Source of the DNA: a virus | Reading direction: 5' to 3' (one strand) | Virus record (IMG/VR): IMGVR_UViG_3300049491_000955 | Coordinates: 1 to 64,000 of that record | Length of the DNA stretch: 64,000 nt | Part shown: positions 1 through 64,000 of the stretch, piece after piece | Numbering within the stretch: the stretch's first letter is position 1 | How the letters are laid out: every line of letters begins with the position of its first letter | Made by a program: the position numbers and the translations under genes | The notes under the pieces: generated by a model | The model's input: only the letters and a program-made list of their open reading frames with translations | Told to the model about the DNA's origin: nothing | The model's database searches: none

Positions 1-1020
1 ATTGGGAACTAGTTCATCACAGTATTGCCCAATACTGTAAAGGTCAAACACATCAACTAAAGAAGAGGTTATGTATTTACCCGAACCATATCTATTGTTA
101 GTTGCTAAGTCATAAAAGACCCAAGCCGGATTATTGCAATAAGCTCTATATAAATTCCCGTCAAAGTTTCCAATATAATTCCTATTTACTGGGTCGTAAT
201 TTGTGGGAATTAGTATTTTTAGCAGTTTTAGTTTCACTGCAATCTTTGGTATGTTACTGAATTGCTCCGCTGATACTCTTACACCAAAAATTACACTATT
301 GGGATAGTTTAGCTTGACATCAGTTATCTCTGTCAGTGATTGCCAAAATAAACTGTTTTGAATTGTAGTTTTGTCGCTGTCTGGAGAGAGTCTAGTTAGT
401 CTAATGTCCCAAGGACTGTTGCCAATTAACGGCAGTCGATATGATTCTTCATAAGAGCCAGAAGTTTTTCCCTGGATCGTTTTATCCATCTGTTGGATGT
501 AAGGGCTGCCCTCAGAAGATAATTCTATTTTAAATCTTACTGAAGATTCTTTAATATTTCCTTTATCATCTTGCTCTAATAAACTTGGCAATGACACTCT
601 AACTCTGTAGGCGTTGGCATCAGAGTTGGTAATGGTTCGGACGATCGCGCCGGAACTAATTCTTAGTTCTACACTTACGGCTGTTTCGTTTTCAATATCC
701 GACCCCATGCCAGTAATATACGTTTGGTATTGAGTCCCAAATCTGTAATCAATCGTTACGTTTTGGAAATTTAGACTGCCATCTAAATTTTTGATAGGAG
801 TATCGTCTAAGTAAATGCTTTGAAGAGGATCTGTCGTTGAGAATCCCTCTATTTCTCCTTCGCAAGCCAGCAAAAGTAGAATTGCATCAGAGCGTGATCG
901 CAGTGTATTTTTTGCTTCTGTCGGGGAAGCTCCGGTACTATTTCCAGCAGAAGAGCCAGATTTACTACTTCCCCCAGATCCTCTGATAATTACTCTGTTC
1001 TCTTGGTAAATTTCTGTCAT
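1..1020 (-). CDS. J: Tail tip / host-specificity protein J, N-terminal part (runs off the window)
   Basis: The 340 residues visible match the start of lambda gpJ, the central tail-tip protein that contacts the host receptor. Seen: a Gly/Ser-rich N-terminus, then 'SPTEAKNTLRS', an 'EGEIEG' motif, 'LRLTRLSPDS'-like and 'YPNSVIFGVRVSAEQF' segments, and 'NRYGSGK', in the same order as in gpJ. The stop codon lies beyond the left edge. The start is the ATG one base after the stop of the L homologue, so L and J are cotranscribed. The C-terminal receptor-binding part is not visible, so nothing can be said about host range. Family assignment is strong; exact function in this phage is inferred. Confidence 0.92.
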   Translation of the reverse strand, partial: MTEIYQENRVIIRGSGGSSKSGSSAGNSTGASPTEAKNTLRSRSDAILLLLACEGEIEGFSTTDPLQSIYLDDTPIKNLDGSLNFQNVTIDYRFGTQYQTYITGMGSDIENETAVSVELRISSGAIVRTITNSDANAYRVRVSLPSLLEQDDKGNIKESSVRFKIELSSEGSPYIQQMDKTIQGKTSGSYEESYRLPLIGNSPWDIRLTRLSPDSDKTTIQNSLFWQSLTEITDVKLNYPNSVIFGVRVSAEQFSNIPKIAVKLKLLKILIPTNYDPVNRNYIGNFDGNLYRAYCNNPAWVFYDLATNNRYGSGKYITSSLVDVFDLYSIGQYCDELVPN

Positions 1021-1021
1021 G

Positions 1022-1702
1022 TTAAACTACATCAACTCCTGGAAAAGCTCCAAAAGGGAGTTGATTAAATGCTCCAAATCTGAGTTTGCAGCTACTTAAT
1101 CGCTTCCCGCACCTATCTAAGTTTAAATTTGTGGTTGGCGTATCGTTTTCATCTGCCACAGCCCCGCCAGTAAAACCGCACTCTGATCCTCTGTATTGCC
1201 ATACACAGTTATACTTTCTAATTACTCTTTGAGGTATCTTACTCTTAAATCCTAAATCTGAAAATTGTCTTAGTTCAAAACCAATCGTTAGCTCGTTTTC
1301 TTGCGATTTACGCCAAATAGTATAGGTGTCCGGAGTGAATTCCATCGCTGGATTTGCAGTTGGCTTGTCATCTAAGTACTTTGCTAATGTTCTTTTTCGC
1401 GTTATGGTTGCGCCAATTAAATCATCGTTTGATACTGTGAAAGATGTTATGAGTCCGAAGACATTAGATAGAGTTATTGATGGCTGAGGATTTTGACCTC
1501 TGGAGTTTATTTCAAAGCCTGATATTTCTACTGGTAAGGCTGGGTAAGCGGCTGCTTGAAAAACTACTTGATTCCCTGCTGTTTGCGCCCAATTGCAAAA
1601 TCTATAGACTAAGCTTACTCCCAAAGGATTAAGATCAAGCACAAATAAGCTTATTATTGCATCCGGAGATAAAGTCAGTAAGTCTGATTGTGGAATTGGC
1701 AT
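1022..1702 (-). CDS. L: Minor tail protein L (tail tip, Fe-S cysteine set)
   Basis: A 226-residue homologue of lambda gpL, which joins the tail tip complex below the tape measure. The C-terminal half carries four cysteines at about 166, 175, 198 and 205 in the contexts 'YRGSECG' and 'CGKRLSSC', followed by 'LRFG' and 'LPFGAFPG' as in gpL; in the lambda family these cysteines hold an iron-sulfur cluster. It starts one base after the stop of the M homologue and ends one base before J, so the three genes form one minus-strand operon in lambda order M-L-J. K and I, which lie between L and J in lambda, are absent here and sit about 36 kb away. Confidence 0.93.
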   Translation of the reverse strand: MPIPQSDLLTLSPDAIISLFVLDLNPLGVSLVYRFCNWAQTAGNQVVFQAAAYPALPVEISGFEINSRGQNPQPSITLSNVFGLITSFTVSNDDLIGATITRKRTLAKYLDDKPTANPAMEFTPDTYTIWRKSQENELTIGFELRQFSDLGFKSKIPQRVIRKYNCVWQYRGSECGFTGGAVADENDTPTTNLNLDRCGKRLSSCKLRFGAFNQLPFGAFPGVDVV

Positions 1703-1703
1703 A

Positions 1704-2051
1704 TCAGTATTGAGTTAGTTCCGTTAAAGTACAGCTAATCTCCCAGTCCACTCCGTTGTAGTAAAGAACTGAAACATTTGACGCTATCCACTTCTTAAGC
1801 GCGCTTTGATCTGGTGAAATCCATTCAATTGAGTCTACACCTGCTGCATTGTTTAGCAGCACTTCTAAACTGTTTTTGGCGGTAGTAGACAAACTTGTAA
1901 AGGTAATCTCCCAACTTTCTCTGATGTGATTTATACCAGATATTGCTCTTTGTTCGTACCCGTCTCCAAAAGATACTACATTTCTTCTATAGTTAATTTT
2001 TTTAGCTAACGACCCAACTTTTACTTTATACTCAGTTCCCAGGGTTACCAT
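1704..2051 (-). CDS. M: Minor tail protein M
   Basis: A 115-residue protein with the lambda gpM pattern: an N-terminal strand, the signature 'VSFGDGYEQR', a central helix-rich part with 'WEITFTSL', and a C-terminal strand pair around 'SCTLTEL'. gpM attaches to the tail tip during assembly. It is the first gene of the M-L-J operon. Its ATG lies only a few bases past a hairpin whose 3' arm contains the only ribosome-binding-like stretch (AGGG), so translation initiation may be influenced by that hairpin. The family call is firm from the motif and from the adjacent L and J homologues. Confidence 0.9.
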   Translation of the reverse strand: MVTLGTEYKVKVGSLAKKINYRRNVVSFGDGYEQRAISGINHIRESWEITFTSLSTTAKNSLEVLLNNAAGVDSIEWISPDQSALKKWIASNVSVLYYNGVDWEISCTLTELTQY

Positions 2052-2055
2052 ACAT

Positions 2056-2090
2056 GAAAAAACCCTGTATCTAGACAGGGTTGTTTTTTG
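2056..2090. terminator. Bidirectional hairpin between gene 2118-3119 and M
   Basis: Stem AACCCTGT / ACAGGGTT with a 6-base loop and T-runs on both sides. On the minus strand it would end the transcript of the upstream gene, but it also forms the immediate leader of M, whose start codon begins five bases beyond the T-run. Confidence 0.7.
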
Positions 2091-2117
2091 ATTGCTTTAT
2101 TATACCTTGTTCATTCT

Positions 2118-3119
2118 TTATCCGTAGCTCCCTCCTTTTAGTCTTTTTCTTGGGCGAAACTCTGATGGTAGCTGCGACAGAACTAATCCAAATTCTGAGT
2201 TTTTCCCTATGTGCCATAAAATAATTCTTGCAAATTCAAACATTTTCTCATTTACATTGTTTTTTGTTACATAAACTCTTTCGCCTGAATATATTTCGAC
2301 TAATCGAGTTAAAGTTTTTGCAATAATTTCTACAGTTTGATCAAAACTTAGCAAGTTCAATCCTTCAGCTTCTGCTAAATTTTTTATGTTTAATATCTTT
2401 GACAGCCATTTACTTAATGTTGGCTTGTCTTTTGCACCCGTTAAACCAAGAAAAACACAAATATCTCTTACGTGTTCAATTACGTAATGATTTTGTTTTA
2501 ATTTCTCGAAATCTATTGTATCCGGATCCGCTGAGTAGAAAAATTCTCTAGGAATTCCTGCTTGTTTTAAGTAATATTTTTCATCAACATATTTGACTAT
2601 TCCTTGTTCTATCTTGTCTTTTCTAGCAAGCTTTTCACTAGGTCTGTAAGCTGGTGGTAAAGAAACCATTATGTTTGAGAACGTTCCTCGCGTAAAAACT
2701 TCCCACAACATATTTCTAGCCATTAGTGTTAAAACACCTTCGTAAGTGTCTGTTTCTATTCGACATATTCTAGACAAGCATTTAGCTAAAATGTCTGTTG
2801 CTTCCCCGGGACGAAGCAGCGACAATTGACCTTCTGGAATGCTTTCATGTGAAGAAGCTTTCTGTACCCAATTCCTGAAATTTTGGCGATTTTTTATTTG
2901 ATCTATTCCCATCTTTAAGCAAATATCACGCATCAAAGTTACTGGGATTAGCTTATTCTCGCAAGACTTCCAGTCGTGAAAATCACTATTATTAAAAAGC
3001 AAATCCGCTGGCACTCCTCTAGATATCAATAGAGAAGTAATACTTTCCCTTAAAATGTCTTTCTGCTTTAGTTTAAAGTCGTTTTCCAGTTTATTCGTGT
3101 CTAAAATGTTACTTATCAT
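2118..3119 (-). CDS. Hypothetical protein with an internal tandem domain duplication
   Basis: I do not recognise the family. The protein consists of two diverged copies of one domain of roughly 140-160 residues. Each copy runs: a short 'xGIPxxF/xGVPADLLF' segment, 'RDIC' followed by a hydrophobic helix, 'W..KI/KA', 'LLS/LLR...IIAK.L.R', an 'ILWHI/MLWEV' helix, and a closing 'LPxxFRP.KRL/LPPAYRPSEKL'. No catalytic motif is visible and no membrane segment is predicted. I chose the ATG preceded by AAAGAGAG; an upstream in-frame TTG at 3170 would add 17 residues but has no ribosome site. A strong promoter with an overlapping palindrome lies just upstream. It precedes the tail-tip genes but is separated from them by a hairpin. 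Confidence 0.65.
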   Translation of the reverse strand: MISNILDTNKLENDFKLKQKDILRESITSLLISRGVPADLLFNNSDFHDWKSCENKLIPVTLMRDICLKMGIDQIKNRQNFRNWVQKASSHESIPEGQLSLLRPGEATDILAKCLSRICRIETDTYEGVLTLMARNMLWEVFTRGTFSNIMVSLPPAYRPSEKLARKDKIEQGIVKYVDEKYYLKQAGIPREFFYSADPDTIDFEKLKQNHYVIEHVRDICVFLGLTGAKDKPTLSKWLSKILNIKNLAEAEGLNLLSFDQTVEIIAKTLTRLVEIYSGERVYVTKNNVNEKMFEFARIILWHIGKNSEFGLVLSQLPSEFRPRKRLKGGSYG

Positions 3120-3193
3120 CTCTCTTTTTAGTTTTCCTACTGTTTCTTGCTGTCTGTTTGCTGCTTGCAAACTTTTTTGTTAGCTTTTCTCTC

Positions 3194-3237
3194 TTGATTT
3201 GTTAATCAAATATAAAAACTTTCTTGCCAACTGTCAA
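3194..3237 (-). promoter_or_regulatory. Sigma70-type promoter and palindromic operator for the 2118-3119 gene
   Basis: On the minus strand TTGACA, a 17-base spacer and TATATT (consensus-like). Immediately downstream is the palindrome TTGATTTGTTAATCAA, well placed to be an operator. I see no other coding sequence between this gene and the helicase. Confidence 0.7.
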
Positions 3238-3343
3238 CACATGACACAGAAAAGTTTTCCTTTAACTCTGCCAACTTATCTTTCATTCTACACTAGTTCG
3301 CGATTTAAATCCGTCTACTTGGTAAACAGTTTTGAAATGAAAA

Positions 3344-5017
3344 TCAGACTTTTAGTAGTTGTTTTTGGTAGATCTTTGTTAAAACTTTTACCAAATCTTC
3401 GTGCCAAGTTTTGACAATACTCACCCCAAATTCATTGGTTAGTTGCTTCCAAAACCAAGCGTCCGCTTTGCTTTTAAGATTTTGAATGCTTTTGAGATAA
3501 AAAGCATAGATCAAAAAATCTTCAAAACTAGGATCTTCTCCAAACACGGCATGGGTTGCCCAATCAGACAATGGCTTTTGTCCATCACAATTCTCTATTA
3601 CTTTGTAATAAGCCATTCCAGGCGAATGATTACCAAGAAAAGCTTTTTGAAGCCAATATCTATAGTATTCTCGTGGTTCTGAGCGCTTTGCTGATTTTAT
3701 CTCTACTAATTTTCTGTTATCTTCAATCTTTGAAATTCTGCCAGAAAGAAAACTCAGCATTCCTTCCTCGTCTAACGCCAGAAAATCTTCAGGCGATCGC
3801 CTAACTGGAATTACAAACTCATGTCCACATTCCCCACAGACTTTTGCTCCTTTTTGATTTACAAATCCGCAGATTTCACATTCTCTACCTTTTGGTGTAT
3901 CAATTTCTTGCCAATCAGTAATCTCCCCAGGTAAATACATTCCCGGTGTAGTGCTGTTCCCACAAAAGTCTAGGATGTAAGCCATGTCTTTCTTCCCTTG
4001 GATCCACTGCTCATCATCTCCCTGGACTATTCTTAGGATTCTGCCTAGCATTTGTATCCAGAGAGAGATTGACTTTGTAGGACGAAGCATTAAAGCACAG
4101 GTTGCCACCGGCTCGTCAAATCCAGTAGCTAAAACTGTGACAGAAAACAAAACTATTTTTCTTTCCCTGAAAGCTTTAAACTGCCTTATCCTCTCTTCCT
4201 CTGGAGTCTCGTCGGTGATTACAAAACATTCTTGCCCTTGACTTCTGAAGTAATCGGCGTACTGATTTCCCGTGATGTGACTGGGAACAAATCCTACAGT
4301 GTGTAAGTGCCTGTACTTTTGCCATTCTTCCCATACTTTCTCTGGGCTGGCCACTGTGGTTATTTGCTCGGCTTCTTTCACTGTATAGTCGCCTTGGCTT
4401 CTAGACTTAATGCTAAAGCGAGATAAAGCGCATACAGTGTAAGGAACTAGATACCCTTCATCTATTAGTTCCTGAGTATTTACCGGTTGATGCCAAAGCC
4501 ATCTGTCGTCAAAAACCTGCCCATCCATTCGCCAAGGCGTAGCAGTTAGAGCTAAGTGCCTTGTTTTTGGTACTAACTGATTAATTATTGTGTAAGCTTG
4601 ACGAAAACATCCTAAGTGCGCCTCATCCCAAATCGTGAGAGCAGGATACCAAGGTAGCTTTTTTCTCGCTTCAATAGTTTGCAGCATTGCAATGACTAAA
4701 TCACACTCTGCTAAGTGAGATGCTTTTGAGCTTTTGGAGCCAGCTAGTACTCCTGTTTTTAAGCACAAATCTACATCTCCAAACTTAATCACCGAATTTT
4801 GGAACTGTCTAACCAGTGGCGAAAGTGGAACTGTAATTAAAACTTTTGGCATAGGACGCCCCAACTCTCGCGCCTTTCTTCGCAATCTCATCACTGTTTG
4901 TATCGCAACGTTTGACTTTCCTGCCCCCGTTGGCATCACGCACAGTATTTTGTTATCTTTTAAATTCTCTCCTATATATTCCACCGCTTTCTTTTGGAAT
5001 TCATATCTCTCTCTCAT
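3344..5017 (-). CDS. Superfamily 2 DEAD/DEAH-box DNA helicase with zinc finger
   Basis: A 557-residue SF2 helicase. Motifs in order: Q-like 'YEFQKKAV' at the N-terminus, motif I 'PTGAGKS' (about 29-35), motif II 'DEAH' (about 131-134), motif III 'TATP', and motif VI 'QMLGRILR'. After the second RecA domain a CxxC...CxxC knuckle ('CEICG', 'CGECG') gives a zinc ribbon, then a 150-residue C-terminal region of unknown role. Similar proteins are common in phages and work in replication or recombination. It lies head to head with the replication protein gene, which suggests a shared role in DNA replication. No nuclease motif is visible. The start ATG follows a purine-rich stretch; an AT-rich palindrome lies upstream. 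Confidence 0.88.
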   Translation of the reverse strand: MRERYEFQKKAVEYIGENLKDNKILCVMPTGAGKSNVAIQTVMRLRRKARELGRPMPKVLITVPLSPLVRQFQNSVIKFGDVDLCLKTGVLAGSKSSKASHLAECDLVIAMLQTIEARKKLPWYPALTIWDEAHLGCFRQAYTIINQLVPKTRHLALTATPWRMDGQVFDDRWLWHQPVNTQELIDEGYLVPYTVCALSRFSIKSRSQGDYTVKEAEQITTVASPEKVWEEWQKYRHLHTVGFVPSHITGNQYADYFRSQGQECFVITDETPEEERIRQFKAFRERKIVLFSVTVLATGFDEPVATCALMLRPTKSISLWIQMLGRILRIVQGDDEQWIQGKKDMAYILDFCGNSTTPGMYLPGEITDWQEIDTPKGRECEICGFVNQKGAKVCGECGHEFVIPVRRSPEDFLALDEEGMLSFLSGRISKIEDNRKLVEIKSAKRSEPREYYRYWLQKAFLGNHSPGMAYYKVIENCDGQKPLSDWATHAVFGEDPSFEDFLIYAFYLKSIQNLKSKADAWFWKQLTNEFGVSIVKTWHEDLVKVLTKIYQKQLLKV

Positions 5018-5043
5018 CTTGCCATTTCCATCTCGTTAAGCTA

Positions 5044-5058
5044 TTATACAGTGTATAA
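5044..5058. promoter_or_regulatory. Palindrome overlapping the helicase -10 region
   Basis: TTATACAGTGTATAA is an imperfect palindrome; on the minus strand it contains TATAAT, so it could be both the -10 element and a repressor site. The matching -35 is poor. I see no gene in the rest of 5059-5290. Confidence 0.45.
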
Positions 5059-5293
5059 GTGTTTCGGCGAGAAGTAAAGAGAAAAGTCCCAAAAGAATTG
5101 CAGTTATTAAATATGAATTCCGTAGCCTGAGTTAAAATCTCACAAAAACCTGCTACTATTAGCCCAGTAAAGCTTTTATTCTTTTTACAATGCAACCACC
5201 TAGTAGCAGCTTACTTGTGCACTTTTGCTTGTGCGTTCCTTTCTTTGTCTCACGTAAAGCAACTTTTAGCCCAGTATTGTAAGCAAAAAAAAT

Positions 5294-5315
5294 CCCGGTA
5301 GCCACACCGGGGAGG
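5294..5315 (+). promoter_or_regulatory. Hairpin touching the Shine-Dalgarno site of the replication gene
   Basis: CCCGGT and ACCGGG form a stem whose 3' arm runs into the very strong ribosome site GGGGAGG, eight bases before the start codon. Folding would partly hide the site, a simple way to limit production of a replication protein. Confidence 0.55.
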
Positions 5316-5323
5316 TAGTAAAA

Positions 5324-8300
5324 ATGATTTTAGAACAATTATTGTTGAAACCTGTGGATGTCTATGGAGACGTTTCAAGGTTTCTCTCTACATTATATCC
5401 CCAAAACATAAATATTGACACATTTAATCACAAAATATTTTTAAGGAAAGAATTAAAGAGTTTTTCTTATTCTGCAACAGGGAAGACAGAGAAAAAGACC
5501 TCATTTCACAATCTCGCAGGTAACGGAAGAATTTCTTCTCTTGCTGAAACATTAGCGAAAAGCCGGAATGAAATTTGGCACGTATGCATCAATGGTTATG
5601 GACAGGGAACCACAAAGGATAAGATTCAATTTGGCACTGTTCTACAATTTGAATCTGACGATAGCCGTAGTCTCGATGACAAGTTAGACGATTGGAAAGT
5701 TTTGGGCTTGCCTGTCCCTACACTTCAAATGTGGACAGGAAATAAATCTATACATAGTTATTGGGTCTTGAAGACGCCATTACCTATACAAAAATTACAC
5801 GAACTTCAAATCCAGCTATTCAGACAAGGTAAAGAATTAGAAGCCGATGGATGGGCGCAAAGCGATACTTCTTGGGGAAGTACAGCATCAAAAACAATGC
5901 GTGTCCCCGGATTTGCTCACCCTAAGTCTGGGAATAAATCGCAAATTATTAATGTTTCTTCACAGTATTATGATGCTCAAGACATTTGGCAATCTATTTA
6001 TCTCTCTGGAAGACCTTTAAGAGGTCAATGGGATGAGAAAAGTCTTGCTTTTCTTCCTTGGATTTCTTTAGAGGATAGAATTGAGCGCGATCGCATCGAC
6101 AAAGAAAGAAAACGACTCGAAGCTCAGGTCAAATCCCAAAGAAACGATTTATACCCAATTCCTTTTAGTTTAATTTCTGATTCAAAGAAAGAAACTGAGA
6201 ACGAAATATCTATTCTTTCGTTAATCTCTCAAGCCAATTTAATTGTTTTTAAAAATGGCTCCGTACACGGAGAGAAGAATAAGGACAGTTCTAGACTTGC
6301 CAATGATTTAATCGGCTGTGAAGCTTGGGCATTAGAACGCAATTATAAGTTATCAGAGACTGCTTGTGATTTGTTTTTTGACTATTCTCGCCGATCTAAT
6401 ATTCCGGATAGTGAAACATCTAATAGATATAATTGTCTAAAAAACTCTAATCCTACTCCGGCGAACTTTTATCTCGAAGACAAAGTATTAAGACTTTTCT
6501 CTTCTTTTTCAAATAGAAAACCAATTCTTGTCAAAAAGATTGAAGTCAAATCTAAATCTGCTGACTTAGGATGGGATTTTATCGGACTCGTAAATCAGCT
6601 TTTTGCTATCAATAAGCATAAGGATGCTGGATTAAAAGAGTTATTGTTAAAGAAGTGGATAGAAGAAGAAACAAGTAAGAATACTCTCGGTGGTTGGTTT
6701 GCTTTTGGCGATTTGAAAGAAGTCAAAAAGCAAATGGTTTCTGGAGAAATAAATTTGGTTTCTTCTGAAAGCAAGTTACAGTCAGCCTCTGGCATCTACC
6801 CAACTGATGTCTTGTATTGTCAATCTCCAGATTTTAAAAATATTGCAAAACATTTTTCTTGGTATTTGGAACCTGTTGATGTCTCAAGAGAACTAATTAA
6901 ATATCTTTATTTGGCAGGCGCAGGAAATAAAGTTTATGTTGTTGACGAAAGTAAAATTAAGTGGGGTGCTGGACATTATTTTTACTATACAGATGAATCA
7001 ATAAAGCCAGATATATCTTTAAATCAAAGGTACTTACTTGATTCAGCTAATCCTTTCTTTATTCCAGAAGGCACTCGTATTCTTGGAATGAAATCTGAAA
7101 TGGGAACAGGCAAGACAACATGGCTTGCTGATTATATCAAGCAAACAAAGCTTAGACCTTTAGCTATCTATTCTCGCGTTACCCTTACTCAAGACGTTGC
7201 AGATAAATTTGGAATTGTTTTTTACAAAGAAACAACTGGAGATAGTCAAGCCTATAATCAATACCTTAAGAATGGAACGGCACTCTGTTGTAACTCCTTA
7301 AAACAAAACGGATATATCAACTTCAATCCTGACGATTGGGGAAACTTTAACAATAAAGATATTTTGCTTCTTGATGAAGTTGAAGCAACTTTAGAAACAA
7401 TTTGCAATTCTTCAACAATAAAAAAGAACAGAGGGGAGATTCAAAACAATTTCATAAAGCTAATCAAAAATATTCTTTCTCCAAATAGTACAAGTATTCT
7501 TGTTTTGAGCGACGCCAATCTAAAGCAGTCAACTATAGATTTAATTCAATCTTTGTCTGGCTGGAATCCACCGAAATGCATCATTGAAAATTCTTGGAAG
7601 TTTGAGGGCGGAGAGAGGAATGCATACATCTACGAAAACCCTGCTGATTTTTTAGGACAACTAACTATTCGTTCAAAAACAGAAGATCGACTTTACATTA
7701 CCTCTGACACTCGCGAATGCAAAAGCGAAAACAGCTACCTGACGACGGAAGCGATCGCCTTAGGACTTCAAGAACTAAAAGAAAAATCTCTAAGGATTGA
7801 TCAATGGACGCAACATACTATTGATGATCCTAGTTATGGACTTGGTTCAAACGCCAGAGTAATTATGAGCGAGCTTAAACACGAAAGAGCACACCTCATC
7901 ACTTCCCCTACATTAAGTGCTGGCGTTAGCTTTGATGATAAAAATGGTAGTGATTTCTCCTCTGTCTGGGGAGCCTTCAAAGGCGTTGTTCCCCTTGAAG
8001 GCTTACAACAACAATTGGAAAGAGAAAGGCGCAACGTAGACAGACACATCTATCTAACTGATGTTGGGAAGCCTAACGGCTGCAACCCCCTTACTTCTGA
8101 GCAGTCCTTGCTTGATGAAGAAACTCTTTCTCAACTCCTTAATGTCAAGGGTATCGCTAGTGGATTAAGTGTCTTAAATCCAGATTATGGTTTCATTCAA
8201 GCAGAGCAAATTTCTGAGAAAATGTTAGTCGAAGAAGATTCTTCCTTAGCTTTTTGGCGAAGAAAGAATAGAATTGGTTCTTCTTTCGCTTCTCGTAACT

Positions 8301-9274
8301 TAAAAATTAATTTGATTGCTCAACTTAAAAAACGTGGCTACAACGTGATAACAGTTAAGTCCTTATCTGATACAGAAGACAAGAAAAAAGGCAAAGAAGA
8401 GATTGATTTTTCTGTAGTTGCGGCTAATTCCAAACTTGAAATTGAAAAACTTCACAAGCTAATCACTTCTCAGCAAGAAACACACTTCAAAGAATTGGGT
8501 ATTCAATCTTTAAAACTATTTCAAGCTTGTGCAGCTAAGCAAAGAGAAACTAAATTAAATGCAATCATTAGATCAGATGCTGACATTGTGACAGAAGAAC
8601 TTTTAAGAAAAAGCGATCGCACTGCCGAAGAACATTACGCAGTTCTTAAATTTCAGTATCTACAATGGTCTAGAGGCATTGATTGCACTGTAGATAACTA
8701 TGAATGTTGGGAGAAGAAAAAGAAAGAAATTGAGACAGGCTTTATCAACTACTGTGAATTAACTCAAAATGAAAATGCTAAATTAGACGCTTTAAAGAAG
8801 GATAGCTTTCAACCTTCAACTGGAAATAGAAGTAAAAAAGATGTTGAATCTAACTACGCGAAATATAAGTTACTAGCTGATAACTTAGGACTCGCTGCTT
8901 TTGTTGTTTGGGCAGAGAATTCCGAAAACTATTCCATTCAAATGCCAGAAGTTAAAGATTTTAACAAAAAGTTACTTGAATATTGCAGCGAGATAAAAGC
9001 TTTAATGGGTATTCAAATTTCTTTTAATGACGAGAAGGCAATCTCTAATATTGGCAACATCTTAAGAGCTTGTGGAAGAACTCAAGAGAAAGTTAAACAA
9101 TCTAGGGCAGATGGAAACGGAAAAAGAATTAGAGCTTACTCTATCAAAACTCAGCCTAATCTTTATTTACAGTTCTGGGAGACTTGGGCGACAGACAAGA
9201 ATAAGGAATCTTTAATTAACGAAACAAAGACAGCCACTCTAATTCTTAAAAAGAATTTGGAAAATAAAAAGTAA
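5324..9274 (+). CDS. Plasmid-type replication protein: primase-like N-terminus plus helicase (CyRepA1-like)
   Basis: A 1316-residue protein. The N-terminal third has a primase-like pattern: 'WTGNKSIHSYWVL', a stretch rich in acidic residues around 'QFESDDSRS', and 'TMRVPGFAHPKSG', typical of replication primases of mobile elements. The middle holds a P-loop 'EMGTGKTTW' (Lys about 597) and Walker B 'LLLDEVE' (Asp about 684), then 'SPTLSAGVSFD' and a glutamine/arginine-rich 'QQLERERRN' motif like the final helicase motif. The C-terminal 400 residues are charged and helical. This arrangement recalls the cyanobacterial plasmid replication family CyRepA1 and other origin-binding helicases. It is monocistronic, ending in a clear terminator. 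Homology is by motif and size only; which residues are catalytic in the primase part is inference. Confidence 0.78.
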   Translation: MILEQLLLKPVDVYGDVSRFLSTLYPQNINIDTFNHKIFLRKELKSFSYSATGKTEKKTSFHNLAGNGRISSLAETLAKSRNEIWHVCINGYGQGTTKDKIQFGTVLQFESDDSRSLDDKLDDWKVLGLPVPTLQMWTGNKSIHSYWVLKTPLPIQKLHELQIQLFRQGKELEADGWAQSDTSWGSTASKTMRVPGFAHPKSGNKSQIINVSSQYYDAQDIWQSIYLSGRPLRGQWDEKSLAFLPWISLEDRIERDRIDKERKRLEAQVKSQRNDLYPIPFSLISDSKKETENEISILSLISQANLIVFKNGSVHGEKNKDSSRLANDLIGCEAWALERNYKLSETACDLFFDYSRRSNIPDSETSNRYNCLKNSNPTPANFYLEDKVLRLFSSFSNRKPILVKKIEVKSKSADLGWDFIGLVNQLFAINKHKDAGLKELLLKKWIEEETSKNTLGGWFAFGDLKEVKKQMVSGEINLVSSESKLQSASGIYPTDVLYCQSPDFKNIAKHFSWYLEPVDVSRELIKYLYLAGAGNKVYVVDESKIKWGAGHYFYYTDESIKPDISLNQRYLLDSANPFFIPEGTRILGMKSEMGTGKTTWLADYIKQTKLRPLAIYSRVTLTQDVADKFGIVFYKETTGDSQAYNQYLKNGTALCCNSLKQNGYINFNPDDWGNFNNKDILLLDEVEATLETICNSSTIKKNRGEIQNNFIKLIKNILSPNSTSILVLSDANLKQSTIDLIQSLSGWNPPKCIIENSWKFEGGERNAYIYENPADFLGQLTIRSKTEDRLYITSDTRECKSENSYLTTEAIALGLQELKEKSLRIDQWTQHTIDDPSYGLGSNARVIMSELKHERAHLITSPTLSAGVSFDDKNGSDFSSVWGAFKGVVPLEGLQQQLERERRNVDRHIYLTDVGKPNGCNPLTSEQSLLDEETLSQLLNVKGIASGLSVLNPDYGFIQAEQISEKMLVEEDSSLAFWRRKNRIGSSFASRNLKINLIAQLKKRGYNVITVKSLSDTEDKKKGKEEIDFSVVAANSKLEIEKLHKLITSQQETHFKELGIQSLKLFQACAAKQRETKLNAIIRSDADIVTEELLRKSDRTAEEHYAVLKFQYLQWSRGIDCTVDNYECWEKKKKEIETGFINYCELTQNENAKLDALKKDSFQPSTGNRSKKDVESNYAKYKLLADNLGLAAFVVWAENSENYSIQMPEVKDFNKKLLEYCSEIKALMGIQISFNDEKAISNIGNILRACGRTQEKVKQSRADGNGKRIRAYSIKTQPNLYLQFWETWATDKNKESLINETKTATLILKKNLENKK

Positions 9275-9283
9275 TCAAAAGAA

Positions 9284-9315
9284 AAAACTGTAAGTGTCAA
9301 AACTTACAGTTTTTC
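9284..9315 (+). terminator. Terminator after the replication gene
   Basis: AAAACTGTAAGT and ACTTACAGTTTTT form a 12-bp stem with a T-run; AT-rich ends make it usable on both strands. Confidence 0.85.
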
Positions 9316-9368
9316 GATGACTAGACGAGAATTCATAGTAGAATTTTAACAGTTATTTTTTCAAATAA

Positions 9369-10697
9369 ATGGTTTCAACTAAACTTTTAAGTCCCAAGGT
9401 TCAAGCCCTTGTCAGTACTTGGCTAGGTTCTGTACCTATCCCTGACAAAAATCCTATTCAACTTTATTTGGATATGGTCACGGCTCATCCGGTTGCTTCC
9501 GCTGCTAATGATTTAAGAATTCTTCTTGGCATCTCTATGATGAGAGAATTTTCTCATTCAGATGAAAAGATTCAAGCAGAAGTCAGAAAGTCTATCTCAA
9601 ATATGTCCGGCTCTTGGCGCAATACAGTCGCAGGCATGATGACTTATCTCGCTTTTGGAAGATCTTTTAGCGAAGTTGCTCACGATATTATTAAAAAGCA
9701 AGCCACTCTTAAGATTATTCAAACCGTCGATCCTAGATATTATTATTTTGAAGGCAGCTTAGGCGAAATTACTCAGGTTCATTACTTAGGTATGACTGAT
9801 ATTTATATTCCCTATGAAAACGGCATCCATCTGATAAATAAACCCTACTTAGCACTTGGCGGCGATCCTTACGGTATTGCAATCTGCAAAGCAGCTTACC
9901 CCTTTGTTGAATTATCACGGCTAATAATGGCAAGCGTAACCGTCGCTGGAGAACGACAAGCCACTAAGCTGTTAGTCGGTCAAACTGATACTTCTAATAA
10001 TGATGTTGTAATGCCTGACCCCGAAACAGGACAGGCTATTCTTGACCCCCTAACAGGAGAAGAAAAATTATTTAATCAAGGGTATGTTCTCGCCAAACAG
10101 TTAGAGCAAGTTCAGAACAACTCTTACCTGGTAACAGACATCGCTAATCAGATTACTGCGATCGCCCACGAAACAGACGGCTCTTTCTTTATCAATATAT
10201 TGTCGTTTTTGGAAAGCATGATTCTACTCTCCTGGTTAATTCCCCGCACCGTTACCGGAACCGGATCAAGTTCTAGTGGGGATAGCAATCTAAATGAAGG
10301 ACACAGGGAAACCTTGCGCTTAGTTAACAGATCTGAAATGGAAATGATTAGCGAAGCCTTGATTGAACAAGCCATCAAACCAATGCTTATTTTCAATCAT
10401 GGTGAGATGGAAGATTACGGAACTTTCCCCGTAGCTCAAGAAGACTCAGCAGATACTGTTCAACTCTTGGCTGTACTTACCGCAGCAGTTGAACGGGGAA
10501 GCTTTAGCGCGTCTGATCTGAAAGTCATCAACAGAATGCGCGAGTTAGCTGGCATTGAACAGATAGAACCTTCTGAATTTGTCCCTCCAGAACTAAAAAA
10601 CCAACCGCAGATATCTAAAAACAATAACGAAAACTTGGACAGCAATGGTCTAGACGAACAAGGCAAGCCAGGTTCTAAAAGTTTTTTTTTAAAGTAA
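9369..10697 (+). CDS. Portal protein (Mu gp29 / DUF935-like)
   Basis: A 442-residue protein with the features of DUF935-type portals: an N-terminal 'HPVASAANDLRILLGISMMREF' helix, a central 'GRSFSEVAHDI' region, 'VDPRYYYF', 'YGIAICKAAYPFVELSR', and 'LIPRTVTGTGSSSSGDSN', then 'LIEQAIKPMLIFNHG'. The portal forms the ring at the packaging vertex. Its last codons run over nine T residues and then a -1 slippery heptamer T TTA AAG directly before the stop; reading on in the -1 frame enters the MuF-like gene, which has no start codon of its own at its conserved N-terminus. There is no clear ribosome site at the ATG. Terminase lies unusually downstream, beyond an antirepressor and Dam. Confidence 0.8.
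   Translation: MVSTKLLSPKVQALVSTWLGSVPIPDKNPIQLYLDMVTAHPVASAANDLRILLGISMMREFSHSDEKIQAEVRKSISNMSGSWRNTVAGMMTYLAFGRSFSEVAHDIIKKQATLKIIQTVDPRYYYFEGSLGEITQVHYLGMTDIYIPYENGIHLINKPYLALGGDPYGIAICKAAYPFVELSRLIMASVTVAGERQATKLLVGQTDTSNNDVVMPDPETGQAILDPLTGEEKLFNQGYVLAKQLEQVQNNSYLVTDIANQITAIAHETDGSFFINILSFLESMILLSWLIPRTVTGTGSSSSGDSNLNEGHRETLRLVNRSEMEMISEALIEQAIKPMLIFNHGEMEDYGTFPVAQEDSADTVQLLAVLTAAVERGSFSASDLKVINRMRELAGIEQIEPSEFVPPELKNQPQISKNNNENLDSNGLDEQGKPGSKSFFLK
10682..10694 (+). promoter_or_regulatory. Putative -1 frameshift site joining portal to MuF
   Basis: Nine T residues followed by AAAG. In the portal frame the codons are TTT TTT TTA AAG TAA, so T_TTA_AAG is a textbook X_XXY_YYZ heptamer two codons before the stop. 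The T9 run could equally allow polymerase slippage, or be a homopolymer sequencing error. Confidence 0.6.
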
Positions 10698-11335
10698 AAG
10701 ACGTATCCACAGCATTCAACTGGAATAAATCCAGCCAACGTTACCACTACGCTAACGGCGCAAGCAAAGGACAATTTGTTGGAGACAAAAAAGTTAAGGA
10801 ATTAGTCGTTGCCGCGATCGCCCAACAAGCTGACTTAGGCAAAACGCTAACCAATCGAATGCTAAAAAAAGAAATTTCCGTTGCTGACTGGGAGTCTGGT
10901 ACAGCCCAAATATTAAGAAATCTATCTGTCTATCAATATGCTGTTGGAGTTGGCGGCGCAAAACAAATGGATTGGAAAGACCAATCACTAATTTCTGGAC
11001 AGCTTAACTTTCAACTTCAAAAGCTACGCGGCTTTTCCAACGAAATCTTGCGCGGCGAACTTACTGAAAAACAGATCCGAGCCAGAATTCAACTTTATTA
11101 CAACAAGACTCGTGGACTTTATGAGCTTGGCCGCCAACAAGGACATCGACGCAATGGTTACTTGTGGGAACGTCGTGTACTTAGCAATGTAGAAAATTGC
11201 GCTGAGTGCATCACTTACGCTAATACTGGCTGGGTTACTATTGGAACTCTTCCCAATATAGGCGATCGCTGTTCCTGCAAAGCTAACTGCAAATGTAGCT
11301 TTTATTACTCAAATAGTTTAAACAGACCTAAGTAA
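10694..11335 (+). CDS. MuF-like minor head protein, probably made as a portal fusion
   Basis: The frame opens just after the slippery site and encodes about 213 residues. The N-terminus 'RYHYANGASKGQFVG' is the pattern at the start of many minor head proteins, and the C-terminus carries 'NCAECI', 'GW.TIGTLPNIGDRCSC' and 'CKCSF', the cysteine-rich ending of the Mu gpF/SPP1 gp7 family. No ATG, GTG or TTG occurs in frame before an ATG at 10859, which would remove the conserved first 55 residues. Expression as a portal-MuF fusion by -1 frameshift is therefore the simplest reading; a shorter product from 10859 is the alternative. MuF proteins sit inside the head next to the portal and help assembly or ejection. 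Confidence 0.75.
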   Translation, partial: VKDVSTAFNWNKSSQRYHYANGASKGQFVGDKKVKELVVAAIAQQADLGKTLTNRMLKKEISVADWESGTAQILRNLSVYQYAVGVGGAKQMDWKDQSLISGQLNFQLQKLRGFSNEILRGELTEKQIRARIQLYYNKTRGLYELGRQQGHRRNGYLWERRVLSNVENCAECITYANTGWVTIGTLPNIGDRCSCKANCKCSFYYSNSLNRPK

Positions 11336-11340
11336 CAAAA

Positions 11341-11370
11341 ATAGCAGCTATCTTTTTAGACGGCTGCTAT
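11341..11370 (+). terminator. Possible terminator after the MuF gene
   Basis: ATAGCAGC / GCTGCTAT stem with a T-containing loop but no proper T-run after it. The rest of the gap up to 11620 holds a small GACACC/GGGTGT hairpin and nothing that I can support as a gene. Confidence 0.35.
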
Positions 11371-11620
11371 TAGCAAAAACTCTATTGATAGGACACCACG
11401 ACGGGTGTACTTTTTTAGCTTATCACATTTGAAACTACGGCGATCGCACAATCTTCACACTGAAATTCTGTTTTTCTTAGTGACAGAGTATATTGGCGTG
11501 CTATCATCTATCAATGCAGCAAGCGGCTCTGGACAAGCCGCTGGTATCAACTGCACATTGCTGTTTATCAGACAGCAACTAGCCCACAACTCAAACATTA
11601 CTTGAATCGGAGCTATTGTC

Positions 11621-12520
11621 ATGTTAACACAAGGCTATATTTTTAGTGCGTTTCAGGCTGAAAGCGCTGGTAATCAGTTTCCTTTGAGCTTTGATGAAGC
11701 TTGGGAAAAAGCAGGATATGCGAGAAAAGATAACGCTAAAAAAGTTCTAGTTATTGAGCTTGTTGAGAATGAAGACTACACGATTTTAACAGATTCCGCA
11801 CTTTTAAGGGATCTGACAACCACAGGGTTCTTTGAAAGTTTTTCAAGCGTTCCAGCTTATTTGTCAAAAAATCAAATTTTAGCGCTTATTGAGAATGAAA
11901 CTTTTCTAGATCTACTTTCTCCTCAAGAAAAAGCTGTTATTGCTAGGACAGAAATAATCAAGCTTTCTACTGATGGTTTTGATCATTTTTGCATGATGGC
12001 TCGGACGGAGAAGGGTCGGGAAACTAGAAAGCAATTTATTGCTTTCAAAAAACAATATATTGCTAATCTTGATCGTTCGTTGCTTTTGGAAGCCGATCCA
12101 AGGCTTGCAGAGTCTGAACAACTAATAGCCAAGCTCAATCAGCAAATCCAACAACTAGAATCCCAACTTACCAAAGCAACCTCCAACCACCTAGAGTTCA
12201 CCTACTCTGTTGCTCATCTTCACAGTGTCTCCGGCATATCCAACAAATCTCAAGTCAAAAAGGCAGTTATCAGCGAGTTTGAAGAAGGAAAGCACTACGT
12301 TTTTGTGGACAAAGAAGTTTTCGTAAATCAATCGACATTTGATATTTTGGTCATGTCCTTTAGATCCATTAAAGGAACTGACCTCAGTCGCTTGCCTGAA
12401 TTCATTCGCATTAATACCAAAGAATACTTTTTGTATCAAGAAAAGAAGCGGAAGAACAGTCGATTAGGACAGCGAAAATATCAAGCTCCAGAAGGACAGC
12501 AAAGTTTGTTTGAAATGTAA
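11621..12520 (+). CDS. AntA/AntB-type phage antirepressor-like protein
   Basis: A 299-residue protein. Residues about 5-50 look like a small DNA-binding or antirepressor domain ('FDEAWEKAGYARKDNAKK'), and about 105-150 contain 'LSTDGFDHFCMMARTEKG' followed by a helix, the core pattern of AntA/AntB antirepressors. A glutamine/leucine heptad stretch (about 170-190) gives a coiled coil, and the C-terminus 'SNKSQVKKAVISEFEEGKHY' looks like a second winged-helix-like module. Such proteins bind or displace phage repressors. It sits between head genes and is followed at once by a terminator, so it is its own unit. Target unknown. Confidence 0.65.
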   Translation: MLTQGYIFSAFQAESAGNQFPLSFDEAWEKAGYARKDNAKKVLVIELVENEDYTILTDSALLRDLTTTGFFESFSSVPAYLSKNQILALIENETFLDLLSPQEKAVIARTEIIKLSTDGFDHFCMMARTEKGRETRKQFIAFKKQYIANLDRSLLLEADPRLAESEQLIAKLNQQIQQLESQLTKATSNHLEFTYSVAHLHSVSGISNKSQVKKAVISEFEEGKHYVFVDKEVFVNQSTFDILVMSFRSIKGTDLSRLPEFIRINTKEYFLYQEKKRKNSRLGQRKYQAPEGQQSLFEM

Positions 12521-12530
12521 ATATAAGAAA

Positions 12531-12555
12531 GCCCGGCTAATCGCCGGGTTTTTGT
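12531..12555 (+). terminator. Terminator after the antirepressor
   Basis: CCCGGC, 5-base loop, GCCGGG, then TTTTT. It shows that a longer reading of the next gene starting at 12510 is unlikely. Confidence 0.85.
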
Positions 12556-12575
12556 TAGTCCTTGCACCTAAATAT

Positions 12576-12833
12576 ATGCCAAGAAAAAAGAAAGTTCAAT
12601 CTGTAGAAAATGCGCCAGTGTACGGGGTTGGAACTCAATACACTGGCGCAGTTCATATAAATTTGAGTTGGGAAGAGGCGATCGCACTTGTTGATGCACT
12701 AATGGATTCAGAAGACTGGGAGATGTCTCAGCACAAGGACGATCTTCTTTTGGTTTGCGAAATGTTTCAAAACTCTAACTCTTGGCGCGGAATTCCCTTG
12801 CTCTGTCGCAAGCTAGTAATTAGTAATAATTAG
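12576..12833 (+). CDS. Small hypothetical protein
   Basis: 85 residues starting 'MPRKKKVQS', basic at the N-terminus and acidic in 'SWEEAIALVDALMDSEDW'. No family recognised. I start it at the ATG after the terminator rather than at the upstream in-frame ATG inside the previous gene's end. Its last 21 bases overlap the 3' end of the converging Dam gene. Confidence 0.5.
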   Translation: MPRKKKVQSVENAPVYGVGTQYTGAVHINLSWEEAIALVDALMDSEDWEMSQHKDDLLLVCEMFQNSNSWRGIPLLCRKLVISNN

Positions 12834-13622
12834 TTCTTTTACTGGATCTCTTCCATCTGCTTTGCAGTTAATACTTCTAGGGGCTGATATTCTTCTGATG
12901 TTTAGCCCCACGTATAAGCTATTTATTAAAGGAGTGTTGGCGTTAGACATCATAAATTTTGCACCAAGCCTATCTAATCTTTGGCAATACTTGGACAATC
13001 GCTTTTGTTGTTCCGTATTAAATCCTTCACTCGTGTATCCGGTATACACGTTATCATAAGGAGGATCCAGATAAATGAAGCTGTCTTTGCTCATCCAGCC
13101 ATATGTAGTCTCGAAATCAGCCTCTAAAGCAACTGCGTTTTTCAATACCTTAGATACTGACCTTAAATTCTCCGCATCACAAATTATAGGATTTTCATAC
13201 TTTCCCATTGGTACGTTGAATTCTCCCGCTCTGTTGACTCGATACAACCCGTTAAAACACGTTTTATTTAGATAAATAAAAGCGGCTGTCGTGGGATACT
13301 CATTGTACTTTCTTCTTGTTTCCAAATACCAATCCAACGAATGATATTTTTCGTATTCTTTCAACTCATCTATTAGATTCTCCACATCCGTCTTTATCCT
13401 TCTGTAAGCATTCGTCAGTACTCCGTTAGCATCCGATAAAACTGCTCGCTTTATTCTTTCTTGAAGCCCGAAATATACCCCACCTCCTCCTAAAAATGGC
13501 TCATAATAATACTCTATTTTTTCTGGTATATACTCCAAATAATGTTTCAGTAATTTTCCCTTTCCTCCCGCCCACTTGATAAATGGTTTTGCCTTGATTC
13601 TTTCTTTTTTTATTGCTATCAT
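12813..13622 (-). CDS. dam: DNA adenine methyltransferase, Dam (D12) family
   Basis: A 269-residue class-D12 N6-adenine methylase. Seen: SAM-binding 'FIKWAGGKGKLL' at about 13-24, 'YYEPFLGGGGVYF' (motif I), 'SDANGVLTNAYR', 'YLNKTCFNGLYRVNR', and the catalytic 'DPPY' at about 189-192. Members usually methylate GATC; the cyanobacterial HIP1 octamer GCGATCGC contains GATC, so a GATC enzyme here would mark every HIP1 site. No partner restriction enzyme is nearby, so a solitary phage methylase protecting or timing replication is more likely than a restriction system. Specificity itself cannot be read from the sequence. Confidence 0.92.
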   Translation of the reverse strand: MIAIKKERIKAKPFIKWAGGKGKLLKHYLEYIPEKIEYYYEPFLGGGGVYFGLQERIKRAVLSDANGVLTNAYRRIKTDVENLIDELKEYEKYHSLDWYLETRRKYNEYPTTAAFIYLNKTCFNGLYRVNRAGEFNVPMGKYENPIICDAENLRSVSKVLKNAVALEADFETTYGWMSKDSFIYLDPPYDNVYTGYTSEGFNTEQQKRLSKYCQRLDRLGAKFMMSNANTPLINSLYVGLNIRRISAPRSINCKADGRDPVKELIITNY

Positions 13623-13648
13623 TCTCTTGTCTGTATTGGATTTTTACA

Positions 13649-13924
13649 GTGTACCACAATCGTCTTGCCAATAGCAATCCCATTAATCACTCTACTAGTG
13701 ATGCAAATAGCATATCCAATAGCAACTCAACTAGTAACTCAAAAAGAAACTCTAATAGAGTGTCCATTAACTCTACCAATAGTAACATGCTTGCCATACT
13801 TGATCTATACGACTCCTATGGTTCTTTGGTTTGCGACTGGCCTCTTTGGGAAGAACTAGACAACTTGATACAAGAGCATTGGATAGCCTATGCTAACTTA
13901 TTAATAAATACCAAGGTAAAGTAA
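13649..13924 (+). CDS. Small protein with an Asn/Ser four-residue repeat, just before terminase
   Basis: Open frame ending eight bases before the small terminase start. The last 45 residues ('DLYDSYGSLVCDWPLWEEL...') look like a real acidic protein; the N-terminal part is a 4-residue repeat of the type N-S-N-x encoded by ten 12-bp direct repeats. Start codon uncertain: GTG at 13649, TTG at 13613, or ATG at 13787 which would leave only the non-repeat part and place the repeats in the leader. No family recognised. Confidence 0.4.
   Translation: MYHNRLANSNPINHSTSDANSISNSNSTSNSKRNSNRVSINSTNSNMLAILDLYDSYGSLVCDWPLWEELDNLIQEHWIAYANLLINTKVK
13668..13787 (+). repeat. Ten contiguous imperfect 12-bp direct repeats
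   Basis: Consensus about CCAATAGCAACT, with no gaps between copies (for example CCAATAGCAATC, CAAATAGCATAT, CCAATAGCAACT, CAACTAGTAACT, CCAATAGTAACA). Period 12 keeps the reading frame, so it may be a coding minisatellite, but its place directly before the terminase genes also fits a protein-binding array. Confidence 0.85.
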
Positions 13925-13931
13925 AAAGTTA

Positions 13932-14537
13932 ATGACTGGTAGAAGTAGACTTCATGATTGGGGATTGAACGACAAACAGCGATTGTTTGCCGAGGAATAT
14001 AATGTAGATCAAATGGGATATGCAGCCGCAAAAAGAGCAGGCTATTCAGGCACTCAAGCAAGCCTAGAAACAACTTCCTCTAAGCTCTTAAGGAATCCCA
14101 AAGTAGCTGCATATCTCAAATATCTACAAGATAATCGAAGCGTAGAAACGGGCATTACAGCAGAAAGAGTCTTGACTGAATTTGCTCGGCTAGGCTTTTC
14201 AAACATCACAAATGTACTGTCTTTCAACGAAGAAGGAGTTGCAGTCAAAGACAGCGACACTTTGACGCCTGACATCACTGCAAGTATCTCTAGCTTTACT
14301 TGCAATACTACTGTCAAACCTGATGGCAGTACCTTCACCACCATGAAGCTTTCTCTTTACGATAAGACCAAAGCTCTCAATGATTTAGGTAAGCACTTAG
14401 GCTTGTTCAGCGACTTCAATATGGCGATCGCTGCTTTGGAAAAGTATGGGCTGACAGTCTTTACTGATGACAATGGAGACTGGAAAGTTGTTGACCAAAA
14501 TGATCCGAAGACTAGAAACAAAATAAAGGAAGGTTAG
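13932..14537 (+). CDS. terS: Terminase small subunit (Terminase_2 type)
   Basis: A 201-residue protein. The N-terminal 60 residues carry the DNA-binding helix-turn-helix seen in this family: 'LNDKQRLFAEEY', 'AAAKRAGYS' and 'NPKVAAYLKYL'. The middle holds 'ITAERVLTEFARLGFSNI', and the C-terminus 'YDKTKALNDLGKHLGLF' is the usual oligomerisation/terminase-contact segment. It recognises the packaging site and hands DNA to the large subunit encoded 13 bases downstream. The tandem repeat immediately upstream is an obvious candidate binding site, which is inference. Confidence 0.9.
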   Translation: MTGRSRLHDWGLNDKQRLFAEEYNVDQMGYAAAKRAGYSGTQASLETTSSKLLRNPKVAAYLKYLQDNRSVETGITAERVLTEFARLGFSNITNVLSFNEEGVAVKDSDTLTPDITASISSFTCNTTVKPDGSTFTTMKLSLYDKTKALNDLGKHLGLFSDFNMAIAALEKYGLTVFTDDNGDWKVVDQNDPKTRNKIKEG

Positions 14538-14550
14538 TCTGGTCTTACCT

Positions 14551-16032
14551 TTGCCTAAAAGATTAACTAAATCTAATCACAAGATTAGACAGGAAGCAAT
14601 TTCAGTCGTAACTGAAATTGTAGAAGATTACAAACTTCCAGACCCACAACCTGGTGCTCAAACTCTTTTTTATAATCATACCGCAAGTATAATTTTATAC
14701 GGAGGAAGCGCAGGTAGCGGGAAATCGGCTTGCGTGTTACTTAAAGCTGCAAAACATATTGATGTTCCTGGCTACGGCGCGGTAATCTTTCGCCGAACTT
14801 CTCCCGAAATAACTAACGAAGGTGGCTTATGGGATGAGTCGAGGAAATTTTACAAAGGAATTAAAGGAGCCGAATCACGAGAGTATAAATTAGATTGGCT
14901 TTTTTCTGCTGGCAGTGCAATTAGTTTTGGTCATGCTCAGTATGAGAAAGATGTAGAGAATAAATACCCCGGCGCACAAATTTGCTTTCTCGCATTTGAT
15001 GAGCTTGTAAAATTCACCGAAAGACAATTCTGGTTCCTCTTTAGCAGAAACAGAACGACTTGCGGCGTCACTCCCCAAATTGTTGCCACGTGCAATCCTG
15101 ATGCTGATTCCTGGGTGGCAGAACTAATTGCTTGGTGGATTGATCAGGATACTGGCTATCCAATTCCAGAAAGGTCTGGAGTAGTTCGATATTTCTATAG
15201 AATTCAAAGCGTCATGCATTGGGCTGATACTGCCGAGGAATTAGAATTAGCTTTCCCTGAAATGAGTGCGATCGCTCCTCCCAAAAGTTTTACTTTTATC
15301 GCTGCAACTATTGAAGATAACCAAATACTTTTACAAACTAATCCTCAATACAAAAGCAATCTTCTTTCTCTTCATCCTGTTGAAATGGAAAGACTATTAA
15401 AAGGTAATTGGAAAATTAAGTTTCAAGCTGGCACTATATTTAATAGAAATTGGTTTGAAATTGTTTGGGGACTACCCGAAAAGAAACATGGAACTACTGT
15501 TGCCTTTTGGGACTTCGCCGCTACCAGTAAGGAATATGCTACAAGTCAATCCTTTTACAGTGCAAGAGTTAAGATAACTTTAATAGATGATGTTTTTTAT
15601 ATTATTGATTGTCATTGGGAACAAGTCGGAGCCGATGATGGAGATGATTCGGTTCTCATGTTCGCTCATCAAGATGGGAAATATTGCAAGGTGAGGTGGG
15701 AATTGGAAGGAGGTAGCGCAGGTAAAAAATATGAATCTCAATTGAAGAAAGTTCTTTCAGGTTTTAACGCTTCTGGTGTCAAGCCATTAGGCGATAAAGT
15801 TACTCGTGCCTTACCTTTAGCTAGAAGTGCAAAACAAGGAAAAGTTAAACTTTTGAGAGCCAGTTGGAATGATCAGTTCTTAGCAGCAGTTAATCAATTT
15901 GATGGCACTAAAAAACCATTAATTAATGATATTGTAGATGCAGCCGATGGAGCTTACGCCGAACTTGCTCAGAATAATAGAACAAGAACTGCGATCGCCC
16001 CAGGCGGTAAAATCCAAAATCCTTTCAAATAA
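14551..16032 (+). CDS. terL: Terminase large subunit (packaging ATPase-nuclease)
   Basis: A 493-residue TerL. N-terminal ATPase: Walker A 'GGSAGSGKS' (about 52-60), Walker B 'ICFLAFDEL' (about 143-151), coupling motif 'VATCNPD'. C-terminal RNase H-like nuclease: first acidic motif 'FWDFAATSK' (about 317), a middle motif around 'VRWELEGGSAGK', and the final 'DIVDAADGAYAEL'. It pumps DNA into the prohead and cuts it. I take the TTG start because it follows GGAAGG; the first ATG would come after the conserved N-terminus. It overlaps no other gene and is part of the TerS-TerL-16045 transcript, which ends at a terminator at 16520. Confidence 0.95.
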   Translation: MPKRLTKSNHKIRQEAISVVTEIVEDYKLPDPQPGAQTLFYNHTASIILYGGSAGSGKSACVLLKAAKHIDVPGYGAVIFRRTSPEITNEGGLWDESRKFYKGIKGAESREYKLDWLFSAGSAISFGHAQYEKDVENKYPGAQICFLAFDELVKFTERQFWFLFSRNRTTCGVTPQIVATCNPDADSWVAELIAWWIDQDTGYPIPERSGVVRYFYRIQSVMHWADTAEELELAFPEMSAIAPPKSFTFIAATIEDNQILLQTNPQYKSNLLSLHPVEMERLLKGNWKIKFQAGTIFNRNWFEIVWGLPEKKHGTTVAFWDFAATSKEYATSQSFYSARVKITLIDDVFYIIDCHWEQVGADDGDDSVLMFAHQDGKYCKVRWELEGGSAGKKYESQLKKVLSGFNASGVKPLGDKVTRALPLARSAKQGKVKLLRASWNDQFLAAVNQFDGTKKPLINDIVDAADGAYAELAQNNRTRTAIAPGGKIQNPFK

Positions 16033-16044
16033 ATCATCATTTTT

Positions 16045-16470
16045 ATGGCACTAGATTTACATTCCGTCAGTTCCTCCCTTCAAGCCCAAAGAGATCAGCT
16101 TAGTATTATTTCCGAAGGTCTTATCAGACTTCGCCAAAAACTAGCCGCCTCTACTATTATCACTATTGAAGATCTAGAGTCCATTGATAGCACTCGCGCT
16201 ACTATTACTGGCGTTAGTGGATATCTTGAAAGCACTGCTGCCGCTTTTGAAGAAGAACACAACAAAAAAGCCCTCGCTGATTTTGTTGCTTCCACTCCTA
16301 CTGAAGAAGAACCAGCAGAAACTTCTGAAGAAGTAGTTGTGACTGAAGAACCCACAGAAGAACCAGTTGAACAAGAACCAGTTGAAGAAGTAACTGAAGA
16401 AGTAACTGAAGAAGTAACTGAAGAAGAATCTGAAGTTATTGAGCCTGAAGAACCTGTTCAACCTGAATAG
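16045..16470 (+). CDS. Small acidic-tailed protein downstream of terminase
   Basis: 141 residues: a helical N-terminal half (about 1-80) and a C-terminal half almost entirely Glu/Pro/Thr/Val, with tandem 'VTEE' repeats encoded by near-perfect DNA repeats. Acidic low-complexity tails occur in phage head or assembly proteins, but no family can be named. It is the last gene of the terminase transcript. The repeat region may vary in length between relatives. Confidence 0.65.
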   Translation: MALDLHSVSSSLQAQRDQLSIISEGLIRLRQKLAASTIITIEDLESIDSTRATITGVSGYLESTAAAFEEEHNKKALADFVASTPTEEEPAETSEEVVVTEEPTEEPVEQEPVEEVTEEVTEEVTEEESEVIEPEEPVQPE

Positions 16471-16519
16471 ATACTCTGTTGTATAATGAGACAGTTCTCC
16501 CTCTAATCTTTCAGGAATT

Positions 16520-16550
16520 AACTCGCCTAATCTACTAGGCGAGTTTTATT
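16520..16550 (+). terminator. Terminator of the terminase operon
   Basis: AACTCGCCTA / TAGGCGAGTT, 10-bp stem followed by TTATTTT. Confidence 0.9.
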
Positions 16551-16553
16551 TTG

Positions 16554-16583
16554 TTGTCAAAAAGAAATTCACTCTGCTATACT
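16554..16583 (+). promoter_or_regulatory. Promoter TTGTCA-18-TATACT
   Basis: Good -35 and -10 boxes with an 18-base spacer, placed four bases after the previous terminator's T-run. It would drive a short structured RNA and then the 66-residue gene at 16688. Confidence 0.65.
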
Positions 16584-16589
16584 AGTTCA

Positions 16590-16676
16590 CGGTGTTCCGT
16601 TCTGCACGACGGACTTTTCTGCCTAGTCAGTGATAATATAAAAGGAAATTCACTGGAAGAGATTTCCTTTTATTCT
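16590..16676 (+). ncRNA. Candidate small RNA or structured leader
   Basis: Between the promoter and 16688 lie a TCCGT/ACGGA hairpin and a second hairpin AAAAGGAAAT / ATTTCCTTTT followed by ATT. The second looks like an intrinsic terminator, so most transcripts may stop here as a roughly 85-nt RNA. No family recognised. Confidence 0.35.
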
Positions 16677-16687
16677 GACTAACCTTA

Positions 16688-16888
16688 ATGCAAGATTCTA
16701 ACAATCAAAAAATTACCGAAGTTTCTTTTGAAGTTACAGGCGATCGCTTGCCCGAATTAATCCTCGTCATTCGCAGAGGCTTAGCCGTTTCTGATCGACA
16801 AGGTGGTATCTCCGTTCAATTTTCCAAGAAACTCAAAAAATGGTGCTCTGAGCAAGAAGATATACAGGAAAACTATCCCGACTGGTAA
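16688..16888 (+). CDS. Small hypothetical protein
   Basis: 66 residues, mixed strands and helix ('ITEVSFEVTG', 'LPELILVIRRGL', 'QFSKKLKKWCSEQED'). It starts shortly after the terminator-like hairpin, with no clear ribosome site. Codon use resembles the neighbouring genes. No function can be suggested. Confidence 0.5.
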   Translation: MQDSNNQKITEVSFEVTGDRLPELILVIRRGLAVSDRQGGISVQFSKKLKKWCSEQEDIQENYPDW

Positions 16889-16948
16889 CCATAATCTCAT
16901 CTCTATACTATTTTCTATTTATCCTTTTAAAATTTATTACCTAAAGTA

Positions 16949-16977
16949 TTGCTTTTGGAGGTACGATAGGGTATATT
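16949..16977 (+). promoter_or_regulatory. Promoter TTGCTT-17-TATATT
   Basis: Lies just upstream of the 17008 gene, giving a leader of about 25 bases with the ribosome site AGAGGG. Confidence 0.6.
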
Positions 16978-17007
16978 AAAGAAGTAGAGAAACAAGAGGG
17001 ATTTCAA

Positions 17008-17541
17008 ATGACACGAAAAGAATTGGTTGCTCAAATAAAAGAACTGCGAATTGAATTGGAAGCTAAAAACATAGACTTTCCTTCTATTCATTTGGGTAGA
17101 GCGACAAATATTGAAATTGAAAAATGGATTACTCAAGCTTCTTTTACTTTTGAAAATTTTCAAGCAGACGCTCCTCACATTGAATTTCAGCACGAAGTTG
17201 ATAGTCGATCGATAGAAGTAACTATGAAAAACGAAGTTAAAGAATACAACATTACTCCTCAAGAGCTTCAAGAGTACTGGAAAGAAACTTTGAAAGCTCC
17301 TTTTAAACTTAAGCAAAAAGTTAAAGTCAACTTGTTGCCAAAGTCTTACGAAAAATCTGTCTGTCGTATTGCCGCTGACTGGGGAATGCTAATTCGTCCA
17401 GCATTATCACAACAATTTATGTGTTTTGATTTGTATGCAGGCGATCGCATCTTCTGCCACGGCACTCTCTCTACTATTCGCTATTACATCAACTATCACT
17501 CTGGCTCTACCTGTATGGTTGATTTCTCTACACACAAATAA
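17008..17541 (+). CDS. Hypothetical protein with helical N-terminus
   Basis: 177 residues. The first 45 ('TRKELVAQIKELRIELEAKN') look like a SAP-like or short coiled-coil helix pair; the C-terminal half ('SVCRIAADWGML...DLYAGDRIFC') is compact and strand-rich. No known motif. First of a group of four small rightward genes (17008, 17587, 17963, 18157) ending at a terminator. Good ribosome site AGAGGG. Confidence 0.6.
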   Translation: MTRKELVAQIKELRIELEAKNIDFPSIHLGRATNIEIEKWITQASFTFENFQADAPHIEFQHEVDSRSIEVTMKNEVKEYNITPQELQEYWKETLKAPFKLKQKVKVNLLPKSYEKSVCRIAADWGMLIRPALSQQFMCFDLYAGDRIFCHGTLSTIRYYINYHSGSTCMVDFSTHK

Positions 17542-17586
17542 TCTTTTTGGCGGAGAAATCCGCCACCCAAGCTGTAAACATGTAAA

Positions 17587-17931
17587 ATGCGTAAAGATCT
17601 TAAAACCCTTAACGAACAAAGAATAAGATTTAAAGCCACCGTTGAACGGTTCGGCAAAAAGACTAATTATCACGGGTTCCCCGAATCGACCATACTATTT
17701 ACTTGTGTCTCTCGTGTAGATACAGGCAAGCAAGTTACAGATCATATCTGGTTTACTGTTGGCAAAACGATTCAAGCCTTAAACTTAAAACCTGGGGATG
17801 TCGTAGAATTTGATGCTCGTGTAGGTGACTACGTAAAAGGATATGTTAATTACCGTGAATACATAGATGAGCGAATAATAGACTACAAACTTAATCGTCC
17901 TACTCGTTTTGTAAAAATTGCAGTAGTTTAA
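17587..17931 (+). CDS. Conserved phage hypothetical protein, OB-fold-like
   Basis: 114 residues with a beta-rich pattern: 'FKATVERFGKKTNYHGFPESTILF', 'VTDHIWF', 'LKPGDVVEFDARVGDYVKGYVNYRE', 'DYKLNRPTRFVKI'. This pattern is shared by small proteins in many phages and mobile elements and looks like an OB fold, so nucleic-acid binding is plausible. Function is not established as far as I know. It follows the 17008 gene in the same transcript. Confidence 0.7.
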   Translation: MRKDLKTLNEQRIRFKATVERFGKKTNYHGFPESTILFTCVSRVDTGKQVTDHIWFTVGKTIQALNLKPGDVVEFDARVGDYVKGYVNYREYIDERIIDYKLNRPTRFVKIAVV

Positions 17932-17962
17932 TTGTGTTGCTACCTCTGCGTACATACTTTAA

Positions 17963-18160
17963 ATGGTAAACACAAAAAATAAAATGAACAACAAACCTTT
18001 GCGACTTAAAAGTATCATTTGGCTCGAAAGAATTATCACAATTCTTGCAATCATTAACGGACTTCTTGTCTTTAATCTTGTTAATCAACTACTTGGATTC
18101 GCAATGATCTCTGTAGCTATCTCTGCATACCTACTTTGGATGTCTGCACATAAAAAATGA
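17963..18160 (+). CDS. Small two-helix membrane protein
   Basis: 65 residues with a basic N-terminus and two hydrophobic segments ('ITILAIINGLLVFNLV' and 'LLGFAMISVAISAYLLW'). The stop overlaps the start of the next membrane peptide (ATGA), so the two are translationally coupled. A holin or antiholin role is possible but nothing specific shows it. An internal ATG at 17984 is an alternative start. Confidence 0.6.
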   Translation: MVNTKNKMNNKPLRLKSIIWLERIITILAIINGLLVFNLVNQLLGFAMISVAISAYLLWMSAHKK

Positions 18161-18303
18161 AAAAGTTCAATCTAACCTACAAAGAGTGGCGCTTTATTAT
18201 TCTTTTAGCTGCCACCCTTTTTCTTATCTTCTTTGTTAATGACGTACTTGCTTTTATTTTTTCTCTAGGATGTATGGTAATTAATCTCACGGTTGACCAA
18301 TAA
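18157..18303 (+). CDS. Second small membrane peptide, coupled to the previous gene
   Basis: 48 residues: charged N-terminus 'MKKFNLTYKEWR' then two hydrophobic stretches ('FIILLAATLFLIFFV' and 'VLAFIFSLGCMVINL'). Its ATG overlaps the TGA of the upstream gene. Two adjacent small membrane proteins before a strong terminator resemble a lysis pair in layout only. Confidence 0.55.
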   Translation: MKKFNLTYKEWRFIILLAATLFLIFFVNDVLAFIFSLGCMVINLTVDQ

Positions 18304-18306
18304 GCC

Positions 18307-18338
18307 AAAAAGCCTCTGAGTTATTCAGAGGCTTTTTC
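18307..18338. terminator. Bidirectional terminator between converging genes
   Basis: AAAAAGCCTCTGA / TCAGAGGCTTTTT, T-runs on both strands, placed between the membrane peptides and the minus-strand BRO gene. Confidence 0.9.
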
Positions 18339-18353
18339 TGTCAATCTGTTAGT

Positions 18354-18899
18354 CTAACAACCGACTTGAACGCCAGAAGTCAGTCGATTATTTTGGCGCA
18401 TCCGCTTCTCCCAACCTGAACTTCCATATTTGAATCGCGCGATCGTCGCTCTAGCTTCATCTAGTTTGAGGCTAGTAACGTTTAAATCGCCTACTAGCTG
18501 GACATTCTCTTGCTCTAAATGTTGTATATAAGCGCTTGCACTAGCCAGAGTTGCTTTATCGGTTTTTGCAAAAGCGTAACCCTGGCTTTTCAGCTTTGGG
18601 AGCAAATCGCGTTTTAACCAACGTTTAAATTTTTGTGCTGACTCTGACTTTGAAGCAAGAATTAATCCCCATACACCATACTCAGACACAAACCAAACTG
18701 GACTTTTTAGTCCAATGTCAACCAAAGCTCTCTCATCCTCTTCTGTATTGGCAGGAATCGTCAAAGAAGGATTAGAAAATTCTAAAACCTTACAAAGGTG
18801 AGAGCCTTGATGCCAGGTCAGTCCTTGTTCATCAACAAAAGATTTTATTTTTGTTTCTGAAAACTGACTCAATACAATTTCTATTTCATTTGAAGTCAT
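18354..18899 (-). CDS. BRO-N domain protein (antirepressor-like), copy 1
   Basis: 181 residues. Residues about 15-115 match the Bro-N domain: 'FVDEQGLTWHQGSHLCKVLEFSNPS', 'VWFVSEYGVWGLILASKSESAQKFKRWLKRDLLPKLK.QGY'. A coiled-coil segment (about 125-160) follows. The last 15 residues, starting 'MRQNNRLTSG', are identical to those of the next BRO gene, and the DNA there is identical over 39 bp. BRO proteins bind DNA and act as phage antirepressors or regulators. A double palindromic operator lies directly upstream, suggesting autoregulation. Confidence 0.85.
   Translation of the reverse strand: MTSNEIEIVLSQFSETKIKSFVDEQGLTWHQGSHLCKVLEFSNPSLTIPANTEEDERALVDIGLKSPVWFVSEYGVWGLILASKSESAQKFKRWLKRDLLPKLKSQGYAFAKTDKATLASASAYIQHLEQENVQLVGDLNVTSLKLDEARATIARFKYGSSGWEKRMRQNNRLTSGVQVGC
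18364..18402. repeat. 39-bp direct repeat, copy 1 (end of BRO copy 1)
   Basis: Identical to 19012-19050. It starts ACTTGAACGCCAGAAG and ends TTTTGGCGCATC; CGCCAGAA and TTTTGGCG inside form an imperfect inverted repeat. Confidence 0.95.
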
Positions 18900-18916
18900 T
18901 TTTCCCTACTCCGTAG

Positions 18917-18965
18917 TCCTATGTTTACATAGTATACCATAGGATGTCCTATGTAAACATAGTAC
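18917..18965 (-). promoter_or_regulatory. Operator pair and promoter of BRO copy 1
   Basis: Two near-identical palindromes, CTATGTTTACATAG and CTATGTAAACATAG, about 29 bp apart, flanking a minus-strand TATACT -10 box and covering the -35 region. Clear repressor-binding architecture. Confidence 0.8.
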
Positions 18966-19001
18966 TGAGATTTTTTTTAATTCGTGACAGACTTGTTTGG
19001 A

Positions 19002-19556
19002 TTAACAGCCAACTTGAACGCCAGAAGTCAGTCGATTATTTTGGCGCATCGTGCGATCGCCCCTATCCTGCGGTTCGTAACGCCGTAATCTGGATCTGAG
19101 TCTGTTGCATTCCAACTGCAATCCATTGAAGTCCGATTCCAAGTACATTTTGTCTTCCACCAGATCCTCGCGTTGCTTGCACAGCCTCACAACTTCTGCC
19201 TGCAACTGTTCAACCGTGGCGTTCGGCATCACGTATACACCACGGCTTCTCAACTTTGGGAGGACTTCCTCTGTCAACCAGTCTTGAAAATCTACCGCTA
19301 TTGGAGCTTTAGAACGCAAAAGCAAACGATAAACGCCAGATTCTGACACATAGTTAGACGGTCTTCCTTTACCTAGCTGAAATTCTCTGTACTGATGCTG
19401 CTTGCAATGTTGCGTTATTGCTTCAAAAGCATTAGAAAATTTCAATACCTTGCAAACTTCTGACGCTCTAAACCAGTACCTCAAATGATCTGGCTCATTT
19501 GGGAGTTCAATAAAAACTATTTTTTTGTTTTCAAACAATTCGGCTAACTGATGCAT
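19002..19556 (-). CDS. BRO-N domain protein (antirepressor-like), copy 2
   Basis: 184 residues with a Bro-N domain at about 12-105: 'FRASEVCKVLKFSNAFEA', 'NYVSESGVYRLLLRSKAPIAVDFQDWLTEEVLPKLRSRG'. A coiled-coil segment (about 115-160) follows, then the same terminal residues as copy 1. Between the shared start motif 'CKVLEFSN/CKVLKFSN' and the shared tail the two proteins are strongly diverged, so the identical tail is not simply recent duplication. Its promoter is consensus-like with an inverted repeat inside the spacer. Likely a second regulator of the same kind with different specificity. Confidence 0.85.
   Translation of the reverse strand: MHQLAELFENKKIVFIELPNEPDHLRYWFRASEVCKVLKFSNAFEAITQHCKQHQYREFQLGKGRPSNYVSESGVYRLLLRSKAPIAVDFQDWLTEEVLPKLRSRGVYVMPNATVEQLQAEVVRLCKQREDLVEDKMYLESDFNGLQLECNRLRSRLRRYEPQDRGDRTMRQNNRLTSGVQVGC
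19012..19050. repeat. 39-bp direct repeat, copy 2 (end of BRO copy 2)
   Basis: Identical to 18364-18402; the flanks (TAACA.CC) are also similar just outside the identical block. Confidence 0.95.
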
Positions 19557-19579
19557 GATTCTTTTACTAGAAAATCCTA

Positions 19580-19616
19580 TTTAATAGATACTATAGATTT
19601 TTCTATTAAATGTCAA
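19580..19616 (-). promoter_or_regulatory. Promoter and operator of BRO copy 2
   Basis: Minus-strand TTGACA, 17-base spacer, TAGTAT. The spacer and the -10 edge carry TTTAATAGA / TCTATTAAA, a 9-bp inverted repeat. Confidence 0.8.
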
Positions 19617-20460
19617 ACAGCCAAAGTTTACCGATTTAATGGGTTTAACTCGTTTAGCGATATTTTTCGGTAAAGTCAATACTTTGCGCCACAAGTCGCA
19701 GAAATGCACTCGCTATCTTTCTAGGCTTCAAAAGCATCGAACTACCTTTTAGCCAACAGACCCACCTTCCTGCCCTTCCTAGCCATCGACTGGCAGAAGT
19801 TTGCCGCTTTCCTGTAAAAGACAATGCCAACTATGCGATCGCCTTTATCCTAATTTCTCCTTTGTCACAGTTCTTTTTCAGGTGTCACAGTACTTTTCTT
19901 TTTAAACCTGATTGCCTGTACTTCTTACACAGTAAGTAGTTGAGCGTTAAACATATTGGAAATGTTTGAAGAAGCTTCCGTTCTGTTGACTTAACTTTGA
20001 GCTTTTTAATCAGCTTCTAATCACTTTTTATTTATTTTTCTCTCTACCATCTCTTGTGCATTTTGTCTAGCTTTTTCAAGGAATTAGCGAGTGTCACAGT
20101 GCTTTCCTATAACTTTTATGATTCCAAACGGGCTGGGATGTATGTATAGCAAGGGAGGAACAGTACTTTGGAAAATAAAGTTTGGGTTCTGTCACACTAG
20201 TCCCGTATATAGAATTAACTGCTATACGGGATTACTGTGACACCTACAGTTTATTACAGGAATGCGACATTGCTTGGATTTATACCAGGAAGGCGTTTCA
20301 GGCTTTAACTTTTTTACTGGTTATTTGCTTGATGGACACCGAGAAATACTGTCTAGTCACTGAAAACTCACTGAAAGCGACTGAAGTGTACTAGTTTTCT
20401 GTACTAGCGTATTACATCCATCTTTCGTAAAATACTACAAAAACTTTTAAATGTCTTTCC
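19617..20460. other. Noncoding region with TGTCACAG motifs; possible origin or partition site
   Basis: About 850 bp with no convincing gene (a 70-codon frame at 20182 lies across the inverted repeat and lacks a ribosome site). TGTCACAG occurs at 19863, 19883 and 20092, with further GTCACA and TGTGAC copies in the inverted repeat at 20191-20241. The same motif recurs in the other main noncoding region at 59.1-59.8 kb. Confidence 0.5.
20191..20241. repeat. Two-part inverted repeat with TGTGAC ends
   Basis: Outer GTCACA/TGTGAC and inner TCCCGTATA/TATACGGGA arms around a 13-base centre. A related arrangement occurs at 59136-59177. Confidence 0.8.
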
Positions 20461-20489
20461 TTGACTTTTCATTTATTCTCGGTTACTAT
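20461..20489 (+). promoter_or_regulatory. Promoter TTGACT-17-TACTAT
   Basis: Near-consensus promoter 22 bases before the 20512 gene; the leader carries GAGGT as ribosome site. The same boxes occur at 63800-63828. Confidence 0.75.
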
Positions 20490-20511
20490 AAAAACAAGGC
20501 AAAGAGGTTAG

Positions 20512-20847
20512 ATGATGTACAAAGAGGACAACGAGAGAAATGAAGGTTATTTACCAGGGAACAAGCGAGTTACGGTGCAATTACCTCCCCAATTAATAGA
20601 TGTAGCTAAAAGCTACGCGGGAAACTCTTTAAGCTCTGTTGCAGCAGTGCAAAAAGTTTTAGATGATTTGGCGCAAGCTCGTTTAATACCTGCTGAAGAC
20701 TCTAGGGAATCAATTTCACTAGATGTTACAACTCAACGTGAAATTTCAAAAGCTTGTGACAGACATCCTTCTCAATGGCGACGTGCAGCTTACGAAGCTA
20801 TTTGGAAGATAATCGACGCTTCTCAAGTCAAACAAAAATTAAATTAA
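20512..20847 (+). CDS. Small protein, possibly ribbon-helix-helix DNA binder
   Basis: 111 residues. 'NKRVTVQLPPQLIDVAKSYAG' is the strand-helix start of a ribbon-helix-helix fold, and 'SVAAVQKVLDDLAQ' could be its second helix. The C-terminal part ('CDRHPSQWRRAAYEAIWKII') is helical. First gene after a strong promoter, followed 13 bases later by 20861. A regulator or partition accessory is plausible given the motif-rich noncoding region just upstream; not proven. Confidence 0.6.
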   Translation: MMYKEDNERNEGYLPGNKRVTVQLPPQLIDVAKSYAGNSLSSVAAVQKVLDDLAQARLIPAEDSRESISLDVTTQREISKACDRHPSQWRRAAYEAIWKIIDASQVKQKLN

Positions 20848-20860
20848 TAAAGGCTGACAA

Positions 20861-21517
20861 ATGTATACTTTCAATCGTTCACACAATCAAAATCCTAATT
20901 ACGGAAAAAATGGTTTTATTTACCCAGGACAGCTTGTTTTGAAACAGCAGTTTTCTGGATCTTTACTAGATAAAAGCGGAAACCGTTATTTAACTGGTTT
21001 TAATCTTTACATAAAAGTTGAAACAGTTGAGAATTGTACAGGAATTGCTGTTAAACCATTTAAAGAAATGGAACCAATTAGTTTGTTAACTTTAGTTTTC
21101 AGTAAACATGAGAACCAATTTTCGGAAAAAGTTATTGTTGTTCCTGACGATTTAGGGTTTGTTGTTGCTTTAAATACTTGTCGTATGTTTGAAGAACTAT
21201 TAACAAAAAGTTCTCAGACCAAACAAGACCTATCTCTTGTGTATGATTACATGGAGCTAAATACTATAGATATCAAAGAGGTTCTTTGTCAAACAGCTAA
21301 AGAGAAAAGAGTCTTTCAAACAAAACTTGCCAAGATAAAACAGCACAGGAAAGGCTGCGAGAGTGAAACAGAACCAGGTGTTTCAATTAGTTCATTGTTG
21401 AGTTCAAAAGGATTCAAAAAAGATTTTAATTCTAATGCAAAAACAAAGGAATCAAATAAAGAGACTAGCGGAACAGTTTCTCTGTCGCAAAGAATAAACC
21501 CTGACTACGATTTTTAA
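20861..21517 (+). CDS. Hypothetical protein
   Basis: 218 residues. A beta-rich N-terminal half ('GQLVLKQQFSGSLLDKSG', 'NLYIKVETVENCTGIAVKPF') and a charged, Ser/Lys-rich C-terminal tail likely to be disordered. No family recognised. Same transcript as 20512. A phage single-strand-binding or recombination accessory role would fit the shape, but no motif supports it. Confidence 0.6.
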   Translation: MYTFNRSHNQNPNYGKNGFIYPGQLVLKQQFSGSLLDKSGNRYLTGFNLYIKVETVENCTGIAVKPFKEMEPISLLTLVFSKHENQFSEKVIVVPDDLGFVVALNTCRMFEELLTKSSQTKQDLSLVYDYMELNTIDIKEVLCQTAKEKRVFQTKLAKIKQHRKGCESETEPGVSISSLLSSKGFKKDFNSNAKTKESNKETSGTVSLSQRINPDYDF

Positions 21518-21622
21518 CGTTACAATTGCGGCAACACCCTAATGTTATGAGATCAAATCCCAGAAGTACTATTACTTTTGGGATTTTTCTTGTAAACTGT
21601 TTAGGACTTATTCAGAGCGACT

Positions 21623-22237
21623 ATGTTACTAAACGATTTACAGATTGCAGACTTCGCAGAGAAGAAGGGAATGATTACCCCTTACTATCCCAGTTTGGTA
21701 TCAGAGGTGGAAGTGCGATCGCACCCAGATATTCCTCCAGCCATCCGAAAAGTTATCAGCTATGGACAGGGGAGCTTTGGATATGACTTGCGGTTGTCTT
21801 CGTCAGAATTTAAAATATTCCGGCATATCCCAGGGCAGATTGTAAATCCTAAAGAATTTAATCCGGAGATGCTGATGAATGTGGCTCTCTACTCTGATAG
21901 ATGGGGAGACTTTTTTATTTTACCAAGCCATACTTATGGACTGGGACTGGCTATAGAAAAGTTTGATATTCCAAGAAATATTACCTGTATTTTTCTAACA
22001 AAAAGTACATATGCAAGGGCTGGTATAATCTGGAATATTACGCCAGGAGAGGCTGGGTGGCGGGGACATCTGACATTAGAAGTATCCAACAGCAGTCATT
22101 CTGACGTGAGGATATACGCTAACGAGGGAGTAGTGCAGACGTTATTTTTAAAAGGGGAGCCTTGCGCTGTTAGCTATGACGATCGCAAGGGTAAGTATCA
22201 AGATCAACCGAGTGAGATTGTAACTTCTCGAGTATGA
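21623..22237 (+). CDS. dcd: dCTP deaminase
   Basis: 204 residues. The trimeric dUTPase-fold signature is complete: 'GQGSFGYDLRL' near the start, 'PSHTYGLGLAIEKF', 'KSTYARAGI', and the active-site motif 'TPGEAGWRGHLTLEV' with the catalytic glutamate. It converts dCTP to dUTP, feeding dTMP synthesis by the ThyX encoded two genes downstream. Length is close to bacterial Dcd. Overlaps the next gene by four bases (ATGA). The 80 bases between 21518 and the start hold only a short hairpin-like stretch. Confidence 0.93.
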   Translation: MLLNDLQIADFAEKKGMITPYYPSLVSEVEVRSHPDIPPAIRKVISYGQGSFGYDLRLSSSEFKIFRHIPGQIVNPKEFNPEMLMNVALYSDRWGDFFILPSHTYGLGLAIEKFDIPRNITCIFLTKSTYARAGIIWNITPGEAGWRGHLTLEVSNSSHSDVRIYANEGVVQTLFLKGEPCAVSYDDRKGKYQDQPSEIVTSRV

Positions 22238-22542
22238 ATTTAAAATCTCTTTGGGATAACTATTGGAAATTTTGTGATTATATTTGGGGATGGGAAGAAG
22301 AAATGGAAACTACTGAGCAAGAATCAAATAACAATGTTGAGCATCCTTCTCATTATAATCAAGGCGACATCGAGTGCATTGATGCGATTAAAGCAGCGTT
22401 AACGCCCGAAGAATTCGAGGGATTTATCAAAGGAACTGTTATTAAGTATATGTGGCGGGCTAAACATAAAGGACAGATGGAAGACATGAAGAAAGGATGG
22501 TTTTATCTAAACTGGATGTTGAGCTTTTCGGAAAAGAAATAA
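22234..22542 (+). CDS. DUF3310 protein
   Basis: 102 residues. After an acidic linker the DUF3310 core is clear: 'VEHPSHYNQGDIECIDAIKAAL', 'FEGFIKGTVIKYMWRAKHK' and 'DMKKGWFYLNWML'. The family is widespread in phages, often beside nucleotide-metabolism genes as here, and its biochemical role is not firmly known to me. Translationally coupled to dcd. An internal ATG at 22303 would give the conserved core alone. Confidence 0.85.
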   Translation: MNLKSLWDNYWKFCDYIWGWEEEMETTEQESNNNVEHPSHYNQGDIECIDAIKAALTPEEFEGFIKGTVIKYMWRAKHKGQMEDMKKGWFYLNWMLSFSEKK

Positions 22543-22592
22543 AACCATCTTCGATATGTTAAAATGATAGACAGAGACAATTAGGGTAGACA

Positions 22593-23321
22593 ATGGATAA
22601 GTTATTCCAAGTTAATGTATTAGCTCAGACGCCAAATCCTCAACAAACAATTTACGCTGCTTTGCATCAAGACTATAACTCAAATTATGTTTGGGATGAA
22701 TGGCAGAAAGAAGGTTTCCCATCTGAAGAGAAGTGCGGAGAGATTGCAGTAAAAAGATTGCTTGAGGGCGATGCCGGACACTGGGGAGCTATAGAACATC
22801 CACAAATAATCTTTAGCACTGGTTATTTTCCTCACTCTGCTATGCAGCAGTTACGTACACACAGGAATATCTCCTTCGATGTTCAATCTTTTCGTTACAC
22901 TTCTGATAAAGTAATAGCTGTTGCTGAAGATAAACTTGACGTAGAGAAAGTGTTTTATTTGCGACCTGTTGGCGACTATACAGACAGACAAGGAGCTAAA
23001 TATCACTATTCTAGTCAATGGCGAGAAAATGATTTACTCGCTAGGCGGATGGCAGCAAAGGAATACAAATACAATATAAGCCAAGGGATGAGCGAAGAAC
23101 ATGCTAGAGGTGGCTTGTCTTTCGATTATCGCCAGCATTTTGTCGTCAGTTGTAATGCTCGTGCTTTTCTTCACTTGGCTGACTTAAGAGCCAAAAAGAA
23201 TGCTCAATTAGAATGTCAACAATTTATTGAGCTATGTTGGCCACATTTTGAGAAATGGTGTCCAGCGATCGCAGACTACTACAAAAAACATCGTTACGGC
23301 AAAGCGAGGTTGGCTCCTTGA
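22593..23321 (+). CDS. thyX: Flavin-dependent thymidylate synthase
   Basis: 242 residues with the ThyX signature 'RTHRNISFDVQSFRYT' (RHR-x7-S type, about 86-101), an upstream 'EHPQIIFSTGYFPHSAMQQ' and a C-terminal 'LADLRAKKNAQLECQQFIELCW' helix. It methylates dUMP to dTMP using methylene-tetrahydrofolate and FAD. Together with dcd this gives the phage a complete dCTP-to-dTMP route apart from dUTPase. Good ribosome site AGGGTAG. Confidence 0.95.
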   Translation: MDKLFQVNVLAQTPNPQQTIYAALHQDYNSNYVWDEWQKEGFPSEEKCGEIAVKRLLEGDAGHWGAIEHPQIIFSTGYFPHSAMQQLRTHRNISFDVQSFRYTSDKVIAVAEDKLDVEKVFYLRPVGDYTDRQGAKYHYSSQWRENDLLARRMAAKEYKYNISQGMSEEHARGGLSFDYRQHFVVSCNARAFLHLADLRAKKNAQLECQQFIELCWPHFEKWCPAIADYYKKHRYGKARLAP

Positions 23322-23326
23322 TCAAT

Positions 23327-23608
23327 ATGCAAATTTCTTCTGACTTCTCTCAACTTCTGTCTCAACTTCTTTTAGCTTTAAGCGTTTTTCTTTTAGCTCT
23401 TTTAGCTCACAATATGCGTAGTAGAATTAAAGCTTTAGAAATAGAGCAGAAGAAGCTCAAGAAAAGAGTTTCTAACTTGATTCTTGCTACTACTGAAGAA
23501 GCTTTAAACTCGTTTAGTGACATTGAAAAAGATTTTGATGACTGGGTAGAATTGCTAAGTCCTCCAAATCAATCTAAAGATTCGGCAAAGTCTAGTAAAG
23601 AAAGCTAG
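23327..23608 (+). CDS. Small membrane-anchored coiled-coil protein
   Basis: 93 residues: N-terminal helix with a transmembrane stretch ('LLLALSVFLLALLA'), then 'IKALEIEQKKLKKRVSNLI', a short coiled coil, and an acidic C-terminus. I start at the ATG after the thyX stop, not at the longer frame inside thyX. The layout (single TM plus coiled coil) is that of spanin- or anchor-like proteins but the family is unknown. Confidence 0.5.
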   Translation: MQISSDFSQLLSQLLLALSVFLLALLAHNMRSRIKALEIEQKKLKKRVSNLILATTEEALNSFSDIEKDFDDWVELLSPPNQSKDSAKSSKES

Positions 23609-23646
23609 TTTTGAAGCTTTTGATACTATCAATAAAATTTAAACTT

Positions 23647-23676
23647 GAGTAGTCTTAAGGTAATTTATTTTATACT
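23647..23676 (+). promoter_or_regulatory. Possible promoter with GAGTAGTCTTA element
   Basis: GAGTAGTCTTA followed by a TATACT box. The 11-mer also occurs at 61697 in a promoter, with close variants at 36514 (minus) and 37075. The 25-codon hydrophobic frame right after it (GTG 23680) starts too close to the -10 to be supported. Confidence 0.4.
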
Positions 23677-23742
23677 TTAGTGACTACTCAAATTATTGTT
23701 TTGTGGGCAATCTGGTTAGGTTGTCTTATTCTGTTTGTATTT

Positions 23743-23994
23743 TTACTTTTCGTTTAAATCTTCTTCGTCTTCTGCCTCTGCTAGTAGAGCAAATTCTTCA
23801 ATAGGAGGATTTTCTTTAAACATTTCTAATGCATTATCTTGGGTAGTTTGATCGACTTTGGCAAATTGCAGAAGTTCTCCAACCGGTTCTAATGCCTCTG
23901 AGTCTGGTTTGAAGGTTTTATTCATAATGCCAGTGTATAGCGAAAAAGTAAAAACCAAAACTATGATAAACGATCGAGTCTTGGCGATCATCAA
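23743..23994 (-). CDS. Small membrane-anchored acidic protein
   Basis: 83 residues: basic N-terminus, one hydrophobic segment ('SFIIVLVFTFSLYTGIM'), and an acidic C-terminal domain ending in a run of Asp/Glu. No cleavage or lipobox motif is clear. No family recognised. Confidence 0.5.
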   Translation of the reverse strand: MMIAKTRSFIIVLVFTFSLYTGIMNKTFKPDSEALEPVGELLQFAKVDQTTQDNALEMFKENPPIEEFALLAEAEDEEDLNEK

Positions 23995-24057
23995 ATCTTC
24001 CTAGGTAGCGATCACGGAAAAGAATAGTAATGCCATCCCATTTAAACTTTTTTCTTT

Positions 24058-24423
24058 TCATTCTTTTTTTACTGTTACAGGTCTAGTGACTTTTGCGTTT
24101 ACAAAATCATCAATTACTTTGACTAATATTTTTTGATCAAATTCAAACCATTCGTTTCTTACTTTCCATCTTTCGTATTTCTTTTTTAGTTGAGCTTCAA
24201 ACTTTGTTATGTCTTTGCTGTAAACGAAAGTTACTATTTCTATTTCGTAGGCATTCTGACCGCTATTTAGTTGAGCTTGTCGAAGTCTTGGATGTTTTCT
24301 TGTAATTCCAATTTTAAATCTTTTTGTTCCCTTGGCTTGCATAAAGTATACATAACCTTCTTTGGAAAGAATAGTTTTTTTCTTTTTCACTTCCATACTA
24401 TTTAGTCTCTGTTTATTTATCAT
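24058..24423 (-). CDS. T5orf172 / GIY-YIG-type nuclease-like protein
   Basis: 121 residues. 'GYVYFMQAKGTKRFKIGITR', 'RLRQAQLNSGQNAYEIEIV' and 'FEAQLKKKYERWKVRNEWFEF' are the conserved segments of the T5orf172/Mug113 family in the GIY-YIG superfamily. The same domain forms the N-terminus of the nuclease at 59879. Phage members are short, as here. Whether it cleaves DNA is unknown. An ATG at 24396 is an alternative start. Divergent from the cytosine methylase. Confidence 0.78.
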   Translation of the reverse strand: MINKQRLNSMEVKKKKTILSKEGYVYFMQAKGTKRFKIGITRKHPRLRQAQLNSGQNAYEIEIVTFVYSKDITKFEAQLKKKYERWKVRNEWFEFDQKILVKVIDDFVNAKVTRPVTVKKE

Positions 24424-24462
24424 TCAGAGATATAATGAGAGTATAGTTACTAGCATGTATTT

Positions 24463-25035
24463 ATGTTAACAAGTGGGCATTTATTTTGTGGTGGAGGTGG
24501 GGATACGGAAGGTGCGTTGATAGCAGGATATAAACCATTATGGGGGATAGAAAAGGATAAGTATGCAGCTAGCGTTTACAGGTATAGATTTGCAAGAGAA
24601 AATACAAGAATTATTGAAGAAGATATCAGTAAGTTGTCAGAAAAATTTATTCAATCTTTGCCAGTACCAGACATCATTATTGGGGGAAGTCCTTGCCAAA
24701 ACTTTAGCTTGGGAGGGCGTAGAGAAGGACTTAAGGGCAGTCAGTCAAGCCTTTTCTTTGAGTATCTCAGATTCTTACGTATCATCCAGCCCAAAATGTT
24801 TCTTTTTGAAAACGTTAGCCATCTCATCACTATCAATGATGGCAGCGACTTCAAGCAGATCATCGAATCGTTTGCTTCCGTGGGGTATGTGGGGAATTGG
24901 CAACTTAGAGACGCCGTTAGGCATGTTCCCCAAAACAGAGAAAGATTGTTTTGTGTGGGTATTCACAGCAAATATACAAATTACGGAAATGAAATGTTCC
25001 AAGCGATCGCTGGAAAAAGTGTTAGTGACGAGTGA
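24463..25035 (+). CDS. C5-cytosine DNA methyltransferase, N-terminal subunit or half
   Basis: 190 residues carrying the N-terminal motifs of C5 methylases: motif I 'HLFCGGGGDTEG', motif IV with the catalytic cysteine 'GGSPCQNFS', motif VI 'LFENVSHL' and motif VIII 'PQNRERLFCVGI'. The frame stops soon after; the target-recognition region and motifs IX and X continue in the +1 frame. This is either a natural two-subunit enzyme, as known for M.AquI of a cyanobacterium, or one gene with a frameshift near the A5 run before 25020. The overlap with the second frame is about 47 bp. Confidence 0.88.
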   Translation: MLTSGHLFCGGGGDTEGALIAGYKPLWGIEKDKYAASVYRYRFARENTRIIEEDISKLSEKFIQSLPVPDIIIGGSPCQNFSLGGRREGLKGSQSSLFFEYLRFLRIIQPKMFLFENVSHLITINDGSDFKQIIESFASVGYVGNWQLRDAVRHVPQNRERLFCVGIHSKYTNYGNEMFQAIAGKSVSDE

Positions 25036-25411
25036 CAAAGTATTGAAAGCTGGAGTCGTTCGCATACATGGAAAGAATGATGTGAGAACTTACTTCTTCA
25101 ATGCTCCAACACTGCGAACACTTTCAAATACTGGAGGGCATCAAGCAGGAAGCGGGGCGACAAAAATTAGGGAGTATTTTTCAGAGACTGAGTACAAAGA
25201 CAGACCGATGTTGCCTGTTGAATGCGAAGGAATGATGGGTTGGAAAATAAATTCTACAGCAAAGGGCTTGACAGAATGCGGTAAAGAGACAGATATTAGT
25301 AACACTCAAAGACATAAAATGCTAGGAAATGGAATAGTTCCTCAGGAGGTAACAGAAATTCTTTTGAGTTTAAAACCAATTTTAGAAACTTTGCGGTGGT
25401 TCGATGACTAA
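24989..25411 (+). CDS. C5-cytosine DNA methyltransferase, C-terminal subunit or half
   Basis: 140 residues from an ATG preceded by ACGGA. It holds the target-recognition part ('FFNAPTLRTLSNTGGHQAGSG'), motif IX 'MLPVECEGMMGW' and motif X 'HKMLGNGIVPQEV', but none of the catalytic motifs. A separate start codon with a ribosome-like site exactly at the overlap, an undamaged rest of the gene, and the same division point as in M.AquI favour a true split enzyme over decay. The stop overlaps the start of the small gene at 25404. Confidence 0.82.
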   Translation: MKCSKRSLEKVLVTSDKVLKAGVVRIHGKNDVRTYFFNAPTLRTLSNTGGHQAGSGATKIREYFSETEYKDRPMLPVECEGMMGWKINSTAKGLTECGKETDISNTQRHKMLGNGIVPQEVTEILLSLKPILETLRWFDD

Positions 25412-25550
25412 CAAAAAGTGGGCAGTAAAGCGGATTACAATTAATCTAGCAGCAGTTGAATCAAAACTTCTTGAAGATTATTGTGTTAAAACAGGTAGAC
25501 CTGCATCAGATGTGATACGAGAATTGATTAGAGATTTACCAAAACTTTAA
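25404..25550 (+). CDS. Ribbon-helix-helix small protein
   Basis: 48 residues: 'WAVKRITINLAAVESKLLEDYCVKTGRPASDVIRELIRDLPK' is a complete ribbon-helix-helix pattern (strand, helix, Gly-turn, helix). It overlaps the methylase end by eight bases and is followed by a terminator, so it is coexpressed with the methylase and may control it. Confidence 0.7.
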   Translation: MTNKKWAVKRITINLAAVESKLLEDYCVKTGRPASDVIRELIRDLPKL

Positions 25551-25556
25551 GAGAGC

Positions 25557-25584
25557 AAAGCCGCTAAATGGCGGCTTTTATTTT
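25557..25584. terminator. Terminator between the methylase unit and the Xre gene
   Basis: AAAGCCGC, 5-base loop, GGCGGCTTTT plus further T; the stem serves the rightward transcript and overlaps the 3' end of the Xre gene. Confidence 0.85.
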
Positions 25585-25838
25585 GGAAGTAAATAGTTCA
25601 TGTTGCATCCTAAAGCTTCGGCGATCGCTTCAATCTCGCTATACTTTATGGAATTGCGTCGTGTTTTGTCATACCAAAGAATTTCAATACTTCTTAATAC
25701 TGCGGCACTTACATTAAGTTTTTTTGCTAAATCTTCCCTAGAAATTCCTGCTTGTTCTCTGGCAACAAAAACATGCAATCCAATCTTCTCTTCTTCGGTT
25801 AGATTTTCGTAAGCATTGGGATTAAATAAAGGTGTCAT
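25578..25838 (-). CDS. Xre-family helix-turn-helix repressor
   Basis: 86 residues. The helix-turn-helix is 'VAREQAGISREDLAKKLNVSAAVLRSIE' (about 28-55), followed by 'EIEAIAEALGCNMNYLL', the usual Xre ending. The position directly divergent from the prohead protease and capsid operon, with repeated TTTTCGCA sites between them, makes it a candidate regulator of the head genes. No ligand or cleavage domain, so it would be inactivated by an antirepressor rather than by self-cleavage. Confidence 0.82.
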   Translation of the reverse strand: MTPLFNPNAYENLTEEEKIGLHVFVAREQAGISREDLAKKLNVSAAVLRSIEILWYDKTRRNSIKYSEIEAIAEALGCNMNYLLPK

Positions 25839-25862
25839 TCTTCTTTAATTTCATTTTTACGA

Positions 25863-25911
25863 TTTTCGCATTATTTTAGAGTTTTCGCAATATATTACGT
25901 TGAGCGCAAAA
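25863..25911. promoter_or_regulatory. Repeated operator-like sites between Xre and head genes
   Basis: TTTTCGCA at 25863 and 25882 (19 bp apart) and a TTTTGCGC-like copy on the other strand at 25904. Spacing and place suit binding by the Xre protein. Confidence 0.55.
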
Positions 25912-25955
25912 CAAATAATTCAAATTAAGACTTAAAAACATCGACATGTTAACGT

Positions 25956-27155
25956 GTGAATGTATTAAGTGTTTGTGCTATGTCTAAGCTTTTGTCCTCC
26001 AGCCAAAAAGACAATGATCAGCTAAGTTTTTTAACTCGTTTTTTGCCAGCAAATGAATTACTGGTGAATAAAGAGAAGAGAGAAGTTAGTTTTTCTTTTT
26101 CGTCTAGACGCCCTGTTGAACGGTGGATGTGGTCAGATGAATTGCCAGAAGGAGCGAGCAGTATCTTTGACGAAATTCTTTCTCATGACTCTAAATCTTG
26201 GGATGTAGAAAGAGTCAAAAACGGTGTCTGTCCTTTTCTCAAAAACCACAATCGGAATGACAAATTAGGACAGGTAAAAACTGTCTCTTTTGATGGGGAG
26301 AAAGGGGTCGCAACCGTGAAGCTTCGTCAGACTAAAGAGGCTGACCAACTTCTATTGGACATAGAGGATGGAATTGCTGGTGGAATTAGCTTTGGATATA
26401 TAGCGAAAGAATACAAGGTATTGTCTCCAGCGGAATACCAAGAAGATAAATACGGTTATCCTATTTTAAAGAAGAAAGCCGTTCTAGAAGCGATGCAAAT
26501 CACCTTGCTAGAAGTATCTGCTGAGGAAATTCCCGCAGATCCTAGCGTAGGATTTGGCAAAGTAGAAAACTCAAAAGTACTTCTAAGATCAATTGAGCTT
26601 AACGGTGATCCAAATTTTATTGTAAAAGGGAACGAGATAAAGGTGAATGAACTAGAAAAAGCTTTAGCTGATTTGGCGCACTCTAATCAAAAAATTGATA
26701 GTTTAACTATTGAACATACTCGCGCAACTAATCAGGTAAATGAATTGACTCGCCAGCTCGGAGAGAAAGATGCAAAACTTTCTGAGCAAGCTGCACAGCT
26801 AGCAACTTATCAAAAAAGAGATTTGATAACAACTAAGTATTATAGTTTGCGCTCTAAGGCAGAAGAGTTAAATTCTTCCGCCAAGCTGTCTAAGGCTGAA
26901 TTCGATGAATTGTTTACGGAGTCTCCATCCGCAGACATAGAGATTCACTTGAAGTCTGAAGAAGACAAGCTGGGATACATTTCGTTTCACTTAGGATTGC
27001 TTGAAAAAAGAACTCCTTTATTAAATACTCAAGCTTCTTTGGCAAAAGAGCCAATAAAAACAGAGAGACAAAACATGCCAGAGAGGGCGACAGAAGATGA
27101 TGACGAGAAAGCACAAAGGCTTTTTAACTTAGCTCGTTCTCAACCCATAAGCTAA
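25956..27155 (+). CDS. Prohead protease fused to scaffold-like region
   Basis: 399 residues. The N-terminal 200 carry the HK97-type (U35) prohead protease pattern: 'FLKNHNRNDKLGQVK' with the active-site histidine, 'GGISFGYIAKEY' with the serine, and 'LLEVSAEEIPADPSVGFG'. Residues about 225-290 form a coiled coil ('LEKALADLAHSNQKIDSL...TRQLGEKDAKLSEQAAQL'), the usual scaffold part, with an acidic end. It cuts scaffold and capsid during maturation. GTG start chosen; ATG at 25980 ('MSKLL') is equally possible and neither has a strong ribosome site. First gene of the head operon. Confidence 0.85.
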   Translation: MNVLSVCAMSKLLSSSQKDNDQLSFLTRFLPANELLVNKEKREVSFSFSSRRPVERWMWSDELPEGASSIFDEILSHDSKSWDVERVKNGVCPFLKNHNRNDKLGQVKTVSFDGEKGVATVKLRQTKEADQLLLDIEDGIAGGISFGYIAKEYKVLSPAEYQEDKYGYPILKKKAVLEAMQITLLEVSAEEIPADPSVGFGKVENSKVLLRSIELNGDPNFIVKGNEIKVNELEKALADLAHSNQKIDSLTIEHTRATNQVNELTRQLGEKDAKLSEQAAQLATYQKRDLITTKYYSLRSKAEELNSSAKLSKAEFDELFTESPSADIEIHLKSEEDKLGYISFHLGLLEKRTPLLNTQASLAKEPIKTERQNMPERATEDDDEKAQRLFNLARSQPIS

Positions 27156-27191
27156 GTAACTAAAAACATTTTTAAGGAGAGTATTTGGAAA

Positions 27192-28130
27192 ATGACAATG
27201 AGACGTGAAGTTTATACTTACGACGATGAATTGATGGGATTTTTCCCAGTAATGGCTCGTCGGACGGCTGAAGCTACTAGATATCTTCAGCTAGATCAAG
27301 CTTTCACTACTTCTAGCGCCGGAGCAATTAGAGGTGTTGTTAAAGTTTTTGCGCCGGGCTTTTTTGCTGGTTCTATTCCCGGATCCACAAGATTTCGTTT
27401 ACTGCCAAGAACTTTTGCAGCGGCTGCTTTAGCTGCTGCCGCAACTAGCTTGACCGTAAAGTTCAACACCGCAGGTATATTTATTCCCGGTGATATACTT
27501 TCAATCATTCCTCCCTCAGGACGAGTAAATATTCAATCTGCCACGACTGGCTGGGCGATCGCAGATACAGTCACAGTTACCATAAACGCAATTCCCGTAG
27601 TTTATACTTTAGTTCCTGCTGACATTGGTGGTTCTCTTGCAGCTACTAACCAACTTGTTGCGGATAAAGTATTAGCTGCTATTAAGAGTAATCCATACGT
27701 TGGGCGACGTGTTGATGGACGAACTGTAGTAGGTGCGGCCGGTTCTGTTGACATTGTTTTTTGGTCACTTGATTTCGCAACAAACTACTCTGTTGCTGCC
27801 GCAGATACAGGCGCAAATGGTACGGCTACTGCGCCTGCTGCAAGCTTCGTTCCCTTAACAACTATTGGAACTATTTCAGCCGTTAACACTACTACTAATG
27901 TTCTGACTATTAGCGCTGCCGCTGTTTCGGTTCCCAATGGTTTTCCAATCGGTGTCGCCACAAGTTTTCCTGCTGATTTGGGGTTACTTTCGCCCGGTCA
28001 ACCGATTGATTTACTATTTCGTGAGTCTCAAAACTATGCAGCGTATACAGAGATCATAGCTTACAGAAATAGACTACCTTACTTTGATGGTGAACTAGCT
28101 TTATTGTTCCCAGAAATTACTTTGGTTTAA
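27192..28130 (+). CDS. Capsid decoration or structural protein
   Basis: 312 residues, rich in Ala/Thr/Val with few charged residues, strand-rich throughout ('TVKFNTAGIFIPGDILSIIPP', 'TVTVTINAIPVVYTLVPADIGG'), between protease and major capsid genes, the usual place of a head decoration or stabilising protein. The first 30 residues 'YDDELMGFFPVMARRTAEATRYL' and last 40 look like a conserved shell around a variable beta insert. A good AAGGAGAG ribosome site precedes it, fitting high expression. Family not named. Confidence 0.7.
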   Translation: MTMRREVYTYDDELMGFFPVMARRTAEATRYLQLDQAFTTSSAGAIRGVVKVFAPGFFAGSIPGSTRFRLLPRTFAAAALAAAATSLTVKFNTAGIFIPGDILSIIPPSGRVNIQSATTGWAIADTVTVTINAIPVVYTLVPADIGGSLAATNQLVADKVLAAIKSNPYVGRRVDGRTVVGAAGSVDIVFWSLDFATNYSVAAADTGANGTATAPAASFVPLTTIGTISAVNTTTNVLTISAAAVSVPNGFPIGVATSFPADLGLLSPGQPIDLLFRESQNYAAYTEIIAYRNRLPYFDGELALLFPEITLV

Positions 28131-28160
28131 TTCAAATTTAATTAGTATCTTTATTGTGCC

Positions 28161-29330
28161 ATGCCTAGTGTAGTTGAACTGATTAATGCAAGTATGCCGA
28201 CTATTAAAAAGTCGGTGGATCTTACACTTTCTTCTTTAAGTAGTACCGGAGAATTGATCGTTGACGGTAATCCGGATCCAGCGTTAAATAGATTTTTCCC
28301 TTTTGTCAATTACGATGACGATGTTTTAGCAATGCTAAAATTTCGGACATACAAACCGACACTAGGTTATGTTGTCGCGACAGATGGCGAAGTTCCTGTT
28401 GATCGGGAAAGAGTAACTATCAGCCAAGAACTCTTTGGTAATTTCAAGCTAGCAAAGTCTAGAATGATTACTGAAGAAGATATGAACGTTGCTAGACGTG
28501 CTGAAATGTTGGCTCTTTCCGGTTCTTTGCAAGCAGCCGAAAAGATTCGGGATACTTTCTTAGCGATTCCCTCTCAGTTAACTCAGGGAGTTTTAAACCT
28601 TCATACTGTTTTGACGATTCAAACAGCATGTGTAGGATTCTGTAATTACCTTGATCCAACGTCAGGTATTACCGCAAACCTTTCTTACACTCAACAAATT
28701 CCTGCTGGTAATTTTGCGCCAACACTAACAGGAAATGCTCGTTGGTCACAATGGACTACTGCTACAGGGATTGATGATATTGTCAATCACATGAATGCTA
28801 TCTACACCAATATAAGGCGATTTCTGCCTTATATTGTAATGTCCAGAACTGAAGCTAATAATTTAAGAAATCAGACTTCCACTAAAGACATTGTTTACAG
28901 AGCAAAAGGAATGATTACTGAGGTCGGTACTCAATCCATCCCAGCAATGACTAATCTAGAGCCTCCAACATTAAGCGAAATTGGAGACGTTATAGGCAAG
29001 CGATTATTAGCAGGTGGCGGACAGCAAGGAACTGTAGAAATCATCGTTACCGATGCTGTTTACTTTGTTCGTGGCGCGGGTATTCTTGGTACTCAAACTC
29101 TTTCTTATGTTCCTCCTGGATATTATTTTTTTGCAAGTGATGCTTATATTGAGCGCGCTATTGTTCCAACTGCATCTAATAACTATGCAGGCGGACTGGT
29201 AACTAGCACAGAAGTACTAAAGAAAGAACCTCCTCAAGAATCAGTAACGGTTGCTGGTAGAGGCTTTCCTTTAGTTCCCGATCCTCGTCTAATAGCTTCT
29301 AGAAACGTTGAGAATACTGCTCTAGTTTAA
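28161..29330 (+). CDS. Major capsid protein (HK97-fold, lambda gpE-like)
   Basis: 389 residues. Features of the gpE-type capsid family: 'RFFPFVNYDDDVLAMLKFRTY', 'FKLAKSRMITEEDMNVARR', a middle 'NHMNAIYTNIRRFLPYIVMSRTEANNLRNQ', and the C-terminal 'YFFASDAYIERAIVPTASN' and 'FPLVPDPRLIASRNV'. Position after protease and decoration genes supports the call. It forms the icosahedral shell. Its stop codon directly abuts the stop of the minus-strand gene that follows. Confidence 0.85.
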   Translation: MPSVVELINASMPTIKKSVDLTLSSLSSTGELIVDGNPDPALNRFFPFVNYDDDVLAMLKFRTYKPTLGYVVATDGEVPVDRERVTISQELFGNFKLAKSRMITEEDMNVARRAEMLALSGSLQAAEKIRDTFLAIPSQLTQGVLNLHTVLTIQTACVGFCNYLDPTSGITANLSYTQQIPAGNFAPTLTGNARWSQWTTATGIDDIVNHMNAIYTNIRRFLPYIVMSRTEANNLRNQTSTKDIVYRAKGMITEVGTQSIPAMTNLEPPTLSEIGDVIGKRLLAGGGQQGTVEIIVTDAVYFVRGAGILGTQTLSYVPPGYYFFASDAYIERAIVPTASNNYAGGLVTSTEVLKKEPPQESVTVAGRGFPLVPDPRLIASRNVENTALV

Positions 29331-29768
29331 CTACCAAGGTAAAGTATTTTCACCTCTTCTTCCTACATAAGAAGTGCCATTGTAGTAGTTATTGACTGGC
29401 GGCTTCTCTTCTGCTGTTCCTGTAATCATTTTTAAAAGTCTCAAGTATTCTGCCCCGTATCGAGTCGAAGCATAATCGCTAGAACTATTTGATGATTTAA
29501 ATTGTTCCTGATATTCAACTTCGTAGCGATCGTCTTGAACTTCTATTCTTTTTACTGACCCTGAAGAGAAGCTTGAACCGTCAGAAGAAACATAAGGGGA
29601 AGACAAGCAAATTTTGTGAGCAACTAACAATTCTGTTGCTATTTCCACTAAAGTTCCCCATTGATATCGAGCTACTTCAATTGTTGCATCTGGTAAGAAA
29701 GCTTCAAACCTAACGGCTTCATTTTTTAATTCTGGATATTTAATTGCAAAACTTTGAAAGGTAATCAT
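29331..29768 (-). CDS. Head-tail connector-like protein on the opposite strand
   Basis: 145 residues from the ATG at 29768. 'FQSFAIKYPELKN...FEAFLPDATIEVARYQWGTLVEIATELLVAHKICL' matches the DUF4054-like head-completion pattern (short helices with a conserved 'LLVAHK'). Such genes normally follow the capsid gene on the same strand; here it is in the expected place but inverted, and its ATG shares the bases CATG with the ATG of the rightward neighbour. A TTG at 29798 is a possible longer start. No strong ribosome site in this direction, so expression is uncertain. Confidence 0.72.
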   Translation of the reverse strand: MITFQSFAIKYPELKNEAVRFEAFLPDATIEVARYQWGTLVEIATELLVAHKICLSSPYVSSDGSSFSSGSVKRIEVQDDRYEVEYQEQFKSSNSSSDYASTRYGAEYLRLLKMITGTAEEKPPVNNYYNGTSYVGRRGENTLPW

Positions 29769-30207
29769 GATTGAAGATTTAATAAACTCTACTATCAAGA
29801 ATATACCTGATCCTTATTTCAGTGATCCAAATTTATCCTTGACTTTTAAAGTTGGCAACGGAATTTTTTTAGAAGACGAATCAGGCAATCAAGTTGAGCA
29901 AACTTTCTCTTATGTTGTTCTTGCAAGTGTTACTACAGATGCAAGCAACAAAGAATATGAAATGCCTGGACAAATTGGGCTAGATTCTCTAGTTCTTTGC
30001 GGCAGATGCGTTAACCCCAAGCTACTTCCACCTGGACTTGTTAACAAAGAAAAATTTGCCATTGCTACGCTGACAGATTTAGCTTCTGGACAAGTTCAAA
30101 CAGGAGTTTTTACTTTTATTCCTGTTGTTCAACAAAGATTTGAAGCTTTTACCAACCACATGGGAACAGCAATAAAAGGATACTTTAGTACCACGGCAAG
30201 AGTGTAA
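29767..30207 (+). CDS. Probable head-tail joining protein
   Basis: 146 residues, strand-rich ('LTFKVGNGIFLEDESG', 'TFSYVVLASVTTD', 'KFAIATLTDLASGQVQTGVFTF'). Good ribosome site GAAAGG before the ATG. Position between capsid and tail genes suggests a connector or adaptor; no family motif seen. It opens the tightly packed run 29767-30970. Confidence 0.6.
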   Translation: MIEDLINSTIKNIPDPYFSDPNLSLTFKVGNGIFLEDESGNQVEQTFSYVVLASVTTDASNKEYEMPGQIGLDSLVLCGRCVNPKLLPPGLVNKEKFAIATLTDLASGQVQTGVFTFIPVVQQRFEAFTNHMGTAIKGYFSTTARV

Positions 30208-30209
30208 GT

Positions 30210-30602
30210 ATGGTCAAAGTTCGATGGAATAACATACAGGTTCCTTCTAAAATTACTGCTATTCTTTCCTGGAATGTTCTTTACGCTGCCGCTGTTCATG
30301 AAGGAGCTACATTTAAATCTGGAACTGAATTACCTTCTCGCCCTTGGATTATCTATTCTGCTCAAGAATACAATTTTTTGGCTCAGTATAAATATAATTT
30401 TATTTACAATAGTTACAATTTCCGCCAAGCTTTTATTAATGTTGCTAACGAATTTGGAGAAGCCTGTCAAGAGTCAATACGATCGCCTATTTGGCAATGG
30501 AATCGCTTAACTGTAAGACGCAGCGGCGAAGTCGTGACTAGCCCAAGAAATATCGTAGATCTGGGGAATCTATTGGCATCTTATTCTTTGGAGATTAACT
30601 AA
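30210..30602 (+). CDS. Probable tail completion protein (HK97 gp10-like position)
   Basis: 130 residues: 'NVLYAAAVHEGATFKSG', 'LPSRPWIIYSAQEY' and 'FRQAFINVANEFGEACQESIRS', reminiscent of neck/tail completion proteins that begin with 'VHEG...LPARPW'. Two bases after the previous gene; its stop overlaps the next start. Call rests mainly on position. Confidence 0.6.
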   Translation: MVKVRWNNIQVPSKITAILSWNVLYAAAVHEGATFKSGTELPSRPWIIYSAQEYNFLAQYKYNFIYNSYNFRQAFINVANEFGEACQESIRSPIWQWNRLTVRRSGEVVTSPRNIVDLGNLLASYSLEIN

Positions 30603-30970
30603 TGAATTCCAAAGAGTTGCGTACTTTACTGCTAGGAGTTTTGTCTAATGAATTAGGAGTTTATACAAACAATCAGATATCTATTTGGGTGTATGGCGCA
30701 GACTCTAATCCTCCTTCTTCTAGTAATGGACTTGAATGTTTGATTATGAAGCAGCCTTTAAGCCCTTCAGAATCAATGAGTGGAGGAATAAAATACAAGC
30801 CTCAAATGTGGCAAATTGTTTTGAAAAATTATGTTCCTTCAAATAAACTTGTTACTGCTATATCTAAAATAGAAACTAGATTAGTTGTGAAAAATTATCG
30901 CTATATGCCAGCATCTAACGATATTATTGAACAAGCGAACCTTTCTGTTTTTAATCCTATAGTTTATTAG
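30602..30970 (+). CDS. Probable tail terminator (gpU-like position)
   Basis: 122 residues with a small alpha/beta pattern ('ELRTLLLGVLSNELGVY', 'MWQIVLKNYV', 'AISKIETRLVV'). Sits between the completion protein and the tail tube genes, where lambda has U. No unique motif, so the name is positional. Confidence 0.55.
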   Translation: MNSKELRTLLLGVLSNELGVYTNNQISIWVYGADSNPPSSSNGLECLIMKQPLSPSESMSGGIKYKPQMWQIVLKNYVPSNKLVTAISKIETRLVVKNYRYMPASNDIIEQANLSVFNPIVY

Positions 30971-30974
30971 CAAA

Positions 30975-31586
30975 ATGCCTACCGTTGCTTTAGAAAGAAA
31001 TAAAAGTGTTACTACTAATGCATTGAGTGTTGTTGCAAACGCTCAAACTCCAGTAGAAATAGACACTGCTCAAGAAGACGCAACTTTAATTAGATGGAAA
31101 CTTGCTTCGATTGATCCAGCCGCCTTCACCGTAGTCTCTAGCGCTGCAAGTGGCAGTACTACTTTGACCACTGCGATCGCTAATGGATTTGTAAATATTC
31201 GCGTAGGTGATCCGGTTTCAGGTACTGGCATTGCTGGCGGCACAACGGTTACCGCAAAAGCAGTTGGTGATCAAAGCTTAACTTTAAGTGCTGCAACAAC
31301 TGCTTTAATTTCCGCTGGGACAATTACTTTTGATCCGCCAGCGATTACGCCAACTCTGATTTTACTCAAAGTAAATTTTTACAGAGATCCTGTCAATCCT
31401 TCTTTAATGACCGCAGGTGTTACTTTTTATGCCTATGATGGCAGTCTGTTAAATGCTGACGGAACTGATTTAAACGCCACTAGAACGTTTCCTATGATTA
31501 CTAGTGTTCCTACTGGATCTCTTTCTGTCATTCCTCTTGACATGGAGGCTTATTATACGGCTATTCGTGTTGCCAAAGCTCCTTAA
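30975..31586 (+). CDS. Structural protein, beta-rich (tail)
   Basis: 203 residues, Thr/Ala/Val-rich; residues 45-110 form a small beta module ('SAASGSTTLTTAIANGFVNIRVGDPVSGTGI', 'GDQSLTLSA') of the kind inserted in many phage surface proteins. Just before the tail tube gene. Possibly a tail or head surface component. Confidence 0.55.
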   Translation: MPTVALERNKSVTTNALSVVANAQTPVEIDTAQEDATLIRWKLASIDPAAFTVVSSAASGSTTLTTAIANGFVNIRVGDPVSGTGIAGGTTVTAKAVGDQSLTLSAATTALISAGTITFDPPAITPTLILLKVNFYRDPVNPSLMTAGVTFYAYDGSLLNADGTDLNATRTFPMITSVPTGSLSVIPLDMEAYYTAIRVAKAP

Positions 31587-31623
31587 TCTTTTTTCAATTC
31601 TTTTCTTTTTTTAGGTAAAAACA

Positions 31624-32319
31624 ATGCCAAGACCTGTAGGTGAAATTACTCTTTTAAACTTTGGTTTAGACTTACTGCTATTACCTAGGGGTAGCCGAAC
31701 AGTCACCAGAAAAACTATTACAATGGCAGTTGCGGCAGCGGCTGGCGCAACATCAGTTACTCTGACTGCAAACGTTTCTACTGTTATAAAATCTGGATCT
31801 TCTCTTTCTTTTGTTGCTCCTTCTGCTGCTATTGATAGGCAGCAAATATTGTTTACAGAAGATGTTACGGTTCTTACTACTAACACTGTCGCCCTTGTTG
31901 CGTCTGTTCAGCGTCCCGTTGCTCTAAATAGTACAGCTTCATTTGTTGATGGCTCTAGAGCCTTATTTGGTGTCCAAGGATTTGAACTACAGCAACAAGA
32001 TACGACTGTAGACACTACTAACACTCAATCTGGCTCTGGCACGGAAATGGCAATGATTCGGGCAGCCCGAACATTTCAGATGAGTGGCATTGAAATTCCT
32101 TACGATTTACAATTGCAGGAAGTTAAGAAAATTTGTCGCGACCCTGGTTTTTTTGGTAGAGAATTTTTTGCTACGTTAGTTTATCCTGACGGAGAAACTT
32201 TTGAAGGTGCTGTAAAAACTACAAACTTCTCTCAGCCAGGTAACCAGAATGAAGTAAAACGTTATTCTTTCCAGATGGCACTTCAGGGTGATCCAATCTG
32301 GCGTCCTTCCTACTTCTAA
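31624..32319 (+). CDS. Major tail tube protein
   Basis: 231 residues. The N-terminal 110 are a Thr/Val-rich beta module; the C-terminal half has the tube-protein pattern 'QFELQ..TTVDTTNTQSGSGTEMAMIRAARTFQMSG', 'FFATLVYPDGETFEGAVKTTNFSQPG' and 'VKRYSFQMALQGDP'. It polymerises into the tail tube. Its place directly before the frameshifted G/GT genes is the standard order in siphophages. Confidence 0.75.
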   Translation: MPRPVGEITLLNFGLDLLLLPRGSRTVTRKTITMAVAAAAGATSVTLTANVSTVIKSGSSLSFVAPSAAIDRQQILFTEDVTVLTTNTVALVASVQRPVALNSTASFVDGSRALFGVQGFELQQQDTTVDTTNTQSGSGTEMAMIRAARTFQMSGIEIPYDLQLQEVKKICRDPGFFGREFFATLVYPDGETFEGAVKTTNFSQPGNQNEVKRYSFQMALQGDPIWRPSYF

Positions 32320-32321
32320 TA

Positions 32322-32558
32322 ATGTTTGATTATTTAGTAGACTCGACAGGCTTGTTAGTCTGTCTTGTTAATTGTCGCATCGCAGGAAACACAATTTTTT
32401 GCGGTGCGACTGTTTTTAAAGGTGGCATTTCCGGCACAATTAAAGTGTACAATGGCACTACAGAGTTTAAAATAGAATTGCCAGATAGTCTTTTATCTGT
32501 TGCCAATTATCAAGCTCGATCCAGTATCAATGATGATTTAGAAGTGAAAATATGCTGA
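32322..32558 (+). CDS. Small hypothetical protein in the tail operon
   Basis: 78 residues, strand-rich, with cysteines at both ends. Starts two bases after the tube gene and overlaps the next gene by seven bases. No family recognised. Confidence 0.5.
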   Translation: MFDYLVDSTGLLVCLVNCRIAGNTIFCGATVFKGGISGTIKVYNGTTEFKIELPDSLLSVANYQARSSINDDLEVKIC

Positions 32559-33490
32559 AACCTGCCAACAGAAAGAAATTTCAAAGATTAGAAATAGTTT
32601 CCGTAGGAAATGAAGATTTAGGTTATTTTTATTTTGCAAAGTTAGGCTACATAAAAGCTGGCGAAAGAGATCAATTAGCTGAATTTGAAGCCGCTAGACA
32701 AGAATCAACTTTTGCTTTAGATTCTTTAGTCAGTGCAATCTGCAAAGATAAAGGTATCTCTCGCCAAGAAGCTTCAGATCTAGTCTTTGGTAAGAAGTTA
32801 GAAGACGGATCAGAAATAGCTCCTCTTCCTATTTCAGATCTATATGCTCAATACCCCGCTCAAACTGGTAAATTCTTAAAGCAAGCTAGCAGTCAAAAGC
32901 AAAAAAGCATAGTAGCTACTTTGTTTATCAAAGGCTATTACTCCGACACTGCCGATGGGGTCAAGTTTATCAAAGGTCGGTCAGCCAAGCCTGTAACTTT
33001 GGCAAAACCCGCCAAAATGAACGACAAAAAGATTTTAATTGAGCCAAATTTCTTTTACATTCACGATGGTCAAGAAATTAAATTTGGCGATGTATTAGTA
33101 ACTGTTAACGGTAACTACCGAATTGCTGAAGAAGATACGCCGCTTCCTATTGACGTAAGTGCAATCGCACAAGATCTTCCCGCAGGCGAAGTTGGCTTTC
33201 TTTATTCATCTTTGTCTCAATCCTATATTCTTGGTGAAGAAAATTGGAGCGATTCAGACACTTGTGAACAAGATCCACAAATGATTGATTTGATTTTTGA
33301 ATTTTATCAGAATGAGCAATCAGGCTGGATTAAAAATTTGGGGGAGACTCCCGACAAGACGACATCAGAGACACCTCCGACGGAGATTCAACCTCAGCTA
33401 TCACCAGTATTGATTGGCGAAAAATCTACTGGCGAATCCAAGGATATCGAATTGCCGATCCTCGTTTCTACTGCTGGGAAAAATTCTTAG
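32552..33490 (+). CDS. G: Tail assembly chaperone, G-like product
   Basis: 312 residues in the zero frame. Located between tail tube and tape measure, where lambda G lies, with a downstream -1 frame that continues as coding sequence. The first 120 residues are helical ('RDQLAEFEAARQESTFALDSLVSAICKDKGISRQEASDLVFG'); the region after about 260 is low-complexity Thr/Pro/Glu and probably only read when no slip occurs. It is longer than lambda gpG. G proteins coat the tape measure protein during tail assembly. Confidence 0.75.
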   Translation: MLKPANRKKFQRLEIVSVGNEDLGYFYFAKLGYIKAGERDQLAEFEAARQESTFALDSLVSAICKDKGISRQEASDLVFGKKLEDGSEIAPLPISDLYAQYPAQTGKFLKQASSQKQKSIVATLFIKGYYSDTADGVKFIKGRSAKPVTLAKPAKMNDKKILIEPNFFYIHDGQEIKFGDVLVTVNGNYRIAEEDTPLPIDVSAIAQDLPAGEVGFLYSSLSQSYILGEENWSDSDTCEQDPQMIDLIFEFYQNEQSGWIKNLGETPDKTTSETPPTEIQPQLSPVLIGEKSTGESKDIELPILVSTAGKNS

Positions 33491-33783
33491 AGCAACCAGA
33501 CTGGCTTATCATTGAGTGTCTTGAAGAGCTAGAGAAACAGAAGCAAGAAGATGCCAACCTTGCTTCTTACACTCATGCAATTGGTTGGACACGATTATTC
33601 AATGGTTTTGGCGACAAAGATAAACCTTCTGACCCTGTAGACTTACTTCCTTTTCGAGAGGCTGCTAAGAAAGCTAAAGAAGAAAAACCTGTTACATCTC
33701 GTACCAAACAAATCATTCTAGAATTGATGAATAGCCCTAAGATCTCGCCTCACATCACCGCCTCTTTAGCTATGCTACTCTGA
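32552..33783 (+). CDS. G-T fusion made by -1 frameshift
   Basis: The G frame joined in the -1 frame to an extension of about 144 residues: 'SIDWRKIYWRIQGYRIADPRFYCW', 'WLIIECLEELEKQKQEDAN', 'HAIGWTRLF', ending 'ISPHITASLAML'. The extension has no start codon of its own and is well-conserved-looking coding sequence, while the zero frame there is low complexity. In lambda the GT fusion binds the tube protein while G binds the tape measure. Expected yield is a few percent of G; the true rate cannot be read here. Confidence 0.8.
33334..33343 (+). promoter_or_regulatory. Overlapping slippery heptamers for G to GT
   Basis: In the G frame the codons AAA AAT TTG GGG contain A_AAT_TTG and, overlapping it, T_TTG_GGG, both of the X_XXY_YYZ type. 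The -1 frame has a stop (TAA) immediately before, so the slip must occur here or later. A short GGGA/TCCC hairpin lies just downstream. Confidence 0.75.
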
Positions 33784-33995
33784 TGCACCAAGAGATTGCA
33801 GAATTGCTTCACGATCTAATCAGGAGTCCTTACCAAAAGAATTTTCCTGACATCAATAGATTACAGGATTTTTTCGATTACATTCACTGCCATATTGCTT
33901 GCAAAAGACTTTGGGATGACATCAAAAAGACTTACGACGTGACTGAAAAAGACATCTTTGCTATCAAACAAGCTTTAATCGATACTTACAGTTAA
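33783..33995 (+). CDS. Small helical protein after GT
   Basis: 70 residues, fully helical ('HQEIAELLHDLIRSPYQ', 'KTYDVTEKDIFAIKQALID'). Its ATG overlaps the GT stop (TGATG), so translation is coupled to the frameshifted product. No family recognised. Confidence 0.55.
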   Translation: MHQEIAELLHDLIRSPYQKNFPDINRLQDFFDYIHCHIACKRLWDDIKKTYDVTEKDIFAIKQALIDTYS

Positions 33996-34039
33996 TCTGT
34001 TTAACTACTTGACAGATTCTCTTTGATGCCATACTAGCT

Positions 34040-34098
34040 AAATACCAACAAGCGATCGCCTAATTCGACTTAGTGCGATCGCTTGTTGGTATTTGGTT
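34040..34098. terminator. Strong hairpin terminator built around HIP1 sites
   Basis: Perfect 20-bp inverted repeat (AAATACCAACAAGCGATCGC and its complement) around a 15-base loop, with GCGATCGC in each arm and T-rich sequence after. Separates the rightward tail operon from the converging minus-strand gene. Confidence 0.85.
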
Positions 34099-34099
34099 T

Positions 34100-34381
34100 T
34101 TACAAGTATTGACTAACAGCAAAGTGTCCGACGTTGGCTGCTTGGATATTACCTGTGGCAAGTATTCTAAAGAAGTGTAGTCCTATTAAGCTTTGAGTGG
34201 TGTCGAGAGTATATTTGTAAGTTCCTAAAGCAGTTCGGGTCATAGGATAGCTGAATTCTTCTTCTGTTGGAAGTTTAAAATGAATGATAACGCTGTCAGC
34301 ATCTAACGCAGTATCATTTTCTTTAACTTCTGCTATAAAATCAATTAATTCACCTTTCCAAAAAGCATTTATATTTGTCAT
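34100..34381 (-). CDS. Small beta-rich structural-type protein
   Basis: 93 residues: 'INAFWKGELIDFIAEVKENDTALDADSVIIHFKLPTE', 'YPMTRTALGTYKYTLDTTQSLIG' and 'HFFRILATGNIQAANVGHF', an immunoglobulin-like pattern seen in small phage tail proteins. The ATG shares CATG with the rightward fibre gene's ATG. An upstream ATG at 34408 after GGGTGG would add nine residues and may be the true start. Function unknown. Confidence 0.55.
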   Translation of the reverse strand: MTNINAFWKGELIDFIAEVKENDTALDADSVIIHFKLPTEEEFSYPMTRTALGTYKYTLDTTQSLIGLHFFRILATGNIQAANVGHFAVSQYL

Positions 34382-35678
34382 GGCTATACAAAACTTTTTT
34401 AGTAACATTATACCACCCAACGAAGGAACTGATAATGTTAGCTACAACATGGGGTTTCGTTTTACACTGACTGCCCTTTGTAAAATTGTAGGCGTTCGAT
34501 TTTATAAACCATCTTTGGAGCCAAATATTGATCACTTGGGAACTTTATGGGATGCTGACACGAGTACTCTTATTGATTCTATTATTTTTGCAGATACTTC
34601 TTCTTCTGCTGGATGGAAAGAAGTTTATTTCTTGCAGCCAATTGATGCTGTGGTAGGAAAACGATATATAGTAGCCGTCAATTGTGGGAATGGTAGCAAT
34701 GCTGGATACTATCCCTATCAAAGCGCTTATCATTCTTCTGAAATTCAGCAAGGACTTATTACGGCTACTGTAAGCGCAGGTCTTTTTAATGGTTCTCACA
34801 CTGGAATTCCGAATGCTGCTTTTAACAATGCAACTTACTTTAGGGATGTAATAATTAGCACGGGAGAAGATATAAGACTTCAATCATCTTCTTTAATCTT
34901 GCTTAGCACAATAAATCGGCTTAGATTAGACGCACGGTTGATCAATACTTCTTTAATTCAATCTACTCAAAGCCTTGTATTAAGAACAGACAAAAAACTA
35001 AAAGGAAATCTACCAACTAACTTAACAAATTTATTAAATGTTAAAACAGACAAAAGATTAATTCTTAATGCGCCACTTAATTCTTCGTTAGGTCTTGCAT
35101 TAAGAACAGATAAAAAGCTAAAAGGAAATCTACCAACTAATCTAACAAATATATTAAATCTTAGAATAGACAAAAGATTAATTCTTGCCGCTCCAGTCAT
35201 TTCTTCTTTAGGCTTTAAACTAAAAACAGATTTAAAGTTAAAGCTGTCTTCTACTTTTAGTAGCACGTTAAACTTAAAACTCAAATCAGATCTAAGGTTA
35301 AAATTTCCTTTTACTTCTGTTAGTATATTAGATTTAAAACTAAAATCTGATATTAAAATTAAATCTATATCGTTGTTTTCTTCTTCAAGCTTTGTAGTCT
35401 TAAGGCAAGCGGCATCATTAAAAAATCAGTCAAGTTTTCTTATTAATGATTCGCTAAAAGTTAAAACGGAAAAAAAGATTTCTACTTCTTTGGTTTTCCC
35501 TAGTCAAATAAATTTAAACATTAAGACTAATTCGGGAAGCTTAAGATCTAATTCAGTCTTAAGTTCTTCCTTTAATCTTAGACTACAGGTTACACCTTCT
35601 TTAGTTGTTCCTAAAAAAGGAAACTTGCAAATATCAATACAAAGGAAATATAATTTGATAGTTACTATAGAAAAATAA
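34380..35678 (+). CDS. Fibre-like protein: DUF4082 domain plus 20-residue repeats
   Basis: 432 residues. Residues about 1-140 match DUF4082 ('VGVRFYKPSLEPNIDHLGTLWDAD', 'AGWKEVYFLQPIDAVVGKRYIVAV'), a beta-sandwich found on surface proteins. From about 165 to 420 the protein is a 20-residue repeat of the type L-[RK]-x-[DE]-x-[KR]-L, about eleven copies; two neighbouring pairs are still very similar at the DNA level with a 120-bp period. Such regular repeats suggest a beta-solenoid or fibre shaft. The start is the ATG overlapping the divergent gene. Probably a virion surface or tail fibre protein. Confidence 0.7.
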   Translation: MAIQNFFSNIIPPNEGTDNVSYNMGFRFTLTALCKIVGVRFYKPSLEPNIDHLGTLWDADTSTLIDSIIFADTSSSAGWKEVYFLQPIDAVVGKRYIVAVNCGNGSNAGYYPYQSAYHSSEIQQGLITATVSAGLFNGSHTGIPNAAFNNATYFRDVIISTGEDIRLQSSSLILLSTINRLRLDARLINTSLIQSTQSLVLRTDKKLKGNLPTNLTNLLNVKTDKRLILNAPLNSSLGLALRTDKKLKGNLPTNLTNILNLRIDKRLILAAPVISSLGFKLKTDLKLKLSSTFSSTLNLKLKSDLRLKFPFTSVSILDLKLKSDIKIKSISLFSSSSFVVLRQAASLKNQSSFLINDSLKVKTEKKISTSLVFPSQINLNIKTNSGSLRSNSVLSSSFNLRLQVTPSLVVPKKGNLQISIQRKYNLIVTIEK

Positions 35679-35682
35679 TAAA

Positions 35683-36078
35683 ATGCCCATTGGAACTACT
35701 TTCGCCAACACTGTTTGGAATCATTTCTTAGGTGCAACAGTTGCAACCCCTTCCGCTAACGTAAGAATAGCTTTGTTTACTGCTTCACCAAACTTTACAA
35801 CTGGAGTTGGAGGCACGGAAGTTGCTGATGCAACTTATGCCCGAGTGCAAATAACAAACAACACAACAAATTTTCCTGCTGCTGCCAACAGGATAAAATC
35901 TAATGGCGTAAAGATTAGCTTTGCTGCTTTTACGGCTGCCTCTACGGTTGTCGCTTGGGGAATGTACGATGCTTCTAGTGTTTGGATGCTTGGAAATACT
36001 TTAACTGCTCCTAAAAATATCAATGCAGGTGATCCAATTTATTTTGATATAGGAGACTTAACTTTGCAGCTTGATTAA
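35683..36078 (+). CDS. Small tail-fibre or virion surface protein
   Basis: 131 residues with the layout 'NHFLGATVATPSANVRIALFTASPN', 'YARVQITNNTTNFPAAA', 'AAFTAASTVVAWGMYDA', 'INAGDPIYFDIGDL', a small beta protein family common in phage tail modules. Five bases after the repeat protein and just before a terminator, so they form one unit. Host-contact role is likely but unproven. Confidence 0.65.
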   Translation: MPIGTTFANTVWNHFLGATVATPSANVRIALFTASPNFTTGVGGTEVADATYARVQITNNTTNFPAAANRIKSNGVKISFAAFTAASTVVAWGMYDASSVWMLGNTLTAPKNINAGDPIYFDIGDLTLQLD

Positions 36079-36082
36079 TAAC

Positions 36083-36112
36083 AAAAACCTCGGCAGTTAA
36101 CCGAGGTTTTTT
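36083..36112. terminator. Terminator between converging genes
   Basis: AAACCTCGG and CCGAGGTTT stem with T-run; A-run on the other side allows use by the minus-strand gene too. Confidence 0.9.
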
Positions 36113-36114
36113 GT

Positions 36115-36471
36115 TTACATACTTGGAAAACTTCTTACTTCTCTAACGTATCTTAACTCTAACTCAATTTCAATTTCATTTATTTCAGGCTCCTCTCCTA
36201 GCTCTGCTAAAGCAACATCAGTTCTTTCTAATTCTACTAAAGCAACAAAGTTAAATTTAGTTTTTCCGGTCACATTGCTGTACTTTACGAGATAACATCC
36301 AATTAAAACTCCTTTCTTTAATATATCGGGGCAATTAAAGTGCCATTCTTGAATTATTGTTTGATCTTTATCAAAAACTTCTTTTTCAACGTATCCTGTT
36401 ATTAAAACCCGCAACAACGACTCTTCCTCAATCCATTCTTTGTTGAGTGCAAGACTGAATTCTAAAATCAC
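36115..36471 (-). CDS. Hypothetical protein
   Basis: 118 residues, beta-rich N-terminus ('LEFSLALNKEWIEEESLLRVLITGYV') and a glutamate-rich C-terminal strand ('EPEINEIEIELELRYVREV'). GTG start after AAAGGG. A promoter lies upstream on the minus strand. No family recognised; possibly a small surface or DNA-mimic-like acidic protein, which is speculation. Confidence 0.5.
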   Translation of the reverse strand: MILEFSLALNKEWIEEESLLRVLITGYVEKEVFDKDQTIIQEWHFNCPDILKKGVLIGCYLVKYSNVTGKTKFNFVALVELERTDVALAELGEEPEINEIEIELELRYVREVRSFPSM

Positions 36472-36501
36472 AAAACCGACCCTTTTCTCTTTCTTTTTTT
36501 C

Positions 36502-36530
36502 AATATATACTATCGTTAGACTACTAGCAA
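36502..36530 (-). promoter_or_regulatory. Promoter for the 36115 gene, with TAGTAGTCTAA element
   Basis: Minus-strand TTGCTA, 17-base spacer, TATATT. The spacer starts GTAGTCTAA, as in the promoter at 61693. Confidence 0.6.
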
Positions 36531-36564
36531 CACTTTTATGAAAATAAATTAAATCAAAAACTAC

Positions 36565-36593
36565 TTGACAGCCGTAGGACTACTGGATATACT
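36565..36593 (+). promoter_or_regulatory. Consensus promoter TTGACA-17-TATACT
   Basis: Near-perfect boxes; the spacer contains the palindrome GTAGGACTAC, possibly an operator. Drives the 56-residue gene at 36624. Confidence 0.85.
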
Positions 36594-36623
36594 ACAGAGG
36601 TAATTAAGAAAGCAAAAAAAAAG

Positions 36624-36794
36624 ATGAAGACTAAAAGTATTAAGTTTTTAGCTTGCACTACTGTAACCATCGAAATTCCTGATGATTATCCAGAAGATGA
36701 AGAAGAATGGACATACGAACAAGTTGATGAAATCACTGATCTAGCATATGATAAACTTGAAGGATGTATTCCAGACTGGGAGATAGATTTTTAA
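36624..36794 (+). CDS. Small acidic protein
   Basis: 56 residues with strong negative charge ('IPDDYPEDEEEWTYEQVDEITDLAYDKLEG'), a strand then a helix. Own strong promoter and own terminator, so it is made as a separate, probably early and abundant, transcript. Small acidic phage proteins often inhibit host DNA-binding enzymes; that is only an analogy here. Confidence 0.6.
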   Translation: MKTKSIKFLACTTVTIEIPDDYPEDEEEWTYEQVDEITDLAYDKLEGCIPDWEIDF

Positions 36795-36830
36795 TTTAAT
36801 TTAACAAAAAAACAATGAACTTTAAATCAA

Positions 36831-36860
36831 AATCCTTGTGCAAATGCACAAGGATTTTTT
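36831..36860 (+). terminator. Terminator of the 36624 gene
   Basis: AATCCTTGTGC and GCACAAGGATT around a 4-base loop, followed by TTTT. Confidence 0.9.
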
Positions 36861-36887
36861 AGCATTAATACAATTTTGCAAAATAAA

Positions 36888-37055
36888 TTAAAGAATAGCG
36901 ATCGCAGTAGCCAGTTTGCTGATAATCAGAGCTAATTCTGGCTTTAAACTTTGAATTTCTGATGGTGTAGCGCGAGTTAGCTTGTTCAGCGCTTGATGAA
37001 TATCTGTATGAGATGTTTTGAGAATGTTCAACACAATTATTCTTGATTGTTCCAT
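36888..37055 (-). CDS. Small helical protein
   Basis: 55 residues ('SRIIVLNILKTSHTDIHQALNKLTRATPSEIQ...ISKLATAIAI'), helical, ending at a HIP1-like site. I start it at the ATG at 37055 rather than at a longer frame into the K gene's promoter region. No family recognised. Confidence 0.45.
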   Translation of the reverse strand: MEQSRIIVLNILKTSHTDIHQALNKLTRATPSEIQSLKPELALIISKLATAIAIL

Positions 37056-37128
37056 GTTCCGATAGGTGTGTTGCGAGTAGTAATATTGTAACAAAGATGA
37101 TACTATAAAGAGAGTTTTAAATAAAAAC

Positions 37129-37920
37129 ATGTTGACACTGATTGAATTCTTGCCATTAAAAAGAACATTATTAGATATTTGTTTAAACAATCAGCCTTAC
37201 GAAGCGTGTGGATTTCTTATTTGGCAATCTTCAAAGTTGACTATTTTCCCTTGTCAAAATGTGCACCCGGATCCTCTAAATCATTTTGAAATATCTGTAA
37301 ACTCTTATGCTGCGGCTGCTAAGAAAGGTCAGATAGCTGCTATTTATCATAGTCATACTTACTCCTCAATTCAGAACGGTAAATTAGACTTTAGCCAAGT
37401 TGACCGCGCTGTTTGCGAAGCTTCTGGATTACCTTGGATTCTTCTGTCCTTACCTCAAGAAGAAGTTAAGATACTTTATCCTATTGGCTATATTCCTCCC
37501 TACATTGACCGTCCTTTCTCTTATGGCTTGTTGGACTGCTATGCTTTGGTCAGGGATGTCTATAAGCAAGATTTGAATATTCTGCTTAATGATTACCCTA
37601 GGGGAAAGGAAGGGGAGTGGAATGACAATCCTAGCTGGAATTTCTTTGTAGAGAATTTTGCTAAAGAAGGATTTGTTGAGTGCGATCGCCGTGCTCCTTT
37701 GCAAAAATATGATATTCTACTCATGCAAATTGGATCGGCGAAATTGAATCACGCGGCAATTGTTTGGGAGCCAGAACGCAATATAGTTTTACATCATTTA
37801 GCTGGAAGATTTAGCGGTTATACAGTATTCGGTGGTAGCAGCTATCGCACAGGTAAACTGTTACGCCACAAAAGCAAATTCACCAAAATTGTTAGCAGTC
37901 GTTTGGAGTACGCAAAATAA
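37129..37920 (+). CDS. K: Tail tip protein K: JAB peptidase plus NlpC/P60 domain
   Basis: 263 residues, lambda gpK-like. The N-terminal JAB/MPN domain shows the metal motif 'YHSHTYSS' and the downstream Asp in 'LDFSQVD'; the C-terminal NlpC/P60 domain shows the catalytic cysteine in 'YGLLDCYALVRDVY' and histidine in 'LNHAAIVW'. gpK is needed for tail tip assembly and its NlpC part can cut peptidoglycan. In lambda K lies between L and I; here it stands alone, and the I homologue follows after an inserted minus-strand regulator. Confidence 0.9.
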   Translation: MLTLIEFLPLKRTLLDICLNNQPYEACGFLIWQSSKLTIFPCQNVHPDPLNHFEISVNSYAAAAKKGQIAAIYHSHTYSSIQNGKLDFSQVDRAVCEASGLPWILLSLPQEEVKILYPIGYIPPYIDRPFSYGLLDCYALVRDVYKQDLNILLNDYPRGKEGEWNDNPSWNFFVENFAKEGFVECDRRAPLQKYDILLMQIGSAKLNHAAIVWEPERNIVLHHLAGRFSGYTVFGGSSYRTGKLLRHKSKFTKIVSSRLEYAK

Positions 37921-37987
37921 TTTTTCACAACGGTGACATCTCCTACACTCCGCTTAAGTGATAAAAGTGATCGCCTGTAATAGTTAA

Positions 37988-38020
37988 GAAAAAGCCAGCC
38001 AGTGAACTGGCTGGCTTTTA
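37988..38020. terminator. Bidirectional terminator after K
   Basis: AAAGCCAGCCAGT / ACTGGCTGGCTTT with flanking A- and T-runs, between converging genes. Confidence 0.9.
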
Positions 38021-38022
38021 TT

Positions 38023-38739
38023 TTATCTATAAAATTCTATAGCTTCTGCAATTGCCAATTTTGGCTCCAAACCTCTATCAGTCAGTCGCATAGCGTAATC
38101 CTCAATTCTATCTATCAACCTCAGGTTGGCTTCGTCGTGAGTGTCGCGCAACGTTTCTTTGGTACATCCTCGTTCTTCGCAAAGTTGTTTAGCTTTCTTG
38201 CCAAATAACGCCAGATTCAAGGTATCAGAAACATTGATGTAGATCCATTGGCGGTAGTTATCAGATACTTCGTGAGTATTTACGTAGTCAGCGATCGCTT
38301 GCGTCCACGTCCTTCTAGATACTTTTCCGGCTATCCTGGACTTAAACCTTTCGTTTCTTTCTGCTTCAGTCCTAACCTTGCCAAACACAATATCAGCACG
38401 GCGCTCAATGGCTTCTGTGGCTGATGCAACTAACAAAGCAATTGCTTTTAGATTTCCTTTGGCAGCCAAAGCTCCCCAAATGGCAGATGCCTGCTCAATA
38501 GTTAAAGGTTTAATTTTACTTATACCCTTAAAATGAATCGGCGGCTTAAGACTTTCCATGCACGGTAAGCTGTCTAGCTTTTCTGACCGAAGAAAGCGCG
38601 GATAGTTTTTATTTATGACATCAACAGCTTCAAAGACTTGATCTTGCGAAAGAATATAACTTCCATCCTCTAGCTGGAAGACATCTAAGGGGATGTTACC
38701 AAGATGAATCGTGACACGAATAACGCTACCATTAGACAT
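38023..38739 (-). CDS. Regulator-like protein inserted between K and I
   Basis: 238 residues. The start 'VFQLEDGSYILSQDQVFEAVDVINK' resembles N-termini of phage antirepressors, and the middle 'WGALAAKGNLKAIALLVASATEAIERRAD' and 'YINVSDTLNLALFGKKAKQLCEERG' resemble a KilA-C/P63C-like ending known from cyanobacterial and phage regulators. I cannot name the family with certainty. It lies on the opposite strand between two tail genes and has a large inverted repeat upstream, so it is probably an independently regulated moron-type gene. Confidence 0.55.
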   Translation of the reverse strand: MSNGSVIRVTIHLGNIPLDVFQLEDGSYILSQDQVFEAVDVINKNYPRFLRSEKLDSLPCMESLKPPIHFKGISKIKPLTIEQASAIWGALAAKGNLKAIALLVASATEAIERRADIVFGKVRTEAERNERFKSRIAGKVSRRTWTQAIADYVNTHEVSDNYRQWIYINVSDTLNLALFGKKAKQLCEERGCTKETLRDTHDEANLRLIDRIEDYAMRLTDRGLEPKLAIAEAIEFYR

Positions 38740-38779
38740 AGCTTGCCTCTTGATCAGGTAAGTCCCAGTGGAATCTTAA

Positions 38780-38810
38780 GACTAGGAAGTATTAGTAGTA
38801 CTTCTTAGTC
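38780..38810. promoter_or_regulatory. Inverted repeat upstream of the 38023 regulator
   Basis: GACTAGGAAGTA and TACTTCTTAGTC, 11 of 12 positions complementary, 7-base centre; outer CCCAG/CTGGG arms extend it. Candidate operator. Confidence 0.65.
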
Positions 38811-38849
38811 TGCTGGGTATCAGATAATATTAACACAAAATATACAGAG

Positions 38850-39440
38850 ATGAAAACCATCAAATTGCTAGGGAAACTTGGGCAGATATTCGGGAGAGAA
38901 TGGCGCGCAGACATTCGTAATGCTTCTCAAGCAATAAAAGCGATCGCGTGTAACTGCCCCAAATTCACAGAGTATCTTTACGCCAGCGAAGAGCAGGGTG
39001 TCAGCTACCGAGTTATCATCGATAAATCTCATCCAGAAGGGATAGACGCAACTCAGTTCGACTATCCAGTAGAAGAAGTAATCATTATTGCGCCAGTAAT
39101 TCAAGGGGCAGGAGGATTTGGTAAAATTCTTTTAGGTGGCGCGCTGATTGCGGCTGCCTTCTTTATGCCTGCTTCCCTTAGCTTCATAGGTCTGTCACTT
39201 AGTTCAACTACCGTGGGATTGCTTGGGGCAGCTTTGGTATTCTCTGGAATCTCTCAGTTAATCTCCCCGCCAAGCAAAACTCCTGCTACTTCGGCGGAGA
39301 AACAAGACTCATATTTATTCGATAGATCTGCTGGGTCTAGTGCTCAAGGGCTACCTATTCCTGTTGGATATGGGGAGAGACTGCTGACGGACTTGATTGT
39401 GATTAGCCAGAACAACGTGGTCGAGCAAATTCCTACTTGA
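38850..39440 (+). CDS. I: Tail tip assembly protein I
   Basis: 196 residues, lambda gpI-like: ubiquitin-like N-terminus ('IKLLGKLGQIFGREWRADIRNASQAIKAIACNCPKF'), then 'VIIIAPVIQGAGGFGKILLGGALIAAAFF', a long Gly/Ala hydrophobic segment, and 'YLFDRSAGSSAQGLPIPVGYGERL', the conserved C-terminus. Works with L, K and J to start tail assembly. Its distance from M-L-J is unusual. Confidence 0.88.
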   Translation: MKTIKLLGKLGQIFGREWRADIRNASQAIKAIACNCPKFTEYLYASEEQGVSYRVIIDKSHPEGIDATQFDYPVEEVIIIAPVIQGAGGFGKILLGGALIAAAFFMPASLSFIGLSLSSTTVGLLGAALVFSGISQLISPPSKTPATSAEKQDSYLFDRSAGSSAQGLPIPVGYGERLLTDLIVISQNNVVEQIPT

Positions 39441-39450
39441 TTTTATTGTA

Positions 39451-39502
39451 TTTTGGTTTAAACCTGCTATACTAAATATAATTAAGTAGGTTTAAACCAA
39501 AA
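39451..39502 (+). promoter_or_regulatory. Twin GGTTTAAACC operators around a promoter
   Basis: Perfect 15-bp inverted repeats (TTTTGGTTTAAACCT and its complement); each arm holds the palindrome GGTTTAAACC. Between them lie TATACT and TATAAT. The right arm ends on the first base of the next gene's ATG, so a bound protein would block initiation. Confidence 0.85.
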
Positions 39503-39864
39503 TGAGTAAGGCAAAAATTGCTTTATCGCTTCGCATTGATGAACACTTGCACAATTCGTTGTCAATGTACTGTGAGCATACAGATACAACAATGACAGAA
39601 ACTATTGCTCAAGCAATTGCAGATTTTCTCAAAAAACAAGAGCAAATAGCTTTCTTAGAAGTGGATGGATTAAATGAAAACTATTGGATTAGAATAGCTT
39701 TTAATCCTTATACTTCAGACTGCATAAATGAAGCGGTTTTGGGGTCTTCCTATGCTGGAACAGAACACCTTTTTGTTAAAAACTTTTCAAGAGAAAAGTT
39801 ATCGGAAGTTTGCGAATCTTTTAAAAACTCAGTAGATCTTGTCGAGAGATTGATAGATATTTAA
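39502..39864 (+). CDS. Ribbon-helix-helix regulator, probably autoregulatory
   Basis: 120 residues. 'IALSLRIDEHLHNSLSMYCEHTDTTMTETIAQAIADFLKK' is a ribbon-helix-helix domain (about 5-45); the C-terminal 70 residues are of unknown type. Ribbon-helix-helix dimers bind paired palindromes like the twin GGTTTAAACC sites that flank its own promoter, so autoregulation is a strong inference. Single-gene unit with its own terminator. Confidence 0.75.
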   Translation: MSKAKIALSLRIDEHLHNSLSMYCEHTDTTMTETIAQAIADFLKKQEQIAFLEVDGLNENYWIRIAFNPYTSDCINEAVLGSSYAGTEHLFVKNFSREKLSEVCESFKNSVDLVERLIDI

Positions 39865-39866
39865 TA

Positions 39867-39896
39867 AAATAGCCCGTGTTTTACGGGCTATTTTAT
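39867..39896 (+). terminator. Terminator after the RHH gene
   Basis: ATAGCCCGT / ACGGGCTAT with a 5-base loop, then TTTTATT. Confidence 0.9.
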
Positions 39897-39937
39897 TCTT
39901 CGATGACTGTATTGTTGTTAGACAGAGAAAAACAAAA

Positions 39938-40246
39938 ATGTCTCAAAATTATTGGACGGAAATTGAATCAGGCTATGGTTATGGTCACGAAGAATATAAA
40001 GGTTTCTATTTCACTGTTAATGATTTCAATGGCAAATATTATTTTGATCTTTGGGGCAACAAAGAAGACAGTTTGTTTATTAGCAAAGTAATTTTCTTGT
40101 CTAAAGCAGAAGCTCTTGAAGCAGCGCACAAAAAGATAGAAGAAAAAATAAAAGAAGAAGCGGAAGAAGAGCAAGAAAAGTTGCTTTTTAGTAATCAAAT
40201 TTCTAAGATAGCTTCTTTAATAGATAAAATAAAGTTTGAATTGTAA
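39938..40246 (+). CDS. Hypothetical protein
   Basis: 102 residues: aromatic-rich beta start ('WTEIESGYGYGHEEYKGFYFTVNDFNGKYYFDLWG') and a highly charged helical end ('HKKIEEKIKEEAEEEQEK'). No family recognised. Own unit between terminators. Confidence 0.5.
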   Translation: MSQNYWTEIESGYGYGHEEYKGFYFTVNDFNGKYYFDLWGNKEDSLFISKVIFLSKAEALEAAHKKIEEKIKEEAEEEQEKLLFSNQISKIASLIDKIKFEL

Positions 40247-40274
40247 TCAAGTGAATTTTATATTAATAATTATA

Positions 40275-40318
40275 CAAAAATTCTTAAAAATATTTTCAAG
40301 AATTTTTGTGTTATAATA
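40275..40318 (+). promoter_or_regulatory. Hairpin and extended -10 before the tape measure gene
   Basis: CAAAAATTCTT / AAGAATTTTTG hairpin (possible terminator of the previous gene) directly followed by TGTTATAAT, an extended -10 box, about 30 bases before the tape measure start. Confidence 0.5.
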
Positions 40319-40341
40319 CTGCCAAATTATTATGAGTTTTT

Positions 40342-43300
40342 ATGGATTTAGGTACGTTAGAAATTAATTTTATTGGCAGCTTTCAACAATTAGATCGGGA
40401 CATTGCAAGAGCAAAGACGATCGCAACTCAAGCTGCCAAAGAAATAGAGTCCAGCTTTAAGAATACAAACTTCAAAATAACGGTTAACGATTCCGCATTA
40501 TCTTCTTTAAATAAACACTTAGACTTCAAAAAAATACATTTTCAGCAAGTACAACAGTACTTCAATCAGAATCCTTTAACTGTTAAAGTTGACGATACCT
40601 CTTTAACAAAATTAAACAAAGAACTAGACATTATTACTAAACAGAGAGACGTAGTAGTAAATGTAAAAGCTAACATTAGGCAAGAAGCAGAACTAGTAGG
40701 AACAGAAGTAGGACAACAAGTAAAAAAATCTTTATCTAATTCTTTCAAAGGACTTGGAAAGGAAGTAAAAGACGCAGTTAGTTTAAACTCTGGCATTACT
40801 CTAGGTATTGGTCAGCTATTTGGATCAATGCTTGGAAGTCAAATGATTTCTGGATTGAAAAGAAATTTAGGAGTAGATGTAAAAGCTGCGATAGGAAGTA
40901 TTTTTGATACTGCCGCAAAACCTTTAAAAGTCTTTGTTGTGGACAACCAAGACTTGAAAGCATCTATAAATAAAGCTGGAGTCTTATTAGAAGAACGCTT
41001 TGAGTCCGCAGGGTATAAAGTAGGGGAAGCAATTATAGCCTCTCTAGAGTCAAAAGCTAGCACGATTGAAGGCAAGTTTAATGCCTTTACCAAAGAATTA
41101 ATTGATCCAAATAAATTTCAGTCACAACTTTCAACGCTTAAAAAAGATATTGTTGACATATCTTCCGACGTAAAAGGATCTCTTTTTAACAAGCAAGCTT
41201 CTCAAGAATTCTTTGGTGGATTAGGCGAAAAGATTTCAAGCAGACGAGAGAAAGGATTACAGACTCGTGCTGTTCCACTTGTTAGAGAAAGAGCTTTACA
41301 AATTTTAGAAGAAAATAAAGCAAGAAATAGTGCCAATGCTGTTACTTCTGAGACAGAGCAAATTTATATTGCTACTGGCGGCTATGCGGGAGCAAGAGGA
41401 CTAAGTGGAAAGAGACTAGCTGGAGACTTGAAGAAACAAATCAGTGCAAATGATTTAGCAATTTGGGTAAAAAATGACGATACAGATTTACCTAAAGAAG
41501 CTATGTCAAAAGCAAAAGAGAAGGCGATCGCTTTAATGACATCTATGGCAAAGCCACATTTGCGTGGTTATTCAAAAGATGCTATAGAAATGGCTGCTCA
41601 AGCGATGGCTGCATTGGAGAAAAACCCCAATGTTAAAGTAAAATTTTTAGGAGAAAGTGGAGGAGGCTTTGCAGCAGAAGAAGCCGAAAAGATTGTAAGT
41701 TTGATGGGATATGGACAGAAAGCTGATTATCTTGGTGTAGGAACTCCTCAATTTATTGGTGGACTGGATTCAAGAAATAGAAAGATTATTTCTCCCGATG
41801 AAACACTTGGCGCAGAAACTCATAAAATGTATGCCAAGCTAGGATTAGCTAATGTCTCTAGTTCTCAACAAAACATACTCGGCGTTTTTGGACATCCTTA
41901 CGAAAATTACAAAGAAGCTGGAATAGCTGAGTTACAAAACTTCATTCAAGGAATGCCAAAGCGCTTTACAAGCGAAGATATTTCTGGAGCCAAAGGAGCG
42001 GCACAAGCTTTTAAAGCGCATGATTTGAAGAAGCTTGACTCTAAGCAATTAGAGAAGTTCTCAGAACAAGCTTTTGCTAATTTACAAATGATTCGTAGAC
42101 AAATTCTTGTTGCAACAACAGAGACGAGACAAGAACTTGAAGAAATAGCAAAAGATTTTGAGGATGTTTACGTTGCTTCTGCGCCTGAAAGCAGGGAATT
42201 TACACAAGCAAGAGAAACGATCGCTAAAGCTCAAAATATTTATAAGCATTTAGTACCTCAAGCTGGACTCGCCGCAGCTAAGGTAGGACAAGAACTTGCA
42301 AAAGAATTAGAATCTCATCAAAAAGAATTTGCTAAAGTTGGTGGACAATACAGCGGTACTTATGGAAGAAAATATCAAAGCATTAACTCTGAGATGAGTG
42401 ACTTGATTGCAAAGCTTCAAGCTACTGAATTGGGAGTTAAAAAAGCAGAAGTAAAAATTCCTTTAACTATTCCGAATGTTCCTGAGAAAGCTTTTGTTGA
42501 ACAATCAGCAAAGCAAGTTAGTCAAGCCGTTGCAGAAACAGCAAAGCAAGTTATAGAGAATACTAAAAAAGAGATAGTAAAAGCTCAGCAGACTTCACCA
42601 AACACAGACAAAATAAAAACTCAAATAGCTGCTATTCAAGAAGCAATTAAAAAATCTCAAGGTTATTTGGCAGGAACTCCTGAACTTTCTTCTGCTTATA
42701 TTGACACAATCTTAAAAGTAGTTCCTGAGATTCAGAAACAATTAAATGAAGCAATTCAAAGCTTGCCAACAGAAGAAAGAATGTCTTCTGAGCTAGGAGT
42801 GCAATTAGCCAACCTAAAATCTCAGATTCCTTCTATGCAGAAGCGAGTTGCAGAGATAGTTAAAAACCTAAACAAAGATATTACTCGTGTTGCTAGTGGA
42901 GAACCTAAAGATTCAATTAAGTCTTTAGGAAATGTTTTCACCGAACAATTAAGAACAGCAAAACAGTTTGGACAAGGATCTACTCAGGGCGATGCTTTAG
43001 CTAAGGATGTTCTTGCTGCAACAGAAAAAGCTCGTCAGTCTATAAGTGATCTACTCGTCTCTTTTGGGCAAGATGTTCCTGAAGTTATCAAAAAAGCAGC
43101 CAAAATTGCTAGACAGCAAATAACAACATCAGAAAAAGGCGCAAAAACTTTTCTTGGTGAAGCTAAAACAGCCGGACTCGATACAGGTGCTGGTTTTAAT
43201 GAAGGATTAAAGCAATCCATTGCTAATGTTCAGAAATCTGCTCAAGCTATGGCACAAATTGCTATAGATGTGACAGAAGAAACCTTAGAAATTCAATCGC

Positions 43301-46300
43301 CTTCAAAAGTGTTTGAAAGAATAGGTCGTTTTGTCGGACAAGGTTTTAAGCAAGGTTTAGATACAATAGGACAAATCAATTTTAAGCAACTCTTTCAAGA
43401 TTTAATCGATTCTCCTGCTGATTCAATAGATAAATTACTTGGAAATTTCTCTAAACTTTCTGGCGCGGCGAAAGCAATCGCTGTTGCTTTTGCAGGATTT
43501 ACTGTTTTTCAGCTTTTTGGATCTCAATTAATAGATTTTGGTAGATCAACTAGTCAGGTTGCAAGTAATCTAGAAAATCTAGAACGACGCATTAAATTTG
43601 TTTCTAACAGCAGCGCAGACGCCAATAAAAACTTAGAATTCTTCCGTGGTAATGCCAAACGCTTAGGCTCTGATATCTCTACATCCTTGACTCAAGGTGG
43701 AGCCTTTGCCGCAGTAACCCGTGGAAGCTCTTTAGAGGGCGATCCAACCAGAAGAATAGTAGGAGCCGTTCAACAAGCTTCTACTGTCTTGGGAGCAACC
43801 CCAGAGCAACAAGAACGCGGTTTGTTAGCACTTCAACAAATGGCAGGAAAAACAATCGTATCTCAAGAAGAGTTACGACAGCAATTAAGTGAGGCTATTC
43901 CTGGTGCAGCGCAAGTGGCGGCAAGGGCTTACGGGTTGACTACCCAAGAAATGAATCAACTGATAGAGAAGGGTCAGATTCTTGCAGAAGATTTTCTGCC
44001 AAGACTAGCACAACAATTATCAATCGAGACTTCTGCTGGCTTGCCCGGCGCGCTCAAAACTTCCGTTTATGCAATGGGTCGCTTTAAGAATGCAACATTA
44101 GAAGCTCAAGAATCAATTGGCAAATTAGCTTTACCATTGCAAACATTCTCTTTAAATGTTTTGAGTGGCGGAATTGAAAAACTTACGGGTATGCTACCTC
44201 TACTGATAAACGGTTTTCAGTTCTTTATTCTGCTCATTACAAAACCTTTTTGGTTCCCAATTATTCAAGGCTTATTCTCAATACAAGCAAATACATTACT
44301 TACAGGAATATCTTTCAAAACATTGGGAGCAAGTATTGCAACTTTCTCTGCTACCGCTCTTACTGCATTGGCTCCTTTGTTACTTCAGTTCTTAGCTTTT
44401 GAAGCAGTTATCTTGATATTTTCTGCGCTAAAAGAACAGTATCAAGACTTCGCTTCAAGCATTAGAGATAATACTAAGCAGATTAATCAATCTATTGATG
44501 AGCTAAACAAATCTTTAAACAAAGTTGGGACAGGAGCCGCTAAGCCTCTTGCTGGGAATACTGAAGAACTTAGGCAGCGATTAGCTTACGAGTATAACGA
44601 TAAAATCCAGAAAAATCCTTTCTCGGTTTTCTCAACTACTCGTGTACCTGTTCAGATAAAAGAACTTGAAGATTATTTGTCAGCTTCCAAAGAACTGTTA
44701 GCAACCTCTCAAAGATTAAAGAAAGAATCAGAGTCATCTACGTCAACAAAAGCTATCAGTGATCTAAAACTTTTGGATGCAGAATATCAACGTGTCCAAA
44801 ATAGACGCAGAGGATTAGAGGTCAACAATCCTGGTGATGCCAAAGGGCGGGAAGCTTTAATAGCGCAAGAACAAGACTTGCTTAGAAAACGCGAAGAAGC
44901 AAACAGGACTCCAACAACTTATCAAACGGCTTATGCTACTCAGGCAAAAACAATCAAAGATTTGATTGAGCTTATGGAGGAGCAGAAGAAAAAAGGTGTT
45001 GTTACCGCAGAGAGCGAAATTCAATTACAGAAACTTAAGAAAGGCTTGGTTGAAGTAACAGAAAAACAAGAGTATTTTGCAAAATCTACCCGTTCATCTC
45101 AAAGCAGTCTGCTTGAATTTGAGCGCAGTTTTGCAAGACTAGATGCTTCCTTGGAGGGAACAAAGTCTAGGCTTGAATCTCTATCCAATATATCAAAAGT
45201 TACTTTGCAGTCTCAGGAAGCTTCTGGGGCAATCACGCCTGGGCAAAATGCGTTCACTGACTCGCTAAAACAACAAGAGCAGATATCTAAACAAGTTGCT
45301 GCAAACATCTCTGTTATCCGTCAGAAATACGCAGAGTTGAACAACCAAAATGCGTTGCAAGTATTAAATGACTTAGGTATTGACAAAAACTCAACTTCTG
45401 CCGAACTTAAAGGAAGAGCGGAAGAAAATCAAGCCAATCCCCAAGTCAAATCAGTCCTCGAAAAACTTGCACAAGTTAGGGATTTAGAAGCCGAAACATA
45501 TAGGCTAAATGCTCAACAAGCAGAACAACAAAACAATCTTGTTAAGCAAATATACGATTCAAATAAAGCCGTCTTAGAATACTATCAATCAATTCAAAGG
45601 CAGACTCAAGAGTTAAGTATTGCAGCCCAAGAAGCAGCCCAGACAATTAAATTAACTAATGTTAAGTCTAAATTAAAAGCAGCAATTTCGGGCACTCAAG
45701 ATAATTTTGTTAACCAATTTGTTGACTCTATCGTTCAGATAACTGAATCTTTGGGACAGATTGCTAATGAAGAAATCCAAGCTAAACGCCAAATCTTACA
45801 AAATGAAAACGCTTACAAAGACATCATTAAACAAGGCGTTGACCTAAATCGAAATCTTCCAGGACTAGCGCCGGGTGCAACAGTTGGTAGCTACACTGGA
45901 GGCTACAATCAATCTCTAGTCTTTCCAATAGGAGGAAGAAATAATTCTACTATTAGTAGCGGTTATGGCGATCGCGTTCATCCGATAAGCGGCAAACACA
46001 AGTTTCATGATGGTGTAGATTATCCCGCGCCAATTGGCACGTCTGTTGTTAGTCCAATGGCAGGTGTTGTTGTTGGGGTCAAATATGAAGCTCGTGGCGG
46101 AGGTAAATATGTAGTTATTGAATCGCTGGATTCCAAAGGGCAGAAAGTAGAGCATACTTTTATGCACTTAGATCAGCAGATGGTGAAAGAAGGACAACAA
46201 GTAGCCGCTGGGCAACAAGTAGGAACTGTCGGCAATACTGGCGGTTCAACTGGTCCACACTTGCATTACAGAACTAGAATCAATGGGCGATCTGTAAATC

Positions 46301-48627
46301 CTATTGATTTCCTGAAATCTGGTACTCTTGGAGCCGGTGGCGGAGGCGGACAAATTCAAACTTCTTCTCCTAGTCCTTATACTGGCAGCACCAAAGCTTC
46401 TTTCTATGGCGCAGGAGATGGATTTGATGGGAAGCCTACAGCTAGCGGGGAAACATTTGATCAAAATAAAATGACTGCTGCTATCAACGAAACCCTTCGT
46501 AAGCAGCTTGGACTAAATTTTGGCACTCAAGTTCAAATCACAAACCCAGCTACCGGACAATCCGTCGTTGTCCGAGTGAACGATCATGGCCCATATGAAA
46601 AAAAAGGAGGAAAGTTTGTTCCCCACAGTACTCGCGGCTTTGATTTAAGCACGTCTGCCGCGCGGGCGATCGGTTTAGACAAGGTTGGCGTAGGCAATGT
46701 AAACTTCCGTGTACTTGGGCAAGGCGGCGCAACCGGTTCTCCTAACTTGAATAACTCTAGAGCTTATTCTTCTGCCAGTGGTTTGGCACAAGGGCAATCG
46801 AATCCTGGTGGTGTAATGATTGGCGCAGGAGGGAAAGTTGCTTTGGATAACTTGAATCAACAGAATGCCCAAGTTATTGCCAAATTTGAAGGAAGTCGGA
46901 AGCTTGCCCAACTTGATGCCGAAAGAAACGCTCGCCGTGCTCAGTCTCAATTAGAAACTAATCGAATTGAAAATCTTCGTAGTACAAAAGCTACACAAAG
47001 AAATTTGGAAGATTCCAGCTTGGGACTGGGCTATCAAACTTATGGAGTCGAAGCGACTCGACAAGCGATCGCAGTTGAACGCAAGTATGAAGATCAGGTA
47101 CAGCAACTTCAAGAGCAACGCGTCAAACAGCAAGAAGCAATAGATACTGCTGAAAGTACTTTGGCTGTGCTGAGATCTAGTACAGACGCAGAGATACCTT
47201 ACAGAAAAGAATACATTCAGAAATTAGAAAAACTTCTTCCTTCTGTTAAAGCAGTTTTGGGACAGATTAACAAACAAATTCTTGATAGCGCAGAAGCAGA
47301 AAGCAAAGAGATTGGAGATATAGAAAAGAAAAGCTATGAAGCTGAAATGATTCGCTTGGGCGAAGCAAAGGACAACTACAGTCAAGGTAGATCTGAAATA
47401 CTAAAACGTAATGCCGCCAATCGACGCACTTTAGCAGAAAGAAGTAGATTAAGTATTCCTGATTTGTTTGCTACTTTGGATGCAGAGAAAGAAGCAGCAT
47501 CCCTTGATGCTAGTGTCGCTTACAACTCAACCATTAGGGCTATTGATGAGCAAATAAAAAAAGAAATCAACAAAGATATTCTTAAGTTATTAAACAGCAG
47601 AAAAGCTCAAGCCTTTGCTTCTTTATTAAAAGCTCCAAGGGAAGCTCAGCAACGCTTTGATCGAGAACTCCTTGATAGACAACTTACAGAAAGAGGAGAG
47701 CACGAAGGACGATTAGATAAAATTTCTGAGTCTAGAAAATCTCTTTTATCGGCTGGCTCTCAATACTTAGGTCGATTCAATCTTGGCACAATTGCAAATC
47801 CTCTGAACAAGAAAATTGCTCAGATGGGTGCTGAGGATGAATATAGAAGAGGCTCACTAGAAATAGAGCAATTAGCAGCCTCTGGTAAATATTCTAATGA
47901 GCAATTATCCGAGCTACGCAAGAATCTAGAAAGCTTGAATACTATCAAGCTGGAAAATATTCGGGCTGAATTTGATGTATGGACTGGGGTAATGGAATCG
48001 ACTAAAGGGCAATTTGAAGGCTTCTTTGGCAGTATGATTCGAGGAACTGCAAGCATTGGAGAAGCTTTTTCAAATCTTATTGGCGGTATCGCTGATAATC
48101 TTGCCAATCTTGCAGCCCAATACCTAACCAATGAAATCTTTGCTTCTATATTTGGGATTTCTAATAAGCCAGCTATTCAAGAATCCGGAGGAGGTGGATT
48201 ACTTGGCGGAGGAATTGGTGGCATACTTGGCGGATTACTCGGCTTTGCTAATGGCGGTGAAATTGGCAATTATGCTAATGGTGGGATTATTGGGGCGATG
48301 CAGCGTGAACGGGCAATGACAGGGCGACGCGCTCACTTAATTGTAGCTTCCGAAGGAGAGCGTATTCTAAATCACAAAGAAGCGCAGATTTGGAATAAAA
48401 TTACCGGGAGGCTTAATTTTGCTTCTGGTGGCATGATCGGAGCAGACGCGGGCACTCTTTCTGCTAGCGCTGGCGTTGGTGGGGGACTTACAATCAATGT
48501 TCCAATAAATGTTGGCAGTGAATCCAAAGGTGCTTTTGATAAGGGCAAAGAAGCCGCCCTTAAACAAGCAATTATCGCTACAGTCGTAAACGAAAGGCGT
48601 CCAGGTGGCAGTTTATACCAAGTTTAA
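40342..48627 (+). CDS. Tail tape measure protein with peptidase M23 and RlpA-like domains
   Basis: 2761 residues, setting tail length and entering the cell envelope during infection. Domains in order: helical start; a hydrolase-like stretch at about 335-530 with 'GESGG' (Ser 439) and a later 'GHPYENY' (His 518); a tape-measure core at about 1085-1270 ('EELRQQLSEAIPGAAQVAARAYG'); two hydrophobic segments at about 1290-1365; long coiled coil; a LytM/M23 endopeptidase at about 1865-1990 with HxxxD (1889, 1893) and 'HLH' (1973-1975); an RlpA-like double-psi barrel at about 2018-2130 with 'NDHGPY'; more coiled coil; and a Gly-rich C-terminus with 'LIVASEGERILNHKEA'. The two peptidoglycan domains are clear; the lipase-like part is inference from one elbow motif. 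Confidence 0.93.
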   Translation: MDLGTLEINFIGSFQQLDRDIARAKTIATQAAKEIESSFKNTNFKITVNDSALSSLNKHLDFKKIHFQQVQQYFNQNPLTVKVDDTSLTKLNKELDIITKQRDVVVNVKANIRQEAELVGTEVGQQVKKSLSNSFKGLGKEVKDAVSLNSGITLGIGQLFGSMLGSQMISGLKRNLGVDVKAAIGSIFDTAAKPLKVFVVDNQDLKASINKAGVLLEERFESAGYKVGEAIIASLESKASTIEGKFNAFTKELIDPNKFQSQLSTLKKDIVDISSDVKGSLFNKQASQEFFGGLGEKISSRREKGLQTRAVPLVRERALQILEENKARNSANAVTSETEQIYIATGGYAGARGLSGKRLAGDLKKQISANDLAIWVKNDDTDLPKEAMSKAKEKAIALMTSMAKPHLRGYSKDAIEMAAQAMAALEKNPNVKVKFLGESGGGFAAEEAEKIVSLMGYGQKADYLGVGTPQFIGGLDSRNRKIISPDETLGAETHKMYAKLGLANVSSSQQNILGVFGHPYENYKEAGIAELQNFIQGMPKRFTSEDISGAKGAAQAFKAHDLKKLDSKQLEKFSEQAFANLQMIRRQILVATTETRQELEEIAKDFEDVYVASAPESREFTQARETIAKAQNIYKHLVPQAGLAAAKVGQELAKELESHQKEFAKVGGQYSGTYGRKYQSINSEMSDLIAKLQATELGVKKAEVKIPLTIPNVPEKAFVEQSAKQVSQAVAETAKQVIENTKKEIVKAQQTSPNTDKIKTQIAAIQEAIKKSQGYLAGTPELSSAYIDTILKVVPEIQKQLNEAIQSLPTEERMSSELGVQLANLKSQIPSMQKRVAEIVKNLNKDITRVASGEPKDSIKSLGNVFTEQLRTAKQFGQGSTQGDALAKDVLAATEKARQSISDLLVSFGQDVPEVIKKAAKIARQQITTSEKGAKTFLGEAKTAGLDTGAGFNEGLKQSIANVQKSAQAMAQIAIDVTEETLEIQSPSKVFERIGRFVGQGFKQGLDTIGQINFKQLFQDLIDSPADSIDKLLGNFSKLSGAAKAIAVAFAGFTVFQLFGSQLIDFGRSTSQVASNLENLERRIKFVSNSSADANKNLEFFRGNAKRLGSDISTSLTQGGAFAAVTRGSSLEGDPTRRIVGAVQQASTVLGATPEQQERGLLALQQMAGKTIVSQEELRQQLSEAIPGAAQVAARAYGLTTQEMNQLIEKGQILAEDFLPRLAQQLSIETSAGLPGALKTSVYAMGRFKNATLEAQESIGKLALPLQTFSLNVLSGGIEKLTGMLPLLINGFQFFILLITKPFWFPIIQGLFSIQANTLLTGISFKTLGASIATFSATALTALAPLLLQFLAFEAVILIFSALKEQYQDFASSIRDNTKQINQSIDELNKSLNKVGTGAAKPLAGNTEELRQRLAYEYNDKIQKNPFSVFSTTRVPVQIKELEDYLSASKELLATSQRLKKESESSTSTKAISDLKLLDAEYQRVQNRRRGLEVNNPGDAKGREALIAQEQDLLRKREEANRTPTTYQTAYATQAKTIKDLIELMEEQKKKGVVTAESEIQLQKLKKGLVEVTEKQEYFAKSTRSSQSSLLEFERSFARLDASLEGTKSRLESLSNISKVTLQSQEASGAITPGQNAFTDSLKQQEQISKQVAANISVIRQKYAELNNQNALQVLNDLGIDKNSTSAELKGRAEENQANPQVKSVLEKLAQVRDLEAETYRLNAQQAEQQNNLVKQIYDSNKAVLEYYQSIQRQTQELSIAAQEAAQTIKLTNVKSKLKAAISGTQDNFVNQFVDSIVQITESLGQIANEEIQAKRQILQNENAYKDIIKQGVDLNRNLPGLAPGATVGSYTGGYNQSLVFPIGGRNNSTISSGYGDRVHPISGKHKFHDGVDYPAPIGTSVVSPMAGVVVGVKYEARGGGKYVVIESLDSKGQKVEHTFMHLDQQMVKEGQQVAAGQQVGTVGNTGGSTGPHLHYRTRINGRSVNPIDFLKSGTLGAGGGGGQIQTSSPSPYTGSTKASFYGAGDGFDGKPTASGETFDQNKMTAAINETLRKQLGLNFGTQVQITNPATGQSVVVRVNDHGPYEKKGGKFVPHSTRGFDLSTSAARAIGLDKVGVGNVNFRVLGQGGATGSPNLNNSRAYSSASGLAQGQSNPGGVMIGAGGKVALDNLNQQNAQVIAKFEGSRKLAQLDAERNARRAQSQLETNRIENLRSTKATQRNLEDSSLGLGYQTYGVEATRQAIAVERKYEDQVQQLQEQRVKQQEAIDTAESTLAVLRSSTDAEIPYRKEYIQKLEKLLPSVKAVLGQINKQILDSAEAESKEIGDIEKKSYEAEMIRLGEAKDNYSQGRSEILKRNAANRRTLAERSRLSIPDLFATLDAEKEAASLDASVAYNSTIRAIDEQIKKEINKDILKLLNSRKAQAFASLLKAPREAQQRFDRELLDRQLTERGEHEGRLDKISESRKSLLSAGSQYLGRFNLGTIANPLNKKIAQMGAEDEYRRGSLEIEQLAASGKYSNEQLSELRKNLESLNTIKLENIRAEFDVWTGVMESTKGQFEGFFGSMIRGTASIGEAFSNLIGGIADNLANLAAQYLTNEIFASIFGISNKPAIQESGGGGLLGGGIGGILGGLLGFANGGEIGNYANGGIIGAMQRERAMTGRRAHLIVASEGERILNHKEAQIWNKITGRLNFASGGMIGADAGTLSASAGVGGGLTINVPINVGSESKGAFDKGKEAALKQAIIATVVNERRPGGSLYQV

Positions 48628-48839
48628 TCTTCTTCTTCTTCTTCTTCTTCTTTGCAGTCTTTAAGAATTATTTCAAATTCTTCAATAGCAATAATTGCCA
48701 TTTTTACGCAAGCAACTTCTTGAGGATGCGTAGCAGTTTGCATTTTGTAATTATCAGAAACGTGATAGCCTTGCACAGCATAAAATTTCTTCGCAAGTCT
48801 TTCAATCAACAAATCTCTGTAAAAAACTCCTAATTCCAT
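48624..48839 (-). CDS. Small acidic-tailed protein, paralogue A
   Basis: 72 residues from the ATG 'MELGVF'. Core 'ERLAKKFYAVQGY' and 'VKMAIIAIEEFEIILKDC' matches the gene at 49141; ends in a Glu run encoded by CTT/TTC repeats. Overlaps the tape measure stop by four bases. An ATG at 48881 would add 14 very basic residues. Last gene of the minus-strand membrane operon. Function unknown. Confidence 0.6.
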   Translation of the reverse strand: MELGVFYRDLLIERLAKKFYAVQGYHVSDNYKMQTATHPQEVACVKMAIIAIEEFEIILKDCKEEEEEEED

Positions 48840-48906
48840 CGCCCCCCCTCTTTTTCTTTTCTTTTTACTACTATAACTCATAATATCTCTTTTAGTAATA
48901 CCTTAG

Positions 48907-48980
48907 TCAATATTCCTTTGTGTAGCGAAGTAAGTCAACCTCTACAGGGTTTTCGTCATTTTTGCCCTTCATTTTTAAGT
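48907..48980 (-). pseudogene. Duplicated remnant of the ATPase gene's 3' end
   Basis: On the minus strand this reads 'MKGKNDENPVEVDLLRYTKEY' then a stop, nearly the last 22 residues of the ATPase at 49432. The DNA following it (CTAAGG...AGATATTAT) also matches the sequence after the true ATPase gene. It shows that a block of ATPase tail plus paralogue gene was duplicated. Confidence 0.8.
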
Positions 48981-49151
48981 TTTTTGCGTTAGTTGATCAA
49001 TCAAATTTTTAGCTGCTTCAAAAGCTTCTTTTTCTGAGTCAAATCCCGTAACATATTTATTTACTGCTTTTCCCGTGATATAGGAAGCGTACTTGTTATT
49101 TTTTTCTGTGATAACAATGCTGAAATTTTTGTGTGTTGTTTTAGCAAACAT
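48975..49151 (-). CDS. Small hypothetical protein
   Basis: 58 residues from 'MFAKTT', with 'KNFSIVITEKNNKYASYITG' and 'SEKEAFEAAKNLIDQL', a compact strand-helix protein. Good ribosome site GAGGAAAT; overlaps the end of the 49141 gene. It partly covers the ATPase remnant in position. No family recognised. Confidence 0.55.
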   Translation of the reverse strand: MFAKTTHKNFSIVITEKNNKYASYITGKAVNKYVTGFDSEKEAFEAAKNLIDQLTQKT

Positions 49152-49371
49152 TTTTAATTTCCTCTTTTTCCTCTTCTTTTTCTGTACAATTTTCAAGAAT
49201 TACTTCAATTTTGTTAACGGCAATAATTGCCATTGCTACGCATCTGCGCCTTTCTCGACTTTTAGCACTTTGCATTCTGCAAGTAGGGGGAGCATAATAA
49301 CCTTGCACTTTATAAAAGTCTTTAGCTAGCTCTTCAATTAATGCATCTCTTTCTGCGGATTCTATTTTCAC
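49141..49371 (-). CDS. Small protein, paralogue B
   Basis: 76 residues: 'EELAKDFYKVQGYY...CVAMAIIAVNKIEVILENC', similar throughout to paralogue A at 48624 but with two extra cysteines. Helical, acidic end. Presumably the original of the duplicated pair because it directly follows the intact ATPase gene. Confidence 0.6.
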   Translation of the reverse strand: MKIESAERDALIEELAKDFYKVQGYYAPPTCRMQSAKSRERRRCVAMAIIAVNKIEVILENCTEKEEEKEEIKNVC

Positions 49372-49431
49372 AATTTTTCTTTTTTCTTTTTTCTACTATA
49401 ACCCATAATATCTCTTTTAGCAACACTTTAG

Positions 49432-50880
49432 TCAATATTCCTTTGTGGGTGGCTTATAGTGAAGCAGATCAACCTCTACAGGGTTTTCGTCGTTTTTGCC
49501 TTTCATTTTTAAAGTTCCTTTTCCGCTACCCACTGTTTCGCCCATCTTGTCAGTAGTTGAAATGCAATCGATGCGTGGGCAAGAATCGATTAACTTGGAG
49601 AAGCCAGCTAGCTTGGAAGAAATACTAGTTTGATTCATGGAATGAGCAGTGAGAACTCCTGTGTATCCCCACTTCCTAATGTTGGTAGTCATTTGTTTTA
49701 GGAAAGTAGCCCAGACTTTAGGATCAATATTGTGAACTTCGTACGTATTGGCCTCACAAAGTACGATCGCAACTCTACCTTTTAGTCCTGTTTTGTCTTT
49801 CAAGTAATCCAAGTAGTCATCTTCATCGATTTCTTTTTGGCGAGCTTCGTCTTGGCGATCGCGTATGCTCTTTGGAAAATTGCTCATAAATTCATTGATA
49901 GAATCGATGTCCGACAAAACTGTTACCCCTGCCATTGTTTCCGTAGCAGCCGCACCTTTTCTAATTGTTTCAGGATTGATAACTACAACATGGTGTCCCA
50001 TCTCCCGCAACAAGTCGATGGCCAATCTTTCTAATGTAGATTTACCGCTACCTTGTTCCCCAGAAAGAACTTTAAAGGGCATTTTGAGTAATTGGTATAT
50101 CCATTGATGCTTTTGAGCTAATTGAATTTTCCCCGAACTAGACTTGCTGTCTTTAATCACTTTCTCTTCTGCTTTCTCTAAATCCAGTCTTTTTTTGTCA
50201 GCTTTGCTTTTATCCCTAAAGTTTTCAGCAATTTTCTTATCAGCATCTGAATGGGCAACAGCACGATTTTTCAAATAATCTTCAAGTTGTAATCGTCCTT
50301 TAGCTTGTTCGTTTTCTGGATCAGTTAATCCAAGGTGTATGCGTTCTTCCGTATCTTGTGCTGTTAGTCCATCTTTTAATCTATCTGTGTACAACGCCCT
50401 CGAATGAGCTTTGGTCTCCCGATAATGCTTGTTATCTTCCCAAGTTCCATAGCCATAAGTTTTTTCTTGCTCATTAAGTTGGTAGTCTGTTTCATTTAAT
50501 CTCTGCAATCGAAAATACATTGTTAATGCGGCTCCCCATAGTCCAGCGACCGCAAAACTTCCGCCAAGTAACTGATTAGGATTGTCTGTTGGCAATGCCA
50601 TGACTTCTTGAATTGAATTGCCTTTGTAAGGAATTTTACTACCATACATGCCGTACTTCTTCCATTCTTCGGTGAGCACATAGCGAGGTTTTACGCAATA
50701 CTCTTTGTTGATAACTATCTGCCCTTTTTTACCACTGGCAGACTTAGGACAGAATTTAATTTGAGTTAGATCATAAGCTTGAGTTGTTTGAGTAGCTACA
50801 AAACCTGTCACTGAAACAACTCCGCAAGCTAGTATCACTCCAAATTCAAACAAATTAGTTTTAGTTTTCTTCTTTGTCAT
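49432..50880 (-). CDS. Membrane-anchored P-loop ATPase
   Basis: 482 residues. Two N-terminal hydrophobic segments (about 10-30 and 105-122) with a Cys-containing loop between them suggest a periplasmic loop; a charged linker (about 130-250) follows; then an ATPase with Walker A 'LSGEQGSGKST' (about 271-281), 'HHVVVINPE', a Walker B-like 'VAIVLCEANTYE' where Glu replaces the usual Asp, and 'GVLTAHSMNQTS', a sensor-like motif reminiscent of FtsK/VirD4-type coupling ATPases. Membrane anchoring plus this ATPase type points to DNA or protein transfer, or to segregation. It is the only enzyme in a long operon of small membrane proteins. I do not know a named family. Confidence 0.7.
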   Translation of the reverse strand: MTKKKTKTNLFEFGVILACGVVSVTGFVATQTTQAYDLTQIKFCPKSASGKKGQIVINKEYCVKPRYVLTEEWKKYGMYGSKIPYKGNSIQEVMALPTDNPNQLLGGSFAVAGLWGAALTMYFRLQRLNETDYQLNEQEKTYGYGTWEDNKHYRETKAHSRALYTDRLKDGLTAQDTEERIHLGLTDPENEQAKGRLQLEDYLKNRAVAHSDADKKIAENFRDKSKADKKRLDLEKAEEKVIKDSKSSSGKIQLAQKHQWIYQLLKMPFKVLSGEQGSGKSTLERLAIDLLREMGHHVVVINPETIRKGAAATETMAGVTVLSDIDSINEFMSNFPKSIRDRQDEARQKEIDEDDYLDYLKDKTGLKGRVAIVLCEANTYEVHNIDPKVWATFLKQMTTNIRKWGYTGVLTAHSMNQTSISSKLAGFSKLIDSCPRIDCISTTDKMGETVGSGKGTLKMKGKNDENPVEVDLLHYKPPTKEY

Positions 50881-51187
50881 CTTTCAAATCCCAAAAATTA
50901 ATTAATACTTTTTCTGCAACAGTTTCTCCTACTTGATTCCAAAGAACATTTTGTTCTTGGATTTCTGGAAAGGCAGACATTGAATTTATAGTTTCAAAAC
51001 AATTGAAATCAATCCAAATTAATTCGCCAAGTTCAGCTAATTCTTGTTTTTCAAGAAAATGAGGATTTACTATATACTCTTGAATTCTTTCTTGAATTTG
51101 TTCTCTGCCACTTTGGTTGTACTTTAACTGATTCCAAAGATTTGAAAACCATAAAACAACTTTAGTTGTGTCGCTGTATTGATTCAT
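50861..51187 (-). CDS. Small soluble protein of the membrane operon
   Basis: 108 residues, helical, rich in Trp/Phe/Asn ('VVLWFSNLWNQLKYNQSGREQIQERIQEYI'). Overlaps both neighbours (four bases upstream, twenty bases into the ATPase gene), so it is translated as part of one unit. No motif. Confidence 0.6.
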   Translation of the reverse strand: MNQYSDTTKVVLWFSNLWNQLKYNQSGREQIQERIQEYIVNPHFLEKQELAELGELIWIDFNCFETINSMSAFPEIQEQNVLWNQVGETVAEKVLINFWDLKDDKEEN

Positions 51188-51420
51188 TTTTCTGCAACTT
51201 TAAACAAAAGAACAACCATAAAAACAGTCATCGAAAGACAAATGCCAACGCTTAGCCAAGGATAAAGAAAGGGATATTGACCATAAATAACTGCAAGATT
51301 AGAACTGAGTCTATATATAAGATCGTCAACAATTTGGCTAAAAAATACGTAATCTAATTTAAAAAAAATAATAGCTGTTGCTGTTGTCAAGATTATTTTT
51401 AAAAAATTATTGTTTCTCAC
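51184..51420 (-). CDS. Small two-helix membrane protein
   Basis: 78 residues, two transmembrane segments ('IILTTATAIIFFKLDYVFF' and 'LSVGICLSMTVFMVVLLFKV') separated by a short loop. GTG start overlapping the previous stop (GTGA). Confidence 0.6.
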   Translation of the reverse strand: MRNNNFLKIILTTATAIIFFKLDYVFFSQIVDDLIYRLSSNLAVIYGQYPFLYPWLSVGICLSMTVFMVVLLFKVAEK

Positions 51421-51995
51421 TTTCTAAAAACTCCTAATAGTAAAACAAGTGCGATCGCACCAAGTACAGCAAATCCCCAAGCACCAGCCCACGCATCAGA
51501 GCGAGGTTCTTGCTTTTCAAAGATTTGAATATCTTCAGCAATTTCATGAATAGTAGTGTTTGTGATATCTTGAAAATATCGGTAATCTTGTCCAGCTAAA
51601 TAAGTAGTGATTGCCGAGCTACCCAAACCAAACACAACTTTGACAGTACTTTGAGCATTATCAACTTCTAGTCCTTCTCCAGCCTTGTAGTTTACTCTAA
51701 AATTGGTCAATCCTGAAAGCGGAACTACGGCACAGCAAGTAAAACAAAGGCTAATTGCTAACCAATAGTTTACTCCTCCGCCCAAAAGCAATAAACCTTT
51801 AGCAAGGAAAAATCCGGTAGCATTCATCGACCACCCCACAAGATATCCAGTAAGCTTCCCTGTTGTTCCGATGACTTGTTTTCTGTGTAGCTTTCTCTCT
51901 TGTAAGTGCTCTGCTAAATCTTTTGGAAGAAGAGTGTCTGGAGCATATTCCATTATTTCTTCTTGCTCTGTCTGTTGCTCGTTTAATGTATACAT
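51417..51995 (-). CDS. Polytopic membrane protein
   Basis: 192 residues from 'MYTLNEQQ'. Hydrophilic N-terminus (about 50), then four hydrophobic segments ('GWSMNATGFFLAKGLLLLGGG', 'LAISLCFTCCAVVPLSGL', 'FGLGSSAITTYLAG', 'WGFAVLGAIALVLLLGVF'). The second pair surrounds a soluble part about 60 residues long. Central membrane component of the operon; no family recognised. Confidence 0.65.
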   Translation of the reverse strand: MYTLNEQQTEQEEIMEYAPDTLLPKDLAEHLQERKLHRKQVIGTTGKLTGYLVGWSMNATGFFLAKGLLLLGGGVNYWLAISLCFTCCAVVPLSGLTNFRVNYKAGEGLEVDNAQSTVKVVFGLGSSAITTYLAGQDYRYFQDITNTTIHEIAEDIQIFEKQEPRSDAWAGAWGFAVLGAIALVLLLGVFRK

Positions 51996-52062
51996 GTAAT
52001 AATAATCCCAGTGTAAACATATTTTGTTTGGCAGCTTATGCATAAAGCTGCCAATTTTTTAA

Positions 52063-52737
52063 CTAAAAACCAAAAATAAAATCTTTGATTTTTCCAACTA
52101 CATTATTACTTGCGTAATTTTTTTTGGGCTTAAAAGCCTCTACAGCTTGATCGCCTTCTGCCAGATAATAATTACCCATCTCTTTGTTGTGCTGAAGATC
52201 TACTGTTTGTTGCTTAATTGGAATTCTCAATTCTTCTTTAAGCAATTGATAGTCTTCATCAATAGTAGTCATATGAGCATCAATCCAAGCTTTAAGTTCA
52301 AGTCTCTTTGCTGTTCTCTCATGTCTAAGCTCTTCCTTCCTTTGAGAATTCTCAAAGTCGGTTTGCATTTCATCCAGAGCATTGACGAGACTTGTATCTT
52401 CTAACGTGGCAGATTGAATTGCTCTTTCAACTGCTTTGCCGCTAACACCTGCTTTCTTGTAGATTTCGGAGAGAACAAGATTTAAATCTTCTTGTCCTTG
52501 GATAGCTGCAATCATTTGGTCTTTTACTTTGGGAGCAAATTCACTAATTCTTGCTCCGTCTATACCCATCTGCCCAATTATTTTTAGAGCTTTTTGATCA
52601 CCTGTAAGAGCACTAATGATTAGTCCTTGGGACACTCCTGTATTCAGTCTTAGTTGGGCTTGTAAATTGCGGGTTTTTCCTAAAGTTACCCTGTTTTTTA
52701 GCTTCCCAATATGTCCGGCACTTTTCTTTCCAAGCAT
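52063..52737 (-). CDS. Helical protein of the membrane operon
   Basis: 224 residues, nearly all helix. 'NTGVSQGLIISALTGDQKALKIIGQMGIDG' and 'KVKDQMIAAIQGQEDLNLVLSEIYKKAG' look like packed short helices; 'ENSQRKEELRHERTAKRLELKAWI' is a coiled coil. No membrane segment. Good GAGG ribosome site. The first 125 bases overlap the preceding gene in another frame. Confidence 0.65.
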   Translation of the reverse strand: MLGKKSAGHIGKLKNRVTLGKTRNLQAQLRLNTGVSQGLIISALTGDQKALKIIGQMGIDGARISEFAPKVKDQMIAAIQGQEDLNLVLSEIYKKAGVSGKAVERAIQSATLEDTSLVNALDEMQTDFENSQRKEELRHERTAKRLELKAWIDAHMTTIDEDYQLLKEELRIPIKQQTVDLQHNKEMGNYYLAEGDQAVEAFKPKKNYASNNVVGKIKDFIFGF

Positions 52738-52903
52738 CTATATATACCTCGCTACATTCGTAATCCATTCGTCGCATATATGCATCAAGTTGAGTTTGAT
52801 GCTTTTCTTCTCTTTTAAAATTCTCGATACTCACTAGTGGCAAATATATAAAGTAATGAGTACCGAGAATCAAGCTTGTCAATCCTGTAAGCAAAACAGC
52901 CAC
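52613..52903 (-). CDS. Single-pass membrane protein overlapping the next gene
   Basis: 96 residues: N-terminal transmembrane segment ('VLLTGLTSLILGTHYFIYL') then a charged tail with two cysteines. It overlaps the 52063 gene by 125 bp, unusually much. GTG start inside a hairpin loop. The overlap lowers confidence, but the TM segment and operon position support it. Confidence 0.5.
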   Translation of the reverse strand: MAVLLTGLTSLILGTHYFIYLPLVSIENFKREEKHQTQLDAYMRRMDYECSEVYIDAWKEKCRTYWEAKKQGNFRKNPQFTSPTKTEYRSVPRTNH

Positions 52904-52918
52904 CGGTCTTACAGGATT
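52881..52918. promoter_or_regulatory. Hairpin enclosing the GTG start of the 52613 gene
   Basis: AATCCTGTAAG / CTTACAGGATT, 11-bp stem with a 16-base loop that contains the start codon on the minus strand. On the plus strand the same hairpin is followed by TTTTT and would act as a terminator of antisense transcripts. Confidence 0.7.
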
Positions 52919-52928
52919 TTTTCTTCTG

Positions 52929-53624
52929 CTACTGCTTAAATCTTGCGGAGATTTCGGCGAAAGCTGTGGTAAGTTCTTCGCCGCAGCTTTTGTAATCGTT
53001 GGTCGATTCCTCCATTGCTGAAGAAAAATTATTCAGCAATCCAACTACGTTGCGATCGCTTTCGTCAATTGTTTGGTACAAAGATTGAAACTGTGATTGA
53101 ATGTATTTTTCTTCTTCTGCTAAATAAGTTTTGATTAAGCCAAGCACATGAGTAATCATCTCTCCTCTGCTTGTGCAATTAGCAGGAATGCTTTTTGCAA
53201 TTGTTTGAATCTCTTGCTTGTGTAGTTTCAATCCACCTTTTTGCAAAGTCGAACCTACAATTTCTAGCTTTTCAGATTCTGCTATTAATTGAATTTCTCC
53301 TTTAAGCTCAACTGGCTCAACTTGTTCGGGTTGGATTTCTTCTGGCTGAATCTCAAAACTTAAGTTTTCTTCAGGCTTGATTAAACTTTGGGAGACGGTG
53401 CTTAGTCCACTAGAAGGAGAAATATTTTCTTTTGATTCAAACTTAAGCTTTTCTACTATTTCTTGCATTTGTTCTTCTGTTGGCTTTTCTTCTGCACTGT
53501 TAATCACTGTGTAATATGCCTCTTTGATTTTTTGATAGCTTTTAATTATTTCGTAATTGCGCTTCAGTCTAGATTGAATTCTTTTAAAGTAAATTTTTTC
53601 GTTGTTGTGAAGCTTTTCAGACAT
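52929..53624 (-). CDS. Coiled-coil protein of the membrane operon
   Basis: 231 residues: basic helical N-terminus, a Glu/Pro-rich linker with repeated 'QPEEIQPEQVEPVE', then a long C-terminal helix region ('YIQSQFQSLYQTIDESDRNVVGLLNNFSSAMEES') like the coiled-coil arms of segregation or chemoreceptor-type proteins. Strong ribosome site AGAGG. Possibly a scaffolding partner of the ATPase complex. Confidence 0.6.
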   Translation of the reverse strand: MSEKLHNNEKIYFKRIQSRLKRNYEIIKSYQKIKEAYYTVINSAEEKPTEEQMQEIVEKLKFESKENISPSSGLSTVSQSLIKPEENLSFEIQPEEIQPEQVEPVELKGEIQLIAESEKLEIVGSTLQKGGLKLHKQEIQTIAKSIPANCTSRGEMITHVLGLIKTYLAEEEKYIQSQFQSLYQTIDESDRNVVGLLNNFSSAMEESTNDYKSCGEELTTAFAEISARFKQ

Positions 53625-53625
53625 T

Positions 53626-54048
53626 TTAGTTACCTCTTGTTTTTTCTTTGTACATTAAAGCTTTGATTGTGATTTCAAACAGATCTTTTCCTAAATAAAA
53701 GTTACTTGCTTTAAATCCACCAATCTGTTTGAACCACCTAGATAATGTTGATTGCGACGGTTGTAAGTCAGATAAAGACAAATAATTTAAAAATGCTTTA
53801 CCAGAGTAGTATTGCTCAAAAGATAAATTTGCTCGGTGCTTTAATATCTTTTCTTTTGCGTTTGCTAATCGTTTTATACGTCCATTAGAAATCTTGTTTA
53901 GTCTTAGATAAAGAATTAAATTTTTTTCGGTTAGTTCTAGCTCTAAACTTTCCAAAAAAGTTTTTACTCTCCACCATTCCGTATCACTTGATCTTGATTC
54001 AATTAATTTTTCATACCTTTCTCTCTCCTTAGAGATTGTTATCGTCAT
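53626..54048 (-). CDS. Putative DNA-binding protein heading the operon
   Basis: 140 residues from the ATG after AAGGAG. 'LYLRLNKISNGRIKRLANAKEKI' and 'LSLSDLQPSQSTLSRWFKQIGGFK' look like two helix-turn-helix-like segments. It is the first gene after a region with four GTATTAC repeats, so it may bind them and control the operon. No family recognised. Confidence 0.55.
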   Translation of the reverse strand: MTITISKERERYEKLIESRSSDTEWWRVKTFLESLELELTEKNLILYLRLNKISNGRIKRLANAKEKILKHRANLSFEQYYSGKAFLNYLSLSDLQPSQSTLSRWFKQIGGFKASNFYLGKDLFEITIKALMYKEKTRGN

Positions 54049-54100
54049 TTTTCTTCTCCTTTTCTTTCCTTTTCTCCTAATACAAACTTCTTTTTTTGCC

Positions 54101-54255
54101 GTATTACGTATTACGCATGTAATGCCCTGCATTTATGCTTTTTTTAGTATGCATGTACTGTTTTTGAGTATATATGCTTACTAAAAACCCTTAAAAAAGA
54201 CTGCATGTATTACGCACTGTCCATATTTAGGCTTAATATATGAGCGGTGTAATAC
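54101..54255. repeat. Four GTATTAC(G) repeats upstream of the 53626 gene
   Basis: GTATTACG at 54101, 54108 and 54207 and an inverted GTAATAC at 54249; two of these are followed by CATGTAAT- or CACTG-like extensions. Operator-like array in an otherwise noncoding stretch. Confidence 0.6.
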
Positions 54256-54294
54256 AGTTTTTCCTGACTGCACTGCCTGAAACTCTTTAGGAGT

Positions 54295-54335
54295 AAGCTT
54301 ATTCACAATTCACAAGTGATGAATAAGCTTGTTTT
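54295..54335 (+). terminator. Plus-strand hairpin with T-run
   Basis: AAGCTTATTCA / TGAATAAGCTT, 11-bp stem, then GTTTTT on the plus strand only. In the minus-strand operon it lies between two genes as a stem without terminator tail and may be an RNA-processing or stabilising structure. Confidence 0.55.
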
Positions 54336-54348
54336 TACCCCTAAAAAT

Positions 54349-54477
54349 TTACCTTTTTTCTAAACCCTTCTTTTGACCGACAGAATCGCTGTAACGAGGT
54401 GGCAGTAACCATCGTGCATCTGCACGGGCAGGTTTTTGACGTTCTGACATCGATTCAAGCTGAAACAGGTCAATCAT
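54349..54477 (-). CDS. 42-residue protein
   Basis: Short frame with an excellent ribosome site (AAAGGA seven bases before ATG) between the 54510 gene and the repeats. Sequence 'MIDLFQLESMSERQKPARAD...PPRYSDSVGQ' is polar and basic at the end. Order and ribosome site support it; no family. Confidence 0.5.
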   Translation of the reverse strand: MIDLFQLESMSERQKPARADARWLLPPRYSDSVGQKKGLEKR

Positions 54478-54509
54478 CAATCTTTTCCTTTATTTACTGT
54501 TAGCTGAAA

Positions 54510-54791
54510 TTAGTTGCCTAGAAGAACAGAATAAAGACTTTCCACTACTTTGCAGTTAACATGATTGCTTGGCGAGGTCTTGCAGTAATAATTTGCATTC
54601 ACCAAGTAACTGCCGAAAGTTAATAGTCCTACTCCAGTAAGCATGATTCCTAGTAGATGAGGAACAAACCCAAATCGTTTTTTGAAATTATCTCGTTCTT
54701 CTTCTTCTGGATCATAATTATTTCCCGCTTCTTGCCAAGTGATAAATTTGCCGTCGTAGTAGAATCCACCTTTCTCTTTTTTATTGCTCAT
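54510..54791 (-). CDS. Single-pass membrane protein with two cysteines outside
   Basis: 93 residues: charged N-terminus ('EEERDNFKKRFGF'), one hydrophobic segment ('LLGIMLTGVGLLTFGSYL'), then a short outer part with two cysteines ('YYCKTSPSNHVNCK') that could form a disulfide. Starts inside the end of the previous gene. Second gene of the divergent minus-strand unit. Confidence 0.6.
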   Translation of the reverse strand: MSNKKEKGGFYYDGKFITWQEAGNNYDPEEEERDNFKKRFGFVPHLLGIMLTGVGLLTFGSYLVNANYYCKTSPSNHVNCKVVESLYSVLLGN

Positions 54792-55020
54792 GGCTTATTC
54801 TCGCTGCTAATCTTGCTTGTTTCTCTTCTTCTTTTTTCTCGTGCATCTGCTGGAGTTGCATTATCCCTCCTGTTGTCAACAATCCCAATCCGACGTAACC
54901 CGCTATTTTTCCTCCATACTTTTGAGAACCAAAATAACCCAATCCTACACACCCAATCAAAAACAAAAAGAATAATGCACTGTTTTTTGCTGTTCCTAAA
55001 CTTACTTTTTTCTTTGCCAT
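54781..55020 (-). CDS. Small two-helix membrane protein
   Basis: 79 residues from 'MAKKK': two hydrophobic segments ('SALFFLFLIGCVGLGYFG' and 'GYVGLGLLTTGGIM') and a basic/acidic coiled tail. Overlaps the next gene by 11 bases. First gene of this membrane group; divergent from the 55193 regulator. Confidence 0.6.
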   Translation of the reverse strand: MAKKKVSLGTAKNSALFFLFLIGCVGLGYFGSQKYGGKIAGYVGLGLLTTGGIMQLQQMHEKKEEEKQARLAARISHEQ

Positions 55021-55192
55021 TTTATTCACTGCGTGTATTACCTGCTCTCTTTCTTTAATATAAATGCACGGGGGTGCAACTGTCAAGTAAGTGCACCTCT
55101 GTTTTTATTATTTCTTAATGATTAAGGGTGAAAGACTGATTCTGCTGTACATTAAGATTGAGGTGCAAGAACAAACAGAAGGATGCAAAAGG

Positions 55193-55531
55193 ATGCCAAG
55201 GCAGCCAAGAATTTACTATATATTGAGTGAAGAAAATTTAGGCAAGCTAAAAGCTTTGGCAGAGAGTGAAGGGCGATCGCTCTCCAACCTTACCGGGCGA
55301 TTTGTTGAGGCTGCTTTAATTCAATCCAGTATTCCAGCCGTTGAACCAGGGCAACTAGATCAGACAGAGGAAGTTATTAGATTTCTAAGAAAGTTGGCGC
55401 AAAGTGATCGCCCTTCAGATTCAGATTGCATTCTTGCCGCACACGACGCTGGAATCCAAGAGGAGGATCTAATTCAATTACGCGATCGCTTATTCACCAA
55501 GGAGAAAAACGGAAATGGCATTGCTCACTGA
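55193..55531 (+). CDS. Ribbon-helix-helix-like regulator
   Basis: 112 residues. 'PRIYYILSEENLGKLKALAESEGRSLSNLTGRFVEAALIQ' is a ribbon-helix-helix pattern (strand, helix, turn, helix); the C-terminal half is helical ('VIRFLRKLAQSDRP', 'LIQLRDRLF'). Divergent from the membrane operon, which it could regulate. Overlaps the next gene by 17 bases. In-frame upstream starts exist, but they do not improve the domain. Confidence 0.65.
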   Translation: MPRQPRIYYILSEENLGKLKALAESEGRSLSNLTGRFVEAALIQSSIPAVEPGQLDQTEEVIRFLRKLAQSDRPSDSDCILAAHDAGIQEEDLIQLRDRLFTKEKNGNGIAH

Positions 55532-56153
55532 TTTAAATTTCGGGCGTGCTCACATCAGTTTGCGGGCCAGTTCAAAAAATCAAGCCAAACAGTATGTCCG
55601 AGAAGCTACTGGATGGAGTCAACAATTTAAGCAAGATATTTATATTTTCTATCCGGGCAATCCGCGCCCTTATAGAATCCCAGTATTGAATTCAGAATTA
55701 AAAGAAAAACAGATGACTAATATTTTATTGCCTGGAATCCAGATTGCAGAAATGCAAATCTCTTTGCCTTTACTCCAAGTCTTTAGCGAGTTCTTAGAAT
55801 ATCCAGATCGCAAGTCTGGTTTAATTCGGTTGCGAGATGATCGCCAAATTGCTGTTTCAAATTCTAGTCGAGTTTTGATGAGAGATGGTGACTTGCTTCG
55901 CGCAGTCCAACGCCAACGCTCAGATTATTGGTACTTACCAGATTTGGAATTGATTACACAACGAACTCGGCAAGAACTTGAGCCAAACAACCCCAACAGT
56001 TTCTTTGAATTTAGTTGGCGTTCTCCTGGCAAATCAGAAAGTCCTGAGTGGCGAAGATATACCAATCAATACAGACTTGTCTCTGATGCCTTTGGCGAAC
56101 TCTACCAAGTCTCTAACAGCTTAGGTTTTGATGTAGTTGCACCCGTCGTTTAA
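55515..56153 (+). CDS. Hypothetical protein coupled to the RHH gene
   Basis: 212 residues; middle region 'PGIQIAEMQISLPLLQVFSEFLEYPDRKSGLIRLRDDRQIAVSNS' and later 'FFEFSWRSPG...EWRRYTNQYRLVSDAFG' look like a sensor-type alpha/beta domain (PAS-like) but I cannot assign it. AAGGAG ribosome site; overlaps the regulator, so they probably act together. Confidence 0.6.
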   Translation: MALLTDLNFGRAHISLRASSKNQAKQYVREATGWSQQFKQDIYIFYPGNPRPYRIPVLNSELKEKQMTNILLPGIQIAEMQISLPLLQVFSEFLEYPDRKSGLIRLRDDRQIAVSNSSRVLMRDGDLLRAVQRQRSDYWYLPDLELITQRTRQELEPNNPNSFFEFSWRSPGKSESPEWRRYTNQYRLVSDAFGELYQVSNSLGFDVVAPVV

Positions 56154-56180
56154 GCAGATTTTAACCGCTGCTATTTTTTT

Positions 56181-56399
56181 TTGAAAAAAACAATTCTTAG
56201 TTGCGATCGCTGTAAGAAAGACATCAGCTTTTTTGATGAGCAGTTTAACGAATTTCTGGCTCAAGAATATCCGGGGTTAGACATCTGCGCTGATTGCGAC
56301 GGGCTTCTAGTTTTGGCGTCATCTTTGCAAACTCATGATTTGATTCGTGGAAACAAGCAGGGAACTGCTCTGAAGAAAATGTTGGAGCAATACAGTTAA
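56181..56399 (+). CDS. Small zinc-ribbon protein
   Basis: 72 residues with two CxxC pairs ('LSCDRCKKD' and 'DICADCDG'), a zinc ribbon, and a short helical end. TTG start after a T-run; no ribosome site. Function unknown. Confidence 0.55.
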   Translation: MKKTILSCDRCKKDISFFDEQFNEFLAQEYPGLDICADCDGLLVLASSLQTHDLIRGNKQGTALKKMLEQYS

Positions 56400-56519
56400 G
56401 CCAGTGCTGAGAAATACCTTTTCGCAGTCGCATCCTCCACAACCTCTCCCAACACTACCTCTCAAAAAACCACACGATTCCATTTCTTACTTTTTGCTTA
56501 CTTTCCATACCAGTAAAAA

Positions 56520-56548
56520 AAACGCACCTACAAAACGTAAGTGCGTTT
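56520..56548 (+). terminator. Possible terminator
   Basis: AAACGCAC / GTGCGTTT, 8-bp stem, weak T-run. The rest of 56400-56689 shows no gene. Confidence 0.5.
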
Positions 56549-56689
56549 AAAATCAATCTTACCAATAGCAATACACAAGACAATAGTATTTCTTATTTTT
56601 TAAACGCTTCTCTATCAACAAAACTTATCTATACTTTTTTGAGAAAGTAGTATTACAATAGAGACACACTGTCTAAGTTGTGAACAGAG

Positions 56690-57025
56690 ATGATCGCAGA
56701 TATACGAATTCAGCACGAGCTAAAGACATGGAAGGAATCTTTTTACTATATTGTTAAGGGAAAAAAACTGGCAGAAGTCCGGAAAAATGATCGTGATTTT
56801 CAAGTTAATCAACGATTAATTCTTTGTGAAGTAGACGAAGAAAATGAGTATCTACCTACTGGAAACAGAATGTCTTTTCGCATCAATCACATTATTTATC
56901 TCAATGACTGGATTCCAATACTAAAAAGCAAAGAGGAATTATTGGAAGAATATGTAGTCTTGTCTTTATACTTTGTTGGAAGCCACCTTCCCAATCCACT
57001 ATTATTTAAACCAAACTTGTTGTAA
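56690..57025 (+). CDS. DUF3850 / ASCH-like RNA-binding protein
   Basis: 111 residues: 'QHELKTWKESFYYIVKGKKLAEVRKNDRDFQVNQRLILCEVDEE' is the DUF3850 signature, a family in the ASCH/PUA-like superfamily that binds RNA. Common in phages as a single small gene. Role unknown. Followed by a strong terminator. Confidence 0.88.
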   Translation: MIADIRIQHELKTWKESFYYIVKGKKLAEVRKNDRDFQVNQRLILCEVDEENEYLPTGNRMSFRINHIIYLNDWIPILKSKEELLEEYVVLSLYFVGSHLPNPLLFKPNLL

Positions 57026-57086
57026 AATATCAGAGGGAAACGCGGGAGCTTGGTTCTGTCGCCTGCCGTGACTCGGAACGACTACA

Positions 57087-57135
57087 AAAACAAAAGACGA
57101 TCGCATTCTACACTCGTGCGATCGTCTTTTGTTTT
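57087..57135. terminator. Long perfect hairpin with CGATCG in the arms
   Basis: 19-bp perfect inverted repeat (AAAACAAAAGACGATCGCA and complement) around an 11-base loop, A- and T-rich ends; terminates both converging genes. Confidence 0.9.
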
Positions 57136-57305
57136 CAATTCAAATATTCTATTGCCGTCCAATCTTGGAATTCTACATTTACTGTGGGAGCGATCGCCCC
57201 AATTGGAAAGAAAAATTCTGCCAGCAATGCTCCAATCAAAAAGTAGCTAATTCCTTTGATCAAGATATATTTTTGGTCTTTCAAGCGTTCCAGAAAACTT
57301 TCCAT
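57135..57305 (-). CDS. Small single-pass membrane protein
   Basis: 56 residues with a central hydrophobic segment ('GISYFLIGALLAEFFFPIGAIA'). ATG after GGGAAG; overlaps the end of the upstream gene by 59 bases. No family. Confidence 0.5.
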   Translation of the reverse strand: MESFLERLKDQKYILIKGISYFLIGALLAEFFFPIGAIAPTVNVEFQDWTAIEYLN

Positions 57306-58644
57306 CTTCCCATCCTTCAAAATATTCTCGATCCTCTACAATTTCTATTCTTTCCTCATCAGTCATCAGTAAAATCTCTGTTTTTGTATACACCACATCG
57401 CCACAACTGTCCTCAAAAGCAATATCTTCTTGATGTTCTATCTCTTTTTCTTTCCAAGATTCTAATTCCGTCTGTATCCTTTCCATAAAAATTTCTTTCT
57501 CTTCATCTGTTTCTACTCCACAGTAATAGCTAAAGAAATCTTTCTCATCTATAAACCCTCTCGTAGCATAGTTAATAGCCTCAAACGCCTGATTCAAAAC
57601 TTCAACTTTCTCTTTCTCTCCTCTCTGATAGTAAGGTTCATAATAATCTTCCAAGTTCATCCCTGACTCTTTCGCTTCTGTACTCAACTCAGGTAAAAGT
57701 TTTTCCCCTAAATGTGCCAAAGCTACCAGTCTTCTTATGTCTTTTGGAAAAGCTTCCATCATCATTGTTGAAGCAACAGGATTATTGTGATCAATGACAA
57801 TAAAATTTTCCCATTGCTCTGCTGTCATTCTTGTTATCACTTCCATCTCTTGAATTGTCTCTATCAACTTTTCGTGAAAAATCTTGTGCAACTTAATATC
57901 ACACATCAATTTCCTAATCATGTCTCCAAAGTAAATTTGTACCCAAGTCGAATCCATCTGTTCACACTCTTTCTCCGCATGATCTGTCAGCCTCAGCCGC
58001 TCTTCTCTCATCTGTTTGATCAATCTTCTGTATTCTGCATATATCACATCGTATTTCTCTCTCCATCCCTCTTTAAGCTCCAATTGTACGTCTACTTGAT
58101 TGGAATAGTACTGTGTCGCTTCCTTCTCTCTCATCAAGTGATGCTCATAAAGCTTTATATCTTCTTCCAATGCAGCTAATCTCTGTTCCGTCACTGCTCG
58201 ATGATCATCTAACTGGATAATTGCAGTGCGATCGCCCCTAAACTTTTGATAGCCTGTCATATCATAAATGTATGCATCTAACCCCAACTTGTTTGTCCTT
58301 CTAACCGTTTCAATTGCTTGCTCCGTGCATCTCTTCCCTGCTCCTCCTGGCTTGCTGTCAGTATAGTAAGAAAGAACTTCACTGGCTAAATCAGATGAAA
58401 TAATCATTGCTTGCCCCTGTCTCCATTGCTGATCAGAATCAAAATATATTTTTTCAGGGTTCTCAACAAACTCTTGAAAATATTTAGGCATTCTTGGTGT
58501 TTTAGCTACTATTTTTTCAATCCAACTGTTTAAAGCTGTATGACTTACTCCAGTAAGATTTGCAAGTTGTCTCAAGCTTAATCCTGCTTTCCCTGTTTCT
58601 TTTTCAGTAAAAAATCCTTTGCTTTTGTCAAACATTAAAGACAT
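57247..58644 (-). CDS. Phage regulator-like protein with helix-turn-helix and coiled coil
   Basis: 465 residues. N-terminal 'LSLRQLANLTGVSHTALNSWIEK' is a helix-turn-helix (about 22-44); residues about 70-135 ('GQAMIISSDLASEVLSYYTDSK...TEQAIETVRRTNKLGLDAYIYDMTGY') recall a domain seen in cyanobacterial phage-type regulators; the middle is a long coiled coil (about 145-260) and the C-terminus is acidic. Probably an antirepressor- or anti-sigma-type regulator. Five bases after the small gene at 58649, so they form one unit. Confidence 0.65.
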   Translation of the reverse strand: MSLMFDKSKGFFTEKETGKAGLSLRQLANLTGVSHTALNSWIEKIVAKTPRMPKYFQEFVENPEKIYFDSDQQWRQGQAMIISSDLASEVLSYYTDSKPGGAGKRCTEQAIETVRRTNKLGLDAYIYDMTGYQKFRGDRTAIIQLDDHRAVTEQRLAALEEDIKLYEHHLMREKEATQYYSNQVDVQLELKEGWREKYDVIYAEYRRLIKQMREERLRLTDHAEKECEQMDSTWVQIYFGDMIRKLMCDIKLHKIFHEKLIETIQEMEVITRMTAEQWENFIVIDHNNPVASTMMMEAFPKDIRRLVALAHLGEKLLPELSTEAKESGMNLEDYYEPYYQRGEKEKVEVLNQAFEAINYATRGFIDEKDFFSYYCGVETDEEKEIFMERIQTELESWKEKEIEHQEDIAFEDSCGDVVYTKTEILLMTDEERIEIVEDREYFEGWEDGKFSGTLERPKIYLDQRN

Positions 58645-58648
58645 AATT

Positions 58649-58861
58649 TTAGACTCCTGTTTTTACTTTGAATTTTGTTTCTGACGCTAACTGTAATCGA
58701 TGAGCTTCTAATCCTAGGCGGATTAAGTGCGACATCATTGCTTGATCTGAATCAAAGGAAACTCGTACCGACTGCAAATCTTCTACCAAATCTAATTCAC
58801 TTCGATAGGTCAATCTTGGTCGTTTGGCTTCGTAACGAGCTTGGGCTTCTGCTTTACTCAT
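58649..58861 (-). CDS. Small DNA-binding-like protein
   Basis: 70 residues from 'MSKAEAQ'. 'LVEDLQSVRVSFDSDQAMMSHLIRLGLEAHRLQ' resembles a ribbon-helix-helix second half. Precedes the 57247 regulator. Start chosen over an in-frame codon at 58897 because it gives a compact domain. Confidence 0.5.
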   Translation of the reverse strand: MSKAEAQARYEAKRPRLTYRSELDLVEDLQSVRVSFDSDQAMMSHLIRLGLEAHRLQLASETKFKVKTGV

Positions 58862-58912
58862 ACCAATACAATAAATTAATAAGCACAGACTTGTCAATAC
58901 TTTTCTAAAATA

Positions 58913-58996
58913 AATAAAGTTTCCAGTTGGTTTTTAAGATTTCCTTGTTTTCTAATGGTTTCAAGGATCAAATTTTCACCAACTGGAAACTTTATT
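58913..58996. repeat. Nested inverted repeat (cruciform-like)
   Basis: Outer arms AATAAAGTTTCCAGTTGGT and complement (19 bp, perfect) enclose an inner CCTTG/CAAGG hairpin at 58943-58966. Divergent region upstream of the 58649 gene; candidate operator or origin structure. Confidence 0.85.
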
Positions 58997-59418
58997 GGTT
59001 TTTTTCTCAAAATTACACTTCAGTTTTTTGTTAAGATTTGTAACAAAAATAGTCAAAATCGCCGTAAGCTTTGCTGTATATAACTTGCGTAGAGTATTCA
59101 TGTATAATAAGTGTATTATAGGACATTGCACTCTCGTCACAGTGATCCTGTATATATAGTCCCTTACGTGACTACTGTTCGAGCTGATCTTAGTTCAAAT
59201 GTACTAATAAGAAAAGAGTCGATTTTCAAGATAGATCTTAGAATCCCAAAGATTGCACTCAAAGGCTTACAACTTGGTAGTCTTCTCCTCAGCAGGCAAG
59301 CGGCAAGCTTGGCACAACAGGAATGGCTCAATAGGACTTAGAAGCAACAGACAAGCCTTGCTGGGCAAAATAAACGCAGTAGAGACGCTGATTAATCGCA
59401 GACTGCTATCTGAAAGCT
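58997..59418. other. Noncoding stretch with a GTCACAG inverted motif
   Basis: No convincing gene. GTCACAGTGATCCTGTATATA followed by ACGTGACTACTG at 59136-59177 resembles the inverted repeat at 20191-20241. Confidence 0.5.
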
Positions 59419-59790
59419 GACCAACTACTGTTCCACTGCCAGAATTCTGCTAGTTTACCCAAGAGATTTTGAGGATGTTTGAGGATGAACGCATTACCTG
59501 GCATACATTACAGGTAACTAACTTTAGAAAAATTTGACTAGTGTGACGGGCAAATAGCTCGTAATTGAGTTGGGGCGATCGCCTAACCGACTACTGTGAC
59601 ATCGCCAGAATTCTGCCAAGTTACCCAAGAGATTTTGAGGATGTTTGGAGATGAACGCATTAGCTGGCATACATTCCAGGCGACTAACTTTAGAAAAATT
59701 TGACTAGTGTGACAGGAGAAGACTGGGGAATTTGGTTGGAGCGATCGCTTGACCAACTACTGTTCCACTGCCAGAATTCTGCCCGTCACA
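59419..59790 (+). repeat. 166-bp tandem direct repeat, two full copies and part of a third
   Basis: Copies start at about 59420, 59586 and 59752 with ACC[AG]ACTACTGT, share CCAGAATTCTGC and AAGAGATTTTGAGGATGTTTG, and each contains TTTGACTAGTGTGAC and a HIP1 site near its end. The third copy runs into GTCACAGTAGTC. Confidence 0.9.
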
Positions 59791-59878
59791 GTAGTCAGTT
59801 TGAAAAATTTTACAAAAGTATTGCCACAAGTAAGACAATAGTGATAAAGTAAAAAGATAAAGAGCAAAAAGAGCAGAG

Positions 59879-60763
59879 ATGACTATTTATTTTGTACAAA
59901 ACGAAAGAACAAAAAGCATAAAGATTGGATATACCAAAGGTAATTCTTCGGATCGATTAAGAACACTTCAAACAGCGTCTTGCGAAAAACTTTGTTTATT
60001 AAGTCAGATAGAAGGGGATATATTTTTAGAGAAACAATTGCATATTTTATGTATTGATTATCAAATTATGCTTGAGTGGTTTAAACCAGAATGTTTGTCT
60101 GCTTGTGAAAATTTTCTTAAAAAGCCAATAATCTTATGTTGTTATGAATTTGAAAAAGATTCTAGCTCAAATATTAGACCAAAAGAGAAATTCAGAAGAA
60201 CTAGAACAAGTAGAATAACTAGAGAAATGATGGACAAAAGTTTATTTAGTTTAGAGCAAGCTGGATTTGTCGAAGTTTTGGGTTACGAAGGTCTGTATTC
60301 TATAAATAAAAAAGGAAATCTTTTCTCTCATAAAACTCAGATATGGATGAAAGGATGTCAAAGATCTGATGGTTGCATGTGGGTTGGACTAACAAATTCT
60401 TCTGGTGTAACGAATAATCACAGAATCGCCAGACTGGTTTTATCAACTTTTGTTGAGCCTCGTCCTAAAGGCGATAGAATCATTCACCTTGATGGAAACA
60501 CACTTAACAACAACCTAGAAAACTTATCTTGGTGCTTTGGTGCTTTTATTCCTTGTTCTTTACCAGGTGGATCAAAAAGAAGGAATCACGATACAGATCG
60601 ACTAACAGATCAAGACGTTAGAGACGTTTTTTGGTTTGTCAGTACGAATGTACCTCGAAAAGAAATTGCAATTATGTATGGGATAACAGAACGGCACGTT
60701 TCCAATATTCAGGCTGGAAGAAGACGCTCCAAAGCTTTAGCAGGAATACATTCTTTTGGTTGA
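59879..60763 (+). CDS. Composite nuclease: T5orf172/GIY-YIG-like plus NUMOD4-HNH plus helix-turn-helix
   Basis: 294 residues in four parts. About 1-95: T5orf172-like domain ('YFVQNERTKSIKIGYTKG', 'RLRTLQTASCEKLCLL', 'LEKQLH'). About 130-160: NUMOD4 ('VEVLGYEGLYSINKKGNLFS'). About 175-220: HNH ('HRIARLVLSTFVEPRPKG', 'IIHLDGNTLNNNLENLSW'). About 245-285: helix-turn-helix ('VPRKEIAIMYGITERHVSNIQAG'). HNH-NUMOD proteins are free-standing homing nucleases; the extra GIY-like head is unusual. It sits between tandem repeat copies and a fourth partial copy right after its stop, as if inserted in the repeat region. Confidence 0.85.
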   Translation: MTIYFVQNERTKSIKIGYTKGNSSDRLRTLQTASCEKLCLLSQIEGDIFLEKQLHILCIDYQIMLEWFKPECLSACENFLKKPIILCCYEFEKDSSSNIRPKEKFRRTRTSRITREMMDKSLFSLEQAGFVEVLGYEGLYSINKKGNLFSHKTQIWMKGCQRSDGCMWVGLTNSSGVTNNHRIARLVLSTFVEPRPKGDRIIHLDGNTLNNNLENLSWCFGAFIPCSLPGGSKRRNHDTDRLTDQDVRDVFWFVSTNVPRKEIAIMYGITERHVSNIQAGRRRSKALAGIHSFG

Positions 60764-60815
60764 GTTGGGGTGATCGCTTGACCAACTATTGTTTCACTGC
60801 CAAAATTCTGCTTGT
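60764..60815 (+). repeat. Partial fourth copy of the 166-bp repeat
   Basis: GTTGGGGTGATCGCTTGACC-type junction, then ACTATTG, CAAAATTCTGC and GTCACAA, diverged from the copies at 59419-59790. It begins within a few bases of the nuclease stop codon. Confidence 0.75.
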
Positions 60816-60846
60816 CACAAAGCTTGGCAAGACAGTTAAGACATTA

Positions 60847-60952
60847 AAATATCTTATGCAGACATCTATTCACATAAGATATTTGTCTTGTATAATAAAA
60901 AGTGGTTTAAGCATTTCCACCGCAGATGTTAGCAATAGCATCTGTTTTTTTT
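60847..60952 (+). ncRNA. Structured leader or small RNA upstream of the 60980 gene
   Basis: AAATATCTTATG / CATAAGATATTT inverted repeat, a TATAAT box at 60891, then a GTGG/CCAC hairpin and a strong intrinsic terminator GCAGATG..CATCTG with eight T. A transcript starting near 60900 would be about 50 nt and stop before the next gene, as in attenuators or plasmid countertranscripts. The -35 is poor. Confidence 0.5.
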
Positions 60953-60979
60953 GTAAAATTATAGAGAGAGGTTTTGTTT

Positions 60980-61678
60980 TTGAGCAAACAGATGAAAGAG
61001 CACTTAATAGAGAATTGGCTTATCTCTTCTAACGCAAGGCATTTTGATTTTGATCGGAATCAAATCAACCCCAAAAGTCTGCGAATGTTTTTAAATCTGT
61101 TATTGGCAACTGTGACAAAAAGACTTGACGTTTTAGAACAAGAAGTAGAAATTGCTGAAGCAATGCTTCTTGGAATAGATAAAGATTTAGCTCTTTTTGG
61201 AAATAGATTGCTTCAGCGATTTTTCAAAGATCTAAGGTTAGAAGAAGATTTGTATATAGGGTATTGCGATTTTCTGTTTTTTTCAGTAGAGAAAGCGATC
61301 AAATCTAAAACCTATAGTTATTTAGGGGAATTGATTTTAAGTACAGATGAGTGCAAGAAATGGCGAAAAGATATAAAAGAAAAGAGTACTGAAATTGATT
61401 TGATAATGGGCTGGCAACATCCGCTAAGTCGAGATAAAATCATTAATGGTAGTCAGTTCTTAAACAGTTGGGCTTACGCTTCTCTTTTTGCTGGATTGGC
61501 AGCGAAAAGATTGAAGACAGGTAATTCAGACAAAGCAGTTCACAGACTTATTCAAATGGGCGTGCTGAGAATAGAAGAGGCTTACACTCGACTGGCCTGC
61601 TGTAAATATTTGGATTCAGAATATTTGGAGCTACTGGAGGAGATTCAGCAAAAGCTTCAAGATCAAGTTTCTCGTTAA
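60980..61678 (+). CDS. Hypothetical helical protein
   Basis: 232 residues, almost all helix ('MFLNLLLATVTKRLDVLEQEVEIAEAMLLG', 'RLIQMGVLRIEEAYTRLACCKYL'), no membrane segment and no motif. TTG start chosen because GAGAGAGG lies nine bases before it; ATG at 60992 is an alternative. Its expression may depend on read-through of the terminator in its leader. Confidence 0.55.
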   Translation: MSKQMKEHLIENWLISSNARHFDFDRNQINPKSLRMFLNLLLATVTKRLDVLEQEVEIAEAMLLGIDKDLALFGNRLLQRFFKDLRLEEDLYIGYCDFLFFSVEKAIKSKTYSYLGELILSTDECKKWRKDIKEKSTEIDLIMGWQHPLSRDKIINGSQFLNSWAYASLFAGLAAKRLKTGNSDKAVHRLIQMGVLRIEEAYTRLACCKYLDSEYLELLEEIQQKLQDQVSR

Positions 61679-61692
61679 TTATAAGCAAAGTG

Positions 61693-61721
61693 TTGCGAGT
61701 AGTCTTACAATGGAGTATAGT
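61693..61721 (+). promoter_or_regulatory. Promoter TTGCGA-17-TATAGT with GAGTAGTCTTA element
   Basis: Good spacing; the spacer holds GTAGTCTTA as in other possible promoters here. It overlaps the first codons of a longer reading of the next gene, which argues for the downstream start. Confidence 0.65.
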
Positions 61722-61745
61722 AGAGATGAAGTAAAAAAGAAAAAA

Positions 61746-62216
61746 ATGTTAGAACGAAAGATAGATACAAGACCGAGAGATTCTTTAGGTCGTTTAGTGC
61801 CAACAAATAACGCTAAAAAAGCAATTAATTTTAAGTTAAAACCAGATGTATTTGATTGGCTAAAAACAAAGCTTAGCTATACAACTTATGTAGAGAGCTT
61901 GGTTATTCAAGCAAAAACAGAAGAAGAAATGAATTCTTCTGTTAAAATTAATTATTTTGCTGAAAAACTAGCGAAAGTTTTTGAAGAATTTAAGGTAGTT
62001 GAAGAAAGCGAAGAATGGACTGATAATCTGCAAAAACTATTAGAAAAATTAAGAGATTACCGCGTAAAAGTTGCGATTAATAATTTCGATTCTTCTCAAG
62101 TGTTTTGCCCAGATTGTGGTAGCGACAAACTGACGAAAGATGGTACAACTCTTGTAAAAGATGAGCAGCATCAAAGATACAAATGTAAAGAGTGCCAAAC
62201 AAAATTTACTTTTTAA
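61746..62216 (+). CDS. Zinc-ribbon protein with basic N-terminus
   Basis: 156 residues. N-terminal 'KKAINFKLKPDVFDWLKTKLSYTTYVESLVIQ' has a ribbon-helix-helix-like shape; the C-terminus is a zinc ribbon 'CPDCGSDKLTKDG...RYKCKECQTKFTF' of the transposase/InsA type. Together they suggest a DNA-binding regulator rather than an enzyme. Ends at a strong terminator. Start moved to the ATG at 61746 because the promoter lies across the first ATG. Confidence 0.65.
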   Translation: MLERKIDTRPRDSLGRLVPTNNAKKAINFKLKPDVFDWLKTKLSYTTYVESLVIQAKTEEEMNSSVKINYFAEKLAKVFEEFKVVEESEEWTDNLQKLLEKLRDYRVKVAINNFDSSQVFCPDCGSDKLTKDGTTLVKDEQHQRYKCKECQTKFTF

Positions 62217-62249
62217 AAAAAGCGGCTTCTTTTTGAAGCCGCTTTTTTT
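62215..62249. terminator. Bidirectional terminator
   Basis: AAAAAAAGCGGCTTC / GAAGCCGCTTTTTTT, 15-bp stem, T-runs both ways, between converging genes. Confidence 0.95.
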
Positions 62250-63144
62250 ATGCATTTATTCTGCCGATTGCTTGCTGAAAAGTATACATTATTTGGTAGT
62301 CTGCTAAAGCTTGCGCGGATGTCAAGCCTTGTCCTATACTATATCCGCCAGCGTTCCAATAAGAATATTGAACTATTCCGCTACTATCATTGTGAGCGAA
62401 CAGATATATGGACATATCAGTTAAAGCAGCAGAAGCAAAAGCAGTATCAACTCCTTGATTTATTCCGTTATAATAAATAGTTCCATTGTTGACAGCTATA
62501 TTGGAACCCATTAATTGTCCTTGCAAAAGAAAAGAATTTTCGTATAAACCTGCCGCAGATCCAGCGATACCAATATTATATTCCCATCTATTGGCAGCAG
62601 TATTGTGCCGCATAAAGAATCTATTGTTTGAGGCATTTGTACCTCCCAAAAGAGTTTTTACTGTTGTATTTCCTTGCATTACGCTAGTGTTCATGCCATA
62701 GACAGAAAGATGGCAATCAGTAATATTTCCACCTGGAATGTGTGATAAAGGAATAAATCCTGTTTGTAGATGTTTAAAAGCACTGCTGTTTGCTTTTAGT
62801 CCTCCAGTTTCACTGTAATCACCTTCAACGAAATTGACATTTGTTAGTTTACTTTGAACGCCTGCGGGGTATTTCAGTTTTATCAAAGATGCATTCAGAC
62901 TATTTCCGCAGAACAATCCTTTTTCTTGAATTCGATTCCATATTCCAGCTTGCTTGTAGGAAATTACTAATTTGTTGACAGCGTTTAAAGTCTTAACGCT
63001 TATTGTTCCTCCGTCAGCAATAATTCTATCTCTGTAATCAATAACTTCTGTGTCATAGACTATTGCTTGGGATGCATTACTTGCAATATGTTTTGTTCTA
63101 CTTCCTGGCATATTTTTAGGGTTTTCGTTTATCCAGTTTATCAA
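62248..63144 (-). CDS. Tail fibre or receptor-binding-type protein, lectin-like fold
   Basis: 298 residues. The C-terminal 200 have the strand-rich pattern of concanavalin/laminin-G-like domains of phage tail proteins: 'HNTAANRWEYNIGIAG', 'GTIYYNGINQGVDTAFASAALTDMSIYLFAHNDSSG' and 'DYQIMYTFQQAIGRIN'. TTG start overlapping the stop of the upstream gene, so coupled to it. Likely a virion surface protein binding carbohydrate; the ligand cannot be inferred. Second of two minus-strand structural genes at this end. Confidence 0.7.
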   Translation of the reverse strand: MINWINENPKNMPGSRTKHIASNASQAIVYDTEVIDYRDRIIADGGTISVKTLNAVNKLVISYKQAGIWNRIQEKGLFCGNSLNASLIKLKYPAGVQSKLTNVNFVEGDYSETGGLKANSSAFKHLQTGFIPLSHIPGGNITDCHLSVYGMNTSVMQGNTTVKTLLGGTNASNNRFFMRHNTAANRWEYNIGIAGSAAGLYENSFLLQGQLMGSNIAVNNGTIYYNGINQGVDTAFASAALTDMSIYLFAHNDSSGIVQYSYWNAGGYSIGQGLTSAQALADYQIMYTFQQAIGRINA

Positions 63145-63620
63145 ATAGATGCTTCTGTATAGATAGAAACACTAAAAGTTTGATCTGCATTTGGTGTAAA
63201 AGCAGATCTAGATTCAAGCAGTCCAAACAAAGCAGCTTGAGCATAGTTTGGACTGATTTGTAAAAATCTTCCAAAACTTCCTTCACAAGAAGCAAAATTT
63301 CCACTCTGTTTCCAGTCGGTAAAATCAATAACTCCAACAGGAGAAACATTCATTGTTAAGGGTAAATTGTCTACAGCTAAAAGAGTGCTAGCTGTTAGAG
63401 ACAGATGTAATCTTAACGCTTCAATATGTGAAGATTTATTGGTAACCAAATATACTCGTGACAAGTAAATACCAAGTGGATAGACTGACACAGGGAAATT
63501 TAAGCTTCTGGTAACAGTTGGAGAAATCACGTCTCCAATGGAGTAAGCCGTAGTATCTGATGGACGATTAAAGGTGTCAACAGAAGTACCAAGATCGTAA
63601 CAGCGTTTAATAGGAGTCAT
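63141..63620 (-). CDS. Virion-type structural protein
   Basis: 159 residues from 'MTPIKR'. Strand-rich with Ser/Pro patterns ('SVDTFNRPSDTTAYSIGDVISPTVTRSLNF', 'SRVYLVTNKSSHIEALRLHLSL'), as in small phage tail or head-fibre proteins. Precedes and overlaps the lectin-like gene. Upstream TTG/ATT codons are not used because they add hydrophobic residues only. Confidence 0.6.
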   Translation of the reverse strand: MTPIKRCYDLGTSVDTFNRPSDTTAYSIGDVISPTVTRSLNFPVSVYPLGIYLSRVYLVTNKSSHIEALRLHLSLTASTLLAVDNLPLTMNVSPVGVIDFTDWKQSGNFASCEGSFGRFLQISPNYAQAALFGLLESRSAFTPNADQTFSVSIYTEASI

Positions 63621-63666
63621 AATAATCACTAAAAAGATCACAATATTATACTACATTTCGTCTTTG

Positions 63667-63715
63667 TTTTTATGCAAAACAAAGTAAATCAATTTAAATT
63701 TGTTTTGCATAAAAA
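63667..63715. repeat. Perfect 17-bp inverted repeat
   Basis: TTTTTATGCAAAACAAA and its complement with a 15-base centre, upstream of the 63141 gene and between divergent genes. Operator or terminator; no ribosome site nearby. Confidence 0.85.
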
Positions 63716-63799
63716 CAGGAACTTTCTTTTTATTTTCTCTTCAGTATTCTTTCTTTTTAATAATAATTTTTGTGGCATCATTTAGCTCTGTCTAGGTAC

Positions 63800-63834
63800 T
63801 TGACTAAGAAGAACAGATTACATACTATGTAATC
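63800..63834 (+). promoter_or_regulatory. Promoter TTGACT-17-TACTAT with overlapping palindrome
   Basis: Same boxes as the promoter at 20461. GATTACATA-C-TATGTAATC, a perfect 9-bp inverted repeat, covers the -10 box, so this promoter is probably repressed. Confidence 0.8.
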
Positions 63835-63864
63835 TCTACCCTTTGAAGTTAAGTGTTAGCAATC

Positions 63865-64000
63865 ATGTCAGCTAGTTTTTCACAAGTTTTAGATCAGGCA
63901 CAAAAGAACGTAGCCACTGCGACAAATCAGCAAAAAGAAATAAACATTTTGGCTGCTCATTTAAGTAGAGTTAAAGCGGATATATTGAGTGGATATAAAA
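63865..64000 (+). CDS. Start of a rightward gene, cut by the window edge
   Basis: 45 codons visible, starting 'MSASFSQVLDQAQKNVATATNQ' with a helical 'EINILAAHLSRVKADIL'. Follows the repressed-looking promoter. No identity can be given from this fragment. Confidence 0.6.
   Translation, partial: MSASFSQVLDQAQKNVATATNQQKEINILAAHLSRVKADILSGYK

Follow-up and report, generated by a model that had tools for sequence, protein, structure and literature searches.

How can a phage express a head protein whose reading frame has no usable start codon? The question is raised by the 64-kb stretch of viral DNA analysed here (the window), in which a portal gene runs directly into a frame encoding a MuF-like head protein. 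The portal ORF (9369..10697, + strand) encodes 442 amino acids (48.8 kDa) of the Portal_Mu/DUF935 family; it is assigned to phrog_113 (portal) and matches the PF06074 profile with 69.5 bits (E=4e-19), above the curated cut-off of 23.9. The final codons are AGT TTT TTT TTA AAG TAA, and the zero-frame product ends in ...GSKSFFLK* at the TAA stop (10695..10697, +). The MuF-like frame (10679..11335, +) is open and lies in -1 relative to the portal. Both frames pass through a run of nine T (T9; 10682..10690, +), the candidate slip site, and the portal joined to the -1 frame makes a fusion of 655 amino acids (73.0 kDa). A preliminary description of the locus had placed the T run and the open -1 frame correctly, and was also right that no ATG, GTG or TTG occurs in this frame before 10859.

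The window comes from an IMG/VR virus record of 82,081 bases. Two adjoining ORFs on its - strand (18354-18899 and 19002-19556), labelled antirepressor-like from reading only, have a near-identical 48-nt 3' end (96%), which gives them the common C-terminal tail MRQNNRLTSGVQVGC. The host of the virus is most likely a cyanobacterium, since the cyanobacterial octamer HIP1 (GCGATCGC) is found at 41 sites in the window against 0.24 expected. No prophage was found when 84,980 genomes were searched with MuF or portal patterns.

The second protein was identified by fold and position. The product of the -1 frame is assigned to phrog_24776 (E=4.5e-32), a family of unknown function. No Pfam family matched the window protein, and Phage_Mu_F (PF04233) reached at best E=0.12 among the relatives (2 of 36); sequence profiles from Pfam, NCBIfam and PDB gave nothing significant. 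With hhalign, the probability of a match to Mu gpF was 3%, and the head morphogenesis protein of phage Jayan was not matched. The predicted model (pLDDT 89.9) resembles mostly minor capsid proteins among the BFVD fold matches (the first so named with E=3.9e-4 and probability 1.00), and viral head morphogenesis proteins are also found among these matches. The fold comparison against PDB returned no clear match, only common helical arrangements. The frame lies directly 3' of the portal, the usual place of a MuF gene, and in phages GBK1 and Jayan, which have related portals, the gene following the portal encodes a PF04233 protein. The name MuF given in the preliminary description thus stands on predicted fold and synteny but not on a Pfam match; we regard the protein as MuF-like by modelled fold and by place, and profile comparison does not put it in PF04233. 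For the whole fused ORF of one relative (L099), the predicted structure has a pLDDT of only 41.

A MuF start upstream of the T run is excluded, because a TAA stop (10676..10678, +) lies in the -1 frame directly 5' of the run. Downstream, the near-cognate codons CTG, ATT, ATC and ATA are likewise missing from this frame up to the conserved motif QRYHYA at 10736. The first ATG is at 10859..10861 (+). A start there, named in the preliminary description as the case against a fused product, is judged not to be the true one. It was rejected after comparison with the nearest relative found, contig IMGVR_UViG_3300045954_000073 (L007), which is 60% identical in the portal and 63% in the MuF-like protein. 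The first possible start is at residue 39 of the aligned frame in L007 and at residue 60 in the window; these positions are not homologous, and either start would remove the conserved N-terminal motif. In L007, too, ATG, GTG and TTG are absent 5' of the motif, and only ATT and ATA occur, at different places. A reading with eight T was also rejected: the MuF frame again has no start, and a TAG, read from the sequence, closes that frame past the last ATG.

The junction itself is repeated in L007. Here the portal ends with GGT TTT TTT TTG ACA TAA, that is, nine T at the same codon position, and the -1 frame again opens the MuF-like protein. The join of portal and MuF-like protein by a frame transition, as first described, is therefore seen in a second phage. 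The linker before the T run is unrelated in the two phages (26% amino acid and 42% nucleotide identity), and dS outside the linker is undefined, which we take as saturation. What the two junctions have in common is T9 and, inside it, U_UUU_UUR. The slip signal originally put forward, the heptamer T_TTA_AAG (10688..10694, +), is absent from L007, where T9 is followed by G, and this part of the proposal was dropped. As T9 recurs although the linker is unrelated and dS undefined, we conclude from this comparison that selection maintains the run.

Homopolymers of this length are not special as such. The window contains two T9 runs and one A9 run, and runs of at least nine T occur at about 0.03 per kb. 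The other A9 and T9 runs, at 36614-36622 and 56174-56182, are both outside recognised genes, leaving T9 at 10682-10690 as the sole 9-base A/T run within a recognised gene of the window. By these counts T9 alone is ordinary in AT-rich DNA, and it is the recurrence at the L007 junction that goes beyond chance.

Alignment searches with the MuF-like protein and the portal found 20 contigs carrying both genes, together with L112, which is cut in the MuF-like gene; identity was about 55-60%. In these sister phages (L087-L107, with L112 included) the portal and the MuF-like domain are encoded in a single continuous frame. One-frame fusions, which the preliminary description had suggested looking for in relatives, were found; its heptamer is absent from L007, as described above. 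At the same junction the sister phages carry a dnaX-like cassette. Each of the 16 distinct sequences has exactly one in-frame A_AAA_AAG per ORF, located at the linker, and in all 16 ORFs a -1 stop follows 1-6 codons past it; such an early stop is on its own not unusual in AT-rich DNA. The linker varies by substitution and by insertion or deletion while the letters of A_AAA_AAG are constant, including where the residue is Glu (GAA) in some phages and Gln (CAA) in others. In a sliding synonymous-site test the heptamer codons are invariant, yet the sliding statistic does not set them apart from their surroundings; synonymous conservation at the heptamer is visible but not strong on its own.

Stimulatory elements accompany the heptamer in most sister phages. 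A Shine-Dalgarno (SD) stretch with an anti-SD duplex of -7 to -16 kcal/mol lies upstream at a spacing of about 10-14 nt in 11 of the 12 representatives (L103 being the exception), and its energies are in the top 0.3-4% of positions within the same ORF. As a control, the window and five sister loci were scanned for further in-frame A_AAA_AAG sites; of the five present in these 26,741 codons, none had an SD (energy -0.6 or above) versus five of five at the junction. On the 3' side, most have a hairpin at a distance of 4-7 nt from the heptamer. The L087, L090/L112 and L099/L103/L106 types show a strong one (z about -3 to -5.3), and one pair of the stem has changed on both sides between L087 and L090, from C-G to T-A. 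Hairpins are weaker in L104, L089 and the L092/L093/L102 group, with z near -1.3 to -2.6 in the latter two. The missing SD of L103 and the weak hairpins of L089 and L092/L093/L102 are the weak points of the cassette.

In the E. coli dnaX cassette, the ribosomal shift yields the shorter product (PMC5009743). The sister junctions share with dnaX (tau/gamma) the A_AAA_AAG heptamer, the -1 stop within a few codons and, in nearly all representatives, the upstream SD; a downstream hairpin is clear in some types and weaker in others, and a shift would likewise yield the shorter product. Because the layout is that of this cassette, the analogy predicts that the sister phages would release the portal alone besides portal-MuF. 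The window differs from E. coli dnaX in the gene concerned, in having no stimulators and in its reversed default frame.

For the window we propose, with a probability of roughly 0.63, that one gene gives two forms of the portal through transcriptional slippage at T9. Most mRNAs would carry U9 and be translated to the 442-residue portal. Addition of one U within T9 by the RNA polymerase would give a U10 message, and ordinary translation of it would yield the 655-residue portal with the MuF-like domain at its C-terminus. Transcripts with U8 would meet an immediate stop (..SFF*) and give a plain portal as well. The products computed for both T9 phages agree with this scheme: with U9 or U8 the portal terminates immediately, and with U10 the frame runs on into the MuF fusion. 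The portal of SPP1 (gp6) holds few copies of gp7 inside the procapsid (PMC6316719), and by this analogy we infer that portal and portal-MuF are both produced and assemble together into one ring, with the MuF-like domain turned towards the inside of the head. A mixed ring would thus bring a limited number of MuF-like domains into or near the head. SPP1 is alike in that few MuF copies are held by the portal, and differs in that gp6 and gp7 come from separate genes and bind non-covalently.

The main rival has the same biological outcome by other machinery, namely a -1 shift of the ribosome at U_UUU_UUA (10685..10691, +) or at U_UUA_AAG. Both are X_XXY_YYZ heptamers in the portal frame, the first is kept as U_UUU_UUG in L007, and the sister phages carry a cassette of the ribosomal type at the same place. 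U_UUU_UUR inside T9 could serve the ribosome, and FFF could partly be kept for the sake of the protein. Also to be set against slippage is that only two T9 members are known versus 16 distinct A_AAA_AAG sequences. We nevertheless consider a ribosomal shift in the window the less likely route. The second heptamer is not conserved, U_UUU_UUA is far less prone to shifting than A_AAA_AAG in E. coli (PMC5009743), and no convincing SD or well-placed hairpin was found at the junction of the window or of L007. At this point the coding strand of both phages is long enough in T for a slippage site, which takes nine or more A or T, and slippage on runs of nine A or T is known from bacteria (PMC5009743). 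If the frame transition is real, slippage is preferred with fair assurance on three grounds: the run is of a length that slips in bacteria, T9 is conserved, and an SD or well-placed hairpin is lacking. The computed junction peptides of the two routes differ by one residue, ..SFFLKVKD.. after a ribosomal shift and ..SFFFKVKD.. after slippage.

The MuF-like protein might instead be translated by itself, either at a start that is not recognisable or through termination-reinitiation close to the portal stop, in the manner of phages with two separate genes: it has its own start in more than 70 distant relatives and the portal stop adjoins its expected N-terminus. We find this improbable: none of the seven start and near-cognate codons precedes the conserved motif in the window, and those in L007 lie elsewhere; the sister phages have a one-frame fusion; and T9 would be left unexplained. 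Phase variation at the DNA level, where genomes switch between portal-only and a fused T10 state, would exploit the ready mutation of homopolymers, one additional T being the fused state. It is a very improbable reading, as T9 stands in both consensus sequences and the translational type of cassette in the sister phages cannot be a DNA switch. Least credible is a sequence error or a decayed MuF gene. Homopolymers are error-prone, and a true T10 would give a simple fusion as in the sister phages, which was the reservation expressed at the outset; but the same T9 and frame recur in L007 at 60-63% identity, so that an assembly or sequencing error in both appears very unlikely, and the maintained MuF sequence speaks against decay.

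In the portal tree (unrooted), the T9 pair is split from the A_AAA_AAG phages by one branch with full support. The more than 70 distant relatives have other portals and a separate MuF gene, and in GBK1 and Jayan the portal and PF04233 genes are separate also; the fused or shift-joined state hence looks specific to this portal group. Window and L007 on the one hand and the sister phages on the other seem, judging from their junctions, both to be built for portal plus portal-MuF, with opposite default frames. We see about an even chance that a cyanophage family builds a mixed ring of plain and MuF-bearing portal subunits whose proportions are determined by recoding, and that evolution has swapped the recoding device along with its direction (T9 slippage to the long form, a dnaX-like shift to the short form) while preserving the two-product outcome. 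Two further arrangements were observed. In the Cylindrospermopsis phages Cr-LKS4 and CrV-01T (L002 3789-4001), a gene of 70 amino acids lies between the portal and the MuF-like gene and overlaps both. In the Porphyromonas phage BK068095.1 (H33), a Mu gpF match at 11999-12391 falls inside the gene annotated as portal, possibly a further portal-MuF fusion.

Extension of structural proteins by a frameshift is familiar from phages, where it is known for tail chaperones, capsids and tail tubes (PMC5009743, PMC6316719). Lambda gpG/gpGT, the capsids of A2, T3 and PSA, and SPP1 gp17.1* are alike in having a set ratio between a structural protein and its C-terminally extended form. No frameshift-extended portal was found among the known phage structural cases, and the literature searched (published open-access papers) contained no description of recoding where portal and MuF are joined. 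One-frame portal-MuF fusions are present in Microbacterium phages EA3, EA5, EA8 and EB (PMC7302621), where a MuF-like domain is likewise carried on the portal; these are plain fusions with no frameshift described. Across bacteria, dnaX itself uses slippage in some species and ribosomal shifting in others (PMC5009743). The window resembles Thermus thermophilus dnaX in having nine identical bases near the junction, with homologues elsewhere that shift ribosomally; the run is of A and the long product lies in one ORF in Thermus, whereas in the window the run is T9 and the short product lies in one ORF. Slippage on A9 in this gene was reportedly described by Larsen et al. in 2000.

The usual description of a portal is a ring of twelve identical subunits, and to our knowledge it is not well understood how phages keep MuF at few copies per head. 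If portal and portal-MuF are indeed made in a ratio fixed by the genome, this would answer the question for one family, and the ratio would be directly testable by mutation of the slip site. That relatives seem to keep the two-product design with a different slip signal suggests that the mixture matters to the virus. A homologous junction with two recoding devices would be the phage counterpart of the dnaX case and, if true, strong evolutionary evidence that selection acts on the ratio and not on the mechanism.

Follow-up and report, generated by a model that had tools for sequence, protein, structure and literature searches.

What a compact operon of small membrane proteins with a single ATPase does in a tailed phage of filamentous cyanobacteria is the question raised by virus record IMGVR_UViG_3300049491_000955. 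Its positions 1 to 64,000, the 64,000-nucleotide stretch that we refer to as the window, had been read from the sequence alone, and the original prediction was a machine at the membrane that transfers DNA, partitions it there or excludes other phages, carried by a phage-plasmid. The membrane machine and the phage-plasmid are backed by a plasmid gene order, a CyRepA1 replication protein and an FtsK/TcpA-like motor, whereas the choice among transfer, partition and exclusion is one that we infer.

The operon lies in a phage-plasmid record

The window record carries tailed-phage virion genes (terminase, portal, capsid and tape measure) together with a CyRepA1-family replication protein above the NCBI cut-off (NCBIfam NF042913, 206.7 bits vs cut-off 200), so by its gene content it is a phage-plasmid, as had been proposed. 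Cyanobacterial CyRepA1 plasmids encode the same replication protein, but those records are plasmids and the window record instead has a tailed-phage virion gene set. No ParA, ParB or integrase was found in the phage record. These genes are frequent in phage-plasmids but not required, and the assignment therefore holds without them.

The operon is real (Table 1). The expected run of about thirteen minus-strand genes, many of them overlapping, was recovered, with overlaps of 11 nt (x1/x2), 125 nt (m96/C), 4 nt (D/m78 and m78/s108) and 20 nt (s108/E). The single polytopic protein (D) and the two coiled-coil proteins (B and C, both helical) were also as described. The count of at least five small membrane proteins was too high, with four clear cases (x1, x2, m96 and m78), and the possible DNA-binding first gene corresponds to A, a putative DNA-binding protein encoded by the third ORF. 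Profile searches with each operon protein, which had been suggested as a check, returned nothing beyond generic P-loop or chance matches in Pfam, PHROGs, NCBIfam and PADLOC, and ten of the proteins matched no described family.

Table 1 Positions of the operon, its genes and related features in the window
Feature	Position	Strand	Description	Basis
CyRepA1	5324..9274	+	CyRepA1-family plasmid replication protein, 1316 aa	NCBIfam, tblastn
Operon	55086 to 48624	-	thirteen ORFs	ORF listing
x1	54781..55086	-	TM protein, 101 aa, not conserved	locus comparison, TM scan
x2	54510..54791	-	TM protein, 93 aa, not conserved	locus comparison, TM scan
Upstream of A	54049..54509	.	stretch from the probable start of A; probable regulatory region, function inferred	repeat scan
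A	53626..54132	-	putative HTH-type DNA-binding protein, 168 aa as listed	alignments
B	52929..53624	-	helical/coiled-coil, 231 aa, weakly conserved	
m96	52613..52903	-	small membrane protein, 96 aa, single N-terminal TM	relatives in 30 loci
C	52063..52737	-	long-helix protein, 224 aa, C-terminal helix	relatives in 70 loci
D	51417..52043	-	polytopic membrane protein, 208 aa, 3-4 TM	alignment, TM scan
m78	51184..51420	-	78 aa, 2 TM	locus comparison
s108	50861..51187	-	108 aa	locus comparison
E	49432..50880	-	ATPase, 482 aa	
Walker A of E	50038..50061	-	GEQGSGKS, residues 274-281	
ATPase module of E	49435..50148	-	swapped, 'CEAN' type	
h76	49141..49371	-	small protein, outside conserved block	locus comparison
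E remnant	48922..48981	-	residues 456-475 from the 3' end of E, within a ~532-bp tandem duplication	
h85	48624..48881	-	small protein	locus comparison

Six genes form a plasmid backbone module

The conserved unit comprises six genes in the order A-B-m96-C-D-E (49432-54132). Cyanobacterial plasmids free of phage genes had been suggested as a place to look for the same order, and they do carry it: in filamentous cyanobacteria, chiefly Nostocales, plasmids have the core (A, B, m, C, D, E) in fixed order, and all hosts named so far are filamentous. Searches with E placed the block on 30 plasmids and searches with C on 43. Relatives of C were present in 70 loci, and all 62 fetched loci with A to E have these genes collinear on a single strand, which exceeds what chance would give. 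The block is a backbone module of many small plasmids of filamentous cyanobacteria, often near the replication gene.

This distribution bears on the idea that the operon serves the phage in virion assembly or lysis. The block adjoins the tape measure gene; however, family searches of the operon proteins gave no virion or lysis match, in line with the original prediction, and the block is common to plasmids without annotated virion genes. An 18.4-kb NIES-4105 plasmid, for example, carries it alongside a ParA-type gene and, where the replication gene usually lies, a large protein, and no virion gene is named there. We regard a virion or lysis role as highly improbable. A tail-fibre-like cassette on an Allocoleopsis plasmid had separately suggested a cryptic non-tailed virus. 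That idea was dropped because of the NIES-4105 plasmid and because the 664-aa cassette protein occurs on one plasmid only.

Alignments of gene A, which probably starts at 54048, revealed the conserved motifs 'SDxTWYRVK', 'STxxWF' and 'Y..kdL'. The stretch before it contains an inverted repeat (54141-54157/54171-54187) and the sequence GTATTACGCA, repeated at 54108 and 54207. The structure model of C was of low confidence (pLDDT 62), and a sequence search of C against the PDB gave no match.

E resembles a membrane-anchored FtsK-type motor

E consists of an N-terminal membrane-anchor half (residues 1-235) and a C-terminal FtsK-type ATPase domain (245-482). The claimed Walker A motif was confirmed, with G274, G277 and K280 invariant among 38 relatives. 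E376 and R402-K403 were likewise invariant in the alignment of relatives, and the claimed Ala-His sensor is present as H413 in 'TAHS', which is nearly invariant. Of two claimed N-terminal TM segments TM1 is clear, but TM2 (around residue 105) falls below the hydropathy cut-off in the window protein and rises above it in plasmid relatives L006 and L167.

An AF2 model of E reached a pLDDT of ~90 across most of residues 255-475, and Foldseek gave TcpA (E 5e-8), RecA, the FtsK motor (7e-7) and EccC as best PDB matches. Together with the invariant G274, K280 and E376, this points to a RecA-type fold with Walker A and an acidic Walker B. The prediction had advised comparison with FtsK, VirD4 and Zot. 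Fold and profile placed the ATPase with FtsK and TcpA: profile-profile alignment of the E domain with cyanobacterial FtsK gave 82-86% over 133 columns (21% with the CEAN rows alone), against ~0.2% for terminase and protein C as controls. The match to VirD4 was limited to 19-35 columns around Walker A, and Zot was absent among Pfam matches of window E up to E=1.

Window E had no FtsK or coupling-protein match above the Pfam or NCBIfam cut-offs, a DUF87 match of relative L075 stayed below threshold, and sequence search against the PDB gave generic P-loop matches. Compared with FtsK/SpoIIIE, whose fold and profile it shares, E is smaller, lies below the Pfam and NCBIfam FtsK cut-offs and has a histidine at the position of the sensor glutamine present in FtsK. 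Plasmid relatives of E match phrog_29669 (L167, 4.7e-39), a family of 581 positions without assigned function, whereas window E does not. Judged from model and sequence, E is membrane-anchored and has an FtsK-type motor that resembles a DNA pump.

The motor domain is a swapped cassette

The ATPase module of E is ~60% identical to L018/L047, whereas the N-terminal half of E shares 56% identity with another plasmid group. Motor domains are thus swapped as cassettes: one type has moved to another backbone at least six times, and a remnant of a displaced motor is retained on two plasmids. The swaps and remnants provide a natural experiment on what the motor domain specifies.

Such replacement, with displaced remnants downstream, resembles arms-race loci and would suit a membrane NTPase system that blocks entering phages or plasmids, the swapped domain being its variable effector or specificity part. 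The many small membrane proteins would fit as well, and phage-plasmids often carry superinfection exclusion. However, PADLOC models spanning several genes were unmatched, similarity to RecD-like models not going beyond the generic P-loop, and E has a DNA-translocase-type fold. A single genome can also contain several copies (a Nostoc gave six matches), and on plasmids the block belongs to the backbone rather than to the variable cargo. We consider an exclusion or defence function unlikely but a serious rival.

Transfer is tentatively favoured over maintenance

Block plasmids were typed as mobilizable more often than CyRepA plasmids (25/43 vs 24/109; Fisher p 3.7e-5) and as conjugative less often (0/43 vs 15/109; p 0.006), relaxase rates of cyanobacterial plasmids varying with plasmid size and with MOB-suite. 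A cousin operon (L183) encodes a related TM-ATPase with two peptidoglycan hydrolases, an M23 peptidase and a GH108 muramidase, and adjoins NikA/MobC and a MobA relaxase. A second, distinct cyanophage (L075) carries a cousin-type operon beside phage terminase and portal genes.

The same FtsK-type motor could serve maintenance, with the block anchoring or segregating plasmid and phage-plasmid at the membrane or septum and E clearing septal DNA as FtsK does. The position of this backbone module near replication genes is consistent with such a role, the phage record without ParA and ParB could need another stability system, and, of 29 cyanobacterial genomes sampled, only 7 had FtsK-family genes that exceeded the Pfam cut-off. 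Most block plasmids examined, however, already carry ParA or ParA/ParB, which would make a further partition system redundant, and we down-weighted this reading accordingly. It also leaves unexplained the relaxase enrichment and the relative beside peptidoglycan hydrolases and a relaxase. We consider maintenance unlikely but a serious contender.

The TcpA-like architecture of E, the relaxase enrichment and the hydrolases and relaxase beside the cousin operon indirectly favour DNA transfer over partition and exclusion. We give just under an even chance to the block being a DNA-translocating membrane machine by which plasmids are transferred or spread in the absence of any recognised type IV secretion system (T4SS). 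Several observations count against transfer. No VirB4, channel or peptidoglycan hydrolase was found in the A-E block (Pfam, PHROGs, NCBIfam), 18 of the 43 plasmids lack any recognised relaxase, and a MobA-type relaxase was sought in the window phage and not found. In addition, k-mer and repeat scans for clt-like or iteron-like repeats were negative, E has no C-terminal DNA-recognition domain, and the cousin operon has the ATPase alone in common with the window block.

Known systems offer partial parallels. TcpA, the FtsK-like coupling protein of conjugative plasmid pCW3 and the best solved fold match of the E ATPase domain, likewise joins an N-terminal TM region to a C-terminal motor. TcpA acts together with a T4SS-like apparatus (PMC5365140), whereas the block encodes none, and the two proteins are 14-15% identical without a family-level sequence match. 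The block differs from VirD4/TcpA coupling systems also in the absence of T4SS channel genes and of conjugative plasmids among the 43. By description, Streptomyces TraB and the Spd spread proteins are similar: small plasmids, here too in a host that is filamentous and multicellular, encode an FtsK-like motor with small membrane and other proteins and no T4SS. Spd proteins, too, have no characterised relatives (PMC4170104). In contrast to the block plasmids, TraB systems use 8-bp clt repeats, which TraB recognises. TdtA of Thermus ICEth1, the transjugation pusher, is a membrane-localised hexameric FtsK/HerA-like ATPase of a mobile element without T4SS (PMC5365140); it is likened to E by description only, and its operon partners differ (NurA and a restriction enzyme).

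As a mechanism for a DNA-translocating machine whose native carriers are small plasmids in filamentous cyanobacteria, we propose the following. E would form a hexameric ring at the membrane, on a platform made by D and m, joined in the phage by m78. A may bind plasmid DNA and either regulate the operon or bring the DNA to the membrane, and B and C may connect DNA or cargo to E. ATP hydrolysis would then drive plasmid DNA through the envelope or septum, together with the relaxase often found on the plasmids or as duplex DNA in the manner of Streptomyces TraB. Motor-domain swaps could change partner or DNA specificity and thereby permit several such plasmids per cell. In the phage, the machine could let the phage-plasmid spread from cell to cell, or act at the membrane, without virions.

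As cited in PMC8600333, Smillie et al. predicted most cyanobacterial plasmids to be without conjugation genes, and an unknown conjugation mechanism was proposed. Among Nostocales plasmids that are otherwise non-conjugative the block is common; its motor is of the DNA-pump type, it now occurs in a phage too, and it provides a concrete gene set for knock-out. A bolder version, which we think unlikely as it stands, is a T4SS-independent transfer system of filamentous cyanobacteria with a swappable FtsK-type motor that moves plasmids along or between filaments, taken over by a tailed phage whose plasmid form travels from cell to cell without lysis.

The block in the phage

Neither 50,697 phage records nor, in pattern scans, the IMG/VR contigs other than the window record yielded a relative of the block. 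An alignment-based pattern scan recovered 60 loci in genome contigs and 0 in IMG/VR; single-protein scans with E matched neither genome nor viral contigs. IMG/VR relatives found by terminase shared little else and none of A to E. Occurrence in this one phage, with tandem duplication debris at the block end, would suit a passenger acquired from a plasmid and of no use to the phage. Against this, all six core frames are open and the catalytic motifs intact at ~55% identity to the nearest plasmids, and the cousin operon occurs in the second cyanophage. We judge a passenger improbable.

Two extra genes, m78 and s108, are specific to the window phage. m78 sits between D and E as an addition relative to the plasmids and resembles the C-terminal half of D, a partial paralogue; its interpretation as an unrelated protein was dropped for this resemblance. 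No relatives of x1, x2 or s108 were found in the collected loci. h76 and h85 are paralogues (52% identical) from the ~532-bp tandem duplication, which also copied the tail of gene E. A relative of h85 lies ~2 kb from the ATPase gene in L075.

Organization and plasmid distribution of the block

Thirteen minus-strand ORFs lie in 48624-55086, the last small one of which (h85) overlaps the end of the tape measure gene at 48,627. Ten of the operon proteins, when compared with Pfam and PHROGs, gave no convincing family match. The operon contains a block of six collinear genes, A-B-m96-C-D-E, the last encoding a membrane-anchored ATPase; D and E are separated in the window by two extra genes, of which m78 resembles the end of D. 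Gene A encodes a putative DNA-binding protein, as judged by motif resemblance, and is preceded at 54141-54187 by a 17-nt imperfect inverted repeat and repeated GTATTACGCA, a candidate operator.

When used as tblastn queries, gene E matched 30 Nostocales plasmids and gene C 43 plasmids, and neither search matched a phage. The outcome of the IMG/VR searches hinges on the short peptide patterns used. In the plasmid records the order A, B, C, D, E was constant, with E last among the conserved genes; a large replication-type protein was often close by, and ParA lay elsewhere on the plasmid. Scanning 84,980 species genomes with an alignment yielded 60 loci. A to E were collinear on one strand in all loci holding the five genes (62/62), and D and E overlapped in 47 of these. 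Named hosts in the genome scan were Nostocales and Plectonema, to which the plasmid search added Allocoleopsis; all are filamentous. Gene C was present in 19 of 386 sampled cyanobacterial genomes, and one Nostoc genome contained six matches. One block plasmid measures only 18.4 kb. Among open-licence papers, we found none describing the block.

The Allocoleopsis plasmid pMIC7113.08 (20.8 kb; L167 7703-17158) carries the block as well as a minus-strand operon. One product of that operon is tail-fibre-like (weak phrog_1446) and another has a malectin domain; it also encodes large proteins of no recognised kind.

Gene E encodes an FtsK-type motor with an exchanged domain

The structure model of E was confident across the ATPase domain, and Foldseek against solved structures ranked TcpA, RecA, FtsK and the type VII ATPase EccC. 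In profile comparisons E matched FtsK at 82-86% over 133 columns, both with all rows and after removal of the CEAN rows (the motor type of the window), although CEAN rows alone reached only 21%. The VirD4 match was restricted to Walker A, and terminase and protein C controls scored ∼0.2%. These results make an FtsK-type motor the best reading of E, which nevertheless falls below every curated family cut-off.

Over its N-terminal half, window E is ∼56% identical to one plasmid group, with which it shares only ∼21% identity in the C-terminal half; conversely, over its C-terminal half it is ∼60% identical to another group, with ∼26% identity in the N-terminal half. Profile comparison shows the two types of motor to be homologous (98%). 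CEAN motors form one clade (SH-aLRT 100), whereas at least six changes of type are needed on the tree of the E N-terminal half, seven on the C tree and six on the D tree, and CEAN as one clade was rejected (AU p=0.0006 and 2e-37); these quick trees carried long-branch warnings, and the identity contrast is independent of them. In L014 and L049 a remnant of the other motor type lies at most 10 bases downstream of a CEAN-type gene (see table), as would be expected had a domain swap displaced it. The window carries a duplicated short E tail of its own motor type, and the neighbouring small gene was copied with it. The history of E is thus one of domain replacement with debris left in place.

Coordinates of orphan ATPase gene ends and related operons
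Feature	Locus and position	Remark
Orphan 3' end of gene E	L014 12021-12248	directly downstream of E, other motor type
Orphan 3' end of gene E	L049 9430-9606	directly downstream of E, other motor type
Orphan 3' end of gene E	L022 16100-16378	
Cousin operon copy	L183 3219-12072	both copies on one 142-kb contig
Cousin operon copy	L182 4352-12468	both copies on one 142-kb contig

A related operon and the possible function of the block

A plasmid relative of E matches phrog_29669, and searching with this family identified two copies of a cousin operon in one genome. Besides a related TM-ATPase of ∼590 aa and several TM proteins, the operon encodes an M23 peptidase and a GH108 muramidase, and one copy adjoins NikA/MobC and a MobA/VirD2 relaxase (6e-32). 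Throughout this analysis, E-values inside fetched sets are relative. L075 (MAG SBLK; 13.5 kb of a 37-kb contig) has terminase and portal genes and is a second cyanophage contig. Its match to E is confined to the ATPase domain; it has an operon of the cousin kind (M23 34% and ATPase 29% identical) and a relative of h85. Hydrolases and a relaxase beside the motor point to putative movement of DNA across the envelope. Since the cousin operon and the block have the ATPase alone in common, this is evidence by association.

Plasmids with gene C were more often typed mobilizable (25/43) than CyRepA plasmids (24/109; Fisher 3.7e-5) and never conjugative (0/43 versus 15/109; Fisher 0.006). The two plasmid sets are of different size and overlap slightly, so the contrast is supportive rather than decisive.

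The make-up of the block, its distribution, its type of motor and the swapping of the motor domain are established here; we only tentatively favour a DNA-translocating machine for transfer or spread. E would form a ring acting on DNA, A to D would have roles in the machine, and the phage would gain some benefit. Its mode of working would be comparable to that of Streptomyces TraB with Spd proteins (PMC4170104) or Thermus TdtA (PMC5365140). No clt-like repeats were found, and the block is therefore not filed as a TraB system. In contrast to T4SS coupling proteins, E has neither accompanying T4SS genes nor VirD4-wide similarity, and is not placed among them. A segregation role is less likely than transfer or spread, and exclusion slightly less likely again. 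A passenger or other role takes the remaining probability.

The record is a phage-plasmid

The IMG/VR record (82,081 bases) encodes a terminase pair, a Mu-type portal, a head protein, tail proteins and a 2761-aa tape measure. A 1316-aa protein (5324-9274) matched CyRepA1 plasmids and the CyRepA1 family at 206.7 bits (NCBI curated cut-off, 200). This replication protein together with the virion genes makes the record a phage-plasmid. ParA, ParB, a MobA-type relaxase and a tyrosine integrase were looked for in the record, and none was found.

The record looks as if it opens inside a tail-tip (J-like) gene: reading along the minus strand, one open frame at the record start is followed by a second at the record end, and the frame changes where the two join. 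As this gene is apparently split over the record ends (window 1-1030 and L002 15155-18016), the genome is probably circular and opened there, with virion genes flanking the block on both sides.

Within the tape measure protein (40342-48627) we noted an M23 peptidase stretch as well as a lipoprotein-like one at about residues 2014-2120. A small protein at 61710-62216, possibly a transposon remnant, ends in a TnpB/Cas12f-like zinc ribbon that scores below curated cut-offs. Four ∼250-aa proteins in L002 (811-1563, 1721-2470, 9473-10222 and 13431-14180) differ at the N-terminus and are related to one another in their C-terminal region, around NVALFGKKAKQLCEE; read by eye only, they are apparently paralogues with exchanged N-terminal parts.
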